From Buxus sempervirens (taxonomy: Eukaryota > Streptophyta > Magnoliopsida > Buxales > Buxaceae): a stretch of DNA of 64,000 nt. Below are positions 1-64,000 of this stretch, piece after piece. Made by a program: the position numbers and the translations under genes. Below the pieces are notes generated by a model. That model was given only the letters and a program-made list of their open reading frames with translations, did no database searches and had not been told where the DNA came from. Location: contig OX387182.1 in assembly GCA_947561395.2 (NCBI GenBank), positions 45,997,949 to 46,061,948 of the forward strand, read 5' to 3'. The number at the start of each line of letters is the position of its first letter. Within the stretch, counting starts at the first letter, position 1.

Positions 1-186
1 AATCTCTTTGTATCCGAAATTATATTTTTGATACCAATAGATAAGTGTGTATCTGAAATCTATTTTCAGATTCAAAGAGATTAACCTTTATCCGAAATTT
101 GATTTTGGTCACAAAAGAAGGACTTTCTTTTTATGATTTCGGCCAATTATTCTTCTTTTCATACAGTGTAATTTTGGGTGTCTACA
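1..186 (-). mobile_element. LTR end of a D-type Tat Ty3/gypsy element, fragment
   Basis: The last bases (about 100-186) match the terminal part of the D LTR at 20520-20609, including the terminal block that reads tgtagaca on the minus strand. The LTR therefore starts at 186 and runs leftward out of the window. Three decayed TATCCGA-type dyads (8-36, 47-75, 86-114) keep the 7-bp spacer seen in D. No polypurine tract is visible to the right, so this may be a solo LTR or a truncated end. It is old and degraded. Confidence 0.75.
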
Positions 187-1455
187 TGTATATCTCAGTG
201 CGGTCTTTTATATTGGTTATTGTTGTAGAGACTGGATTGTACTTGCCAATCCAACACTGTATCTGGTTGGGTGCTCCGCCTTGGTTATAATGATCATGTA
301 TCTTGGCTTCATACATGTAAGTCGTGAGGTGGCAATTGGGGATGCGACTTTTAACTTTTCAAAGATATGTCAATTCACGAGTCCTGTGGTGTCACTTGTG
401 TGGTGTGCCATGTGTTTTTCATTTGGAATTATTATCGATATTTAGTTTTACCGCTTATACCTCACGAAACTAATTTTGGAAAATTCTTATGAATTGTTTT
501 TCTAGCATGCATATTACTACTTACTAAGATTCATATCTCACTCTAGTTTCTCCGTCTTTTAGGTATTCTTAGAGATGACGTTAAGAATTGAATAGAATCA
601 ACTGGACACGAATGAATTGTTAGCAAGGCCAAATAAAAGTTTAGTAATGGAAGAAGATTTATTATTACAAAGTATTATTGAGTGTGAGAGTAGATGACCC
701 TACGTCCAAGATTGTATAAATATTAATTAATTATTGTTTTATGTTTTTGCTTATTACTCCGATGCAAGGAAAATTTGAAAAATTGTATTTGAATTTCAGT
801 TGCTTTGGGCCCAAATCCTGGCATTTGGGTTTGGATTTATACTTCTTAAATGAATCCGTTTACGGGGCACTACAACCAGACCGGGCAGTACAATTCCGAA
901 CTATCTGGTCCAACTCGGAACTAGGGGTGCTTGTTTGGTATTTTGGTTTGGTACCCTCCTTTTTAAAGAATGAATAAACTTTGGCAGTCTCGAGTTGGGA
1001 CCGCTCAAGTTGCTCAAGTCAGAATGGGACCAAGTAGTATTGGTTGAGACCATTTGGTCCAACTTAAGATAGCCTGAGAAAAATGTGCATATCAAGAGCA
1101 TAAATTTAAAATTTTTTTTAATAAGCTTTCCTAACATTTTTTTTTCTTTTGAAAATTTTATCCGTACCGAGCCGAGTCTATACTAGCTGGTGTATTGACA
1201 AAATTGTAGTTCTTTTTTTTTTTTTTAAAGAAAATGTTTCTCCTTGATTGGCCCAGACCACCCCTTTTGGCCAATCTGGTGTAGTTTGTACTGGATTGAA
1301 CACCCTCAGTCCGGTCCTTGTCCAGTAAAAACTAGCCCAAAATTGAAGGTAATCGGTGTATGAAGGCAACCATCTCCCAATTTCCTGAAATAAATCTCCG
1401 TTACCATAGCTATTTGTATATATATGCTTATGTGTTATCGACCTTAAGTCCCTCA
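187..1455. other. Gene-poor intergenic DNA
   Basis: I see no convincing gene. Short open frames exist on both strands but lack recognisable motifs. The stretch 770-1330 is somewhat GC-richer and repeats the words ggtcca/tggacc and accaga, which suggests an unrecognised decayed repeat. Confidence 0.5.
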
Positions 1456-1978
1456 CACTGTTTAAACAACTCCACAGATTTAGTGTGATTTGGTACCCAT
1501 AAGAACTAGCTTTAACGTGACTGCCAATTGATTGAGAACTACAATTTTATTGTAACTATTTCAATAGTGGGCATACATCCTCTACAACAAGAATTGTGTG
1601 ACAAGGCATACAATGAGCCTATGATTGACTCTTAGTATTTTAAAAATAAAAAATTAAGAAAGAATCAAAAATTGATTTTACGGACAACTGTTGTACACAA
1701 TTTCAATCCTCATAAGGCATGAAATGGCATGCAACATTTATGTCTTATTCTGAACTAACCATTCTCACAAACCATCACAAGTTATTCATGAACATTTGAG
1801 GCTCAATGACAAATGCATGTACCATGTCTATTAGAAGAAGCATGATCGATGACCTTTTCATACATTTTAAAGCTGAACTCACAAAAAGACAATGTTATTT
1901 TAAAAGTTTATCTCTATCAAAAGAATATAATACGATTTTCAAAATTCTAGAAGTTACTTGGTACCTTCGCCCTTAGCC

Positions 1979-1986
1979 TATAAATA
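1979..1986 (+). promoter_or_regulatory. TATA box in left palindrome arm
   Basis: TATAAATA in the context gcctataaatacctcc. It faces the palindrome loop about 530 bp away, with a CT-rich stretch downstream that resembles a plant transcription start. The promoter role is inferred. Confidence 0.45.
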
Positions 1987-3061
1987 CCTCCTCTTATCAC
2001 CCATTTGGACAAAATTGAGGGTTATAAGTGCTTTCTTTCTCTATATTTGTCTTTAGTTATGAAATTTATTCATCGTTTTTTATCAGTCCACATATAGGTA
2101 ATGAAATCAACAAGATATTATATGATATTTAATTAGGTTCATCTTTTTGTTGCCGACCCTATTTTGGCAGGAACTGGCTTATGATGATGATGAATTGTAA
2201 AATTGGTTTTTGACTTTCACTGATTTAGCTACAATTGTATTTAGTTGGTCTCTTTCTATGTCTCTTCCAATGCTATGGATTCTTTTGATGAAAATGGAGT
2301 TTTCTTGCCTGCCTTCGATCTTTCTTATGATTATATGTGGATAATAAATAAATAGCAATTGTCTTGTTTGCTTTATTTGGGCCTTTTTTTTTTAATTTTT
2401 CTTTCTATTACGTTCTTAGTGCTGCTATGAGTTACTTGTTCTGCTTTATTTATTTGTTTTGAAGTGCTGCAATACTTCTAAATGTTTATTTGATGTTGAT
2501 ATTTCTATTGGTCTTTATATAAATGTGAAATATAAAGACCAATAGAGATATCAACATCAAATAAATGTTTAGAAGTATTGCAGCACTTCAAAACAAATAA
2601 ATAGAGCAGAACAAGTAACTCATAGCAACCAAAAACGCAATAAAAAGAAAAATTATAAAAAAAAGGCCCAAATAAAGCAAACAAGACAAATGTTGTTTAT
2701 TTATTATCCACATATAATCATAAGAAAGATCGAAGGCATGCAAGAAAACTGCATTTTCATCAAAAGAATCCATAACATTGGAAGAGACATAGAAAGAGAC
2801 CAACTAAATACAATTGTAGCTAAATCAGTGAAAGTCAAAAACCAATTTTACAATTCATCATCATCATAAGCCAGTTCCTGCCAAAATAGGGTCGGCAACA
2901 AAAAGATGAACCTAATTAAATATCATATAATATCTTGTTGATTTCATTACCTATATGTGGACTGATAAAAAACGATGAATAAATTTCATAACTAAAGACA
3001 AATATAGAGAAAGAAAGCACTTATAACCCTCAATTTTGTCCAAATGGGTGATAAGAGGAGG

Positions 3062-3069
3062 TATTTATA
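3062..3069 (-). promoter_or_regulatory. TATA box in right palindrome arm
   Basis: This is the mirror copy of the box at 1979, reading TATAAATA on the minus strand and also facing the loop. The two boxes would drive convergent transcripts through the hairpin. Confidence 0.45.
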
Positions 3070-3591
3070 GGCTAAGGGCGAAGGTACCAAGTAACTTCTA
3101 GAATTTTGAAAATCGTATTATATTCTTTTGATAGAGATAAACTTTTAAAATAACATTGTCTTTTTGTGAGTTCAGCTTTAAAATGTATGAAAAGGTCATC
3201 GATCATGCTTCTTCTAATAGACATGGTACATGCATTTGTCATTGAGCCTCAAATGTTCATGAATAACTTGTGATGGTTTGTGAGAATGGTTAGTTCAGAA
3301 TAAGACATAAATGTTGCATGCCATTTCATGCCTTATGAGGATTGAAATTGTGTACAACAGTTGTCCGTAAAATCAATTTTTGATTCTTTCTTAATTTTTT
3401 ATTTTTAAAATAGTAAGAGTCAATCATAGGTCATTGTATGCCTTGTCACACAATTCTTGTTGTAGAGGATGTATGCCCACTGTTGAAATAGTTACAATAA
3501 AATTGTAGTTCTCAATCAGCTGGCAGTCACATTAAAGCTCGTTCTTATGGGTACCAAATCACACTAAATCTGTGGAGTGTTTTAAACAGTG

Positions 3592-5270
3592 GTTTATTTT
3601 GAATTTGAAGGCTGTATACGAAATCTTAAAAGAAATTTTGCAAATGCTATTGTAGTTTGTTCATTCACTAAAAAGAGCCTACAGCTGTACTCCACATTCA
3701 ACTTAGAGTGTCTAAAATTCATTTGTTTGTGATTTGTATGGTCTTTTATTATTATATTTAATTTATCTCAAAATATGTTTGATAGGTCCTTATTTTGCAT
3801 TTCATCTATAAAATAGATAAACAAGTGCACAGGAATAGAATGTGTCCACTGCTACAATAAAAAATTTAAGAATATTGGTGACCTCAAAAAATCATAACTT
3901 AAGGCATAATACAGAGAGTGTAAGTTGCTCTTGTGGTAATGCCTTTCAGTCAGAAATATATAAGGAATGTCGTGACAATGAGATGCATTCCAAGTAAGTA
4001 ATTTTAACTTTCTAATAAATATATAATATTTTATTTTGATTGGATTTTGATTTGTTTTTCTTAAAAATTGTATTTGTATATGTTAGAATAGGATACAATA
4101 TCAATTTCTTTGTAATTAAGTAATAAAATAAGAGTTATAAACATTTATACATTTATTGTCTAAAATTCAGTATTTATCCAAAAGCATTTATGACTATTAG
4201 TAGTTTTAAAATTAAAAATTCATGACGATATCTTTGTTAATGTTGAGGAATGATGTTGAAGAGAAATGATAAGAATTTATGAGAGGATTGAAGTTAATGC
4301 TATTATTTCACAACGATATGAAATTTCCTATTGACAAAATGTTTTAATTGACAAAGTTTTGTATACATGCAAGTAAAGTAACAAATATCTTAACTTAATA
4401 GCACCAGTAACAGTAATAAATTAAGGGCATACTTAAGGGAAAATTGAAACTATACACAAGTCTACCGATTAGAGGATCCTAACCAAAGAGGATCAGTATC
4501 CTTGTGTAAATCATATAGATCCATTTGGGCATCAACTATACACAAGTTGCACTCGTAATTCAATGGATGAAATCTTCTGCACTTCTGAAATTCATCGGTT
4601 ATGCTATTATTGGATTGAGATGCTGCCACATCACATGATCACTAATAGGTTTTTCAAGTAATTTATATCATATCACTATCTTTTTCTTAATTACCAATAA
4701 AATCACGTACTTAGGATTATAATTTCATTATATTTGAAGTCTTATGAAAGTAGAATAAAAAAAATTAATTTTAAACAAATATTTTCTTTTTTTTAATAAT
4801 AAAAATAATATAATTAGAAATTCCTCATTATTAATTATGACAAATATTGCAAATAATTTACATGAGTTGAAAGCATTTACATATATATTTTCCAAAATCC
4901 CTAATGTAAGCAAAAAAAAAAAAAAAAGAGTTTTAAACAATAATTTTTCTTATGTTTGCTAATAAGAAAAAATGGCATAATTATAAAATTTCTCATTAGG
5001 AATTAATACCATAGCAAAGCATTTACATGAGTGGGAATTAGTAAGTGCATTTACATGACAAGAAATTGTCTACAAGAAAATTCAATCCTACACCTAATGC
5101 GTTCAATTGGGGGAAAAAAAGCCACCTGTTTTTCAAATGAAATGACTATTTTAAAGTGACCGAATGCTATAATCATAGCACTTATGCGTACTTTCAAATG
5201 AGTGATCTCTTTTATTTCTAAATGATAAATACATGAATATTTTTTTCCGGATCACTTTTTGTAGTGGCTT
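3592..5270. other. AT-rich intergenic DNA
   Basis: No gene or RNA is recognised. The region is very AT-rich with A and T runs. The word gatgaaatcttctgc near 4567 recurs near 7346 and, with one change, near 7662, which suggests a shared decayed small repeat. Confidence 0.5.
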
Positions 5271-5392
5271 TATCTGCAGCCCTTAAGTGAAACTTCCACA
5301 GGATGTAAACACGTGTCCTGTGACTGAAAACTGTTAGTTGCATGTTTGCATCCACAGGATATGTGTTCGCGCTTCACTTAAGGGTTGCAGAT
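5271..5392. repeat. Small inverted repeat, MITE-like
   Basis: Arms of about 20 bp (5271-5290 and 5373-5392, tatctgcagcccttaagtga against its complement) match at all but one base, and similarity extends weakly outward. The interior holds a second imperfect pairing around cacaggat. The size and hairpin form fit a miniature inverted-repeat element. No clear target duplication was found. Confidence 0.55.
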
Positions 5393-5419
5393 AGAACTAT
5401 CATAGGAAGTGAATTGATT

Positions 5420-5742
5420 TTTTTGGGTGTGAAAACATAAATTTTATTAAGATCTTAACAAACATAGACTCTGTAGATTATCCGATAACAAAATGGATAG
5501 ACATGAGGGGGAAGAACCTAACCAACAACAAGAGAAACTGTCAATGGAAAAATTAGCGAGATAGTCCGCCACCCTGTTTCCTTCCCGATTCCTGAAAGAT
5601 ATGAGAGAATCGAATCTCTGAAAAGAAAAAAACAATTTCTTTGAATTGAGCAATTTTTCCCACGAAACATCTTTAACTTATTTTTAAGGTGGAAGACGGG
5701 GTTAGCAGACCGGACGATTTCATTCGAAAAATGGAAATTCAT
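5420..5742 (-). pseudogene. LINE-type RNase H (RVT_3) tail, fragment
   Basis: The minus strand encodes a short stretch with REGNRVADYLANFSID, the C-terminal signature of the RNase H-like domain found at the end of plant L1-type LINE pol proteins and related host proteins. It is followed by aataaaattt and an A-run (5420-5429 as T on the plus strand), consistent with a LINE 3' end. The upstream part is in a different frame and not recognisable, so this is a broken 5'-truncated remnant. A host RNase H-like pseudogene is the alternative. Confidence 0.6.
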
Positions 5743-6104
5743 GATCGTGGGTATAAATCTCAGTTCTGAGTTTAGTTTCCAGGAAGCTAATGTCGAATGC
5801 GCTACGAAATTTCTCTATTAACTGATAATATCGGTGGCTCGCTTGCTTAAGTTGTTATTTCTGGGTAATTTCATTGAGATCGCGACACATTCCGACAAGA
5901 TTCTTGTCAGCTACAGTTGTTGAAATTCTAAAAGGGTTATGAACCGCGGCGTGGATTCAATTCAAAGCCCACTGGCGTTGCTTGGCTTGATATATAATTA
6001 AGCTGAGATAATATGCCGCACCGACTCTATACGCACGTACGTACACTTTTAACTGTTCTTGTCCCTCTTCCTCCAGTACTATGTATTTGGGTGTGCTTGG
6101 ACGT
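5743..6104. other. Unassigned sequence
   Basis: There is an open minus-strand stretch around 5743-5900 but no motif I recognise. It may be upstream sequence of the RNase H remnant or unrelated. Nothing else is visible. Confidence 0.35.
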
Positions 6105-6214
6105 ACTTAATTGAGTAGAACATCCCTTATAGTAGAGGCTGTGAGCATGGTTATACAAATAACTTGTCTCCACTATGGGTACCAGCCACCATGGGGAACA
6201 TGGCTCTCTTGAGT

Positions 6215-6420
6215 ATTTTTTTTTTTTTGGAAACCTGGGGTATCCGGGCAAGCTTGCGTGCACCATGACTAATCCCCAAGGGCTTGTGCAGTCCCCCCTG
6301 CTCCACACAAATCGGGTAATTACTAGGCCAAAGGCCCTGGGGGTAGCCCCAAAGAATTGATAACACCATAGAGGTTTTGAACCTGAGACCTTGGAGGGAG
6401 CATACCTTGACCACTAGGCC
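6215..6420 (-). mobile_element. tRNA-derived SINE, copy 1
   Basis: On the minus strand the head carries pol III-like boxes (gcctagtggtcaagg as box A, ggttcaaaacc as box B) at the right end. The tail is an A-run (T-run at 6216-6228 on the plus strand) at the left. Imperfect target duplications of about 10 bp flank it (6205-6214 and 6421-6430, tctcttgagt/tctctcgagt). Confidence 0.8.
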
Positions 6421-6722
6421 TCTCTCGAGTTTTCTTAAACAAAAAAAAAAACCAAAAAAAAAGCAAAAAGAAATAAATAAATAAAAAGGGCAATGATTCG
6501 ATTTCCATCTGCCGTCTGACTAAGAAATCAGAAGAGGATGGTCGAAGTGATGGTGCATGTGGTGAGACATTATACATATGTAGGCAAGACAATGACCTAG
6601 AAAGGTGACTAGTAGTTCAACAATACAATTAATTATACGCTTCGTAAGTCCATGGCTATAATTCCTTACGTAAGCATGAGATGTACTAGTTCTTTAATTA
6701 GGTGGGATATCATAGATCGGTT

Positions 6723-6766
6723 CCTGTAGAGGCTCTATCTGTAGTTCGAAATAGAGCCTCTACAGG
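6723..6766. repeat. Perfect 16-bp hairpin
   Basis: cctgtagaggctctat at 6723-6738 is exactly complementary to 6751-6766, with a 12-bp loop. It lies between the two copies of the duplication. It may be the core of a tiny MITE. Confidence 0.7.
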
Positions 6767-6957
6767 ATGGTGACATCTGTCCCACTTAAACCACTTAATT
6801 GGGTAGAACATCCCTTCTAGTAGAGGCTGTGGGCATGGTTATAAAGATAACTTGTCTCCACCATGGGTACCAGCCACCAATATATAACTTTGTCAGTGGT
6901 AGCTGAACACAGTCACAAAAGTGCACCATGACTGGGGAACATGCCTCTCCTGAGTTT

Positions 6958-7167
6958 TTTTTTGGAAACTAGGGGTATCCGGACCAACTTGCGCGCATCA
7001 TGACTGATCCCCAAGGGCTTGTGCAGTCCCCCTGTCCCACACAAATCGGGTAATTACAAGGCCAAAGGCCCTAGGGGTAGCCCCAAAGAATTGATAGCAC
7101 TTGAGAGGTTTTGAACCTGAAACCTTGGGGGAGCATACGCCAGGCCCCAAGCCTTAACCACTAGGCC
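6958..7167 (-). mobile_element. tRNA-derived SINE, copy 2
   Basis: This is the same SINE as at 6215-6420, reading from the right: box A region cctagtggttaaggc (complement at about 7151-7166) and box B ggttcaaaacc (complement at 7107-7117). The 12-bp flanking duplications are exact (6946-6957 and 7168-7179, tctcctgagttt), better preserved than in copy 1. Confidence 0.85.
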
Positions 7168-7338
7168 TCTCCTGAGTTTCCTTAAACAAAGGTTAAAAAA
7201 ACAAAAATAAATTTAAAAAAGGTCAATGATTCAATTTAGATCGGCCGTCTGACTGAGAAATCAGAAGAGGATGGTCGAAGTGATTGTGCATGTGGTGAGA
7301 CATTATACATATGTAGGCCAGACAATGACCCAAAAAGA

Positions 7339-7808
7339 TGAGGGATGAAATCTTCTGCCGCAGTGTTCCTACGGCAGACCGTGCCATGTATAGCATCCCA
7401 CGGATGCTATGAAAGTGAAATAAAAAGAAAGTGAAATGACATTTCACTTTTTTATTGTAAAACATGCAGCATCTGTGAGATGCTACACATGTCAGCATCC
7501 CACGATGCTGCACGGTTTGCCGCAAGATGCAGACGATATCATCTCAAGATGATGCAGACGATATCATCTCAAGATGAACACATAAGACAGGTTCACATTG
7601 ATGCATTAATTTGCGGTCGTCTCAGTGTGCTTGTAAGAACACAAACATTTCTAAAACAGGACGAAATCTTCTGCATCGTTTCTGCCGTGGGTGTGAAATG
7701 CTGAATTTCGGGTCCGTGACTGTTCATGAATGTAAATGTTTCATGTGGGGACCACATGAATAAACGCTGACCTTAAGAATAAGATGCATCTCAGGGCCAT
7801 AGGAGAAA
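7339..7808. repeat. Cluster of small palindromes and a 25-bp tandem pair
   Basis: Several short hairpins occur at 7390-7515 (agcatcccacggatgct, gaaagtgaaatgacatttcac, gcatctgtgagatgc, cagcatcccacgatgctg). They are followed by two exact 25-bp tandem units beginning gatgcagacgatatc at 7526-7550 and 7551-7575. No coding potential is recognised. It looks like a decayed MITE-rich patch. Confidence 0.55.
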
Positions 7809-8018
7809 TTAAGCAATCCAGTAAAGCATTGAAAAAGATTTCATCTCAAGCAAGCAACATATCCAGCCAGCCGCAGAGGAATAGACTGTTGAACTTTGCA
7901 AAATCTGGATCACAGACTGTGAATCTCCTTCAATGACAACCTTTGGAATTAAAAGAGCTCTTGCTAATTTAATGCCCTCAAGGTCAGCTTGAATTTCTGC
8001 CAAGATCGCCGATGACAA
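7809..8018 (-). pseudogene. RNase H-like (RVT_3) N-terminal fragment
   Basis: The minus-strand reading contains AEIQADLEGIKLARAL followed by KVVIEGDSQSVIQIL. This matches the plant RVT_3 pattern (AE...A...GL..A...G...V.vEsDs..vv..i) of LINE RNase H domains and related host proteins. Only about 45 residues are recognisable and neither end continues. It is not contiguous with the C-terminal piece at 5420-5742, which probably comes from another copy. Confidence 0.6.
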
Positions 8019-8199
8019 GTATCAAAACTACCTCAAAATACCTCCAACAGCAATAATTATCTTTACAAGATAATGGCTAATGGCAAGTTTTATAGTTAAA
8101 AAAATACATTGAAATGTTCACTTTGCTAAAACAAAACTTAAAAAGGGAAAAAAAAAAAAAGAAAAAAGAAAAATTTTGACTGTTATAACTAGCTAAGGT

Positions 8200-8490
8200 T
8201 CGGTGTAACGTGGCAATGGTTCTGCCAACATCAAATCCAATGCCCTTTCTATGACAACTATATTTGTCGTCGCTCAAGTAAATACAATTCCCTTTCAATT
8301 CAGGAAAATCTCGACTTGAAAACGATACAGAGGAATTAAACCTCAAGAACAACTTGTGGTCACCCATGCTTCTCAGTTGAGACCAACTTATTTGGTCCTG
8401 GTCCAGCTTCGAAACCCTCAACCGGACCACAAAAAGCCAACCTACAGAACTCACCATAAATGGCCTAGGCAATGCATTGATCTGTTGACA
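8200..8490 (-). pseudogene. F-box/DUF295-type protein fragment
   Basis: The minus-strand translation includes WSQLRSMGDHKLFLRFN, then SSRDFPELKGNCIYLSDD, which fit the DUF295 C-terminal domain of plant F-box proteins (usual form: W..v.slGd.alFlg.n.s.s..a.dfpg...ncIYf.dd). Just before it VGWLFVVRLRVSKLD matches the preceding beta-strand. No F-box N-terminus is visible. The fragment ends close to the hAT-like element at 8502, which may have split an already dead copy. Confidence 0.7.
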
Positions 8491-8501
8491 ATACAATCTT
8501 G

Positions 8502-9002
8502 TAGGGGTGTAATTCACTTGGTTTGGTTTGGTTTTTGTGCCAAACCAAATTATGTTGATCAAAACCGAAAGCCGAACTAAACTAAATTTTAACAAAAAAG
8601 TTATAGACCGAAAACCGAACCAAAATAAAGTGAATAGATTGAAAACCAAACCAAAAACTGAAATTATAATATCTTTAAAGTTTAAACTATATTGTTTAAT
8701 AGAATATAAATATGAACAATATTGTTTCTAGAAAACATAAATGGTATTTCTATATAATATTACTTTCATAAAAAAAAAATTAAGTCACATACATAAAAAG
8801 TATGGGAAGAGGTTTTGAAATTTTTGTATTTATATTACATCTAGTATAAAATTATAAATATATAATAACATATTTCGGTTTTCGGTTTCTGAACCACCAA
8901 AACTGTAAACCGAACCAAACTAAAAATAAAACCAAACCAAACCAAAATGTTTCGGTTTGGTTCGACCAGGTTTCGGTTTACATCGAACCAATTGACACCC
9001 TA
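8502..9002. mobile_element. Non-autonomous hAT-like element (CGGTTTGGTT family)
   Basis: The ends are inverted (taggggtgtaatt at 8502 and the complement of tagggtgtcaat at 8991-9002). Both subterminal regions are rich in ggttcggtttggtttt-type repeats on opposite strands, and the centre is AT-rich. This is the usual look of small plant hAT derivatives. No transposase is present and no clean 8-bp target duplication is visible. Confidence 0.7.
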
Positions 9003-9530
9003 AGACGAGGATCTCAGGAATGCCTTCACTTCAGCCATTGTACTAAGTTAGTCCAGCGTGTTAAACAAGCACACCTAAAAGCTTAAGGTTATAGGCAAAG
9101 ATGCAACTCCTTATTTAAGAGGGCACAAAGTGAGTGCACGGCAAGAAAGGAAATTATTTCGATATGTGTATATGAATGTGATGGCCTCTTGGGGATGTTT
9201 CATTTTCAGCCTAGATATTTGACTAAAGACAAAAAAAAAAAATCTAAGAAAGGGCAAATGTTATAAACTTCAAGGGCAAATGTCTAAAAAACGTTAAATG
9301 AGAACTCAATAGTGTACGAGCCATCTAAGTTCGCCTTTAGACGTAGACTAACACTTATGTTGTTTTCAACTCTTTTATTTATTTAATTTTTTGAGCAAAA
9401 TATGATGAGTGAAAATGGTAAAATATTATCTTAAATTAATTTCTTGACCTTATGAAAATACAAGGGGTTTAATTTAAAAGCATACTCACAGCCACGCATA
9501 CCTGTATATATGCATGTAGGAGATCCCGGA
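9003..9530. other. Intergenic DNA, no gene seen
   Basis: Nothing is recognised except a short block at about 9126-9163 (gtgagtgcacggcaagaaagg...) that closely resembles 11218-11252, beside the XPF fragment. Confidence 0.45.
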
Positions 9531-10065
9531 ATCCTGAATTTATCGGAGAGGAGAAATTAAGTGAAGGTCTCTATATGTACATTTGTAACTCCTAAAAATT
9601 AATAATGAGGCTTTTGGGGTAAAACCATAACTAAACCATGAGGCCTAATGACCGAAAGCGGGCAACATCTTTGCTGATGGGATTAGAGTGTTATAGAATG
9701 GTATTAAACCTAGACCACAACTAAAAATTTGTAGGACCTTGACGTTGCCTACTACACTTGGGCAGACTTCCATGTGAGCGAGCTTGGGTTAATGGGCTGG
9801 TAGGCAACTAAACAGGAACGTGTACCCCTTAAGGGTGGAGATGTGTGGTGGGCGTGGGGTGGGATTGATTGTGAAATCTCATAATCCCAAATTGCTTGAA
9901 GAGGAGAAATTGAAGGTCCATATATGTAAGCTTGTGACTCCCTTAAGCAATAGGGCCTTCTGGGTAAAACCTATAAGCAATCCCATCAGGCGCAATAAGT
10001 CAAAGTCAAAGCGGACAATATCATGGTAGCGCGCTTGGGGTGTTACAAAAATGATATCAGAGTAG
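9531..10065 (+). repeat. Two decayed LTR 3' ends with initiator-Met-type primer sites
   Basis: Two related segments (about 9531-9710 and 9880-10065) share gagaaatt...aaggtc...atatgta...cttgt(a/g)actcc..., a ggcctt(c/t)tgggtaaaacc block and a gcgg(g/a)caa-type block. Each ends in a gtgtta(t/c)a-like LTR end followed within a few bases by a degenerate tggtatcagag sequence (about 9699 and 10051), the primer site used by many copia and some gypsy elements. They are old fragments with no intact element. Confidence 0.6.
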
Positions 10066-10189
10066 TTTTAAAATTGAAAATTCGTTGTGAAAGGATTGCC
10101 TCATTTATAATCATCCCAAAATAGGAATTTTTGAATTAAAATTTTACTTCCCACGTGCAGAAATAAACTCCACACAAATGTCTTAGGCA

Positions 10190-10530
10190 TTTTTTGAATC
10201 AATAATTATTCTTGGACGAACATACGGCTTGTTTGAATCTGGTGGAGTATATAACAATGGAAGGGTATAGTCAGGTGTGCGATGAAATAATTTTTCAAAC
10301 GGAGTTTGTATGTCAATGCAAGTGCTTGGAAGTCGGTTTATGAGATAAGTAGCAAAGGAAAAAAGCTTCCGCCTAGAATTTTTGAAGAACAGATGAACCA
10401 GAGAGAAGAGACAAAACAGTTTCAACAACTTCGCAATGTCTTTGTTTGACCATCCATTTTGAGCAGAGGCGTACAGACATGTGATACGATGTTGAATACC
10501 AGAAATCACAATGAGATAAAAAGTCAATAA
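10190..10530 (-). mobile_element. Ty1/copia integrase fragment
   Basis: The minus-strand reading contains GIQHRITCLYASAQNG and, further on, ATYLINRLPSTCIDIQTPFE and LFHRTPDYT. These are characteristic of the copia integrase catalytic core C-terminal half. This is a fossil fragment with a few breaks and no LTR pair assignable to it. The LTR remnants immediately to the left are in the other orientation. Confidence 0.85.
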
Positions 10531-10601
10531 CCAAAAAGGTATGTGGAAGAAAGGATGTAGAGAATGAAATGCAAGAACCTCTTACTTTTCCTTCCCCATA
10601 G

Positions 10602-10979
10602 CATGGATTGACATTTCAGGAAATTTCGGCAAAATTTTGATCTTTTAAGGTCAGTGGCACGAAATCTCTGGAAAAAACAAGATTTTCCCAGTTTCCCTGA
10701 TTTCGGCAAAATTTCACGAAATATCAATTTAGGGAAATCTCAAGAAATTTCTCCACATTTCCCCAGATTTTCCTAGATTTCCATATGTATGCATTTATTA
10801 TGAATGTATTAAACTAAAAATATACAAGAAAAAGTGAAAAAAAAAAAAAGAAAAAAAGAAAACACATATTTCCCCAATTCCCCTCATTGGAGAGATGTGG
10901 GGAAATATTCCCTTATTTTGGCAAAATTTTGGAGCTTACCAGCGAAATTTGGACAAAACATGAAATTTCCATCGTTGCT
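10602..10979. mobile_element. Non-autonomous DNA element rich in gaaattt/aaatttc
   Basis: About 380 bp flanked by the same 6 bases (ccatag at 10596-10601 and 10980-10985). The ends are loosely inverted (catggattgacatttc against agcaacgatggaaatttc) and both sides are packed with ggaaatttcggcaaaatttc-like words. The form suggests a small hAT- or Mutator-like derivative. The assignment is tentative. Confidence 0.4.
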
Positions 10980-11072
10980 CCATAGAGTGTAGTACTGGTT
11001 GGCTTTTCTCTCTATTTTTTTTTCTGGTGACTAACAAATTATTTAAGCAGAGTTATTCACTTTGTAATACAA

Positions 11073-11210
11073 GTGAGTGGAAGTAATCTTCCAAATGTTC
11101 TGCATCAGAAGGATATGCATATGATACCAGCAAACTTGGAAGTTAGGGACTATGTCGGTTCACCACTAATTTGTGTGGAAAGAAAGAGTATCCATGATCG
11201 GTTTTATGTT
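11073..11210 (+). pseudogene. XPF/UVH1 (ERCC4 nuclease domain) gene fragment
   Basis: The translation SNLPNVLHQKDMHMIPANLE and then DYVGSPLICVERKSIHDRF closely matches the plant XPF endonuclease core (SLPNVLHQKGMRIIPVTLEVGDY.LSP.ICVERKSI.DLF). The ERK catalytic triplet is kept, but the GD of the conserved GDx(n)ERKx3D motif reads RD. Only about 45 residues of a protein of roughly 900-1000 are present. No other XPF exon is seen nearby, so this is a transposed or retained exon fragment. Confidence 0.8.
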
Positions 11211-11289
11211 ATCACCAAGTGGAGTGCATGGCAAGCAAGGGAATTATTTTGTTCAGTGGATTATTGTTTCAAAGTTCTTAATTTTTTAA

Positions 11290-11933
11290 GTTCTTAATGT
11301 TATTCATACAATTATTTTGTCTATTTGATGTTCAAAACAGCATATAAATTAACTTCTATGAAAATTCAGATGATTGAACATTCTAAAATGAGAAACTTAA
11401 CAATGTAGGAAAGCCATCAAACTGGTCCAAAGCCATCAAATTGGTCCAAAGCAGCCATTTTCAAAGAAATCAAAATCAAACACAATGACTAGGAGAGTTG
11501 ACCAAGGTGAGTTCAAGAGACCGTATTCTAAGAAAGGGTATAGAAGAAGACATTTGCTGAAATTAAAGAGATTTACAGAAATTTAAAATAGAATCATATC
11601 TGTGGAATTCTTCAGCCTTCAATCCTTCGTTGGTTGAATCCTCCATAGGGGCTAGCAAGCTTCATCATGGGAGCTCCTTTCACTATGCAATCAACTAACA
11701 ACCAGCTAGCCCTTTCAATGAGGAGCAGACCCCCAATTTATAGGCAAATGGAGGGAGATAAAAAGGTCACAAAGGTGGGCAATTACGCTAGGTTCCAGAA
11801 TACCCCAAATGGAAACTTATCTTCATGAGATTCTGAAATATTTATAAGTTTGAATTAGAAATTTGTCTTTGTGAAAATCTGAAATATTAGTTGGATTTCA
11901 AGGGAAGCAAAAAATAAAATAAATGGTATAACC
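11290..11933. other. 3' flank of the receptor kinase, possible LTR scrap
   Basis: No coding region is recognised. A short repeat (tccaaagccatcaaa) occurs twice near 11410-11450. On the minus strand a TATA-like word (cctataaattgggg, about 11735-11748) is followed by LTR-like transcribed sequence, so this may be a solo LTR scrap. The 3' UTR of the kinase gene should occupy the right end. Confidence 0.4.
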
Positions 11934-14900
11934 TTAACGGGCTTCCATGGTAATCGTTACATCATTCACTGAAAAATGTATTGGCCCTCCCCTTCCTGAA
12001 TTTGCGTTTGCTTCTCTTCTTCCAATTGAAAAAGCAGGCTCTTTAGGCAAAGGTAGATATGCAGATTCATTGATGAGCATTGAGAAAACTTCAGGCGTGG
12101 TGGGTCTGTCAGTTGGACTTTCTTGCACACACAGAAGTGCCACTTGAATGTATCTTAACATTAAAGGTGCCAAAGGTCGATCAGACAATGCTGGATCTAT
12201 CAACTCCAATCCCCTGCCATTTATCCATAGCTCCCATGCCTAAAGGAATGCAAAATCACAGAAAAAATATGGTAAAATGAAATTGAATAAGAGATTAAAC
12301 TATAGTTAAGAGGATGACTAATTTGTTTCAATCGCTCACATATCCTAGAAGATAGAGAGAGTCATGACGGTAGAAGCCAGTGTTCTTCTTGCCACTCAAA
12401 ATCTCTAGCATCAATACTCCAAAGCTAAAGACATCAGATTTGACTGAGAAAAGGCCTTCCATGGCATACTCAGGGGACATATAACCACTACATTTTAGCA
12501 TTAAAAAATTATGTCAATAGCTGCAATGGATATTCTCATGCCTGGACACAAGCACCTTTGTGTCTGGGCATGTTAAGTGTTTGCCTGAGAATCAACATCT
12601 CTACTTACTAGGTTCCCACAATCCTGTTTGTGTTTGCTTGGGAATCGTTGCCTCCAAAAATTCTTGCCATACCAAAGTCTGATATTTTGGGGTTCATTTC
12701 ACCATCCAAGAGGATGTTACTTGCTTTCAAGTCCCTGTGAATAATTCTTAATCTGGAATACTGGTGGAGATAAATAAGGCCTTGAGAAATCCCCATGATG
12801 ATGTGAACCCGCCTTTCCCAGTCTAATAGTTGTTGCCGCTTTGGATCTGTCACAAGTTTTTATGCTAGAGATATAAACATGAAGCTTAAATATAAATTAG
12901 ATAAGTTTTCTCCCAAGAATGAACAAGTGAAATAAAGGGGAAAGAGGTGCATACAGGAACTCTGAGAGAATTAACTTCAAAATAACAGAAGAAGGGGAAA
13001 TAAAGTTTCTAGCATGCAGAACTACCAACCAAATAGTAAATAATCCAAGCTTTTGTAGGGCATGTACTCATAGATCAATATCTTCTCCTCTCTTTCAACG
13101 CAGCATCCTAAAAGTCTAACAAGATTCCTGTGTTGTAACTGTGCAATTAGTAACATCTCATTTCTAAACTCAGTCAGTCCTTGTCCAGACTGTTTTGACA
13201 GCCTTTTCACAGCTACTTCATGTCCATCCCTTAATTTGCCCTGTACGCGAAACATTTTAAGTTGTTTTTGACAATTTCCATCCATGAGAACTAAATGTGG
13301 AATGCAGAAATTTAATGTTACCTTGTAAACAGGCCCAAAACCACCTTGTCCAAGCTTATTTGCAACAGAGAAGTTATTAGTAGCTGCCAAGACACTTGAG
13401 AAACTAAATAAAGGTAACTTGGAACCCTGTTTCTCCACTTTCTGGAGCCTAATTTTGTCACTGTCATTGCCATGGTTTGCTTTAGTGCTTGTACCCAAAT
13501 CAAACGATAACAAGTCCTGGCTTGTTTCCCTTTCCCCTGCTTCATATAAATAAGAAGAGTTGTGATATTGAAGATGCAGAAATTGGTTTAGACTTTGTTT
13601 GAACTTTCTCTTTCGCATGTAGCATACAAAGAAACACAAAATAATCACTGCTAGAATGGTAGGTATTGTTACAATCCACCATATTGGCTTCTTAGCTTTA
13701 GTTTTAGCTTCATTATCAATCCTTCTTAGCTCCGAATCAGCAAGCCTGACATAGAGATCATTCCCTGAACTGTTTTTAAATTTCTGCAGGTTGAATAGCT
13801 CTCCATACCATATCGAACATTGACCATTAGCATAAGTGTAACCAGTGCAAGAACAGTTGTTCAAGCAAGCTAATTTGCATTGTTGATCACCAACAACTGT
13901 CAATGGTTGTGCATTTGCAGGTAATACTATATTGGATTGCAGTAAAAAACCATCTTCTTGCCCAGTGCCAAAAGTTTTGTTCTCACATTGCAGAGGGGTT
14001 TTTCTCTCACACCCTTTGTACCAATTATTCAAGCCCTGATTTGGCTGAAAGCGTGGTTTAAAACCATCCAAACATGCACAGGGGATTGTGTCTTGCTCAA
14101 GGCAGCTACCGAAAGCTCCGCATACACCATAAACCTCACACTTCTGCCTAGGTTGAGCCAAAAAAGGATCCCATTGCCCATAATTTATATTCCAGGCTAC
14201 TTGCTTGATTTGCCCTGACATATCGATCACTATTCTAGACAGTATGGATCGATTATAAACAGAATATGTGAAGTAGGTTTCTTCCTCATTCGAGATGAAA
14301 CTGAAGTTGTAGACATCATTTGATATCATTTCAGGTGCTCTGCCGAAAATTTGCCCATTCCAGGGTCCACTAGACCAGTACCTTTGGGATTTGTTCCACT
14401 GTAAAAAAAGTTGAGCTCCATATGGTTCCATGTGAAGAGAGTACATCCCATGTCCTGCATCTTCATCACCTTTCCATGAACTAAGGATGTGAGATTTATT
14501 GGTGATTTTGTTGAGGCCAAATTTTGAACCTGGAAGAAGTGTGTCTGTGGGGTAATCAAAACTCTGCCAAAGGAAACTAGATGTGTTGGACTTGGACAAA
14601 TCTCTCAAAACAAAATTTCCATCATCAAGAAGAACTGCCTCTCTAGATTTTCCCGGTTCAGGGTTTAGATTAGTTGACCAAACCTCAATTCCTGACTCCA
14701 TGAGTTGTAGATTACCCTCTTCAGAGAGGATTAGGTAAGAAGAAGATGCATTAGTTTTAGTGAGAGGTGTATCTCTATTGGCTACCCAAACCACAGTTTG
14801 CTTTGGTATTTTTTTGTACCAGATCCCTACATAGATGTTTGAGGAAGTCGTACCTAGTGAGAAGAAACCCAGTTCAAAAATGCCATCGTTAGATATCAGG

Positions 14901-15049
14901 GTCTGTCCCACCTTCGATGAGAGAGACTCGCCAGAAGCAATGGTGTCTCCGACACAGAGACTAGTTCTTGCCAAGCTTGTAAGTACGATAGAAAGGAGAA
15001 CAAGAACTTGCTTCTGGTAACCATTGCTGCAAAACACGCATGCAATCAC
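11934..15049 (-). CDS. G-type lectin S-receptor-like serine/threonine protein kinase
   Basis: Single-pass plasma-membrane receptor kinase of the S-domain (SRK-like) class. Predicted exons on the minus strand: 15049-13322, 13240-13030, 12846-12609, 12487-12340, 12239-11934. All introns are GT-AG (81, 183, 121 and 100 bp). The exons sum to 2631 bp, giving 876 residues and a TAA stop with no frame conflict. Domains: signal peptide about 1-34; bulb-type lectin about 35-150 (WVANRDTPL at 88-96); S-locus glycoprotein region about 205-320; EGF-like Cys cluster about 304-336; PAN-like Cys cluster about 385-440; transmembrane 456-478; kinase about 564-840 with GQGGFG, the AVK lysine near 588, HRDLKASN near 683 and DFG near 703. 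All catalytic residues are present, so an active kinase is likely. The exon lengths (211, 238 and 148 bp) are typical of the family. The ligand is unknown; roles in defence or self-recognition are family knowledge, not shown here. Confidence 0.93.
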
Positions 15050-15141
15050 AGGGATATTTCTGAGTGCTTATGGTGGCAAATTTCAACCTTTCATTTGCAA
15101 GGTATGCTAATTTGGATGAAAGATTTTTCAGCAAAAAAGTC

Positions 15142-15236
15142 AGTCAATCATTTAATGGAGTCCACGTGGGTAACGCAAGTCCATGGAAGACTTTGACAAG
15201 CCTAACAAGTCCATGGAAGACTTTGACAAGCCTAAA
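15142..15236 (-). promoter_or_regulatory. Candidate promoter elements of the receptor kinase
   Basis: Upstream of the start codon (93-187 bp) are a W-box core (TTGACT on the minus strand, 15142-15147), a G-box (CACGTG, 15163-15168) and two exact tandem 30-bp units beginning aagtccatggaag (15177-15206 and 15207-15236). W-boxes bind WRKY factors and are common in defence genes; control here is inferred. Confidence 0.45.
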
Positions 15237-15577
15237 TCTGTCCCGCCGTTAGAGAGGACCAGAGATTAGTGTCCTTTTCAAACTGGAGGAATGATGTTAG
15301 AGAATCTTGAGATCTCTCTCGTTATAAAGCATTCTAAAAAATCTTTTAGCAATTAAAATATCTTTAGGTTGGCTTCGTATTAGAGATAATTAAAAATTTG
15401 GAACACGTCAATTACAATGTCTTTAAGTTCATACTATAAACCATTATCGTATGACATAATGCTTTTCACTAATTATTATCAAGAAATTTGGAATAATTTC
15501 CACCGTTATTTGAATCCTACCAAAAGGTTTGACATCAGCTGAACTTTAAAAAATGAGAAAAAGAATAAGATTACGTT
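15237..15577. other. Upstream region of the receptor kinase
   Basis: No gene is seen. A minus-strand TATA-like word (tttataacgag, near 15322) lies about 270 bp before the start codon and is a possible core promoter. Confidence 0.35.
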
Positions 15578-15945
15578 TGGATATGGGAAAATTGGTTTTT
15601 AGTGATACTTTTTCAAAATAATTCAGATTCAGTCACCTAGTCCTTGGTAATTGAAAATTAATTTTACTTTTTTAAAATAATTGAGAATCGGCAACATTTT
15701 ATTGAATTTCTTCCAAAAATATCCTCAAAAGACTTGCAAACTTCACTTGTAACAAAATGAGTGAAAATGTTTTTAAAGTCTTTTGAGGGCATTTTCGGAA
15801 GAAATTCTTTATAAACAATGAAATGACAATGATTCTCAATTAATTTAAAAAAGTACCACTAGTCCACAATTACCAAGAATTGAGCTACCGAATCTAAATT
15901 ATTTTGAAAAAGTATCACTTAAAATCAATTTCTACTTCGGATTTC
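15578..15945. repeat. MITE-like element with about 165-bp inverted arms
   Basis: The left arm (about 15578-15742) and right arm (about 15775-15945) are imperfect reverse complements along their length. Examples are agtgatactttttcaaaata at 15601 and its complement at 15902-15919, and cctcaaaagac against gtcttttgagg in the middle. The centre is short. No coding capacity is present. The size and fold fit a MITE located about 530 bp upstream of the kinase gene. Confidence 0.75.
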
Positions 15946-17132
15946 AAGAAATTGCAAAACATTGTAGGTTTCTTGCATGCTGCAAGTGTTTAGATACTAA
16001 TCTATTACTACTATAAAACGAACAACCTATTCTCTAGCTTACATTTGATGTAAAAAACGTCCTCTACTTTTTGTCAAATTAACTCCTACAATCATTTGTT
16101 AATACAAGTATGTTAATAACTAATTGATTAACATTTTCATACCCAAAACGCCCTCAATTTTCTTTCAAATTTTTTATATTCATAGCGCGTGCATTCCCTT
16201 AAAAAAAGAAAGAAAAAAAAAAGAAAAAGAAAAACAGAGGATTTTGCAAGAAGTGGGCGGGAGATAAAACCAAATTCCTACTCAATGTTAAATGTATTCA
16301 TCATCTCGTTTGCTGCTCATTTTCTTTTTGCCAGTTTTGTTTCTCAATTCCCTCTTTCACTGGCGATTATAGATGTCGTCACCTAGTAAGAGTGAAGAAA
16401 AGAGCCATGGGACTCAACATCTAAGAAAATACAGCATGAAAAACAAACGTATTTTTCATCTTCCTCCCAAGGTGAGGGAATTACGAAAACTTTGTGTGAC
16501 AGCTTTTGGTATCCAAACACATTGTCTCAAAAATCTATGTGTTAACAAACTTTTTTGTGGGCTGCAAAAATTTCCACAACAATCAAGGGTTGGCACAATT
16601 TTATGCGTAGCCTGACGAACATAAAAAATCAAATCGAATTCAAATTTGCCTTCTTTTCTCCCATATCTTTCTTGCATTCTCTCGACATCCAAACAGAGTC
16701 TTAATGGGAGAAATATTCTGCAAAAAGGAAGCTGGTGTTAGACCTTGATGGTTGTGGCATCTAAATGTGAACTGGTTTTAGGCAAGGATAGTTGTGTTGT
16801 TGAAATCAAACCTAAAGGAGTTCCCAAAAGGCTGACTAGGTTGCTTTTTATCTTTTAACAAATCCTTGTCACTCTGAAAGGAATTTGGTAATAAGATAAC
16901 AGATTTTGTGGAGAACTTTGAAATAGAGGAACCAGGTAATGGATATGCTCCCGTTTATGTGATATGTGATATGACTAAATGTATAAAGATCACCCCTATT
17001 ATCAGTTTAACCTTTTAGTAGAATTGGTGTGATAGGACAATTTTGAAATCTAACGTTCAATTAAAAATGTATTGGCCTTCAGATCCACCGTCTGAGCTTC
17101 TGGATCTAATCAAATAAAACCAGCATAGAAAA
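15946..17132. other. Intergenic DNA with an unassigned small open frame
   Basis: An 80-codon plus-strand frame at 16373-16615 matches no family I know. The downstream plus-strand reading near 16750-16850 contains VVEIKPKG, faintly like inositol-pentakisphosphate kinase, but this is too short to call. The rest is AT-rich and featureless. Confidence 0.4.
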
Positions 17133-17698
17133 TGTGACGCCCTAGAACCGAACATGTTCATTAAAGCTATATGCCGGCTCCTAGACATCAGGTAAGGTCC
17201 CATTGGCACTTCCTAAACCTGATTGACTAGTTAACATCAGAGTGCACCAAAATTTAAAACAAAGTAAAACAAGTAAAGCGTGGGTGTAAGTGTTGACAAA
17301 ATCTAAACTTGTATATACTTATCCACAATAAAAGTATACAGATACAGTTCCACTAAGTTTCACACACACTCTCTATAAACAATATTTACATGATCCAAAA
17401 AGACAGAAAAACTATAAAAGAAAAATCTCTAGTCCTAGCCAGGAAAATAATAATCCTTTGGACGATAGACATCTAAACCATTATCTTTGTCTACCCCAGC
17501 ACGTCTGCAGAATTTTCTGAAAACAAAACCGATGAAACAAAACACGTGAGAATTTCTTCCCTGTAAGTAGCAAATGCAATGCTAAACACAATTAATGCAG
17601 ATTTATAATACAATGTAGCAGTTTAATCCTTATTTACACAATCTCCAAAAGTTCAGTAATTTCCATAAGTATTCAAGAGTCATGAAATAATAAGAAGA
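17133..17698. mobile_element. E: end of a long chromovirus-like LTR, cut by element D
   Basis: It begins TGTGACGCCCTAGAACCG, a terminus typical of long Tekay/Del-type chromovirus LTRs in plants, and carries an LTR-like interior. The sequence stops where D begins at 17699. The remainder should lie beyond the window. It is the outermost, hence oldest, layer of the nest. Confidence 0.5.
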
Positions 17699-19550
17699 TG
17701 TGAGGCATGGAAAATCAAACTAATGATTTCCTAGATCATTACACGGGCTCTATAAAAGGGGAAGAGTCGCCACCATTCCTTTTAGGTGTGAATGGACACC
17801 AAAATCATCAAATAAAATGAAAAAAGAGCAAACTTATAGTAAAAATAACTCCAAAAATGAAATAAACTAGAGATGGGTAAGGGGATTAAATTATGAATAG
17901 GGGAAGGTGTTAGGCACCCCCATTCATCCACACAAGGTGGTTGCCAAGTATTGCTCATGCTCAAAATAAAGAAAGCTTGCTAATTAAAACAATCAAAAGC
18001 TTAAAAATAATTAAACGCATGTATGATTCTCCACATGAGAAGTCCAATGAATTCTAGACACTCTTTGTGGGGATATCACTTCTAGGACATTCCCAATTAA
18101 TGAAAATCCAAATGAAACTTGAATACAAGCAAGTTAAAGCCAATCCGGAAAACTCGGTAAAAGATGGAGCCTTTTGACCATAAATCATTCAAATTAAATT
18201 CAAATTGAATGAGACCAATGCCAATTGAAATATTATGGCAAATATAAGGTTTAGGAAAATTTTCAAGTAAATCCGGTTAAAATCCTAAGAGTTATGCTTG
18301 TTTGAAATTCATTGTTATAAGTTGATAAAAGTAGCAAGTGAACAACTTTGAAATCCTATTTGTAGAGATTGGCTCCATATAAATCTTTGAAAATTTGCAT
18401 GAATAAAGTGTGAAGTGCCATATTTCACATGCAATAGGCCCCACACACAACTCCATTCGAATGTGACTTATATGATCCTCCGAACAGGCTTAGAGGATCA
18501 CTGATCAACCCAGAATTCTGCTATTGAGTAGTTCTGAGTAAATCAGACACACAAAACACAAATGAAAGCAAAAAATTTTGAAACCAACTAGATTTGAAAC
18601 TAGACTCACAAAGAAAAACACAGAACTCAAAATCACCTAAATCGGACTAAAACGAGCAAATGGTGCTCAGTCAAAGTGACAGGTTCAGCAGTCTGGCTTG
18701 AACTGACCTGTCGACTTTGATCAAATGGTGTCAAATATCCACTTCATAAAAATAGTTGAAATTTTACAGACAAATACTAGACAATCCCACCTTTCACATG
18801 TCTTTGGAATCACTCAGAAATTCATCCAAATGATGAAGATATGAGTGTTCTAAGATAGGGTACAGGTGCTGTCCAGATTTGAAATTTTTAAGTAAAATCA
18901 ACCCATAACAGTGGGTGTGTGCATCCAAACTCTGTGATATGAACTAAAATCTCTTGGAAAAATGTTGGAAAATCTCTAGAACAATATAGGGCAAGAATTT
19001 GGTTCAAAATTTCTCATTGATTGGAGAGAATGTACCCAAAACACCCAAATTGGAGCAAAAATACCCCAAGCAGAGAGATTAGACCATGAGGTCTTCTCTA
19101 CTCAAAGAGGAACTTGCTTGTAATCTCTGAAAATCATTAGGAAAAGTCCCAGAAAGATTTAGGGCAAGGATTCGGTTCATAAATCTCATTGATTAAGAGA
19201 ATGAACTAAATATGCCCATTTTGAGAAAGAAATCCCGATTTGAGATTAGGCTATGAAAAGCCTCCTCTCAAAGGGGATTACTTGAAATACATTAAAGAAT
19301 CATAAAAACTTGATCTAAGGCCATTTGTTTCAGATCTATCACAATGAATATGGATCTAAAATACAAGCCTATATCCCATCAAAACGATTGAGATGTGTGC
19401 ATGTGTGAAAATCATTTTTTTTCGAAGGGAATGGAGATCCAATACTATAAAGAGCATGGATCTTGGTATTCTCTCCAGAAAACGAAATCAAAAACATAAG
19501 ATTAATCAACACATCACGACATAAATCAAATAGGGGTTCTGTAACTAGGG

Positions 19551-20060
19551 TTCCATTCGCATTCTCGTTTCCCCTAGTTCTCTCTTCACGTTTTACGGCT
19601 AGAGATAATCTTGAGGTACTTTGAGTAGGGAAAGGGGTTTCAAACAACAGTAGGCCATTACGAGGGTTCTATGACTAAGGTTCTATTCCCATTCTCGTTT
19701 ACCCTAGGTCTCTCTTCACGTTTTATGGCTAGAGAGAATCTTGAGGTACTTTGAAATAGGAAAGGGGTTCCAAACACAAGCAAGCCATTACGAGGGTTCT
19801 ATGACTAAGGTTCCATTCCCATTCTCGTTTCCCCTAGATCTCTCTTCACCTTTTATGGCTAGAGACAATCTTGAGGTACTTTGAGATAGGAAAGGGGTTC
19901 CAAACACAAGCAGGCCATTACGAGGGTTCTATGACTAAGGTTCCATTCCCATTCTCATTTCCCCTAAGTCTCTCTTCACATTTTACGGCTAGAGAGAATC
20001 TTGAGGTACTTTGAGATAGGAAAGGGTTTCCAAACACAAGCAGGTCATTACTCTATAGAA
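19551..20060 (-). repeat. Four tandem units of about 130 bp in the D LTR
   Basis: Units start at 19551, 19681, 19811 and 19941. Each carries the minus-strand stem-loop tctctctagccgtaaaacg / tgaagagag or a close variant, which occurs twice in each A-family LTR. The period is 130 bp in the first three. Confidence 0.85.
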
Positions 20061-20390
20061 AGGAAGAAGAGGAAACTAACCCTAGAATTTAAAACAGAAA
20101 AATAAACAGGGTTCCAGGCTTACCTGGATTCCTGGGAGCAATGCAGTAGCGGTTCCCTTCTTCACTTGGAGCTCTTCAATCTCCAATCTTCTGGCCATTT
20201 GCTGGAGGAGGGGCCTCTTATTTATAGGCAAAAACTAGGGCAAAAGGGAACCCTAATGGTAGACACAAGGATGTGTCTAGAATCCCTCCACTAAACCCTA
20301 AGGCTATTTTCGAGAATTCTCACCTCTTAGACAGGGATAAGACAGTAAAAAGTGCAAACTTTCATAATTCCTCAATTTTGAGCAAAACAC

Positions 20391-20497
20391 TTGTATCCGG
20401 CAACTCAGGTCGGATACAAGCAATTATATTTGTATCCGACATACTTCATCGGATACAATAAAACTTATTTGTATCCGATGCATTATGTCGGATACAA
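20391..20497. promoter_or_regulatory. Dyad array in D LTR: three units, 7-bp spacer
   Basis: Three dyads of form TTGTATCCGAC-N7-GTCGGATACAA at 20391-20419, 20430-20458 and 20469-20497, with at most one mismatch between arms. A fourth, degraded one may follow at about 20508-20537. They lie about 110-220 bp inside the LTR start and upstream of the TATA box, so they are U3 elements. Confidence 0.85.
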
Positions 20498-20609
20498 ATA
20501 AGAACATTGTTATCAGGTTTTTTATGTCGGCTACAAAAGACAAAATGATTTTTAATGATTTTGGCCAATTATTCATTTTTTCCATGCAGTGCAATTTGGG
20601 GTGTCTACA

Positions 20610-20627
20610 ATTGCCCCTCTTTGCGAG
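20610..20627 (-). other. D polypurine tract
   Basis: On the minus strand this reads ctcgcaaagaggggcaat and directly abuts the LTR start, as expected for the plus-strand primer. It is similar to the A1 tract at 39903-39918. Confidence 0.8.
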
Positions 20628-20998
20628 AATTACAAAGCAATGAACAGCAAAGATTAGACAAACCCAAATTACATTTCCTTAATTTGCTTTGTTCAATTTT
20701 GCCAAACAGTTTTGGGTGAAGATTTGCCAAAAAGCCCTAACTTTAAGGGGGTATTTCTCCAAGTTGTCTTAAATTCCACTGAGCTCTCGTGGCTATGAAG
20801 TGGATTTTAAGCCCAAAATAAGATTTTTGAAAAAAAACTGATTTTGCAACAAACCAAGTTAAAAATTCACTGAATATTCCCTTTTTATTTTATTATTTTT
20901 TTCTTTTTTCTTTTTTCTTTTCTCTTTTTTCTCTTTTTTTTCTCTTCTTTCCTCTTTTTTTTTTCTTTTTCCCTCTTTTTTTATTCTTCTTTTTTCCT

Positions 20999-21066
20999 TT
21001 GTATCCGACATATTTGCTCGGATATCAAAACCTTCACTTGTATCCAACATAATTTGTCAGATACAC
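20999..21066. promoter_or_regulatory. Dyad array upstream of the first antisense gene
   Basis: Two dyads at 20999-21027 and 21038-21066 have the same half-site and 7-bp spacer as the D LTR. They follow a CT-rich tract (20880-21000) and lie upstream of the PMD-like gene that starts near 22397. Confidence 0.8.
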
Positions 21067-22396
21067 CAGGCTGTATTCACTCGCGCGCGACTGCGACTCT
21101 TCACTTCCTTTTTCTTCTTCTCCGAACACAACCCCCAGACACCAACATTTTTCCCAACTGTGACGCTCGATTTTCTCTTCTCCGGCAACTTCTATTGACT
21201 CCGTCGACTTCCATTGACTCCGACGACTTCCATTGACTCCAACGCCATTGGCTTACTTGCTGCGACCAAGCCCTAGCTCAACATTTTGGGTTTCCCTTCT
21301 TCCTGAAGTTCTCTGTTTTTCGGTGATTTCACTGCCCAATGCTATCACACCTACTCCGGTGACTTCTTTTGAGTTCCGGCGACTTGCTCTTCGCCAATCT
21401 GACTTCATACTTGCAATTAGACGTCCATCTCTCCACTGCTCTTGTCAATCAAACCGGGTTAGTGAGCACATTTTTTTTTTCTTCCTTTTTTCTGTGTTAA
21501 ATCCCTGAACATTTAATTGACTGCATACTGAGAACATTGGACTTCCTATCAGTAGTGATTTCCAGCTGAATTGCTCATTTCACATGTTTCTAATCACTTC
21601 TGAATTGTAATGCCATGCTGTTCTTTTTTTTTTCTTTTCTTTTTCTACAATTTGCTTTGACTTTCCAATCTATCTTGCCAATTCTTCATCTGCAATTCCT
21701 TAAGACTGATTGCCTGCATAACAGTAGCTCCACTTTAGAATTTTTAGATAAAGCTTGTTTCTTTGGTGATACCCTTAAATTGACAGCATTCGAGAACTTC
21801 GGATTGCCTGCCGGTGACATTTCCCACTGAATTGCTAATTGCATGATTTTCCCTTTGTGCATTTCCAATGCTTTTGAATTGCCGGTGGTGAAAAATTGTC
21901 TACTTTCAAATTTCCAAATACCATGCTATGATTTGTTCTTCCCAATCTGATTTTAGCATGCTTTTGATCAAGGTGGTGCTTCAACTGCCAGGGTCTTTTC
22001 ATGACTTGCCCTTGGGTAATCCTTGCCTTATAGATTCCATGTTGATTTCCTAGTTTGCATGACCACCCAAATTTACCCTACTTTGGTATATGCATCGATG
22101 CTTTGTATTCTGAAATTCTTCAAGAATGATTGTATGCAATTCCTGTTTTGATTGCTGAACAACTGGGACTTCTTTTTATGCAACATTGATTTTTTTTCTT
22201 TTACTTTGCTTTTGTGTTGCATATTTGTTCTGCCTCCCTCAGTACACCCTGAAATCACAACAAATAAGGAGAGAATTAGCTTTGTAGAGATCTTCAGGAT
22301 TAGGACAAAATGCTTTAGAATCAAAATTTCTGATAATCAATTAAACCCAAAATTGTAGTTGGACAGAGATATAAAACACTTCCCTGTTTCCTGTAG

Positions 22397-25060
22397 ATGG
22401 CTAGAGGTCGCTCTCGTGTGCGAAAGGAGGTTGATCCCGCTAATCAGCCCTCTTCGTCCCGAGCTAAGATCGAGTCCGATCCTAGTGTCACCTTATCTGA
22501 GCTGTCAGAGAGTTTCAGAGAGGGTTCTGGAGAGGGTTCTGCTAAGGTAGGCTTCTTTTTTCTTTCCCTTCTTCCTATTTTTTCCTTAAACAAACTTTCA
22601 CCTCTTCGCTTTTGACTTTTAGCCTGTTGTGGCTCCCGCTCGAGGTCGGGGTAGAGGCCGAGAGAGAGGCCGTGATGGAGAGAGGGGCCATGGCAGAGAG
22701 AGGGGCCGAGGCCGAGTTAGAGCTTCAGATCAAGAGGGCCTTGCTTCGGATTTCGACTTAGATTTTTCAAAGGAGTTGAGAGCTTCTGTTCATGACACAG
22801 AGCTCCTTAGTGGCTTGGATTGCCACCCCTCTATGTGCATCCGGGCTGATATTCCTCTTCCATATCCTCCCTCTCATCTACGGGGCAGTTGGGGGAGGTT
22901 CAGCGAGTTGGTTCAGACGCTTTCTCCGGCACTTAGGCGTGAATTCAGTAGGTGCTGCTTTGACCATTTTCTCCGTATCCCATCGTTTCGAGCTGACCGC
23001 CCTCTCATCTTTGCCATGATGGAACGATACTTCCCCGATACACAGTCCTTCCATCTGCCAGATGTTGAGTTGGGGATTCGTTCTTTGGACTTTGTCAAGA
23101 TCACCGGCATCCTTCTGGTGGGGCGGGCTATAGTGATGGACCAGCCTTCAGGTGCAAACATCAGTTCTCTCCTGGGTTATGAGGTTCTGCCCGATGATGC
23201 TTGGGACGGGAGGAGCGGCCGTCTTTCTATCAACTGGCTGCGACAGAGCCTTACTGATCACTTTCATAGGAGGCATGAGACCATTACCGGGGATGACGCG
23301 GCTTTCGCACCTATTTTCCGACATGTTTTCTTGCTAATGCTTGGGAGCTATTTCTTCCAAGAGGACACGACTGGTGTTAGTCCTCTTTTCCTAGATGCCC
23401 TGAGAGACTTCCGCCAGACCAAGCAGTTGGCATGGGATCGGCTTATCTACGGGACCATCCTGGCTGGATTATGCCGAGTGGTTCGAGGTTTGGCTGCTTC
23501 GAGGGGTGACGGCGTTAGTTGCCAGTTCTTCTGGCAAATCCTGTAGGTACTGGATACATCTGCTTTGTCTTATCCCCCAAAATTTTATCTTCTTCATCCT
23601 TGAGAGCTCATAGTACATGATGCTTTTGATCGGGATCTCCAATGTGAGCCCTATCAGTGCTTCCTTGGGAGGCTTGGTAGGGTTATGTATCTAGGAGAGC
23701 GCCTGTACTATCAGCACACCGGTGTACCTCGCACTCCAGTTCCTTCTCCTCCTGTTGGTCGCAGCACCCTCCTACCCGGGTTTGATATTGACCAGTTTGA
23801 TCATTGGGAGGATGTGGAGGGACTTACAATAGCTAGGGACTATGATGAGTGGATCAGGAGGGTATCCATTGGGTGCCTGATGGATCGACCCACTCGCACT
23901 GGAGTGACAGAGATCAGCGGGATCTACATCCAAGTTCATGACGACACTGTAAGTTACCTTCTCTTATCTCATTTCCTTTAATTCAGCATTTATGATTCTA
24001 ATCCCGTTCTTATTGGCAGGTAGAGGAGCTGAATGCTCTGAGGGATCGGTTTCAGACCGATCGAGCTGCTATCGAGGACATGATTGCTGAGCACGATGTG
24101 AAAGTGGCTCAGAGGGATGCTCGGATTAGAGAGCTGGAGACTTTGATCCTAGAGAGTGACAACCGGATCTCAGACTTGGAGGCTGAGCTCGAGACCCGAC
24201 AGGTATATAGCTCTTTGTAACTTTATTTCTTTTATTTCTATATTCCACTGCTGCTTTGATATGAATTATTTGACTTTTGTAGGACCATTCCCAGGGTCCA
24301 GCTAGTGCTCCTGCTTAGGTATGCTTGATTTGGTATCTTTCTTTTCTGCAATCTTGACATTGATTTTCATCCATTTGTGCTTTTCAGGAGTTTGACCATC
24401 TCGGACCCTCTACCTCTACGGATATCGCCTTGAGTTCTACTAATATTGATGATATCATGGTATCTGCAGCGACGCGGGGTCGCAGGAGTCTCGTCACTGC
24501 TGAGCCAGATCCTCCTATTCCTGGTCCATCTCTAGTTCCTGATCTCAATGACATCCCAGCTCCATCTCCTGCTCCTGCTGCTGATCCTGTCAGTACATCA
24601 TCTCTTGTGATGGCTCCTGCTCCTGCTGATGATGTCCCTGGTAAGTTTAGTTCCATCTCTTTGGTTGGTTATGGTATTTCGATTTCTGACTTCATTTCCA
24701 TTAATCCAGCTGTCCCTGTTCCTGATCCTCCTTCTGCTACTGCCGAGACTTCTGGAGCTGCGGGAGTTGAGACTGCTTTGACTGAGGATCCAGTTGAGTC
24801 TGAGGCGGCTATCCCTCCGGTTGAGCCTGCTCCTACTGAGCCTGAGGCTTCTTCATCAGACTCTGTTCCTACTGGCCCATTCCCAAACAACTCGGCTTAC
24901 AACTATTCATACTAGCTTCAGTCCATTCTGGGCCGGATGCCTCGCCACGTCGCTGATCGTATCATTTCCCATGTTTTTAGGCACGACGATCTCGAGGTTA
25001 AGGCCACAGAGGGGCACATGGCAGAGGACGTGGGGATGATCCTGCAGAGGAGTAGTAGAT
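22397..25060 (+). CDS. Antisense PMD-like gene 1 of element D
   Basis: This lies opposite to the retroelement coding strand, between pol and the 3' LTR. It appears to have several exons: a basic Ser-rich N-terminus, an Arg/Gly-rich stretch, a plant mobile domain-like core (MMERYFPDTQSFHLP then VELGIRSLDFVKITG, where usual PMDs read ...W.PET.TFHLP.GE.TITL.D...l.Gl), a coiled coil near 24020-24205, and an Ala/Pro/Ser-rich C-terminus to about 24915. The PMD (PF10536) occurs in host MAIN/MAIL1 proteins and in transposons. Extra ORFs in this position are known from Tat-lineage elements. The copy is old and appears to have one or two breaks. The function is unknown. Confidence 0.7.
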
Positions 25061-25256
25061 TAGGATCTTTTGTATATTTACATCATCCTTGTACAAATGA
25101 GATTCATATATGGTAAAAAAAAAACTTTTCATTTATTCCCTTGTTCTCTTGTTCATTTCTTTTCATTTTTTGCAATTATGAAATGTACACAGGTAATACA
25201 GGACAAAATTTCGGAACCCTTTCTTCTTTCTCTCTTTTTTTTTTGTCTTTTGTTTT

Positions 25257-25402
25257 TTGTATCCGATATCTCAGATCGGATAAAGGTAAAGTGTTTTGTA
25301 TCCGACTGAAGATATCGGATACAAAACATTTTTCTTGTATCCGACAACTTCTATCGGATATACAAAAAACCTTTTGTATCCAACCTGATATGTCGAATAC
25401 AA
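25257..25402. promoter_or_regulatory. Dyad array upstream of the second antisense gene
   Basis: Four dyads at 25257-25285, 25296-25324, 25335-25363 and 25374-25402. All have a 7-bp spacer and TTGTATCC(G/A)A(C/T) half-sites. Their start-to-start period is 39 bp in every case. They lie about 130-270 bp before the start of the second PMD-like gene. Confidence 0.9.
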
Positions 25403-25528
25403 CCATTTATATTAAAAAATAAAAGGGCTCAGGATGTGCGTCATTTTGACGACTTTTTGAGATTAGTAACCCCCTTTTCTCCATTTTTCTTCCTCCCCTT
25501 GATTCTTAGCAAGCTCCATTCATCCCTC

Positions 25529-25935
25529 ATGGCCTCCGAATCATCTTCTACTCCATTATTGTCTGTCAATGAAGCCTCCCCTGCAAAACAACCTTTTAGA
25601 GCAAAACCCCCTAATCTCACTAGGTATAATCCCGTAGATTCATTTTACACTAGGTAGGTTAGCTCTATGATCCTTGATGAAGAGATCAAATGGGATTCCA
25701 TCCACTTAGGTCACGTCCTACTCATTCCCAAAATTCCTTTTAAGTGGGAAATCATTGAAGCCATGATTGGCCATTGGGAGCCTCAACTAAACCTCTTTCA
25801 ATTTGGTGACAAAGAGATGACCCCAACGATTGAAGAGATTGAAACCATCCTTGGCTTGAGGTTCGTAGAGAAAGTGGTAAACCCTCCCCTCAAGCCTAGC
25901 TACAAAAGACAGGCTTCCACCTTTCTGGGCATAGG
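25529..25935 (+). pseudogene. Antisense PMD-like gene 2 of element D, 5' part
   Basis: It starts MASESSSTPLL and continues with PPNLTRYNPVDSFY, LDEEIKWDSIHLG and EMTPTIEEIETILGL, closely matching the single antisense gene of A1 (37598-39348). The PMD-like core is recognisable. The gene is split here by the B1 insertion and continues at 47788. It is a fossil with several breaks. Confidence 0.8.
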
Positions 25936-26072
25936 TGTGCGCGCCTGATTTCCGTCGCACGACGAGGTGCATGCAAATGATGCGTGCCTCGGGATTCGTT
26001 TAAAGTCGCCACTGCCTGATGGGGTGCAGGCAGACACCTGGGTGCTTGAGTTTTTCTATTAAGGTTTGGTCT
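25936..26072 (-). mobile_element. B1 (left part): minus-strand LTR end
   Basis: The LTR terminus tgtgcgcgcc... matches B2 at 63573. It is flanked on the left by ATAGG (25931-25935), which is repeated at 47783-47787. It is interrupted after 137 bp by A1. Confidence 0.85.
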
Positions 26073-27878
26073 TGTAGACACCCCAAATTGCACTACAAAA
26101 TGAGAAAATAATGAAAACATTAATGGGAATTTAAAAACATGTCAAAATTGCATGAAAATCAATAATTCAAGCTTTGACCGTATTGTCACTACGGGCTAAG
26201 CATGCCCAAATTTTGAATACGGGCACGCAGCGCCCATAGTAAATATACGGACATCGATGGACCGTAAATCATTTACGGGCACTTTAACTCATGCGAGTTT
26301 TATTTTTCTCTCAATCTCTGAGCTTTATCTTTAGTCCAATATCTCTTTAAATGAGCGAATTATATATTTTATTCGTGTGAAATATCTTTATGGATAAAGG
26401 ATGGGCATTACCTTGTGTTTAACTCAAACTGAAACTCTATCTTGCCAAACCTTGGACCAACCATACCCCTGTGTTTACCTATAAATAGAGGGCCTTTCCT
26501 CAAGCAAAAGGCCACGAAATTTTGAAGTCCAAGGAACTCCAAGAGAAGAGAAGAACCCCTGCTGCCTTGCTTGCTCAATCCAGGTAAGTACCTTTTCCCT
26601 TTTTATTTTCTGTCTTCAATTCTAGAAGTAATAGGATCTTCTCCATTGCTGTAGAATAAGGCCATCTTCTATTCTGTATTACTAAACTTGTCTCTAAGTA
26701 CCTCAAGAGTCTCTCTAGCCGTAAAACGTGAAGAGAGAGCTAGGGGAAAGGGGAACAGGTGGATCCCTAGAATAGAACCCCATATCTGTTTTTTTCCTTT
26801 TTTCTAGAATAAAGCCTTTGATTTTGTTTGTGTACCCAAACCTATCTCCAAGTACCTCAAGAGTCTCTCTAGCCGTAAAACGTGAAGAGAGAGCTAGGGG
26901 AAAAGAGAACAAGTGGATCCGTAGGGTAGACCCCCATGTGCTCTAATTTGTGAGATGTGGCTGCTTTGAATATCATAATCATGTTTTAATGATTTTATTT
27001 TATATCTGGATGAATCCTAAGAGTTCATGATGTTTATAGCATAAGATCCCCAATTTTTTTCTAAAATTTGGATTTTTGCCACTTTTGCACCTACAGCACT
27101 GTTTTCGTGATTTTTGTGATTTTAGGCTAAGATCCTGGATTTATCATGATCAATATGATAGATCTAGATCCAGAAGCCTGAAAGTAAGTTCTAGGGTTTC
27201 ATGATGTTGTTTTTTATTTGTTTTCACTTTTGAGAGAAGACCCTACAATCTCAGTTCTCCCCTTTTGATGTTCTTCATCAATTTGGGTATTTTTGGTTTT
27301 GATTTTTTGATTTAATGTGAAATTTGGGCTTTATCTATGTCCTGGACTGTTCAAGTTCAATTTTGAAATATTTTATAAAAATCATATTTTTCTAGATTTC
27401 TAGAATTTAACTTGAAGACCAGATTTTTGGATTTTTCACTTTAAATTGATTTTATTTGATTTTATCTCAATTTTGTTTTGATCATGAAACCCTAGGAATG
27501 GTATGATCATATTTGAAAGTTCTGGATCAATCAGGCTATGCATATGAAAAAACCATACAATTTTGTCTTTTTGTGATTTTTTTCGTGATTTTTATAGCAA
27601 GCCTTTTCCTTTATTTTAACATGAACAAATACCTGGCAACCACCTTGTGTGGATGAATAGGGGTGCCTAACACATTCCCCTATTCATAACCTAATCCCCT
27701 TACCCATCTCTGGTTGTTTTTTCTAGAGGGTTATTTTTACCCTAAATTTGCCTTTTGTGCTTATTTGATATTTTGGTATCCATTCACACCTAAATTGGAT
27801 GGTGGCGACTCTTTGTTTTAACCAATCCCATGTGATGATTGAGGAGGTCATTAAATTGATTTTTTCCCATGTCTCACA
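26073..27878 (+). repeat. A1 5' LTR
   Basis: TGTAGACACCCC...CTCACA, 1806 bp. ACGGGC-type dyads lie at about 26176-26280, TATAAATA at 26480-26487, and a splice-donor-like atccag/gtaagt at 26584. Two copies of the tctctctagccgtaaaacg stem-loop follow (first at 26710-26738, second near 26866). Confidence 0.93.
26191..26265. promoter_or_regulatory. Dyad array in A1 5' LTR
   Basis: Units at 26191-26209, 26219-26237 and 26247-26265 have the form ACGG(g/a)C-N7-G(c/a)CC(g/a)(t/a). The equivalent cluster lies at about 40030-40140 in the 3' LTR and 54057-54130 in A3. The placement (U3, 120-190 bp from the LTR start) matches the D array, but the half-site differs. Confidence 0.8.
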
Positions 27879-27880
27879 AC

Positions 27881-27900
27881 TGGCGACTTTGCTGGGGACT
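27881..27900 (+). other. A1 primer-binding site
   Basis: tggcgactttgctggggact begins two bases after the LTR end. The A3 equivalent is tggcgactctgctggggact at 55738. Tat/Ogre elements are reported to use a tRNA-Arg type primer and this sequence is of that type; I could not check the tRNA. Confidence 0.8.
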
Positions 27901-29129
27901 TGTGGATTTGAGCCTTTTGGTGTTTGTTCATGTTTTTGATATTTTTGGATTTGCTTGCTATTTTGTGTTTTTAGCATGTCTTTGTTTTACTTGCTGTTTG
28001 GTGTTCTTAAGCATGTTGGGTATGTTTTAAATCTAAATTATTGCTTAAGAATTCATGGGGGTAGAAACATGCTTAATTTTGATGCGTAGGGGAGGTTCGT
28101 TTTGCTGAACCATGCTTATTTCTTGCTATATTTCTATAATAGCATGTTTTAATTTTCAGCGTGATCTCCATGAGGTTCTTTTTGGGTGAAAAAGCATGAT
28201 CATATGTTTGCATGATTGGATGATTTTTATGAGCATGTTTTAGGTGCTATAGGATTGCTTTATTTACTTGTTTATTTTAAATATGCTTTCCTATTATGCC
28301 TTGGTTTGTTAATGCATGGCTGCGAAAAGAGTGGCAAGGGTTTGGGACGTTGTGAATGCACCCTATTTTTACAATGCACTGTGCACATTTTATTTTTTTA
28401 CACAGCCTACCCTTAACCTATAGGAAGTTGAACCTGAATGTGTGTAGCTTGGCGCAAAGAGGTCAATACTTCGAAAAGAGAAAGTGAAAACATTCACCTT
28501 AGAACTTTGGGCCAATAATGTGATGATAATGTGGATCTGGGATTCTGGTCATCACTAGGCTTGAGTGCTAAGTTGCCATTAGGCCAAAACCCAAAACCCC
28601 TACGCTTGAAGGTGGAGTTACACGTTTTTGGCTAAAGTACACAATTACGTGGGGATATGGGTTTGTAAATTGTGGGAAGGCCGTTTGCATGGCTTACAAA
28701 CCAGGGCATAATGCGGATGCCATATTGAAGGTAAACAAGGTAACAAGGTAACCTTAATTTTTGCATTATTTTCATGTCATAGGGGTGTCATGGTGCCCAT
28801 TGGTTCCGGATAAAATTGGTCCCAAAATATGCATATTTCCTAAAAATGGAGTAGCCCATAGGAAGAGTTCTAACTCTGTTTAGAATCCATCCTACCCAAT
28901 ATTCATACAAGAGGCAACAAAAGGGTACCAAATTCTTGAGTATGGTGTCAATTTGGGGGGGATATGTGCCCTCCTAAACAAGTGTTTTGCAAATAGGCCA
29001 AAGTCCACTTTGGGACAGTTTAGAAGCTTTGCAGTGGGTGAACCGTAGGTTTGGATGAGCAATCAAAGTGATCAAACCATGTAAAAGCTGGAAAAATATA
29101 ACAGAGTTCCGTAAAACCGCGTTTAGTAC

Positions 29130-29232
29130 ACGGGCTGGGCTTGCCTGTATTAGTTATACGGGCTGGGCTTGCTCGTGTTTTCCATACGGTCATGGCTTGC
29201 TCGTAATTTGAATACGGGCATGGCCGAACCGT
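29130..29232. promoter_or_regulatory. Dyad array in A1 leader, four units
   Basis: Units at 29130-29148, 29158-29176, 29186-29204 and 29214-29232, with an exact 28-bp period and 7-bp spacers. The half-site is ACGG(g/t)C, as in the LTR. The cluster lies between the primer site and gag. Confidence 0.88.
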
Positions 29233-29400
29233 ACTGTGTATGCGGTTTTCGCGGAATATTCAGTTTTAATCAGTTTTTCCCACTAACATCTTCCTTTAAC
29301 CTTTAAATAATGATAAAGGGAAATGAGTTTGAATAAAATGATTCAAAAAAAAACAAAAACAAAAACAAAATAATTGAATAAAAAAAATGTGAAAGAAAGG

Positions 29401-30090
29401 CTCCTTGGGCCTCTGAAAGCCTTTGAATTTCAAACTTTTTCAAAACTCCTGGGCCTCTGAAAGCCTTTCAATTTCAGACTTTTTTTTTTCAAAACTCCTT
29501 GGGCCTCTGAAAGCCTTTGAATTTCAGACTTTATCAAAAATCTTTGGGCCTCTGAAAGCCTTTGAATTTCAGACATTTTCTCAAAAATCCCTCTGGGCCT
29601 CTGAAAGCCTTTGAATTTCAGATCTTTTTCTTTCGGGCCTCTGAAAGCCTTTGAATTTTAGATCTTTTTCCTTTGAGCCTTCTAAAGCCTTTGAATTTCA
29701 GATCTTTTTCCTTTGGGCCTCTGAAAGCCTTTGAATTTCAGATCTTTTTCCTTTGGGCCTCTGAAAGCCTTTGAATTTCAGATCTTTTTCTTTGGGCCTC
29801 TGAAAGCCTTTGAATTTCAGATCTTTTTCTTTGGGCCTCTGAAAGCCTTTGAATTTCAGATCTTTTGAGCCTCTGAAAGCCTTTGAATTTCAGACCTTTT
29901 TCAAAAATATCCCTACGCCTCTGAAAGCCTTTGAATTTCAGACCTTATCAAAAATCTCTGGGCCTCTGAAAGCCTTTGAATTTCAGACTTTTTCCAAAAT
30001 ACCCTTGGGCCTCTGAAAGCCTTTGAATTTCAGACTTTTTCAACAAAAAAAATCCTTGGGCCTCTGGAAGTCTTTGAATTTCAGATCCTT
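29401..30090 (+). repeat. Leader tandem array in A1, about 16 units
   Basis: Units of about 40-50 bp built on gggcctctgaaagcctttg plus aatttcag, each with an internal dyad (ctgaaa...tttcag, 9-bp loop). They lie upstream of gag. A3 carries about 13 units at 57246-57795. Confidence 0.92.
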
Positions 30091-30318
30091 TCTCTCTTTT
30101 TGTGGGACCTATTGGAAGCCCTAGAATATTCCAGCAATTCAATTCAAAAAAAAAAGAAGCAAATAAAGAAACAAATCCAAACTCGTGTTAACCCAGCTTG
30201 CGCATAGGCATTCATAGGCATGTGAATGAGATTAAATTGGCACTGATATTTTCGTTTCAATCCAGGTACCAATACACTTGCAATCATAGCTCCTATAACC
30301 AGATCAAGAGCTCGCGCC

Positions 30319-33300
30319 ATGAATCCCATGGAGACTGAAGCTGATGCTCCTCACCTAGATATTGTCTTGCTACAAGAGCAAGTGGCAGGACTGGCCCGAA
30401 TGCTAGAGAACATACTGTCAGTGCAGGCCCAACAACTGCAGGCCCAACAAGTGCAGGCCCAGAACCAAACATCCACTTCCAATCCAGTACCTCCACCCCA
30501 AATCAATACTCCACCTCCAGTTCAACCCATTCCTGAACCCGTTCATGAAACCACCCCTGAACCTATACTGATCAGGGATGAGACAATTGAATCGGATAAA
30601 GCTAAAGAAAAGGAAAGGATGAGGGAAGAAGTTGAAAGGAAGTTCATGCACAGACTAGAAATGATCCAAGATGAACTGAGGGAGGTAAAAGGGGTAAACA
30701 ACTTCGGGGGCACTAACTTTGAAGACTTGTGCCTGTACCCTAATGTCAACCTGCCGGCCAAGTTCAAGTGCCCAGACCTGGACAAGTATGATGGCACAGG
30801 CTGCCCCATGAGCCATCTGAAGTTTTACTGTGGTGCCTTATGCCAGTTTGGGCGAGATGAGGGTGTTCTGATCTAGCTCTTCTAAAGGAGCTTGACTGGA
30901 ACCGCCTTGAGATGGTTTGCCACTCTAGACCATGGAAAGATTAGAAGATGGAATGACCTAGCAGATGCCTTCCTAGCTCAATACCGGTTTAATTCAGAAA
31001 TTGTGCCAGACAGGTACGATACAATGAGGATGAGTAAGGGAAGGGATGAATCCGTGAGATAGTATGCCAACAGATGGAGGGAGACTGCCTCTCAAGTTAG
31101 GCCACCTATGCTAGAACAGGAGATGATTTCTACCTTCATCAGCACTTTTGGTCAACCATTCTACAGCCACCTGGTGGGTCAGACCACTACTAATTTTGCT
31201 GCCTTAGTTCAAGTGGCCAACCGAATAGAGGACGGAATCAGGTCAGGTAAAATAATTGACCACTCTGCTATGGTCAGTCAACAAGACCCTAATCTAAAGA
31301 AAGGAAGTGGGTTGAAAAAGAATGGGAACAAGAAAGAGGGTGAAGTAAACATGGTTCAGCCACCATCATGCCCTAATAAGCCCATACAAATCAACATACC
31401 TGCTCATTTCCCTACTCCATCTCCATCTACCCAAGCCCCTATGAGGGTTAATGTTCCAGCAGCACCTTCAAACCAAAAAAGGGTTTTTACTAAGGAGGAA
31501 AAGAATGCCTATTTCACAGCAAGGAGAAATAAGGTTTTCACCCCTATTCTAATGTCTCCTTCTCAGTTGCGGCCCACTTTATTGCAAGCAGGGTATATCA
31601 CTTTAAGAGGACCCAATCCGAATGCATCTAAGGGAAGAAATTTTGACCCCTCCACCACTTGTGATTACCACATGGGTGCACCTGGGCACCCTACTGGCAA
31701 GTGCTGGCCTTTGAAACATACCATTCAGGATTTACTGGACCAAAATACCCTGTCTTTCAATACAGGGGCTCCCAATCCTCCCAGAACAGATATTGGACAA
31801 AACCCGTTGCCTCAGCATCATGGGGTAGGCCCCTCTAATGTCATAGGGGTCATTTCTTCTGATGAAATAACCTTTGACCCATCCCAGTTAATTGCTCCAA
31901 TAGGGACAACGGTCAAGGTTTATTTTGACAGAAGAAATAAGGAAAGAGAAATAAATGTGATTTCAAAATGGAATGATAGTGCTGCTAGGAACATTAGTTC
32001 TTCTCTGGATCGGGTCTCATCTCTCATGGCCCAAATGAATATAGCCAAACCAACTTTGGTCATCAATTGCAGTCCATCCACCTTTACTTCACCCTTTCAG
32101 TCTAAACCACCAATGGTCATAAACTGTGACCATCCTAATGCATCAGTCACTTCTGTAACCCCTCAACCAAAACAACTTCCACCATTGGTTGTAAATGTTC
32201 CTTCTACTCAAATTTCATCATCCAAGTCTAAACTTCCTCCCTTGGTGATAAATGTCCCCAAGCCTTCCTACTCTGAATCGGCTGTACCATGGAACTACAG
32301 TGAAGCTTTTACCACTACATGCCCTACAGCTGAAAGCAAGGAATAAGTGAACCTCATGATGAGGTCAAGAAAATGTGTAGGGGTGGAAGAAAAACAAAAG
32401 GAGACAGAGAAAGAAAAGAAGAAAGAGGAAAAAAATGAAGGAAAAGCCAAGGTAGGGGAAGATGCCCCCCAGGTAATTGACAGTGAGGCTACTGACCTCA
32501 TTAAAATCATAAAAAAGAGTGAGTTCAATGTTGTCGAGCAGTTGAACAAAGTCCCTGCCCAGATCTCAATTCTGGGATTATTGTTGAATTCTGAAAAACA
32601 TAGGGACTCCTTGCTGAGGGTACTTCAGGGGGCCCATGTGCCTAAAAATATTGAACCAGACCAACTAGGCTGGATGGTTGGTCAAACTTTATCCCATAAT
32701 GTTATAACCTTTTCTGAAACAGAAATTGGCCCAGCAGGGTACCATCAGGTTGATCCTTTGCACATAGCTGTGCTCAATAAGGGTTGCATGATAGTCCGGG
32801 TTTTAATTGATAATGGGTCTGCTCTCAATTTCTGCCCATTAATAACCTTTGTTAAGCTCAATCTGGAGCAAAACAAAATAAAACAAAATGGAAGAATCAT
32901 AAGAGCATTTGACAGCTCTAAGACACACTCCCTAGGGGAGGTTGAACTGCCGGTCACAATTGGACAGTATATTTTTAACATCACATTTGAGGTGATGGAT
33001 ATACCTGCAGCCTTCAACCTACTCCTAGGAAGGCCGTGGATTCATACAGCTAGGGCTATACCATCTACCCTCCACCAAAGAGTCAAATATATTAGAGGGC
33101 AAAAGGTGATTACTGTCCTAGCTGAAAATTTGGTTCCTCCTATGTGGTCCCCTGATGTACCCTATGTAAACATGGAAATGACTACTGACAAGATGGCATT
33201 TCACTCTTTCCAGTTTGAAACTGTTAATTTTATACCTGGGGGGTATCAGGAAAAAGAAGGAAAGTTGAGCTGTGCTAAGAAAATGGTCAAGAATGTGCTA

Positions 33301-36300
33301 GAAAAGTACAACTTTCACCCTGGAAAAGGTCTGGGGGTTAACCTATAAGGAAGGATAGAACTGGTAAAGGTTAAAAAGAGGGTCCACAGAGCAGGATTGG
33401 GATCCAGGCCAAGGAACTGGAAAAGATAGAGGCAGACAGAAGACATGAAATTCCCTCATATCAGGGAAACTTATCCAAGGCTTTCTCACATGATTCAACT
33501 GTCTCCTCCTGAGGATCAGTCCAAACCCCCATACTACAATTTCAACCCATTCCAGAAACCCAAGTCCTCAACCGTGCAACCATATGTTCCACCTCCACCT
33601 CCACAAGCATTGGGTGGGCCTAGGCCACAGGCAGAACAAGAGCAAGATTTTTCTGAGGAAATTGGAGCATTTTTTGCCATGATAGAAGGCAACCAAAAGG
33701 AAGGAGCAGAGGAGCTACCTTTCATTGATTGGGCTGCAGTAGAAGTTCCATCTGGAACCAGCCCTACAGAAGAAGCAGGTGATGAAACTCACCCATTATT
33801 GGTGATTTCAAATGCAGACCCCGAGCTTGAGGAGCAGGCTTGTACCCCTACCCCAGATTCTTTTATTCTGAACAATTGGGAGGAAACTCCCCTTACTTTT
33901 GAAGCCGAGTTTGTTTGGCAAACAGACATGGCTTCCAACAAAAAAAACTCCATTAGTGGAATGCCCTTTTCCTGAAGGTTTTAATGAGCCTCTGTCTTCA
34001 GGGAAAGATTTTGTAGAAGGCTCTCAAAAAACACAAAAAGATTTTCCAATTTTTTATAGAAAAGATAAATTTTTCAAAAAGGTCCAAACCATTTATGAAC
34101 CATATAAGCAAACGGAATTGGACCGGGGTGAGTATGACTTCGACCTTGAGCTTGACTTTGACCTAATGGGGGTTGAAGAAGAGACCGAGGACGAAGAAGA
34201 CGACCCTCCAAAAGAAATCACATATCAATTGGAGCGCCATGAAAAGGGGTTCCAGCCCAATGTCAAAGAGACCATATCAATAAACCTAGGGACCGAAGAT
34301 GACCCAAAATAGTGAAGATTGGGATATGCCTATCTAAGGTACAGCGGAAGGAAATGATACGGTTCTTGGCTAATTATGAAGATGTGTTTGCATGGTCGTA
34401 TCAGGATATGCCAGCGTTAGACACAGACATGGTTGTACATAGGCTACCCATTCTACCAGGTGTTAAGCCAGTTAAGCAGAAATTGAGAAGGTTGAAACCA
34501 GAATGGACATTGAAGGTCAAAGATGAAGTGGTTAAACAATTCCAAGCAGGATTCTTGGCAGTCTCCACGTATCCTGAATGGCTTGCAAATATAGTACCAG
34601 TACCAAAGAAGGATGGAAAGGTCAGAATGTGTGTAGACTATAGAGACTTGAATAAGGCAAGTCCAAAGGATGATTTTCCACTCCACACATAGACATCTTG
34701 GTGGACAACACTGCTGTACATAGCATGTTCTCATTTATAGATGGCTTCTCTGGGTATAATCAGATTAAGATGGCGAAGGAGGATCAAGAGAAAACGGCTT
34801 TCATTACACCTTGGGGTACCTTCCACTACACTGTCATGCCATCTGGGCTTAAGAACACTGGGGCAACCTACCAACGGGCCATGACAGCCTTGTTCCATGA
34901 TATGATCCATAAGGAGATGGAAGTTTATGTGGATGATATGATAGCTAAATCATGTGAAGAAGAAGACCATTTGATCAATTTGAAGAAGGTATTTGACCGT
35001 TTTAGGAAATACAGTCTAAGGCTTAACCCTGCAAAATGTGTCTTTGGGGCTACATCAGGAAAATTGTTGGGCTTTATTGTAAGTAGAAAGGGAATTGAGA
35101 TCGACCCAGCCAAATCCAAGGCAATAATTGAAATGCCATCACCTAGAACGGAGAAGGAAGTCCGTGGTTTTCTTGAAAGGATTCAGTACATAAGCCGGTT
35201 CATAGCACAACTCACTGCTATCACCAGTATTTGGAAGAAATAAGCAATAAACTTACTCGAATTTCCTTCAATTATATGCCAAGGGCCAAAAATCAGTTTA
35301 CAGATGCACTAGCCACATTGGCTTCAATGGTTAGTATGTCAGAAGGTGTTGATATTAGACCACTGGAAATTGAAGTCAGGAAGGAACCAACCTATTGCCT
35401 TGTTCTAGAAGAAACCCCAGAAGAAGAAGTACCATGGTTTCAAGACATTAAGAACTTCCTAAATGATCGAAGTCTGCCAGAAAACGTCACTTCTACAGAG
35501 AAAAGAACAATACAGAGGTTGGCAGGCCAGTTTTTATTAAGTGGTGGGCAGTTGTACAAAAGATCACACAATGATATCTTGCTCAGATGTGTTGCCAAGA
35601 CCAAGTCAGAAAGGTTAGTTGAAACTGTACATGGAGGAGTTTGTGGACCCCATATGAACGGGCACATGCTTGCCAAGAAAATCTTGCGATTGGGATATTA
35701 CTGGTCGACGATGGAGCACGATTGCTATATACATGTCAAAAGGTATCATTTATGCCAAGTGTATGCAAATAACAAGAATGCACCCCCAAGTGAATTGCAC
35801 AACATGACATCCCCATGGCCCTTCTCCATGTGAGGTATAAACGTCATTGGAATGATCTCTCCAAAGGCATCAAATGGACATAGGTTTATACTTATAGCAA
35901 TCGATTACTTCACCAAGTGGGTAGAAGCAGCTTCTTATGTAAATATTACAAGTAGTCACATTCTTAAGTTTTTGAAGCACAATATCATTTGTCGCTATGG
36001 TTTGCCGAATGCCATAGTAACAGACAATGCTTCAAACCTTAAGAACAAGGACATGAGGAAGATGTGCGAACAATTTTAGATCACTCATCATAAGTCAGCT
36101 CCGTACAGACCAAAGATGAATGGGGCAATAGAAGCAGCAAATAAAAATATAAAGAAGATCATTTAGAAGATGGTAGTGAGTTTTAAAGATTGGCATGAAA
36201 TGCTGCCACTTGCTCTACATGCCTACAAAACCTCGATTCGGACCTCTACTGGGGCAACCCCGTATTCCTTAGTATATGGAATGGAAGCAGTTTTACCAGT

Positions 36301-36682
36301 GGAAGTAGAAATACCTTCACTGAGAGTGCTAATGGAAGCTGAATTAGAAGAAGCTGAATGCGTATAGTCAAGACATGATCAACTCAATTTAATAGAGGAA
36401 AAACGATTAAAAGCGCTTTGTCATGGCCAATTGTATCAGAAAAGGATGGCCAGGGCTTATAATAAGCAGGTGAGGCCTAGAACGTTCTAAGAAGGAAATT
36501 TGGTATTGAAGAAAATTTTACCCTTTTTGGAAGACCTTCGTGGAAAATTCAAACCAAATTGGGAGGGACCTTATGTGGTCAAGAAGGTCCTATCAGGGGG
36601 TGCTCTCATCTTAACAGAAATGGATGGAAAAGATTTTCCTGAGCCAATTAATTCTGATGTAGTAAAGAGATCTTTTTCTTGA
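30319..36682 (+). pseudogene. A1 gag-pol region, fossil
   Basis: Parts in order: gag (about 30319-32345; starts MNPMETEADAP; capsid-like block with LYPNVNLPAKFKCPDLDKYD; Cys/His block CDYHMGAPGHPTGKCW), aspartic protease (about 32560-33100, DNGSA), reverse transcriptase (about 34300-35220, YVDDM) and integrase (about 35500-36680, with the zinc-binding region and IDYFTKWVEA). It is close to A3 in sequence. It is clearly defective, with around ten breaks. Confidence 0.9.
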
Positions 36683-37597
36683 ATGGATATTACTAGGAAA
36701 TGATTTGAGGCCATATTTCTATATCTCCTAAAATTTTGATCCCTAGTCAAGCCATTTTGAGCCTGTTTGTCTTCTTTGATAAACCTAAAACTGGACTTAC
36801 AGTCTTATACTGGGGCAAGGCCAATAGGGGCAAAACCAATAGGGGCAAAAAGAAAAAAAATAAAAAAAAATAGGGGCAAATGAAAGCCAAATACAAAAAA
36901 CGGAAATGGGATTAAATACATCATGATTGTAAGTCCAGTTGACCTATTTTCACACTTAGAGAATTTTGAGCCTTTAATACCTTTTCTTTCATAAACCAAG
37001 CTTAGCCTTTGTTTCGTCCTATTCTTAAGCCCTCGGTGATTTTATTATATTCATTCAACTTTCAGAGTAAGATTGGTGATGACGGAATGCAGAAGCCGGC
37101 CCTAGTGAAAACCGTAATTGGCACTAGGGGCAATAGGGGCAAAAAGAAAAAAAAGAAAAAAAAAAGAGAACCAGGGGATGAGTTAATCATGTGGCCTAAG
37201 TTTGAAGTCAGCATGAGCACGGGAAATTGAGCAAATTAGCAAGGTCAGTCATGAAGGAAAAGCCATTTGGGGATGACTCTAAAGGTCGCAGGATAGACAG
37301 ATTTGGTCTCTCCCTATTGCTTGGACTACCCTTTTCATTATTCAACCTGATTTTAATTCCTTTGATTATATGTGATTAAGTGTTTTGGATCAACTTTCAA
37401 AAAAAAAACTATACTTTGGCCAGTGATGAGAAATAAAATACTTTTTCATAAAACTTATGTTTTTATAAGCATCTGAGAATTCTGAGGCCAATAATATAAA
37501 ACCTATTTTTGAATTAAATCTATTGTGTTTCCACTATTGGAGTTTTCTTTTGTATAAAAGTATGAAAAAAAGAAAAAAAAAGGAATAAAAGAATCTA
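36683..37597. other. A1 untranslated spacer between integrase and antisense gene
   Basis: Low-complexity spacer with repeated aataggggcaaaa words and A-rich runs (36820-36880 and 37130-37165). The D equivalent lies at about 49070-50073. No gene is seen. Confidence 0.6.
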
Positions 37598-39348
37598 AGC
37601 CCTATTTCCTAACTGCTTCTCAAGCTCCCTAATCCTAGCTGCCTGAGTTGCAATGATTTCAGAAGCTCCCTCTGCATCGGGGTCGCTAAAAAAGGAGATG
37701 ATCTCATCTGAAAGTGAATACTTGATCTTCAATGCCCTAAGGTCAGCCAGGGAATCCTGATATTTCTTCCGCATTGCTCAGACTTCAAAGCGACGAGCCT
37801 GTCTTTGTTCTTCAAGTTTCTTCTCCATGGCAATGCGGCAAGACCATTGCACTTCAAGTTGCCTCTCCAGATTAATACCATTTATCCTGAGCTCTTGTGC
37901 TTCTCGCACCCATATTTGTTGAAGCCGCTTGTGGGTTGCCCTTTTAGACTCCAGAATGTCCTCATAAGTAGGGGAAGAACTGCAGGAGGATCCTCTGGTA
38001 CCGGGGCATGACTCTGCACCTGCTTTGATCCAGAAATGATAGTCCTTCACATGGGACTCAGAAAAGACTGGACCCTGCAGAAAACGAACATAGGACCACT
38101 CATTCATTAATTGAGCATTTAGCCCCATGGTGGCTGGTGTAAGTGGCCCTAAGAGCTTCTCATATCCAGTGGGGATCATAATCCCCTGGGTCGCTCTAAA
38201 CTGTCGAAGAACTCTCAAAGGAAGATAAAGAACAACAAATTTCAAGCCTGCTAGAACCAGAAAATTCCTATCTCTGAAGCTGATAACTGTCTCTAGAGTG
38301 GGCTGATAAGTGCCAGGCCATCTAACTTGATCATCCTGGAGAGTACCCATGAAAGTGAACCAGCCCTGCTTGCCGCCTTGGATATTAGGACACCCCCTAT
38401 TGCTCATCAAAACAGGAACTTTCAATCTTGGAAAGAAGCGGCGAGTTATCTCTTCAACCTGGCTCAGGTGGTCAAGCAACCAAATCTGCAGAAAAGGGGA
38501 GTATTTCAATTTATTTCCAAAGAAAAAAAAAAGAAAAGAAAAAAAAAGAAGAAAAAAAAAGAAGAAGAAAAAAAAAGAAAAAAAAAGAGAGAAAGAAGAA
38601 AAAAAAAAGAAAGAAAAAGAAAAAAATATAATATTTATTACTTTTTTACCTGTAGGATAGGGGCGCAGGCAAGGAAGCGTTTCTTCTTTCTGAAATAGCA
38701 GGCAATAAGAGCCTGGTATATCTCTGCTAAGATCATAGGGGCCAATCTTTCACGTTCCCTAACCTGGCAGATAACTGAGATGAGAGCCAAGTCAACCTGG
38801 TCGTCACCCCGTGGAAAAAGCAGATGATTGACCACTACCAGAGTCAAAGCATTAAACCTAGCATCCTTGTCTTCACTCCTTAGAAGTTTTTCAGTCAAAA
38901 AGGTCTTGGACAAGGTCAATAGTGCATCAGAATTTCCTAAGTCCTTCTTCCCTATACCCAAGAAGGTGGAGGCCTCCTTTTTGTAGCTAGGCTTTAGGGG
39001 TGGGTTTACAACTTTTGCAGAAAAACTTAGGCCAAGGATGGTTTCAATTTCTTCTATGGTGGGAGTCATCTCTTTATCATCAAAACGGAAGAGAGTCAAT
39101 TCAGGAACCCAGTGTCCAATCAAAGCTTCAATGATTTCCCACTTAAAGGGAATTTTAGGGATTTGTAGGATGTGGCCTAAGTGGATGGAATCCCAGCGAA
39201 TCTCCTCATCAAGTGTCATAGAATTAACCCATCTATCATAGAAGGAGTCCACAATATTGTACTTGGTGAGATTAGGAGGTTTTGACCTAACAGGTTGTCT
39301 TGCAGGAGGAGATTCACCTGCAGAAGAGAAAGGGGCGAGAGGAGCCAT
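37598..39348 (-). CDS. Antisense PMD-like gene of A1
   Basis: Encoded opposite to gag-pol between integrase and the 3' LTR. The start at 39348 (MAPLAPFSSAG) is chosen because it aligns with the start of D gene 2; an upstream in-frame Met lies in the dyad array. A GT-AG intron at 38486-38649 is predicted and contains a long CT-rich tract. The PMD-like core includes WDSIHLGHILQIPKIPFKW, LIGHWVPELTLFRF and EMTPTIEEIETILGL. The second exon holds GCPNIQGGKQGWFTF and GTYQP blocks, then an Arg/Glu-rich coiled coil. It looks nearly whole, with perhaps one break. Antisense extra ORFs are known in Tat elements such as Retand; the function is unknown. Confidence 0.78.
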
Positions 39349-39484
39349 GGAAGCACCAAAGAAGACAAGGAAAGCAGAAAACGGAAAGCTCAGGGAGTTT
39401 TGAAACTTTAAAAACGTCACAGTGATGTTCCCCATGAGTTTATATAGAAAATTCGAGACGAACTCCAAAATCCGTAAAATCAGT

Positions 39485-39557
39485 ACGGTCAGAGGCACCC
39501 GTGAAGGTAATACGGTCCCATTCGCCCGTAGAAAAATTACGAGCAATATTTGTCTGT
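39485..39557. promoter_or_regulatory. Dyads upstream of the A1 antisense gene
   Basis: Three units at about 39485-39502, 39512-39529 and 39539-39557 with ACGG(t)C / (A)CCCGT-type half-sites. The spacer is 6 bp in the first two and 7 bp in the third. The site class is the same as in the A1 LTR and leader, located 140-210 bp before the gene start on the minus strand. Confidence 0.75.
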
Positions 39558-39902
39558 AATGTTAATACGGGCGAAGCAGAATAGTCTTTTTTATTATTTT
39601 CTCCGCACTTTTCAGGAGATCAATGTCTATATTAGTTGTAAGTTGCAAGGATTGCCACCTTACCCACTTTTGTTTTAAAAAATTTGTCTCAAATCTCACT
39701 TCATAGCCACGAGAGCTCAGTGAGAGGAGAGATGAGGATTTGGCCCTTAAGCTGAGGGACTTCTAGAAAATCTTCCACAATGAATTCTTTTTACCAAAAT
39801 CATCCATTTGATCCTTACAAAATGCAATTAGTTAGACAAAGATCTCAAAAAGTGCAATTGGTGGGTCTTTTTGCTCTTTGTTCGTAATTGGTTCCAATTA
39901 CT

Positions 39903-41713
39903 AGCAAAGAGGGGGCAGTTGTAGACACCCCAAATTGCACTACAAAATGAGAAAATATTGAAAACATTAATGGGAATTTAAAAATAGGTCAAAATTGCAT
40001 GAAAATCAATAATTCAAGCTTTGACCGTATTGTCACTACGAGCTAAGCATGCCTGAATTTTGAATACGCGCACGCAGCGCCCGTAGTAAATATACGGACA
40101 TCATTGGACGGTAAATCATTTACGGGCACTTTAACTCGTGCGAGTTTTATTTTTCTCTCGATCTCCGAGCTTTATCTTTAGTCCAATATCTCTTTAAATG
40201 AGCGAATTATATATTTTATTCGTGCGAAATATCTTTATGGATAAAGGATGGGCATTACCTTGTGTTTAACTCAAACTGAAACTCTATATTGCCAAACCTT
40301 GGACCAACCATACCCTTGTGTTTGCCTATAAATAGAGGGCCTTTCCTCAAGCAAAAGGCCACGAAATTTTGAAGTCCAAGGAACTCCAAGAGAAGAGAAG
40401 AACCCCTGCTGCCTTGCCTGCTCAATCCAGGTAAGTACCTTTTCCCTTTTTATTTTCTGTCTTCAATTCTAGAAGTAATAAGATCTTCTCCATTGCTGTA
40501 GAATAAGGCAATCTTCTATTCTGTATTACTAAACTTGTCTCTAAGTACCTCAAGAGTCTCTCTAGCCATAAAACGTGAAGAGATAGCTAGGGGAAAGGGG
40601 AACAGGTGGATCCCTAGAATAGAACCCTATATCTGTTTTTTTCCTTTTTCTAGAATAAAGCCTTTGATTGTGTTTGTGTACCCAAACCTATCTCCAAGTA
40701 CCTCAAGAGTATCTCTAGCCGTAAAACGTGAAGAGAGAACTAGAGGAAAAGAGAACAAGTGGATCCGTAGGGTAGACCCCCATGTGCTCTAATTTGTGAG
40801 ATGTGGCTGCTTTGAATATCATAACCATGTTTTAATGATTTTATTTTATATCTGGATGAATCCTATGGGTTCATGATGTTTATAGCATGAGATCCCCACT
40901 TTTTTTTCTAAAATTTGGATTTTTGCCACTTTTGCACCTACAGCACTGTTTTCGTGATTTTTGTAATTTTAGGCTAAGATCCTGGATTTATCATGATCAA
41001 TATGATAGATCTGGATCCAGAAGCCTGAAAGTAAGTTCTAGGGTTTCATGATGTTGTTTTCACTTTTGAGAGAAGACCCTGCGGTCTCCGTTCTCCCCTT
41101 TTGATGTTCTTCATCAATGTGGGTATTTTTTGTTTTGAGTTTTTGATTTAATATGAAATTTGGGCTTTATCTATTTCCTGGACTGTTCAAGTTCAATTTT
41201 GAAATATTTTATAAAAATCATATTTTTCTAGATTTCTAGAATTTAACTTGAAGACCAGATTTTTGGATTTTTCACTTTAAATTGATTTTATTTGATTTTA
41301 TCTCAATTTTGTTTTGATCATGAAACCCTAGGAATGGTATGATCATATTTGAAAGTTATGGATCAATCAGGCTATGCATATGAAAAAACCATACAATTTT
41401 GTCTTTTTGTGATTTTTTTCGTGATTTTTATAGCAAGCCTTTTCCTTTATTTTAACATGAACAAATACCTGGCAACCACCTTGTGTGGATGAATAGGGGT
41501 GCCTAACACCTTCCCCTGTTCATAACCTAATCCCCTTACCCATCTCTGGTTGTTTTTTTAGAGGGTTATTTTTACCCTAAATTTGCCTTTTGTGCTTATT
41601 TGATATTTTGGTGTCCATTCACACCTAAATTGGATGGTGGCGACTCTTTGTTTTAACCAATCCCGTGTGATGATTGAGGAGGTCATTAAATTGATTTTTT
41701 CCCATGTCTCACA
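39903..41713 (+). repeat. A1 polypurine tract and 3' LTR
   Basis: agcaaagagggggcag (39903-39918) directly precedes the LTR start at 39920. The LTR is 1794 bp and ends CTCACA at 41713, followed by GGTCT. TATAAATA is at 40327-40334. About 3% divergence from the 5' LTR, including a few small indels. Confidence 0.93.
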
Positions 41714-42624
41714 GGTCTGCGGCTTGAGATTCTAAGTAGGTTCTCGGTTGGGTCTGGGGAAGTCCGTAGACACCCTCAGTCCACCCCGTCAAGTGACGGA
41801 TCCCATAGGATTCCCTGGTTTGAGTCAACTTTTGGTCTCTCACTCACCCGATTCCTAATCCAGCATTCAATTCGATTAAGTCTGGCGGGACCGCCAAAGT
41901 GGTGTGGGTCCCTTTACTTGATTTTATCTTTTTAGTTAAAGATGATTTGAGTTGGATTGGGCGGGCCCCGTTGGAAGGCCCGCGAATTCCTTGGTGGCCT
42001 TGGTTGAGCCCACGTGTCCCTTGGTAGGCCTCGGTCTAACCTGAGAGGCCCTTTGGGCTTGGTTCAAATGGATTGATTTTATTTTGAAATTCGAGTTTGA
42101 TTATTTAAGTGGATTTCATGCCAAAGTGGGCGGGGATTGCTTTGTGGGCCCTTGAGTGGGCCACACAATTGGTTGCCAAGTGATTTTGAGATTATCTTGA
42201 TTAACTGAGCCAAAATGGGCCAGGCTTTGGGCTTGGGGGCCTTTACCTGGGCTTGGGCTTAAAATCCCAAGGCTTCTTGAGTTAGGGTTTGGAAACCCTA
42301 ACCTTGTTTTGCTCAATGGGCTTAATGGGCCCGACAGGCCTTGCCCTTGGTCTCGGCCAAACCACAACATAATTTAAACATGCATGCTTCCAAAGTGGAC
42401 TTTAGTGGGCCTCGAATGGTCTGGCCCACGCAATTAACTTGATTATCTTTATTTAGCAAAAGTGAGTTTGCCAGGTTCAGTGGGCCCCGTTGGAAGGCCC
42501 ACTGGAAGTCAAATTAGACCGGGTGTCCAAGGCCCATCTTGGGACCTACTGGTTCAATTGGTTTGATCAAATAAGGCACAAAAATGGCAAGAGAGGCTAG
42601 AAACCAACAAAATGAAGTTCAGTA

Positions 42625-42731
42625 ATGTAGCTGACCTAAAGTGTCGGCTACAAACACAATCCTTTGTATCCGACCATGATGGCCGAATACAAAGGAAACT
42701 CTGCTGATCCGATCCGAGTTGTCGGATCAGC
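42625..42731. promoter_or_regulatory. Dyad array in B1 LTR, three units
   Basis: Units at 42625-42653, 42664-42692 and 42703-42731 have an exact 39-bp period and 7-bp spacers. Half-sites are related to D (ttgtatccgac; gctgatccgat; atgtagctgac). The period and spacer match the D array at 25257. Confidence 0.85.
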
Positions 42732-43904
42732 TAAAAAATTCCATTTTTGGGTTTCTGCAATGGGTTTGGGTTTCTGGACTTCTTGGGGTGTTCCAGGGGT
42801 TGGGTGGGCCTATGTGTAGGCCCACAGTGGTTCAAGGAAGGAGGAACACCTCCTTTTGGTCACTTTTTTGGGGACTTTTGGGTTCAAATGAGACAAAGGA
42901 GAAAGACTAGGGTTTACCCCTCCCTCCCTTTGGGATTTTTACAGCAGTAAGGTGGGGGCTTGAGTGCCCCTGCCTTGGTTCTTCATCCATCACAAAACAG
43001 CAAATAAATTGGACAAAAGGAGGAGCCATGAACCAAGCCTAACATGCATATCTCTAAGCCATGGGAAATACATACATTTTTACAGATTTTCTTTGTGCAT
43101 GGAACAAAAGTGTGTGTGCAAGTGAGCATGCTTCACGTGTGAACATATGTTATAAAGGAGAGCATGCATACTTCTCACAAGTATCAAAAAGGGCTTAACA
43201 TGAAGACACTTAAGGAGCACACATCCACAATACATACTCCTAAGATCTAACACAAGCCAACCTACCCTATCACCATTTACATGCTCAAAACAAAAGCACA
43301 ATCATCCAAGCAAGATCATTAGAAGAAGGGAAAGAGGGGGTAGTTAATATGGGGTACAATAGATGATCAAACAAAGGGGGGCAACCCTCCCCCATTCGAA
43401 TGAGATAAAAGATAGCAAAATAGAAACCTAAAGGCCACCAGGCCGGGCACTAGTGGGAACTCATCTTCCCTTGAAGCAATACGCACCTCTTCCTCACGTA
43501 GGGGTTAGTCCATACTCAAAATAAAGAAGGGGAAGGGTGAACATGCACACCAACATGATGGAGATGAAGATAACAATATGCTAAAAGATATGACATCCCA
43601 ACATGCCTACTTCATGCTCATATTCATATATGCGGTATGAAACTTCCTGACAAAGCTTACCTTGGGGTTTACGAACCCTGGAACAAGGTGTAGAGCCTCC
43701 TTGAAGTAGAGATGAGGGCTGGAGCAACTTCCTTCTTGCACCAACAGCAAGTGTTCCTCCCTTCCTTGCTTGGATGTGGTGGAGAATGGTGGTGGAGGGC
43801 TTAGGAAGCCTTGGAAGAGAGCTTGAGAGAGGTGAAGAGAGCTTGGGAGAGATGGGAGAGAAGAAGCATGGAGACACCAAAAACCCCCTAATGCATCCCA
43901 CCCC

Positions 43905-46900
43905 TGTAACGCCCCGAATCCGGGTCATTTTTTTCTCTTATTTTGACTCGGATCAAGGCATTAACTTGTGGTACATTACAATCAGTTCAAATATAAGGAA
44001 ATAAAGAACTAAGATTTATCAGAGTACTAGGAAGCTTAAATCATTTATTAGAAGCTGAATCTTCCGATTACATTAACTAATCAAATGAAAGGCAACTACA
44101 AATTTAACTAACTCTTAATATCCTACAAAATCATCTATTACGATTCCAATAAAATAAAGGCAGCTATGTAAAATCATCCTACTCTTTTCATATGGAATTT
44201 CTAGACTTCAACCCACTATCTGTCTAACCCGTGGCGTTCTCTCCAAGATAACCTAAAAAGTAGAATATGAAGTAAGGGTGAGATACAACTATCTCAGTAG
44301 GTAACACATGCATGAGGAAATAGTTTATACATATAGAAAATAACAATGGTTTCATTCACGGTAAAATAGGCGAGTAATTACAGTCAATGAGATAAACGAA
44401 TAATCACGATACAACAAACATTTAGTCAGTGCCTGAATTAAAAGAAGTTAATCATGTGTGTTTCATTTCAATTTAAAGGACAATGTATTATATTTCACAT
44501 TCCCATGGTTTATGGTTTATTTTCTGTAGTATCTTCTTAAGAGCAGTTCCACATTTATTCATGATTCCATAATATTCCATTTTAACAGTTCACATAAATC
44601 ATAGCAGTTCTATTCAATTATGACATTTCAATATTTCCTTTTAAATAACAATCCATCAACTTGAGAATCAATCATCATATCAGTAATAAAAGCCAAACTT
44701 TAGGTAGTAGCCTATCTCTACCACACGACATAAACACATAGTATCAACATAAACTCCGGAGGAGAATACACATCTCTACAGGTACCCCCTGCAAGAGACA
44801 GCATAACTCTACCGCAGGATGTGAACACCTAGCATCTACCTCTACCATAGGAGATAGCTTCCTCACCTTCCAGTGGTAACTCACCCACCCATTCTCCATG
44901 TGGGATGCAATCACGCATAATCACATCTTCCCCACATGAGGTATCTCTCCTGTAGGATGCAATCCATCGGAAATACATCTGCCCCACAGGAGGTAATGTC
45001 TTCGCCACCAAGCGGGTAATGTCTCCGCCACCAAGCGGGTAATCTCTGCCACCAAATAGGTTGGGTCTCCGCCACCAAGCGGGTTATCTCTACCACCAAG
45101 CAGGTTGGGTCTCCGTCACCAAACGGGTTAGGGTCTCTGTCACCAAACGGGTTAGGGTCTCCGTCACCAAGCAGGTTATCTCTGCCACCAAGCAGGTTAG
45201 GTCTCCATCACCAAACGGGTTATCTCTGCCACCAAGCAGGTAATATACAATATATCTCTGCCACCAAGTAGGTTATTAATAAAACTGGCCACCAAGCCAA
45301 TACACAAATAATTCTCAATTCCATTACTATTTATAATATATTAGGTTCATGTTTAGTTGATAATTCAAAGCCTGGTTCTAAACAGTTCCCCAGTTTATTA
45401 ATCATAATATTTTGTTCAGTATATAAAAATATCTTCAACATGATAACCCAATTTAGTGTTAGGTAGATATTTAATTAAGTAAGAAATTTGATGCATAACA
45501 CGTAAGCTAGAGTGCGGTTCTAATCATGTATTAATTACATTAATACTCAATTGTTTAATAGTATAGGTGAGTGGTTTTTAAGGTAATAGAATTTAATTAA
45601 GATTCGGTGATAATATAAAAAATTATTCAAGTTTGGATATAGTGGGAGGAATTCACGTACATAGCATGATTTTAAATTGGTTTGTGTTTTTAAAGTTGTT
45701 AAGGTTTAGTCATGGTCAAAAGACAAATAGAAGTATTTAGGTTTTAGTTTAAGTCAAATAAAAGACAAATAGAAGCATTTATGTTTTAGTTTAGGTCAAT
45801 AAAGTAAAAAGAAAGTTATTACAAATAAGTGTTGTTGACTAAATTTTAATAAAATTATTAAAAATTAGGCTTGTAATGATTACACCCATCGAATTCATTT
45901 TTTTTTTCAACCACCGCCTGACGCGGTCTTCAGCGGTCGTGCGTTTTCGGAAACGCGTGATTTATTTAAATAGAACGAGCGCTGAGCAACTGTCAATCAG
46001 CAATCATGGGCACTCAAAGTTTTTTTTTTAACTAATGCCGAACATCGCCTAGGAGCGCTGAGTGCAAGCAAGCTCGGCGCTCTAACTTGAGTTTCTAAAC
46101 ATCAAATTTTTGTGTTCTAATCGCTTCTAAAATTCATATAAATTAATATCAATCAATATACACATATTTACAACATAGAAGATCATGCAATCGAATCGAA
46201 TAATCTCATAAACACAACAAAAAAAAAATCGTTAAAACGAAGTGCCACCTACCTCCGTCCGCTCAAGATCCTTTCTTCTTCTAACCAGAGACTTCCTCTC
46301 CTCTTCGCAGGCAAGAGACGCTCCAGGAACCGTGAGAAACCAGAGATATGCCATCTTCCTCCTTCTCGGTCTCCCTTTCTCTCTCTCGTTCTTCTTCTCT
46401 TCCGCCGCACCCTCCAAACTTCAACGCCCAAGACACCCTACGAATGCAACTAAAAATATTAAACCCTATTTTATTCTTCCCTGATCCCACGCATCTCCCT
46501 AGGATCAGGTTCCAGACTTATCCATCAATTAGACTTAATAAGGACCATTAATCCACTCTTTCCTTGATATCTCACGATCAAACGGTTAGATCTACGTCAA
46601 ACTTCGGATCTCCTCTATCAGTGTGATCATCTATAATTATAATTAATATCCTTCAACAAAATTCTCCTCTCCTCGACTTCAGGTTTCAAATCAAGTATAA
46701 CTACCAATACGCCATTATTCCAAATACTAAGCTTTAAATATCATGGTTAATAGACAATCTAAACCCCAATTTAAATCTATTATTATTTCTCAAGTCTAAT
46801 AACAAATTTTAATTAATGTATTTAATTATTTACCAATAATTAATGTGAATTGACCGAAATACCCTTCTCTTAATATTTTCACATCTACCCATTCAATTTC

Positions 46901-47011
46901 TTCCGAAATTTCCAAGTTTATTCTCTCATTTATTTTGACAAATATATTGACATTCAAGATATTCATAAGTAATTATTATTTATTTATTTATTAAAAATTC
47001 GGGGTTTTACA
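43905..47011. mobile_element. C: solo LTR of a long chromovirus-like (Tekay/Del-type) element
   Basis: 3107 bp, from TGTAACGCCCCGAATC to ATTCGGGGTTTTACA, with ACCCC duplications on both sides (43900-43904 and 47012-47016). The interior has the LTR-like phrase gggtgagatac...ctcagtaggtaac. A tandem tract built on ccaccaagcgggtt (about 45000-45290) is also present. No coding region or primer site is seen. It is inserted in B1 just beside its TATA box. Confidence 0.8.
45000..45290 (+). repeat. Short tandem repeat in C, unit about 20-22 bp
   Basis: About a dozen variants of (g)ccaccaagc(g/a)ggtta(t)ctct / gtcaccaaacgggttagggt. Confidence 0.85.
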
Positions 47012-47284
47012 ACCCCCTCCCCTTTTATAGGAGAGGTTGCTTAAGGGTTAAGAAAGACCAATTTTTAAATATTTTATCAAAAGTGACTTTTTTATTGTTA
47101 TTTCTTACTTGTGACTTATTACTTTTACTTAATGGTTAAGAAAGACTCTTTTGTTAATATTTTTTACTTAGGGGTTAAGAAAGACTCTTTTTGTTAATAT
47201 TTTTGTTTACTTAAGGGTTAAGAAAGGGGGACGTCCACGTGGCGCAGTTTGCCACGTGAACAGTTTATTTTTTACCAAGGATTA

Positions 47285-47700
47285 CCCATAACTCTCTCAT
47301 TTGAGCTCCGATTCTGGCAAACTCAGTTGCGTTGGAACCGGGTCGACATCCTTTATCCACTGAGCTAGAGTTTAGCAGCAAATTCGAGTTTTTTAGCAAA
47401 AGTGCCGAGTCATGTCCCGGAGCCAATTTTGCTCATATTTCCTTATCCGGGACTCCGATTCCAGCAAACTCAGTTGCGTTGGAATTGTGTCGATATGCTC
47501 TTTCTGCTGGTATCAAATGGAGTAGCTGATATGGGGTTTAGCAAAAAGTCAATTTCTGCTTTTTTCAGATTTGACCAGTCCATAACTTTTTCATTTTGAC
47601 TCCGATTTGAGCAAACTCTATTCCATTAGAATAGTATCGGAATCCTCTTTCCAATGGTGAGAAGTATGGTGACTGATTTGCACCAGATAAAAAAAGTCAA
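47285..47700 (-). repeat. Three diverged repeats of about 130-150 bp near the B1 LTR start
   Basis: Three copies share ctccgatt(c/t)...gcaaactc(a/t)...ttgg/ttag blocks near 47300, 47455 and 47600. They are upstream of the minus-strand TATA box, so in U3. Confidence 0.7.
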
Positions 47701-47787
47701 CTTTTTGACTTTCTCAGGTTTGACTTTTTAATTAAAATTTCATTTTCTACATTTTGGGAGGTGCAAAAATGAGGTGCTTACAATAGG

Positions 47788-50700
47788 GAAGAAGGATCTA
47801 GGGGATTCTAACACACTTTTGACCTTGTCCAAGCCTTTTCTGACTGAGAAGCTCTTAAAGGGGGAGAACAAAGATGCAAGGTTTAATGCCCTGACACTGA
47901 TAGTGGTCAATCAACTACTTTTCTCATAGGATGATGATGAAGTTGACTTGGCCCTTATCTCAGTCATCTGTCAGGTTAGGGAATGTGAGAGATTGGCCCC
48001 AATGATCTTGGCAGGCATGTACCACACATTGACCGACTGCTATCATAGGAAAAAGAAGCGATTCCTGTCATTTGCCCCTATCCTACAGGTTAAATTTCCT
48101 TTTCTTTCTTTTTTCCTTTTTTCTTTTGTCTCTCTTTTTTTTTCTACAATACATTGAAATACTTCTCCCCTTCTGCAACTTTGGTTACTTGACAACCTAA
48201 GTCAAATTGATGAGATTGAACGACGCTTCTTTCCAAGGCTGAAAGTTCCTATTCTAATGAGTAACCGAGGGTGTCCTAACATTGAAGGTGGCAAGCAGGG
48301 TTGGTTCACTTTCTTAGGCACCCTCCAGGATGATCAGGTGAGGTGGCCTGGCACTTATCAGCCCAATGCAGAGATGGTGATCAGCTTTAGGGACAAGAAC
48401 TTCCTAGTTCTAGCAGGCTTGAGATATGCTGTACTCTACCTCCCCTTACGGGTTCTTCAGCAGTTCAAAGCGACCCAGGGGATTATAACCCCAAGTAGAT
48501 ATGAGGACTTTCTTGGGCCACTTTCACCAATCACCATAAGGCTGAATGCTTGGTTGATGAGGGAATGGTCCTATGTTCGTTTTCTACGGGGCCCAGCCTT
48601 CTCAGAGTCCCATGTGAAGGACTACCTTTTCTGGATCAAGGAGTAGGTTCAGAGTCAGGCCCCAGTACCTGAGGATCCTCCTGCAGTTTCAGCTCCCACT
48701 TACGAAGGCATCTTGGAGTCCGAAAAAGCATCTCACAAGCGAGTTCAGTAGATATGGGTACGAGAGGCCCAGGAGCTTAGGATACGAGGTGTTTATCTAG
48801 AGAGGTAGCTCGAAGAGCAGATATCTCGCCGCACAGCTATGGAGTAGAAACTGGAAGAGCAGAGCCAGGCTCGCCACTTTGAAGTCCAAGTGATACGGCA
48901 AAAGTACCAGGATGCTTTAGCCAACCTAAGAAGCATGAGGACTAGGCAGACCCTTTCAGATGAGGTCATCTCCTTCTTGAGTGATCCCACTGCAAAGGGG
49001 GATCTGGGGTTATTGTAGCTTAGGCAGCTCGGATTCGGGAGCTTGAGGAGCGGCTAGGGGATAGAGATTAGCCTCTTTTCTGCACTTTTAGCTTTTTTCT
49101 TTTTTTTTTCATACCTTTGTACAAAAGCAAACTCCAATAGTGGAAAGACAAAGGATTTAATTCAAAACTAAATTTTTATGCTATTGGCCTCAGAATGCTC
49201 AGATGCTTGTAAAAACAAAGGCTTTATGAAAAGTATTTGATTTATCATCACTGGACAGAATATAATTTTTTTTTTTTGGTTTTTGTATTTTATTATTTTT
49301 TTTTGAATTTTGGTCCAAAACACTTAATCACACACAATTAAAAAAAATTGAAATCAAGTTGAATAATGAAAGAGGTAATTCAAGCAATAAGGAGGGTTCA
49401 GATCTGTCTATCCTAGGACCTTTAGAGTCATCCCCAAATGCCTTTTCTTCCAAAATTGACCCCATTATCCACAATCTATTCCATATCCCGTGCTCATACT
49501 GTTCTTCAAGCTTGGATCACATGATCAACTCAACCTTTGATTTCTATTTTTTTTTCTTCTTTCTCTTTCTTCTTTTTTTTGCCAGTATTGCCCCTAGCGC
49601 CAGTTACGGTTTTCACTAGGGCCGGCTTCTGCATTCCATCAACACCAATCTTACTCTGAAATTTGAATGAACATACTAAGATCACCGAGCGCTTAAAAAT
49701 AAGACGAAACAAAGGCTAGGCTTGGTTTATGAAAGAAAAGGTATTAAAGGCTCAAAATTTTCCAAATGTGAAAATAGGTCAGCCAGACTTACAGTCATGA
49801 TGAATTTGACCCTTTTCCTCAAATTGTATTCTTTTCATTCCCTTTTCACACTTGGCTTTCATTTGCCACTTTTCTTTGCTCTTTTTCTCTTTTTTTCTTT
49901 TTCCTTTATTTTTGCCCCAATTGGCCTTGCCCCAATTTGTTTTGCCCCAGTATAAGATTGTAAGTCCAGTTTAGGTTTATCAAAGAAACGAACCGGCTCA
50001 ACTTGGCTAGACTAGGGATTAAAATTTTGAAGGAAATAAAGAAAGATGGCCTCCGATCACCTTCTAGTAATATTCAATCAAGGAAAATACCTTTCACTGT
50101 ATCAGAGTTAATTGGCTCAGGAAAATCTGTCCCATCCATTTCTATTAAGATGAGAGCACCCCCTGATAAGACCTTCTTGATGACATAAGGCCCTTCCCAA
50201 TTTGGCTTGAACTTCCCGCGAGGATCTTCCAAAAATGGTAAGATTTTCTTTAGTACCAAGTTTCCTTCTTGGAAAGCTCTGGGCTTCACCTTCTTATTGT
50301 AAGCCCGAGCCATTCTCTTTTGGTACAATTGGCCATGACAAAGCGCCTTCAAACGCTTTTCTTCTATCAGATTGAGTTGATCATGTCTTGACTGTATCCA
50401 TTCAGCTTCTTCCAATTCAACTTCCATGAGCACTCTTAGTGATGGGATTTCTACTTCCATTGGCAAAACTGCTTCCATCCCATAGACTAGGGAATACGGG
50501 ATTGCCCCAGTTGAAGTCCGGATTGAGGTTCTGTAGGCATATAAAGCAAGTGGTAGCATTTTGTGCCAATCTCTGTAACTCACTACCATTTTCTGAATGA
50601 TTTTCTTTAAATTTTTGTTTACTGCTTCTACTGCCCCATTCATCTTTGGTCTGTAAGGAGTTGATTTGTGGTGGGTGATCTAAAACTGCTCACATAACTT

Positions 50701-53700
50701 CTTCATATCCTTGTTCTTAATATTTAAAGCGTTGTCTGATACTATGGCACTTGGCAGTCCATAGCGACAAATGATGTTGTGCTTCAAAAACTTAATAACA
50801 TGGTTGCTTGTGATGTTTGCATATGAAGTTGCCTTTACCCACTTGGTGAAATAATCAATTGCTACAAGGATAAATCTGTGCCTATTCGATGCCTTAGGAG
50901 AGATCATGCCAATGACATTTATGCCCCACATGGAGAAAGGCCATGGTGAGGTCATGTTATGCAACTCACTTGAGGGTGCATGCTTGTTATCTGCATATAT
51001 TTGGCATTGATGACACCTCTTGACATGTACACAACAATCGTGTTCCATCGTCGACCAATAGTATCCCAACCTCAGAATCTTCTTTGCAAGCATGTGTCTG
51101 TTCATATGGGGTCCACAGACTACTCCATGTACAGTCTCATTCAACCTTTCCGACTCAACCTTAGCAACACACCTAAGCAGAATATCATTATGTGACCTCT
51201 TGTACAACTGTCCACCACTTAGTAGGAACTGATCGGATAACCTCTGTATTGTCCTTTTCTCAGTAGAAGTAACATTTTCTGGTAGACTTCGATCACTCAA
51301 GAAATTTTTTATGTCTTGAAACCATGGCGCTTCCTCTTCTGGTGCTCCCTCCAGAACAAGACAATAAGCCAGTTCATCTCTAACCTCAATTTCCAGTGGT
51401 TTAATATCTACCCCTTCTGGCATGCTGACCATTGAAGCCAATGTTGCTAGAGCATCTGTGAACTGATTCTTGGCCCTTGGCATATAGTTAAAGGAAATTC
51501 GAGTAAATTTTGTGTTCATTTCTTCCAAATAATGGTGATATGGGATCAGTTTATGATCTTTGATTTTCCATTCACCAATTGTTTAGAAGATGATGAGACT
51601 TGAATCCCCGTATACGTCAAGTTCCTCCACTTCATGGTCTAGAGCAGCTTGCAACCCAATTATGCATGCTTCATACTCCGCAATATTATTTGTGCACTGG
51701 AATCTCAGCTTTACTGCGATTGGGATGTGTGACCCATCTGGCTTGACCAAAACTGCCCCTATTCCATTTCCATTCATGTTGGCGGCCCCATCGAAGAACA
51801 TCTGCCAAGAGCTTTCACTTTCCTCTTCTTCAGTAAACAGAATTGCCTCATCAAGAAAGTTGGTCTTCAAAGGTTGGTATTCTGGTAGAGGATGTACAGC
51901 TAAATGATCGGCAATCGCTTGATGTTTAATCGCCTTCTGAGTGATGTACGTGAGGTCAAACTCGGATAGTAACAGCTACCACTTTGCCGTTCTGCCAATT
52001 AATGTCGGTTTCTCAAATAAGTACTTTAGAAGGTCCATTCGGGATATCAATAATGTGGAATGACTGAGGAAATAATGCCTCAGTCTTTGAGTTGCCCACA
52101 CTAAAGCACAACAAGTCTTTTTCAAAGGGGAATACTTTGCTTCGTATTCTATGAATTTTTTACTTAGATAGTAATTGCCCTTTCCTTTCTACCAGTCTAA
52201 TCATGCTGCCCCAAGATACACCCCATTGACATCTCCAAAACCGATAAGTAGAGAATCAATAGTCTTCCTGGAGTTGGTGGCACTAGCACAGGTGGATTCA
52301 ATAAATACTCATTTATTGTATCAAAGGCATGTTAGCAATCCTCATTCCAGACCGTCGGGTTATCTTTTCTCAAAAGCTTGAAAATTGGTTTACAGATAGC
52401 TGTAAGTTGTGCTATGAACCGGCTTATATATTGAATCCTTCCAAGAAAACCACAAACCTCCTTCTCTGTTCTGGGTGATGGCATTTCAATTATTGCCTTG
52501 GCTTTAGTTGAGTCGATCTCAATTCCTCTTCTGCTCACTATAAATCCCAGTAATTTTCCTTATGTAGCCCCAAAGACGCATTTTGCCGAGTTGAGCCGAG
52601 ATTGTACTTCCAGAGTCGATCAAACACCTTCTTCAGATAGATCAAGTGGTCTTCTTCTTTGCATAATTTGGCTATCATATCATCCACGTAGACCTCCATC
52701 TCCTTATGGATCATATCATGGAATAATACCGTCATGGCCCGCTGGTAAGTTGCCCTGGAATTCTCAAGCCTAAATGGCATGGCAGTGTAGTGGAAGGTAC
52801 CCCAAGGTGTGCTGAATGCTATTTTCTCTTGATCTTCCTTAGCCATCTTGATCTAATTGTACCTAGAGAAGCCGTCCATGAACGAGAACAGGCTATGTAC
52901 AGCAGTGTTATCTACCAAGATGTCGATGTGTGGAAGTGAAAAATCATCCTTTGGGCTTGCTTTGTTCAGATCTCTGTAGTCCACACACATCCTGACTTTT
53001 CCATCCTTCTTTGGCACTGGCATTATATTTGCAAGCCACTCGGGGTACGTGGAAACTGCCAAAAATCTTGCTTGAAATTGTTTGACCACGTCGTCCTTGA
53101 CCTTCAGGGTCCATTCAAGTTTCAATCTTCTCAGCTTTTGCTTAATTGGCTTAACCCCTGGTATAATTGGTAGCTTGTGCACCACCATGTCAGTATCTAA
53201 CCCGGGCATATCCCGATACGACCATGCAAATACATCTTTATAATCTGCCAAAAACCGTGACATTTCATTACGTTGCACCTCAGATGGGCATGCCCCGATC
53301 TTTACTATTTTCAATTCATCTTTGGTCCAAAGATTTATTGAAATGGTCTCCTCAATATTAGGTTGGACCCCCTTTGGAGGGTCCTCTTCTTCGACCTCGA
53401 TCTCTTCTTCAATTCCCATTAGGTCAAAATCGAGCTCGAGGTCAAAGTCATATTCAACCTGGTCTAATTTCGTTTGCTTATATGGTTCATAAGTGGTTTG
53501 GACCTTTTTGAAAAAATTAAATTTTCTAGAAAAATAGAAAAATCTTTTTGGGTTTTTTGTGAGCCTTCTAAAAAAACTTTCCCTGAAGACAAAGGCTCAT
53601 TAAGACCTTCAGGGAAATGGCATTCCACTAATGGAGTTTTTCTTCGGAAGCCGTATCTGTTTGCCAGTCAAACGCTGCTTCAAAGGTAAGGGGAGTTTCC

Positions 53701-53938
53701 TCCCAATTATTTAAAATAAATTTTCCAAGAGCAAGGTAAATTGTGCAAGCCTGCTCCTCAAGCTCAGAATTCGATGCCATCATCACTGGATGAGTTGTAC
53801 TACCCTTTTCTGCTGTGGGGCCCAATCTAGATGTGACCTCATCTGGAATCCTCACTACGGCCCAGTCGATGAAGGGTAGCTCATCTGCTCCTTCTTCTTT
53901 TTTGCCTTCAGTCAAGGCAAATAAGGCTTCGACATCCT
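47788..53938 (-). mobile_element. D (right part): rest of antisense gene 2 and pol
   Basis: Continuation of D after B1; the duplicated ATAGG is at 47783-47787. It contains the remainder of antisense gene 2 on the plus strand (about 47788-49065, with GCPNIEGGKQGWFTF and a coiled coil), a low-complexity spacer (49070-50073), and minus-strand integrase (about 50074-51300), the second (Tat-type) RNase H (FFDGAANMNGNGIGAV, near 51780), RNase H and RT (to about 53400) and the region just after protease. It stops at A3. Protease, gag and the 5' LTR should lie right of A3, outside the window. It is defective, with roughly eight or more breaks. Confidence 0.85.
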
Positions 53939-55735
53939 TGTAGACACCCCAAATTGCACTACAAAATGAGAAAATAATAAAAACATGTAATTGGAGCTTA
54001 AAACAGGTCGAAAAAGCATAAAAGTTGATTAAGCAGGCTTCGACCGTATTTTACTCACGGGTTGGTTACGCCCGAAATTATTCTACGGTCAGCCGCGCCC
54101 GTAGTGGAAACACGGGCATTATTGGACCGTAAAGGATCTACAGTCACTAAAGACTCGTGCGAGTTTTATCCTTCTCTCGATTTCCGAGCTTTATCTTTAG
54201 TCTAATATCCTTTTAAATGAGCGAATTACGTTTTTTATTCGCTGAAACCACCTTGGATGGGCATTATCTCCAATTTTCACTCTATCCTAAGGATCAGGAT
54301 ATATCCTTCTGGACCAGCCTTGCTCCTGTGCTTGCCTATAAATAGAGGCTCTTTCCTCAGGCTAAGGGCCACGAAATTTTTAAGTCCAAGGAACTCCAAG
54401 AGAAGAGAAGAACTCCCGCTACCTTGCCTGCTCAATCCAGGTAAGTCCCCTATCCCTTTTTATTTTCTGTTTTCAATTCTAGAATCAAATCTAGTCTTCT
54501 CCATTGCTGTAGAATAAGGCCATATCTGTTTTTGTCTTCCCAAACTTGTCTCTAAGTACCTCAAGAGTCTCTCTAGTCGTAAAACGTGAAGAGAGAACTA
54601 GGGGAAAGGGGAACAAGTGGATCCCTAGAATAGAACCCCATATCTGTTTTCCTTTTTTTCGCTAGAATAAAGCCTTTGATTGTGTTTGTGTACCCAAACC
54701 TATCTCCAAGTACCTCAAGAGTCTCTCTAGCCGTAAAACGTGAAGAGAGAACTAAGGGAAAAGAGAACATATGGATCCGTAGGGTAGACCCCCATGTGCT
54801 CAAATCTGTGAGATATGGCTACTTTTGATATCATGATCATGTTTTAATGGTTTTATTTTATATCTGGATGAATCTTATGAGTTCATGATGATTATAGCAT
54901 GAGATCCCCACTTTTTGATAAAATTTGGATTTTTCACATATTTGCACCTACAGCACTGTTTTCGTGATTTTTGTGGTTTTAGGCTAAGATCCTGGATTTA
55001 TCATGACCAATATGGTAAATCTGGATCCAGAAGCCTGAAATTAAATTCTAGGGTTTCATGATATGGTTTTTGAATCGTTTTTCCTTTTTGAGAGAAGACC
55101 CTACGGTCTCAGTTCTCCCCTTTTGATGTTCTTCATCTATGTGGGTATTTTTGGTTTTGATTTTCAGATTTAATGTGAAATTTGGGCTTTACCTATGTCC
55201 TGGACTGTTCAAGTTCAATTTTGAAATATTTTATAAAAATCATATTTTTATAGATTTCTAGAATTTTGACTTGAAGCCAGATTTTTGGATTTTTCACTTT
55301 AAATTGGTTTTATTTGATTTTATCTCAATTCTGTTTTGATCATGAAACCCTAGGAATGGTATGATCATATTTGAAAGTTCTGGATCAACCAGGATGTTCG
55401 TATGAAAAAACCATACAGTTGTGTTTTTTTGTGATTTTGTGTGATTTTTATAGCAAGCTTTTTCCTTTATTTTGAACATGAACAATGCCTGGCAACCACC
55501 TTGTGTGGATGAATAGGGGTGCCTAACACCTTCCCCTATTCATAACCTAATCCCCTTACCCTTCTCTGGTTGTTTTTTTAGAGGGTTATTTTTACCCTAA
55601 AATTTGCCTTTTTGTGCTTATTTGATATTTTGGTGTCCATTCACACCCAAATTGAATGGTGGCGACTCTGTGTTTTTAATTGATCCCACGTGATGATTGG
55701 AGGAAGTCATTATATTGATTTTTCCATATCTCACA
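53939..55735 (+). repeat. A3 5' LTR
   Basis: 1797 bp, TGTAGACACCCC...CTCACA, followed by the primer site at 55738-55757. Dyads at 54057-54075, about 54085-54102 (6-bp spacer) and 54112-54130. TATAAATA at 54337-54344; donor-like atccag/gtaagt at 54441; stem-loop repeats near 54568 and 54722. Confidence 0.92.
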
Positions 55736-56984
55736 ACTGGCGACTCTGCTGGGGACTTGAGGATTTCAGCCTTTTGGTGTTTGTTCATGTTTTTTGATAT
55801 TTTTGGATTTGCTTGCTATTTTGTGTTTTTAGCTTGTCTTTGTTTTGCTTGCTATTTTGTGTTCTTAAGCATGTGGGATATGTTTTAAATCTGGTTATTT
55901 GCTTAAGAATTCATGGGGGTAGAAACATGCTTAATTTTGATGCATAGGGGAGGTTCGTTTTGTTGAACCATGCTTATTTCTTGCTATATTTCTATAATAT
56001 CATGTTTTAATTTTCAGCATGATCTCCATGATGTTTTTGGGGTGTATAACATGATCATATGTTTGCATGATTGGATTATTTTTATGAGCATGTTTTAGGT
56101 GCTATAGGATTGCTTTATTTACTTGTTTACTTTAAATATGCTTTCATATTATGCCTTGGTTTGTTTATGCATGGCTGCGAAAAGAGTGGCAAGGGTTTGG
56201 GACGTTGTGGATGCACCTTTTTTTTTACAATGCACTGTGCACCTTTTATTTTTTACACAGCCTACCCTTAACCTATAGGAAGTTGAACCCGAATGTGTGT
56301 AGCTTGGTGCAACGAGGTCGATACTTCGGAAAGCGAAAGTGAAAACATTCACCTTAGAACTTTGGGCCAATGATGTGATGATAACGTGGATCTGGGATTC
56401 TGTTCATCACTAGGCTTGAGTGCTAAGTTGCCATTAAGCCAAAACCCAAAACCCCTACGCTTGAAGATGAAGTTACACGTTTTTGGCTAAAATACACAAT
56501 TACGTGGGAATATGGGTTTGTAATTGTGGGAAGGCCGTTTGCATGGCTTACAAACCAGGGCATAATGCGGATGCCATATTGAAGGTAAACAAGGTAACAA
56601 GGTAATCCTACTGTTTTGCATTATTCTCATGTCATAGGGGTGTCATGGTGCCCATTGGTTCGGGATAAAATTGGTCCCAAAATATGCATGTTCCCTAAAA
56701 TTGGTGTAGCCTATTGGAAGAGTCTCTAACTCTGTTTAGAATCGATCCTACCAATGTTCATACAAGAGGCAACAAAAGGGTACCAAATTCTTAAGTATGG
56801 TGTCAATTTGGAGGGTACATGTGCCCTCCTAAACAAGTGTTTTGCAAATAGGCCAAAGTCCACTTTGGGACAGTTTAGAAGCCTTGCAGTGGGTGAACCG
56901 TATGTTTGGATGAGCGATCAAAGTGATCAAACCATGTAAAAATTGGAAAAATATAACAGAGTTCCGTAAAACCGCGTTTAGTAC

Positions 56985-57087
56985 ACGGGCTGGGCTTGCC
57001 CGTAATAGTTATACGGGCTGAGCTCGCCCGTGATTTTCATACGGTCACGGCTTGCTCGTAATTTGAATACGGGCAGAGCTGGACAGT
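56985..57087. promoter_or_regulatory. Dyad array in A3 leader, four units
   Basis: Units at 56985-57003, 57013-57031, 57041-57059 and 57069-57087 have an exact 28-bp period and 7-bp spacers. The first two are perfect ACGGGC-N7-GCCCGT. This mirrors A1 29130-29232. Confidence 0.92.
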
Positions 57088-57245
57088 ACTGTGTATACGG
57101 TTTTCACGGAATATTCAATTTTAATCAGTTTTTCCCACTAAAATCTTCCTTTAACCTTTAAATAATGATAAAGGGAAATGAGTTTGAATAAAATGCTTCA
57201 AAAAAAACACAAAATAATTGAAAAAAAAAATGTGCGAGAGAGGCT

Positions 57246-57795
57246 CCTTGGGCCTCTGAAAGCCTTTGAATTTCAGACTTTTTCAAAACTCTTGGGCCTC
57301 TGAAAGCCTTCGAATTTCAGACTTTTGCAAAACTCTTAGGCCTCTGAAAGCCTTTGAATTTCAGACCTTTTTCTTTTGGGCCTCTAAAAGCCTTTGAATT
57401 TCAAATCTTTTTCTTTTGGGCCTCTGAAAGCCTTTGAATTTCAGATCTTTTCCTTTTGGGGCCTCTGAAAGCCTTTGAATTTCAGATCTTTTCCTTTTGG
57501 GGCCTCTGAAAGCCTTTGAATTTCAGACCTTTTTCTTTTGGGCCTCTGAAAGCCTTTGAATTTCAGATCTTTTTCTTTTGGGCCTCTGAAAGCCTTTGAA
57601 TTTCAGACCTTATCAAAAATCTCCGGGCCTCTGAAAGCCTTTGAATTTCAGACCTTTTCGAAAAATATCCCTGGGCCTCTGAAAGCCTTTGAATTTCAGA
57701 CCTTTTCCAAAATACCCCGGGGCCTCTGAAAGCCTTTGAATTTCAGACCCTTTCCAAAAAATCTCTGGGCCTCTGAAAGCCTTTGAATTTCAGAT
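57246..57795 (+). repeat. Leader tandem array in A3, about 13 units
   Basis: Same gggcctctgaaagcctttg unit as A1, with fewer copies. Copy number varies between the two elements. Confidence 0.92.
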
Positions 57796-58030
57796 CCTTT
57801 CTCTCTTTTTGTGGGACCTGTTGGAAGCCCTAGAATATTCCAACAATTCAATTCAAAAAAAAAAAGAAGCAAATAAAGAAAAATCCAAACTCGTGTTCAC
57901 CCAGCTTGCACATAGGCATTCATAGGCTTTTGTATGAGATTAAATTGGTACTAATAATTTCTCTTTATTCAATCCAGGTACCAATACACTTGCAATCATA
58001 GCTCCTGTAACCAGATCAAGAGCTCGAGCC

Positions 58031-61000
58031 ATGAATCCCATGGAGACTGAAGCTGATGCTCCTCACCCAGATATTGTCTTGTTACAAGAGCAAGTGGCAG
58101 GACTAGCCCGAATGCTAGAGAACATACTGTCAGTACAGGCCCAGCAGGTGCAAGCCCAACAGGTGCAGGCCCAGAATCAAGCATCCACTTCCAACCCAGC
58201 ACCTCCACCCCAAATCAATATTCCACCCCCAGTGCAACCAATTCCTGAACCCATCCATGAAACCACTTATGAACCTATGATGACCAAGGATGAAAGTGTT
58301 GAATCAGAAAAAGCTAAGGAAAAGGAAAAAATGAGGGAAGATATGGAAAAGAAATTCATGCACAGACTGGAGATGATCCAAGATGAATTGAGAGAGGTAA
58401 AAGGGGTGAATAACTTTGGGGGCACCAACTTTGAAGACCTGTGCCTATACCCCAATGTTAACCTGCCAGCTAAATTCAAATGCCCAGATCTAGACAAGTA
58501 TGACGGCACGGGCTGCCCCATGAGCCATCTAAAGTTGTACTGCGGTGCCCTATGCCAGTTTGGGCAGGATGAGGGTATCTTGATTCAGCTCTTTCAAAGG
58601 AGCTTAACTGGAATGGCTTTGAGGTGGTTTGCTACCTTAGATCATGGAAAGATCAAAAGATGGAAGGACCTAGCGGATGCTTTCCTAGCCCAGTACCGGT
58701 TTAATTCAGAAATCGTGCCAGACAGGTACGATATAATGAGAATGAGTAAGGCTAGGGATGAATCCGTAAGGCAATATGCCAAGAGGTGGAGGGAGACGAC
58801 CTCCCAGGTCAAGCCACCCATGCTAGAACAGGAAATGATTTCTACTTTCATCAGTACTTTGGGTCAACCATTCTACAGCCACTTGGTGGGTCAGACCACC
58901 ACTAATTTTGCTGCCTTGGTTCAAGTGGCTGACCGAATAGAAGACGGGATCAGGTCAGGTAAGATAATTGACCACTCTGCCATGGTTAGTCAGCAAGACC
59001 CTAATCTGAAGAAAGGAAGCGGGATAAAGAAGAATGGGAACAAGAAGGAGGGTGAGGTAAACATGGTACAGCCACCATCTGGCCCTAACAAGCCCATACA
59101 AATCAACATACCAGCTCATTTTCCTACTCCACCTGCTCCATCTACCCAGGCCCCCATGAGGGTTAATGTTCCAGCAGCACCTTCAGACCAAAAAAGGGTT
59201 TTTACTAAGGAGGAAAAGGATGCCTATTTTGCAGCAAGGAGAAATAGGGTTTTCACTCCTATTCCCATGACTCCTTCTCAGTTGCTGCCCACTTTATTGA
59301 AAGCAGGGTATGTCACCTTAAGAGAGCCTAATACGAATGCATCCAAGGGGAGAAATTTTGACCCTTCCACCACTTGTGATTACCATATGGGTGCACCTGG
59401 GCACCCTACTGACAAGTGCTGGCCTTTGAAACATGCCATTCAGGATTTACTGGACCGGAATACCCTGTCTTTCAATACAGGGGCTCCCAATCCTCCAAGA
59501 ACCGATATTGGACAAAACCCACTGCCCCAGCATCACGGGGCAGGCCCATCTAATGTCATAGGAGTCATCTCTTCTGACAAAATAACCTTTAACCCATCTC
59601 AATTAATTGCTCCCATAGGGACAACGGTCAAAGTATATTTTGACAGAAGAAATGAAGACAAAGAAGTAAATGTGATTTCAAAGGGGAATGATAGTGCTGC
59701 AAAGAACATTAGCTCATCTTTGGACCGGGTCTCATCTCTCATGGCCCAGATGAACATTTCCAAACCACCTTTGGTCATCAATTACAATCCATCCACCTTT
59801 ACTCCACCCATCCAATCTAAACCACCCTTGGTCATAAACTGTGACCCCCTTAGTGCATCAGTCACTTCTACCACCCCTCAATCAAAACAACTTCCACCAT
59901 TGGTTGTTAATGTCCTATTTACTCAGACTCCCACATCCAGGTCCAAACTTCCTCCATTAGTGGTAAATGTCCCTAAGCCTTCATACTCTGAATCAGCTGT
60001 ACCATGGAGCTACAGTGAGACATTTACTACTACATGCCCAGCAGCTGAAAGCAAGGAAGAGGTGAACGTCATGATGAGGTCAGGAAAATGTGTAGGGGTG
60101 GAAGAAAAACAAAAGGAGACAGAGAAAGAAAAGAAAGAAGAAAAAAATAAAGGAAAGGCCAAGGTAGGGGAAGAGGCCCCTCAGGTAATGGACAGCGAGG
60201 CTGCTGACCTTATCAGGCTCATAAAAAAGAGAGTTCAATGTTGTTGAGCAGTTAAATAAAGTCCCTGCCCAGATCTCAATTCTGGGATTATTGTTGAATT
60301 CTGAAAGACATAGGGACTCCTTGCTAAGGGTACTTCAGGGGGCCCATGTGCCCAAAAATATTGAACCAGACCAACTAGGCCGGATGGTTGGTCAAATTTT
60401 ATCTCATAATGTCATAACCTTTTCTGAAACAGAAATCAGCCCAGCAGGGTACCATCATGTGGATCCTTTGCACATTGCTGTGCTCAGTAAGGGTTGCATG
60501 ATAGCCCGGGTTTTGATTGATAATGGGTCGGCTCTCAATGTCTGCCCATTGATAACCTTTGTTAAGCTCAATCTGGAGCAAAAAAAAAAAAAGCAAAATG
60601 GAAGAATCATAAGAGCCTTTGACAGCTCTAAGACACACTCCCTAGGGGAGGTTGAACTGCAGGTCACAATTGGACCGTATATTTTTAACATCACATTTGA
60701 GGTGATGGATATACCTGCAGCCTTCAACCTACTCCTAGGAAGGCCGTGGATTCACTCAGCTAGGGCTATACCATCTATCCTCCACCAGAGAGTCAAATAT
60801 ATTAGAGGGCAAAAGGTGATTACTATCCTAGCTGAAAACTTGGTTCCTCCCATGTGGACCCCTAATGTACCCTACATAAACATGGAAATGACTGCAGACA
60901 AGTTGACATTTCACTCTTTTCAGTTTGAAACTGTGAATTATATACTTGGGGGGTATCAGGAAAAAGAAGGAAAGATGACCTATGCTGAGAAGATGGTCAA

Positions 61001-63572
61001 GAATGTGCTAGAAAAGTACCATTTTCACCCAGGAAAAGGTCTGGGAGTTAACCTGCAAGGAAAGATAGAACCGGTACAGGTCAAGAAGATGGTTCACAGA
61101 GCAGGTTTGGGGTCCAAGCCAAGGAAATGGAGAAGACAGGGGCAGACAGAAGACATGAAATTCCCTCATATCAAGGAGACTTTTCCAAGGATTTCTCACA
61201 TGATTCAACTGTCTCCTCCTGAGGATCAGTCCAAACCCCCATACTACAATGTCAACCCATTCTAAAAACCCAAGTCCTCAACCGTGCAACCATATGTTCC
61301 ACCTCCACCTCCACAAGCATTGGGTGGGCCTGGGCCACATATAGAACAGAAGCATGATTTCTTTGAGGACGCAGGAGCCTTTTTGCCATGTCAGAAGACA
61401 AACAAGAAAAAGTAGCAGAGGAGCTACCTTTTATTGATTGGGCAGCAGTAGAGGTTCCATCTGGGACCAGCCCTACAGAAGAAGCAGGCGATGCAACTCA
61501 CACAGTATTGGTGATTTCTGATGCAGACCCTGAGCTTGAGGAGCAGGCTTGTATCCCTGCCCCAGATTCTTTTATTCTGAATAATTGGGAGGAAACTCCC
61601 CTTACTTTTGAAGCCGCGTTTGTTTGGCAAACAGACATGGCTTCCAAAAAAAAACTCCATTAGTGGAATGCCCTTTTCCTGAAGGTTTTAATGAGCCTTC
61701 GTCTTCAGGGAAAGATTTTGTAGAAGGCTCTCAAAAAACACAAAAAGATTTTTCATTTTTTTCTAGAAAAGATAAATTTTTCAAAAAGGTCCAAACCATT
61801 TATGAACCATATAAGCAAACATAATTGGATCAGGATGAGTATGACTTCGACCCTGAGCTCGACTTTGACCTAATGGGAGTTGAGGAAGAGATCGAGGACG
61901 AAGAAGACGACGTCCCAAAAGAAATCACATATCAATTAGAGCGTCATGAAAAGGGGGTCCAACCCAATATTGAAAAGACCATATCAATAAACCTAGGGAC
62001 CGAAGATGACCCAAAAATAGTGAAGGTTGGGGTATGTCTATCTGAGGTACAGCGGGAAGAAATGGTACGATTTTTGGCTGATTATGAAGACGTATTTGCA
62101 TGGTCGTATCGGGATATGCCAGGGTTAGACACAGACATGGTGGTGCACAAGCTACCCATTTTACCAGATGTTAAGCCAGTTAAGCAGAAACTGAGAAGGT
62201 TAAAACCTAAATGAACCTTGAAGGTCAAAGATGAAGTGGTCAAGCAATTCCAAGCAGGATTCTTGGCGGTTTCCACATACCCTGAGTGGCTCTCAAATAT
62301 AGTACCAGTGCCAAAGAAGGATGGAAAGGTCAGAATGTGCATAGATTATAGAGATTTGAATAGGGCAAGTCCAAAAGATGATTTTCCACTTCCACACATC
62401 GACATCTTGGTAGACAACACTGCTGTACATAGCCTGTTCTCATTCATGGACGGCTTCTCGGGTTACAATCAGATTAAGATGGCAAAGGAGGATCAGGAGA
62501 AAACGGCTTTCATTACACCTTGGGGTACCTTCCACTACACTGTCATGCCATTTGGGCTTAAGAACGCTGGGGCAACCTACCAGCGAGCCATGACAGCCTT
62601 ATTCCATGATATGATCCATAAGGAGATGGAGGTCTATGTGGATGATATGATAGCCAAATCATGTGAAGAAGAAGACCACTTGATCAACTTGAAGAAGGTG
62701 TTTGACCGACTTAGGAAATACAGTCTGAGGCTTAACCCTGCAAAATGTATCTTTGGAGCCACATCAGGAAAATTGTTGGGCTTTATAGTAAGCAGAAGGG
62801 GAATTGAGATTGACCCAGCCAAAGCTAAAGCAATCATTGAAATGCCATCACCTAGAACAGAGAAGGAAGTCCGTGGTTTTCTTGGAAGGATTCAGTACAT
62901 AAGCCGGTTCATAGCACAGCTTACTGCTATCTGTGAACCAATTTTCAAGCTTCTGAGAAAGAATAACCCGACGGTTTGGAATGACGATTGCCAGGAAGCC
63001 TTTGACACAATAAAGAAGTATTTATTGAACCCACCTGTGCTAGTGCCACCAACTCCAGGGAGACCATTGATTTTATACCTGTCAGTTTTGGAGACATCAA
63101 TGGGATGTGTTTTGGGACAGCATGACGATACAGGCAGAAAGGAAAGGGCGATTTACTACCTAAGCAAGAAATTTACAGAATATGAAGCAAAGTATTCCCC
63201 TTTGGAAAAGACATGTTGTGCTTTAGTGTGGGCAACTCAGAGACTGAGGCACTATTTCCTTAGTCACTCCACATTATTGATATCCCGAATGGACCCTTTG
63301 AAGTATTTATTTGAGAAACTGGCTTTAACTGGCAGAACAGCGAAGTGGCAGTTATTACTCTCTGAATTTGACCTCACCTATATCACACAGAAGGCCATTA
63401 AGGGTCAAGCCATAGCGGATCACTTAGCTTCACACCCTTTACCAGAATACCAACCCTTAAAGACCAACTTCCCTGATGAGGCAATCCTGTTTGCTGAAGA
63501 GGAAGAAGGTGAAAGCTCTTGGCAAATGTTTTTTGATGGGGCCGCCAATATGAATGGAAATGGAATAGGGGC
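58031..63572 (+). pseudogene. A3 gag, protease, RT and RNase H region, fossil
   Basis: gag about 58031-60060 (coiled coil near residues 10-40, Gln-rich repeat, capsid-like block, Cys/His block CDYHMGAPGHPTDKCW), protease about 60290-60900 (DNGSA), an acidic linker, RT about 62040-62950 (YVDDM), RNase H about 63000-63420, and the start of a second RNase H near 63525. A second, archaeal-type RNase H is diagnostic of the Tat lineage. About four or five breaks. Confidence 0.9.
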
Positions 63573-64000
63573 TGTGCGCGCGTGGGAAACGCGGCACAGG
63601 GAAATTCGGAGTCGCCACCGCCTGATGGGATGCAGGCGGACACCTGAGTGCCTAATCTTGTCTATTTAGGGCTTTCGGTCTGCGGCTTGAGATTCTATGT
63701 TTGGTTCTCGGTTGCGGTCTAGGGAAGTCCGTAGAAACCCCAGTCCACCCCGTCGGATGACGGGTCCCGTGGGTTCCCTGGTTTGAGTCAGCTTTCTCAC
63801 TTTGGTTCTCACCCGATTCCTAATCCAGCATGTAATTTAGTTAAGTCTTGGCGGGACCACCTGAGTTGGTGTGGGTCCCTTTAGTTGATTTTATCTTGTT
63901 TTACTTAGGTTTATCTGAGTCTGATTGGGTGGGCCCCGTTGGAAGGCCCATGGTGTCCTTGGCGGGCTCGGTTAAGCCCGTGTACCCTTGGTGGGCCCCT
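63573..64000 (-). mobile_element. B2: second B-family LTR, runs off the window
   Basis: It begins tgtgcgcgcg and aligns with B1 through ggagtcgccacc..., ggtctgcggcttgagattct and the gtgggtccctt block, at about 85% by eye. Same orientation as B1. Whether it is solo or a whole element cannot be seen. Confidence 0.85.

Follow-up and report, generated by a model that had tools for sequence, protein, structure and literature searches.

VANDALs are MULE-type DNA transposons. In the VANC/VANDAL system, short family-specific motifs are clustered in noncoding regions with fast repeat turnover, related families have different motifs, co-evolution of these motifs with the element-encoded factor has been proposed, and the VANC21 motif YAGTATTAY is dense and arrayed in one orientation (PMC5735166, PMC10398659). 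Among LTR retrotransposons, Retand and Grande carry an antisense gene between pol and the 3' LTR, with its own promoter in Grande, and the plant mobile domain (PMD) is present in 57% of Ogre elements, and is thus frequent rather than universal (PMC11963269, PMC7264820, PMC6317226). Retand elements have tandem arrays in the same region as the antisense gene, and a DNA-binding, regulatory role was proposed for the antisense TRP28 proteins of related Retand elements (Vicient 2025, PMC11963269). The function of Retand-type antisense genes is stated as unknown in two of these reports (PMC11963269, PMC7264820).

In this work, a 64,000-nucleotide stretch of Buxus sempervirens DNA (contig OX387182.1), referred to here as the window, was analyzed for repeated inverted motifs and for the elements that carry them. 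Domain layout points to a Tat/Ogre-type assignment: in element D, an extra RNase H is located between RH and the integrase, the Ogre-like arrangement of the Tat clade of Ty3/gypsy (PMC6317226), and an extra ORF with a plant mobile domain is present, recognized as PF10536 in D antisense gene 1 and as DUF7745/PMD in the pieces of D antisense gene 2 and in element B. The features of D are as follows (arrays are unstranded).

17699-20609, minus strand: 3' LTR; a minus-strand purine tract borders 20609, and the far end follows from alignment with the end of the B LTR.
20391-20497: U3 array of the 3' LTR, 3 dyads with a 39-bp period (dyad scan).
20508-20536: decayed fourth unit of the LTR, left arm with 5 mismatches and right arm with 1.
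20999-21066: array before antisense gene 1, 2 dyads, about 1.3 kb 5' of the ATG.
22397-24915, plus strand: antisense gene 1, exons inferred by eye; may extend to about 25060.
25257-25402: array before antisense gene 2, 4 dyads with a 39-bp period, ending directly before a TATA-like box at 25408.
25529-25935, plus strand: first part of antisense gene 2, DUF7745/PMD, with one in-frame stop.
50683-51582: integrase (domain search).
51586-51975: RVT_3/RNase_H (domain search).
51979-52188: RT_RNaseH (domain search).

The LTR array lies 165-271 bp upstream of a sense (minus-strand) TATA-like box at 20226. The product of antisense gene 1 has an RG-rich N-terminus, a plant mobile domain (PF10536, E 1.1e-9), a proline-rich acidic tail and a coiled-coil-like exon with sub-threshold matches only; its reading frame is broken by in-frame stops, its leader intron was inferred by eye, and no TATA-like box for it was found at 21060-21470. 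Antisense gene 2 is split by insertion E and resumes at 47783; its TATA-like box precedes the ATG by about 121 bp in D and 98 bp in B.

The dyads of D have the form TTGTATCCGAC-N7-GTCGGATACAA. A preliminary description of this DNA counted nine of them, three in the LTR, two before antisense gene 1 and four before antisense gene 2. At no more than 3 mismatches, the full dyad gave 9 matches in the window and 0 in 100 shuffles; eight of them are in D (20391, 20430, 20469; 20999, 21038; 25296, 25335, 25374) and the remaining one is in insertion E (42664). Since the ninth D unit, at 25257, has 4 mismatches and thus falls outside this set, the count of nine is right. Arm mismatches range from 1 to 4 per D unit, and none of the nine is perfect. 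The spacer is 7 bp long in 9/9 units with nine distinct sequences, as had been claimed, and the exact 39-bp period reported for the four-unit array holds in all three D arrays, which are built of TGTATCCGA(C) half-sites in 11-7-11-10 units. A scan of gaps 0-19 with half-site matrices from the D units, partly circular as the matrices were built from gap-7 units, found 13 half-site pairs scoring at least 12 at gap 7, with no other gap giving more than 1; at a laxer cut of at least 8, there were 14 pairs at gap 7, every one in an LTR or antisense-promoter array, and at most 3 at any other gap.

Two further D-type arrays are present in the window.

8-114: decayed 39-bp array of 3 units (at 8, 47 and 86) in a D-like LTR that ends at 186.
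42625-42731: insertion E (solo-LTR-like), 3 D-type dyads at 42625, 42664 and 42703, 39-bp period.

Detectable sequence sharing between E and D is confined to the dyad stretch and its immediate flank, and both arms of the third E dyad are altered alike. Arm position 11 is A in 6/6 arms of the window-start LTR; among the 18 D arms it is C in 11, T in 6 and G in 1. Across the 12 units of D and E, spacer identity is 0.319 within arrays and 0.310 between arrays, with 0.288 expected from composition, and the comparison of within-array with between-array identity revealed no copy signal in spacers or linkers. For these units, simple repeat copying was rejected as the origin of the dyads, and the earlier preference for a conserved two-fold site is upheld.

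The main new result lies outside the region first flagged. Elements B and C are 78-89% identical to D at the DNA level in pol and antisense gene 2; a motif scan found the D motif absent from both. They carry a different array, composed of TACGGGC/GCCCGTA half-sites (TACGG[G/T]C in a 7-7 alternation) whose orientation alternates every 14 bp, with a 28-bp period, in the U3 and gag leader of both elements and upstream of the antisense gene in B.

26176-26280: B 5' LTR U3 array, 8 alternating TACGGGC half-sites (0-2 mismatches), 14-bp steps.
29129-29233: B leader array between the 5' LTR and gag, 8 alternating half-sites, 14-bp steps.
38650-39348, minus strand: first exon of the B antisense gene, DUF7745 (E 1.4e-20) / PMD.
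39470-39572: B array upstream of the antisense DUF7745/PMD gene, 8 half-sites, 14-bp steps, two of 13.
40023-40127: B 3' LTR U3 array, 8 alternating half-sites, 14-bp steps.
54042-54145: C 5' LTR U3 array, 8 half-sites, 14-bp steps, one of 13.
56984-57088: C leader array, 8 alternating half-sites, 14-bp steps.

All 22 opposite-orientation half-site pairs at +14 bp fall inside the B/C arrays; 100 Markov resamples yielded 0.02 such pairs on average and never more than 1. The LTR starts of B and D align, and the distance from the CCTATAAATA box to the LTR start is 383 bp in D, 407 bp in B and 398 bp in C; the TATA-like box of the B antisense gene is at 39444-39446 on the minus strand. Read off the units, CCG-N11-CGG is common to both motif types.

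In an unbiased inverted-motif scan, the tandem repeats of 40-47 bp in the leaders of B and C, and some other clusters (e.g. near 10621, 7381 and 47041), ranked higher than the arrays described here or level with them. In viral_contigs, the dyad core occurs in five stretches with one palindrome each, taken as chance, and the triple half-site of B has 0 matches.

Conservation tracks the half-site register in three comparisons, assessed by a small number of Fisher tests with uncorrected p values. The register dependence is clear between B and C, with differences at 9/56 in half-sites and 24/48 in spacers (p=0.0003), or 11/56 and 22/48 when the B 3' LTR is used instead (p=0.006). Relative to the LTR beyond the array, the B/C half-sites show no significant excess of conservation (9/56 vs 89/406, p=0.38); what stands out is their contrast with the spacers. 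In the leader alone, this B/C contrast is not significant (2/49 vs 6/42, p=0.14). For the window-start LTR and D, two unit pairs gave 11/44 in half-sites and 23/34 in spacers (p=0.0002), a count that leaves out the third pair because its D unit (20508) is decayed; that pair runs in the opposite direction (9/22 vs 6/17), and the result for all three is weaker (20/66 vs 29/51, p=0.005). When the two LTRs of B are compared, however, changes are more frequent in half-sites than elsewhere in the aligned stretch (6/56 vs 13/472, p=0.01).

We favor, with moderate confidence and on the strength of sequence comparison, the reading that the dyads are family-specific sites of a dimeric, cooperative and probably element-encoded factor at sense and antisense promoters. 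Such a sequence-specific factor, probably dimeric and cooperatively binding, would act on the sense promoter in the LTR as well as on the antisense-gene promoters, which the preliminary description had already tied together by their common dyads, a link that stands. Each sister Tat/Ogre-type family would use its own site, of the D type or the B/C type, and a change of site specificity from one sister family to another would have affected several promoters at once, much as seen with VANC/VANDAL. As the D and B/C sites differ together at corresponding positions, a matched trans factor would have had to change too; a different motif per family is the expectation if each family has its own matching DNA-binding protein.

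The element itself probably encodes the reader of the arrays, for which a PMD-type antisense product is the foremost, though unproven, candidate; the outcome would be a loop, autoregulatory or anti-silencing in effect, comparable to the action of VANC on VANDALs. The most specific form of this proposal is offered tentatively, with slightly more doubt than belief: a PMD-class antisense protein would bind the LTR, leader and antisense arrays of its own element, site and reader would switch together, and private, insulated transcription or anti-silencing circuits would share one genome. In favor of the overall reading, antisense gene 1 of D combines PMD with a coiled-coil-like exon, and the DNA-binding role proposed for TRP28 in Retand points the same way. 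Against it, the pieces of the antisense gene 2 protein are 77-83% identical between D and B despite the different motifs, and no homologue of D antisense gene 1 was detected in B or the window part of C (tblastn best E 1.1 in B), so that no single encoded protein fits neatly. AlphaFold was applied to the PMD portion of the D antisense gene 1 protein (as a single sequence) and to the first exon of B together with three pieces from D; with mean pLDDT values of 42 and 35, the models were unusable and show no DNA-binding fold. A PDB sequence search with the B antisense exon gave a single match (E 0.31), taken as chance, and relatives of the B antisense protein were, as expected, not confirmed in viral_contigs and genome_contigs, collections without plants. 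Among the literature matches listed, none described such arrays or LTR-retrotransposon anti-silencing, and none for the D arm strings looked related by title.

Alternatively, host transcription factors could bind the arrays, each family recruiting a different one and co-expressing its sense and antisense transcripts. In line with this, TATA-like boxes follow the arrays in the LTRs and ahead of antisense gene 2, and CCG cores occur in both motif types; a shared host factor would also explain the D-type motif in E, which is otherwise without detectable similarity to D. We consider it unlikely, as two different host factors would have to be arrayed at equivalent sites of sister elements, each under a strict spacing rule unlike that of the other. 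DREB/CBF sites have the core RCCGAC. Host DREB-type factors had been named as possible readers, and the CCGAC string in the D arm resembles their sites; the sequences disfavor this version, since the DREB core fits neither the D logo nor the B/C motif. It needs the last C, the least conserved base among the 18 D arms (11/18), and a purine where D has T before CCGA in 18/18; the invariant TAT of the D arm lies mostly outside the core, and the B/C consensus has no CCGAC.

Hairpin formation by the arrays, as RNA structures or cruciforms in the genomic RNA or DNA with a part in packaging, dimerization or the production of siRNA, is an improbable alternative to protein binding on duplex DNA. Predicted folds are strong in 6/6 stretches (z -4.0 to -11.6), as expected from inverted arms. 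In E, the two arms of one unit are altered alike, with a mismatch of 1.7 within units and 4.8 between units (3 units, permutation p 0.16), and pooling 14 units from D, E and the LTR at the window start gave 1.93 within and 2.76 across (p 0.0026), a result that family differences alone would give. In D, however, the two values are equal (1.89 vs 1.89, 9 units, p 0.73), which indicates that the sequence is kept and the pairing is not; pair covariation was rejected as the conserved feature in D, a rejection that does not extend to E or the pooled set. D arrays separated by as much as about 5 kb also have near-identical arms, and the window has no Rfam match at gathering score. Functionless tandem-repeat expansion, maintained by recent copying or hairpin-templated correction, is very improbable, since D and E spacers and linkers are no more similar inside arrays than across them and conservation follows the half-site register as described, even though related elements often carry tandem arrays (32 of the Retand representatives in PMC11963269) and the B/C leader units partly share the spacer TGGGCTT.

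In comparison with the described systems, the putative sites, recognized here from sequence, resemble those of VANC/VANDAL in being short motifs in dense, family-specific noncoding arrays that differ between related families and have a rapid repeat turnover; the precedent invoked in the preliminary description is strengthened because sister families carry different motifs at corresponding sites. Unlike the VANC21 motif, the half-sites do not share one orientation: they are inverted or alternate, with their spacing fixed, and the elements have gag, RT, RH and INT domains and LTRs and are not DNA transposons. In contrast to Retand, the antisense genes carry PMD/DUF7745 rather than TRP28, and the available portions of the reports on Retand, Grande and Ogre describe no binding sites or motif common to LTR and antisense promoter. 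The arrays would supply this missing cis half as concrete family-specific targets, making a DNA-binding role of the antisense genes testable. If the proposed reading is true, sequence-specific self-regulation of the VANDAL type extends to a major lineage of LTR retrotransposons.

Gene content identifies the window as plant DNA holding nested LTR retrotransposons: the related Tat/Ogre-type elements B, C and D, and a solo-LTR-like insertion, E, with TG..CA ends, which splits D and is flanked by a 5-bp duplication, ATAGG (25931-25935 and 47783-47787). The features are:

20609 down to ~17699, minus strand: 3' LTR of element D
20610-25935, minus strand: 3' internal region of element D
22397 to ~24915: antisense gene 1 of D, exons inferred by eye
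from 25529: antisense gene 2 of D, split by E
26073-41713: element B, inserted into E, duplication GGTCT
47783 to ~53938: continuation of D past E; C begins at its end

The pol domains of D follow the order RH, extra RNase H, integrase, which is the Ogre/Retand layout according to the relevant passages of PMC6317226. The D LTR also holds four 130-bp tandem repeats (19534-20051). The end of the C region (63570-64000) resembles parts of E from both flanks of the B insertion, which suggests a second E-type copy at the edge of the window; a ~3.1-kb repeat nested in E (43905-47011), with TG..CA ends and ACCCC at both sides, is perhaps another solo LTR. A large near-perfect inverted repeat (1456-3591; 97% identity, ~1 kb per side) is possibly a foldback or long-TIR element, and host-type genes at 8077-8649 and 13022-15049 comprise a KIB1-4 beta-propeller fragment and part of an S-locus lectin receptor kinase.

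The preliminary description reported nine dyads in D, each with two inverted 11-bp arms around a 7-bp spacer, in the LTR (three) and upstream of the antisense genes (two and four). A scan of the 64-kb window for TTGTATCCGAC-N7-GTCGGATACAA at <=3 mismatches yielded 9 matches, versus 0 in 100 shuffles; eight lie within D and one at 42664, and since a further D unit at 25257 carries 4 mismatches, beyond that cut-off, all nine units are present. The exact 39-bp period described for the four-unit array was confirmed and extends to all three D arrays, each period being composed of an arm (11 bp), spacer (7 bp), arm (11 bp) and linker (10 bp). Of half-site matrix pairs scoring >=12, gap 7 had 13 and no other gap from 0 to 19 had more than one, a peak to be read with the derivation of the matrices from the gap-7 units themselves in mind. 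E too holds a 39-bp array of the D type (units at 42625, 42664 and 42703), and a D-like LTR at the start of the window carries a decayed one (8, 47 and 86); arm position 11 in the latter is A in 6/6 arms, versus C, T or G in the 18 D arms. When E was compared with the D LTR and 3' internal region (blastn, E up to 1e-3), every match fell inside or adjoining the arrays.

Strong folds are predicted for the arrays because the arms are inverted. Arm mismatch in D was 1.89 both within and between units (nine units, p 0.73), so that arm sequence, not pairing, is kept there. The third E unit (42703-42731) departs from the D motif in the same way in its two arms (GCTGATCCGAT / GTCGGATCAGC), a hint that one arm was corrected from the other or that the dimer site has changed; over the three E units the symmetrical change is itself no more than a hint (p 0.16). 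Pooled arm covariation over 14 units of D, E and the window-start LTR gave p 0.0026, a value that family differences alone can yield. Recent tandem copying is ruled out for the 12 D and E units, since identity is nearly equal within and between arrays for both spacers (0.319 and 0.310; expected 0.288) and linkers (0.377 and 0.374; expected 0.314), which upholds the initial reading of conserved sites rather than simple repeat copying. The suggested recruitment of DREB factors through CCGAC fails on the composition of the 18 D arms, in which the TAT triplet is invariant, T always precedes CCGA and the last C occurs in only 11.

The D motif is absent from B and C, where the best full dyads have 9 and 8 mismatches. 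Their arrays consist of TACGGGC half-sites in alternating orientation at 14-bp steps, located in the LTR U3 and the leader before gag of both elements and upstream of the antisense gene of B (the antisense region of C lies beyond the window). Each of the six arrays has eight half-sites (0-2 mismatches); the step is 13 bp at three places, twice in the B antisense array and once in the C LTR array. Pairs of opposite orientation at +14 bp number 22 across the window, every one inside an array; 100 Markov resamples averaged 0.02 such pairs and never exceeded 1. Single half-sites at <=1 mismatch are not confined to the arrays (37/99 inside). A second leader array in B (29402-30090) and C (57248-57804), with tandem units of 40-47 bp, each TCTGAAA-N9-TTTCAGA with a conserved spacer, is a copy-type repeat.

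The LTR starts of B and D are alignable, the distance to the CCTATAAATA box is similar among D, B and C, and a TATA-like box stands ~100-120 bp before the ATG of antisense gene 2 in B as in D. The arrays upstream of these landmarks are unrelated between B and D in sequence and period, in a comparison of one D copy with two copies of the B/C family. Two post hoc observations are that CCG-N11-CGG is common to both motif types and that the other core spacing (25 v 14) differs by 11 bp.

Between the B and C LTRs, 9/56 half-site columns differ, versus 24/48 spacer columns (Fisher p 0.0003); the C LTR and the B 3' LTR gave 11/56 and 22/48 (p 0.006), and the B and C leaders the same direction (2/49 versus 6/42), not significant alone (p 0.14). 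Compared with the remainder of the aligned part of the LTR (89/406), half-sites were not significantly better kept between B and C (p 0.38). Between the two B LTRs, which differ by post-insertion mutations, change was greater at half-sites than elsewhere in the same stretch (6/56 versus 13/472, p 0.01); hence the TACGGGC motif seems prone to rapid decay without selection, as expected for a CpG-containing site. With a sliding half-site mask, divergence in the LTR and leader comparisons was minimal <=1 base from the true register; for the window-start LTR versus D, minima occurred at shifts of 0-1 and also of 19-22, the latter being shifts that bring the two-arm mask back onto arms. In the first two unit pairs of the latter comparison, 11/44 arm positions differ versus 23/34 in spacers and linkers (p 0.0002); the third pair, with a decayed unit on the D side, shows the opposite direction (9/22 versus 6/17), and all three together give 20/66 versus 29/51 (p 0.005).

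Both antisense genes of D encode a plant mobile domain (PMD) and contain in-frame stops, gene 2 being additionally broken by the E insertion. Gene 1 comprises an RG-rich N-terminus, the PMD, a coiled-coil-like exon (Pfam matches sub-threshold) and a proline-rich acidic tail; three pieces of it gave no credible tblastn match in B or in-window C (best E 1.1 and 0.17, respectively). Only a gene 2 homologue is found in B, its protein pieces being 77-83% identical to those of D. Structure prediction of the antisense proteins gave no usable model.

The most economical account of these patterns would give each family its own factor, dimeric or binding cooperatively, to act on the sense LTR promoter and the antisense promoters of that family. 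A site change at several promoters of sister elements at once would need a factor changing along with it; an element-encoded protein would be the easiest source of such a factor, and the PMD antisense proteins would be the obvious candidate readers. Given the similarity of gene 2 in B and D and the lack of gene 1 in B, B would have to rely either on a factor provided in trans or on a small number of changes in gene 2 that alter specificity. For the same reasons our confidence is graded: we firmly regard the arrays as putative family-specific DNA-binding sites, have moderate confidence in a candidate reader encoded by the element, and give the PMD protein somewhat less than an even chance of being that reader.

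Among the literature matches listed, none describes such arrays. Of the clusters of recently active Retand elements, 97% are reported to have antisense TRP28 genes; DNA binding and regulation were suggested for TRP28 (Vicient 2025, PMC11963269); the passages of that paper on palindromes, promoters and binding sites describe no target sites for it. As portrayed in excerpts of the literature, the VANC/VANDAL system of Arabidopsis, in which element-encoded proteins bind motifs, shares its logic with the present arrays but differs in element class and site architecture.
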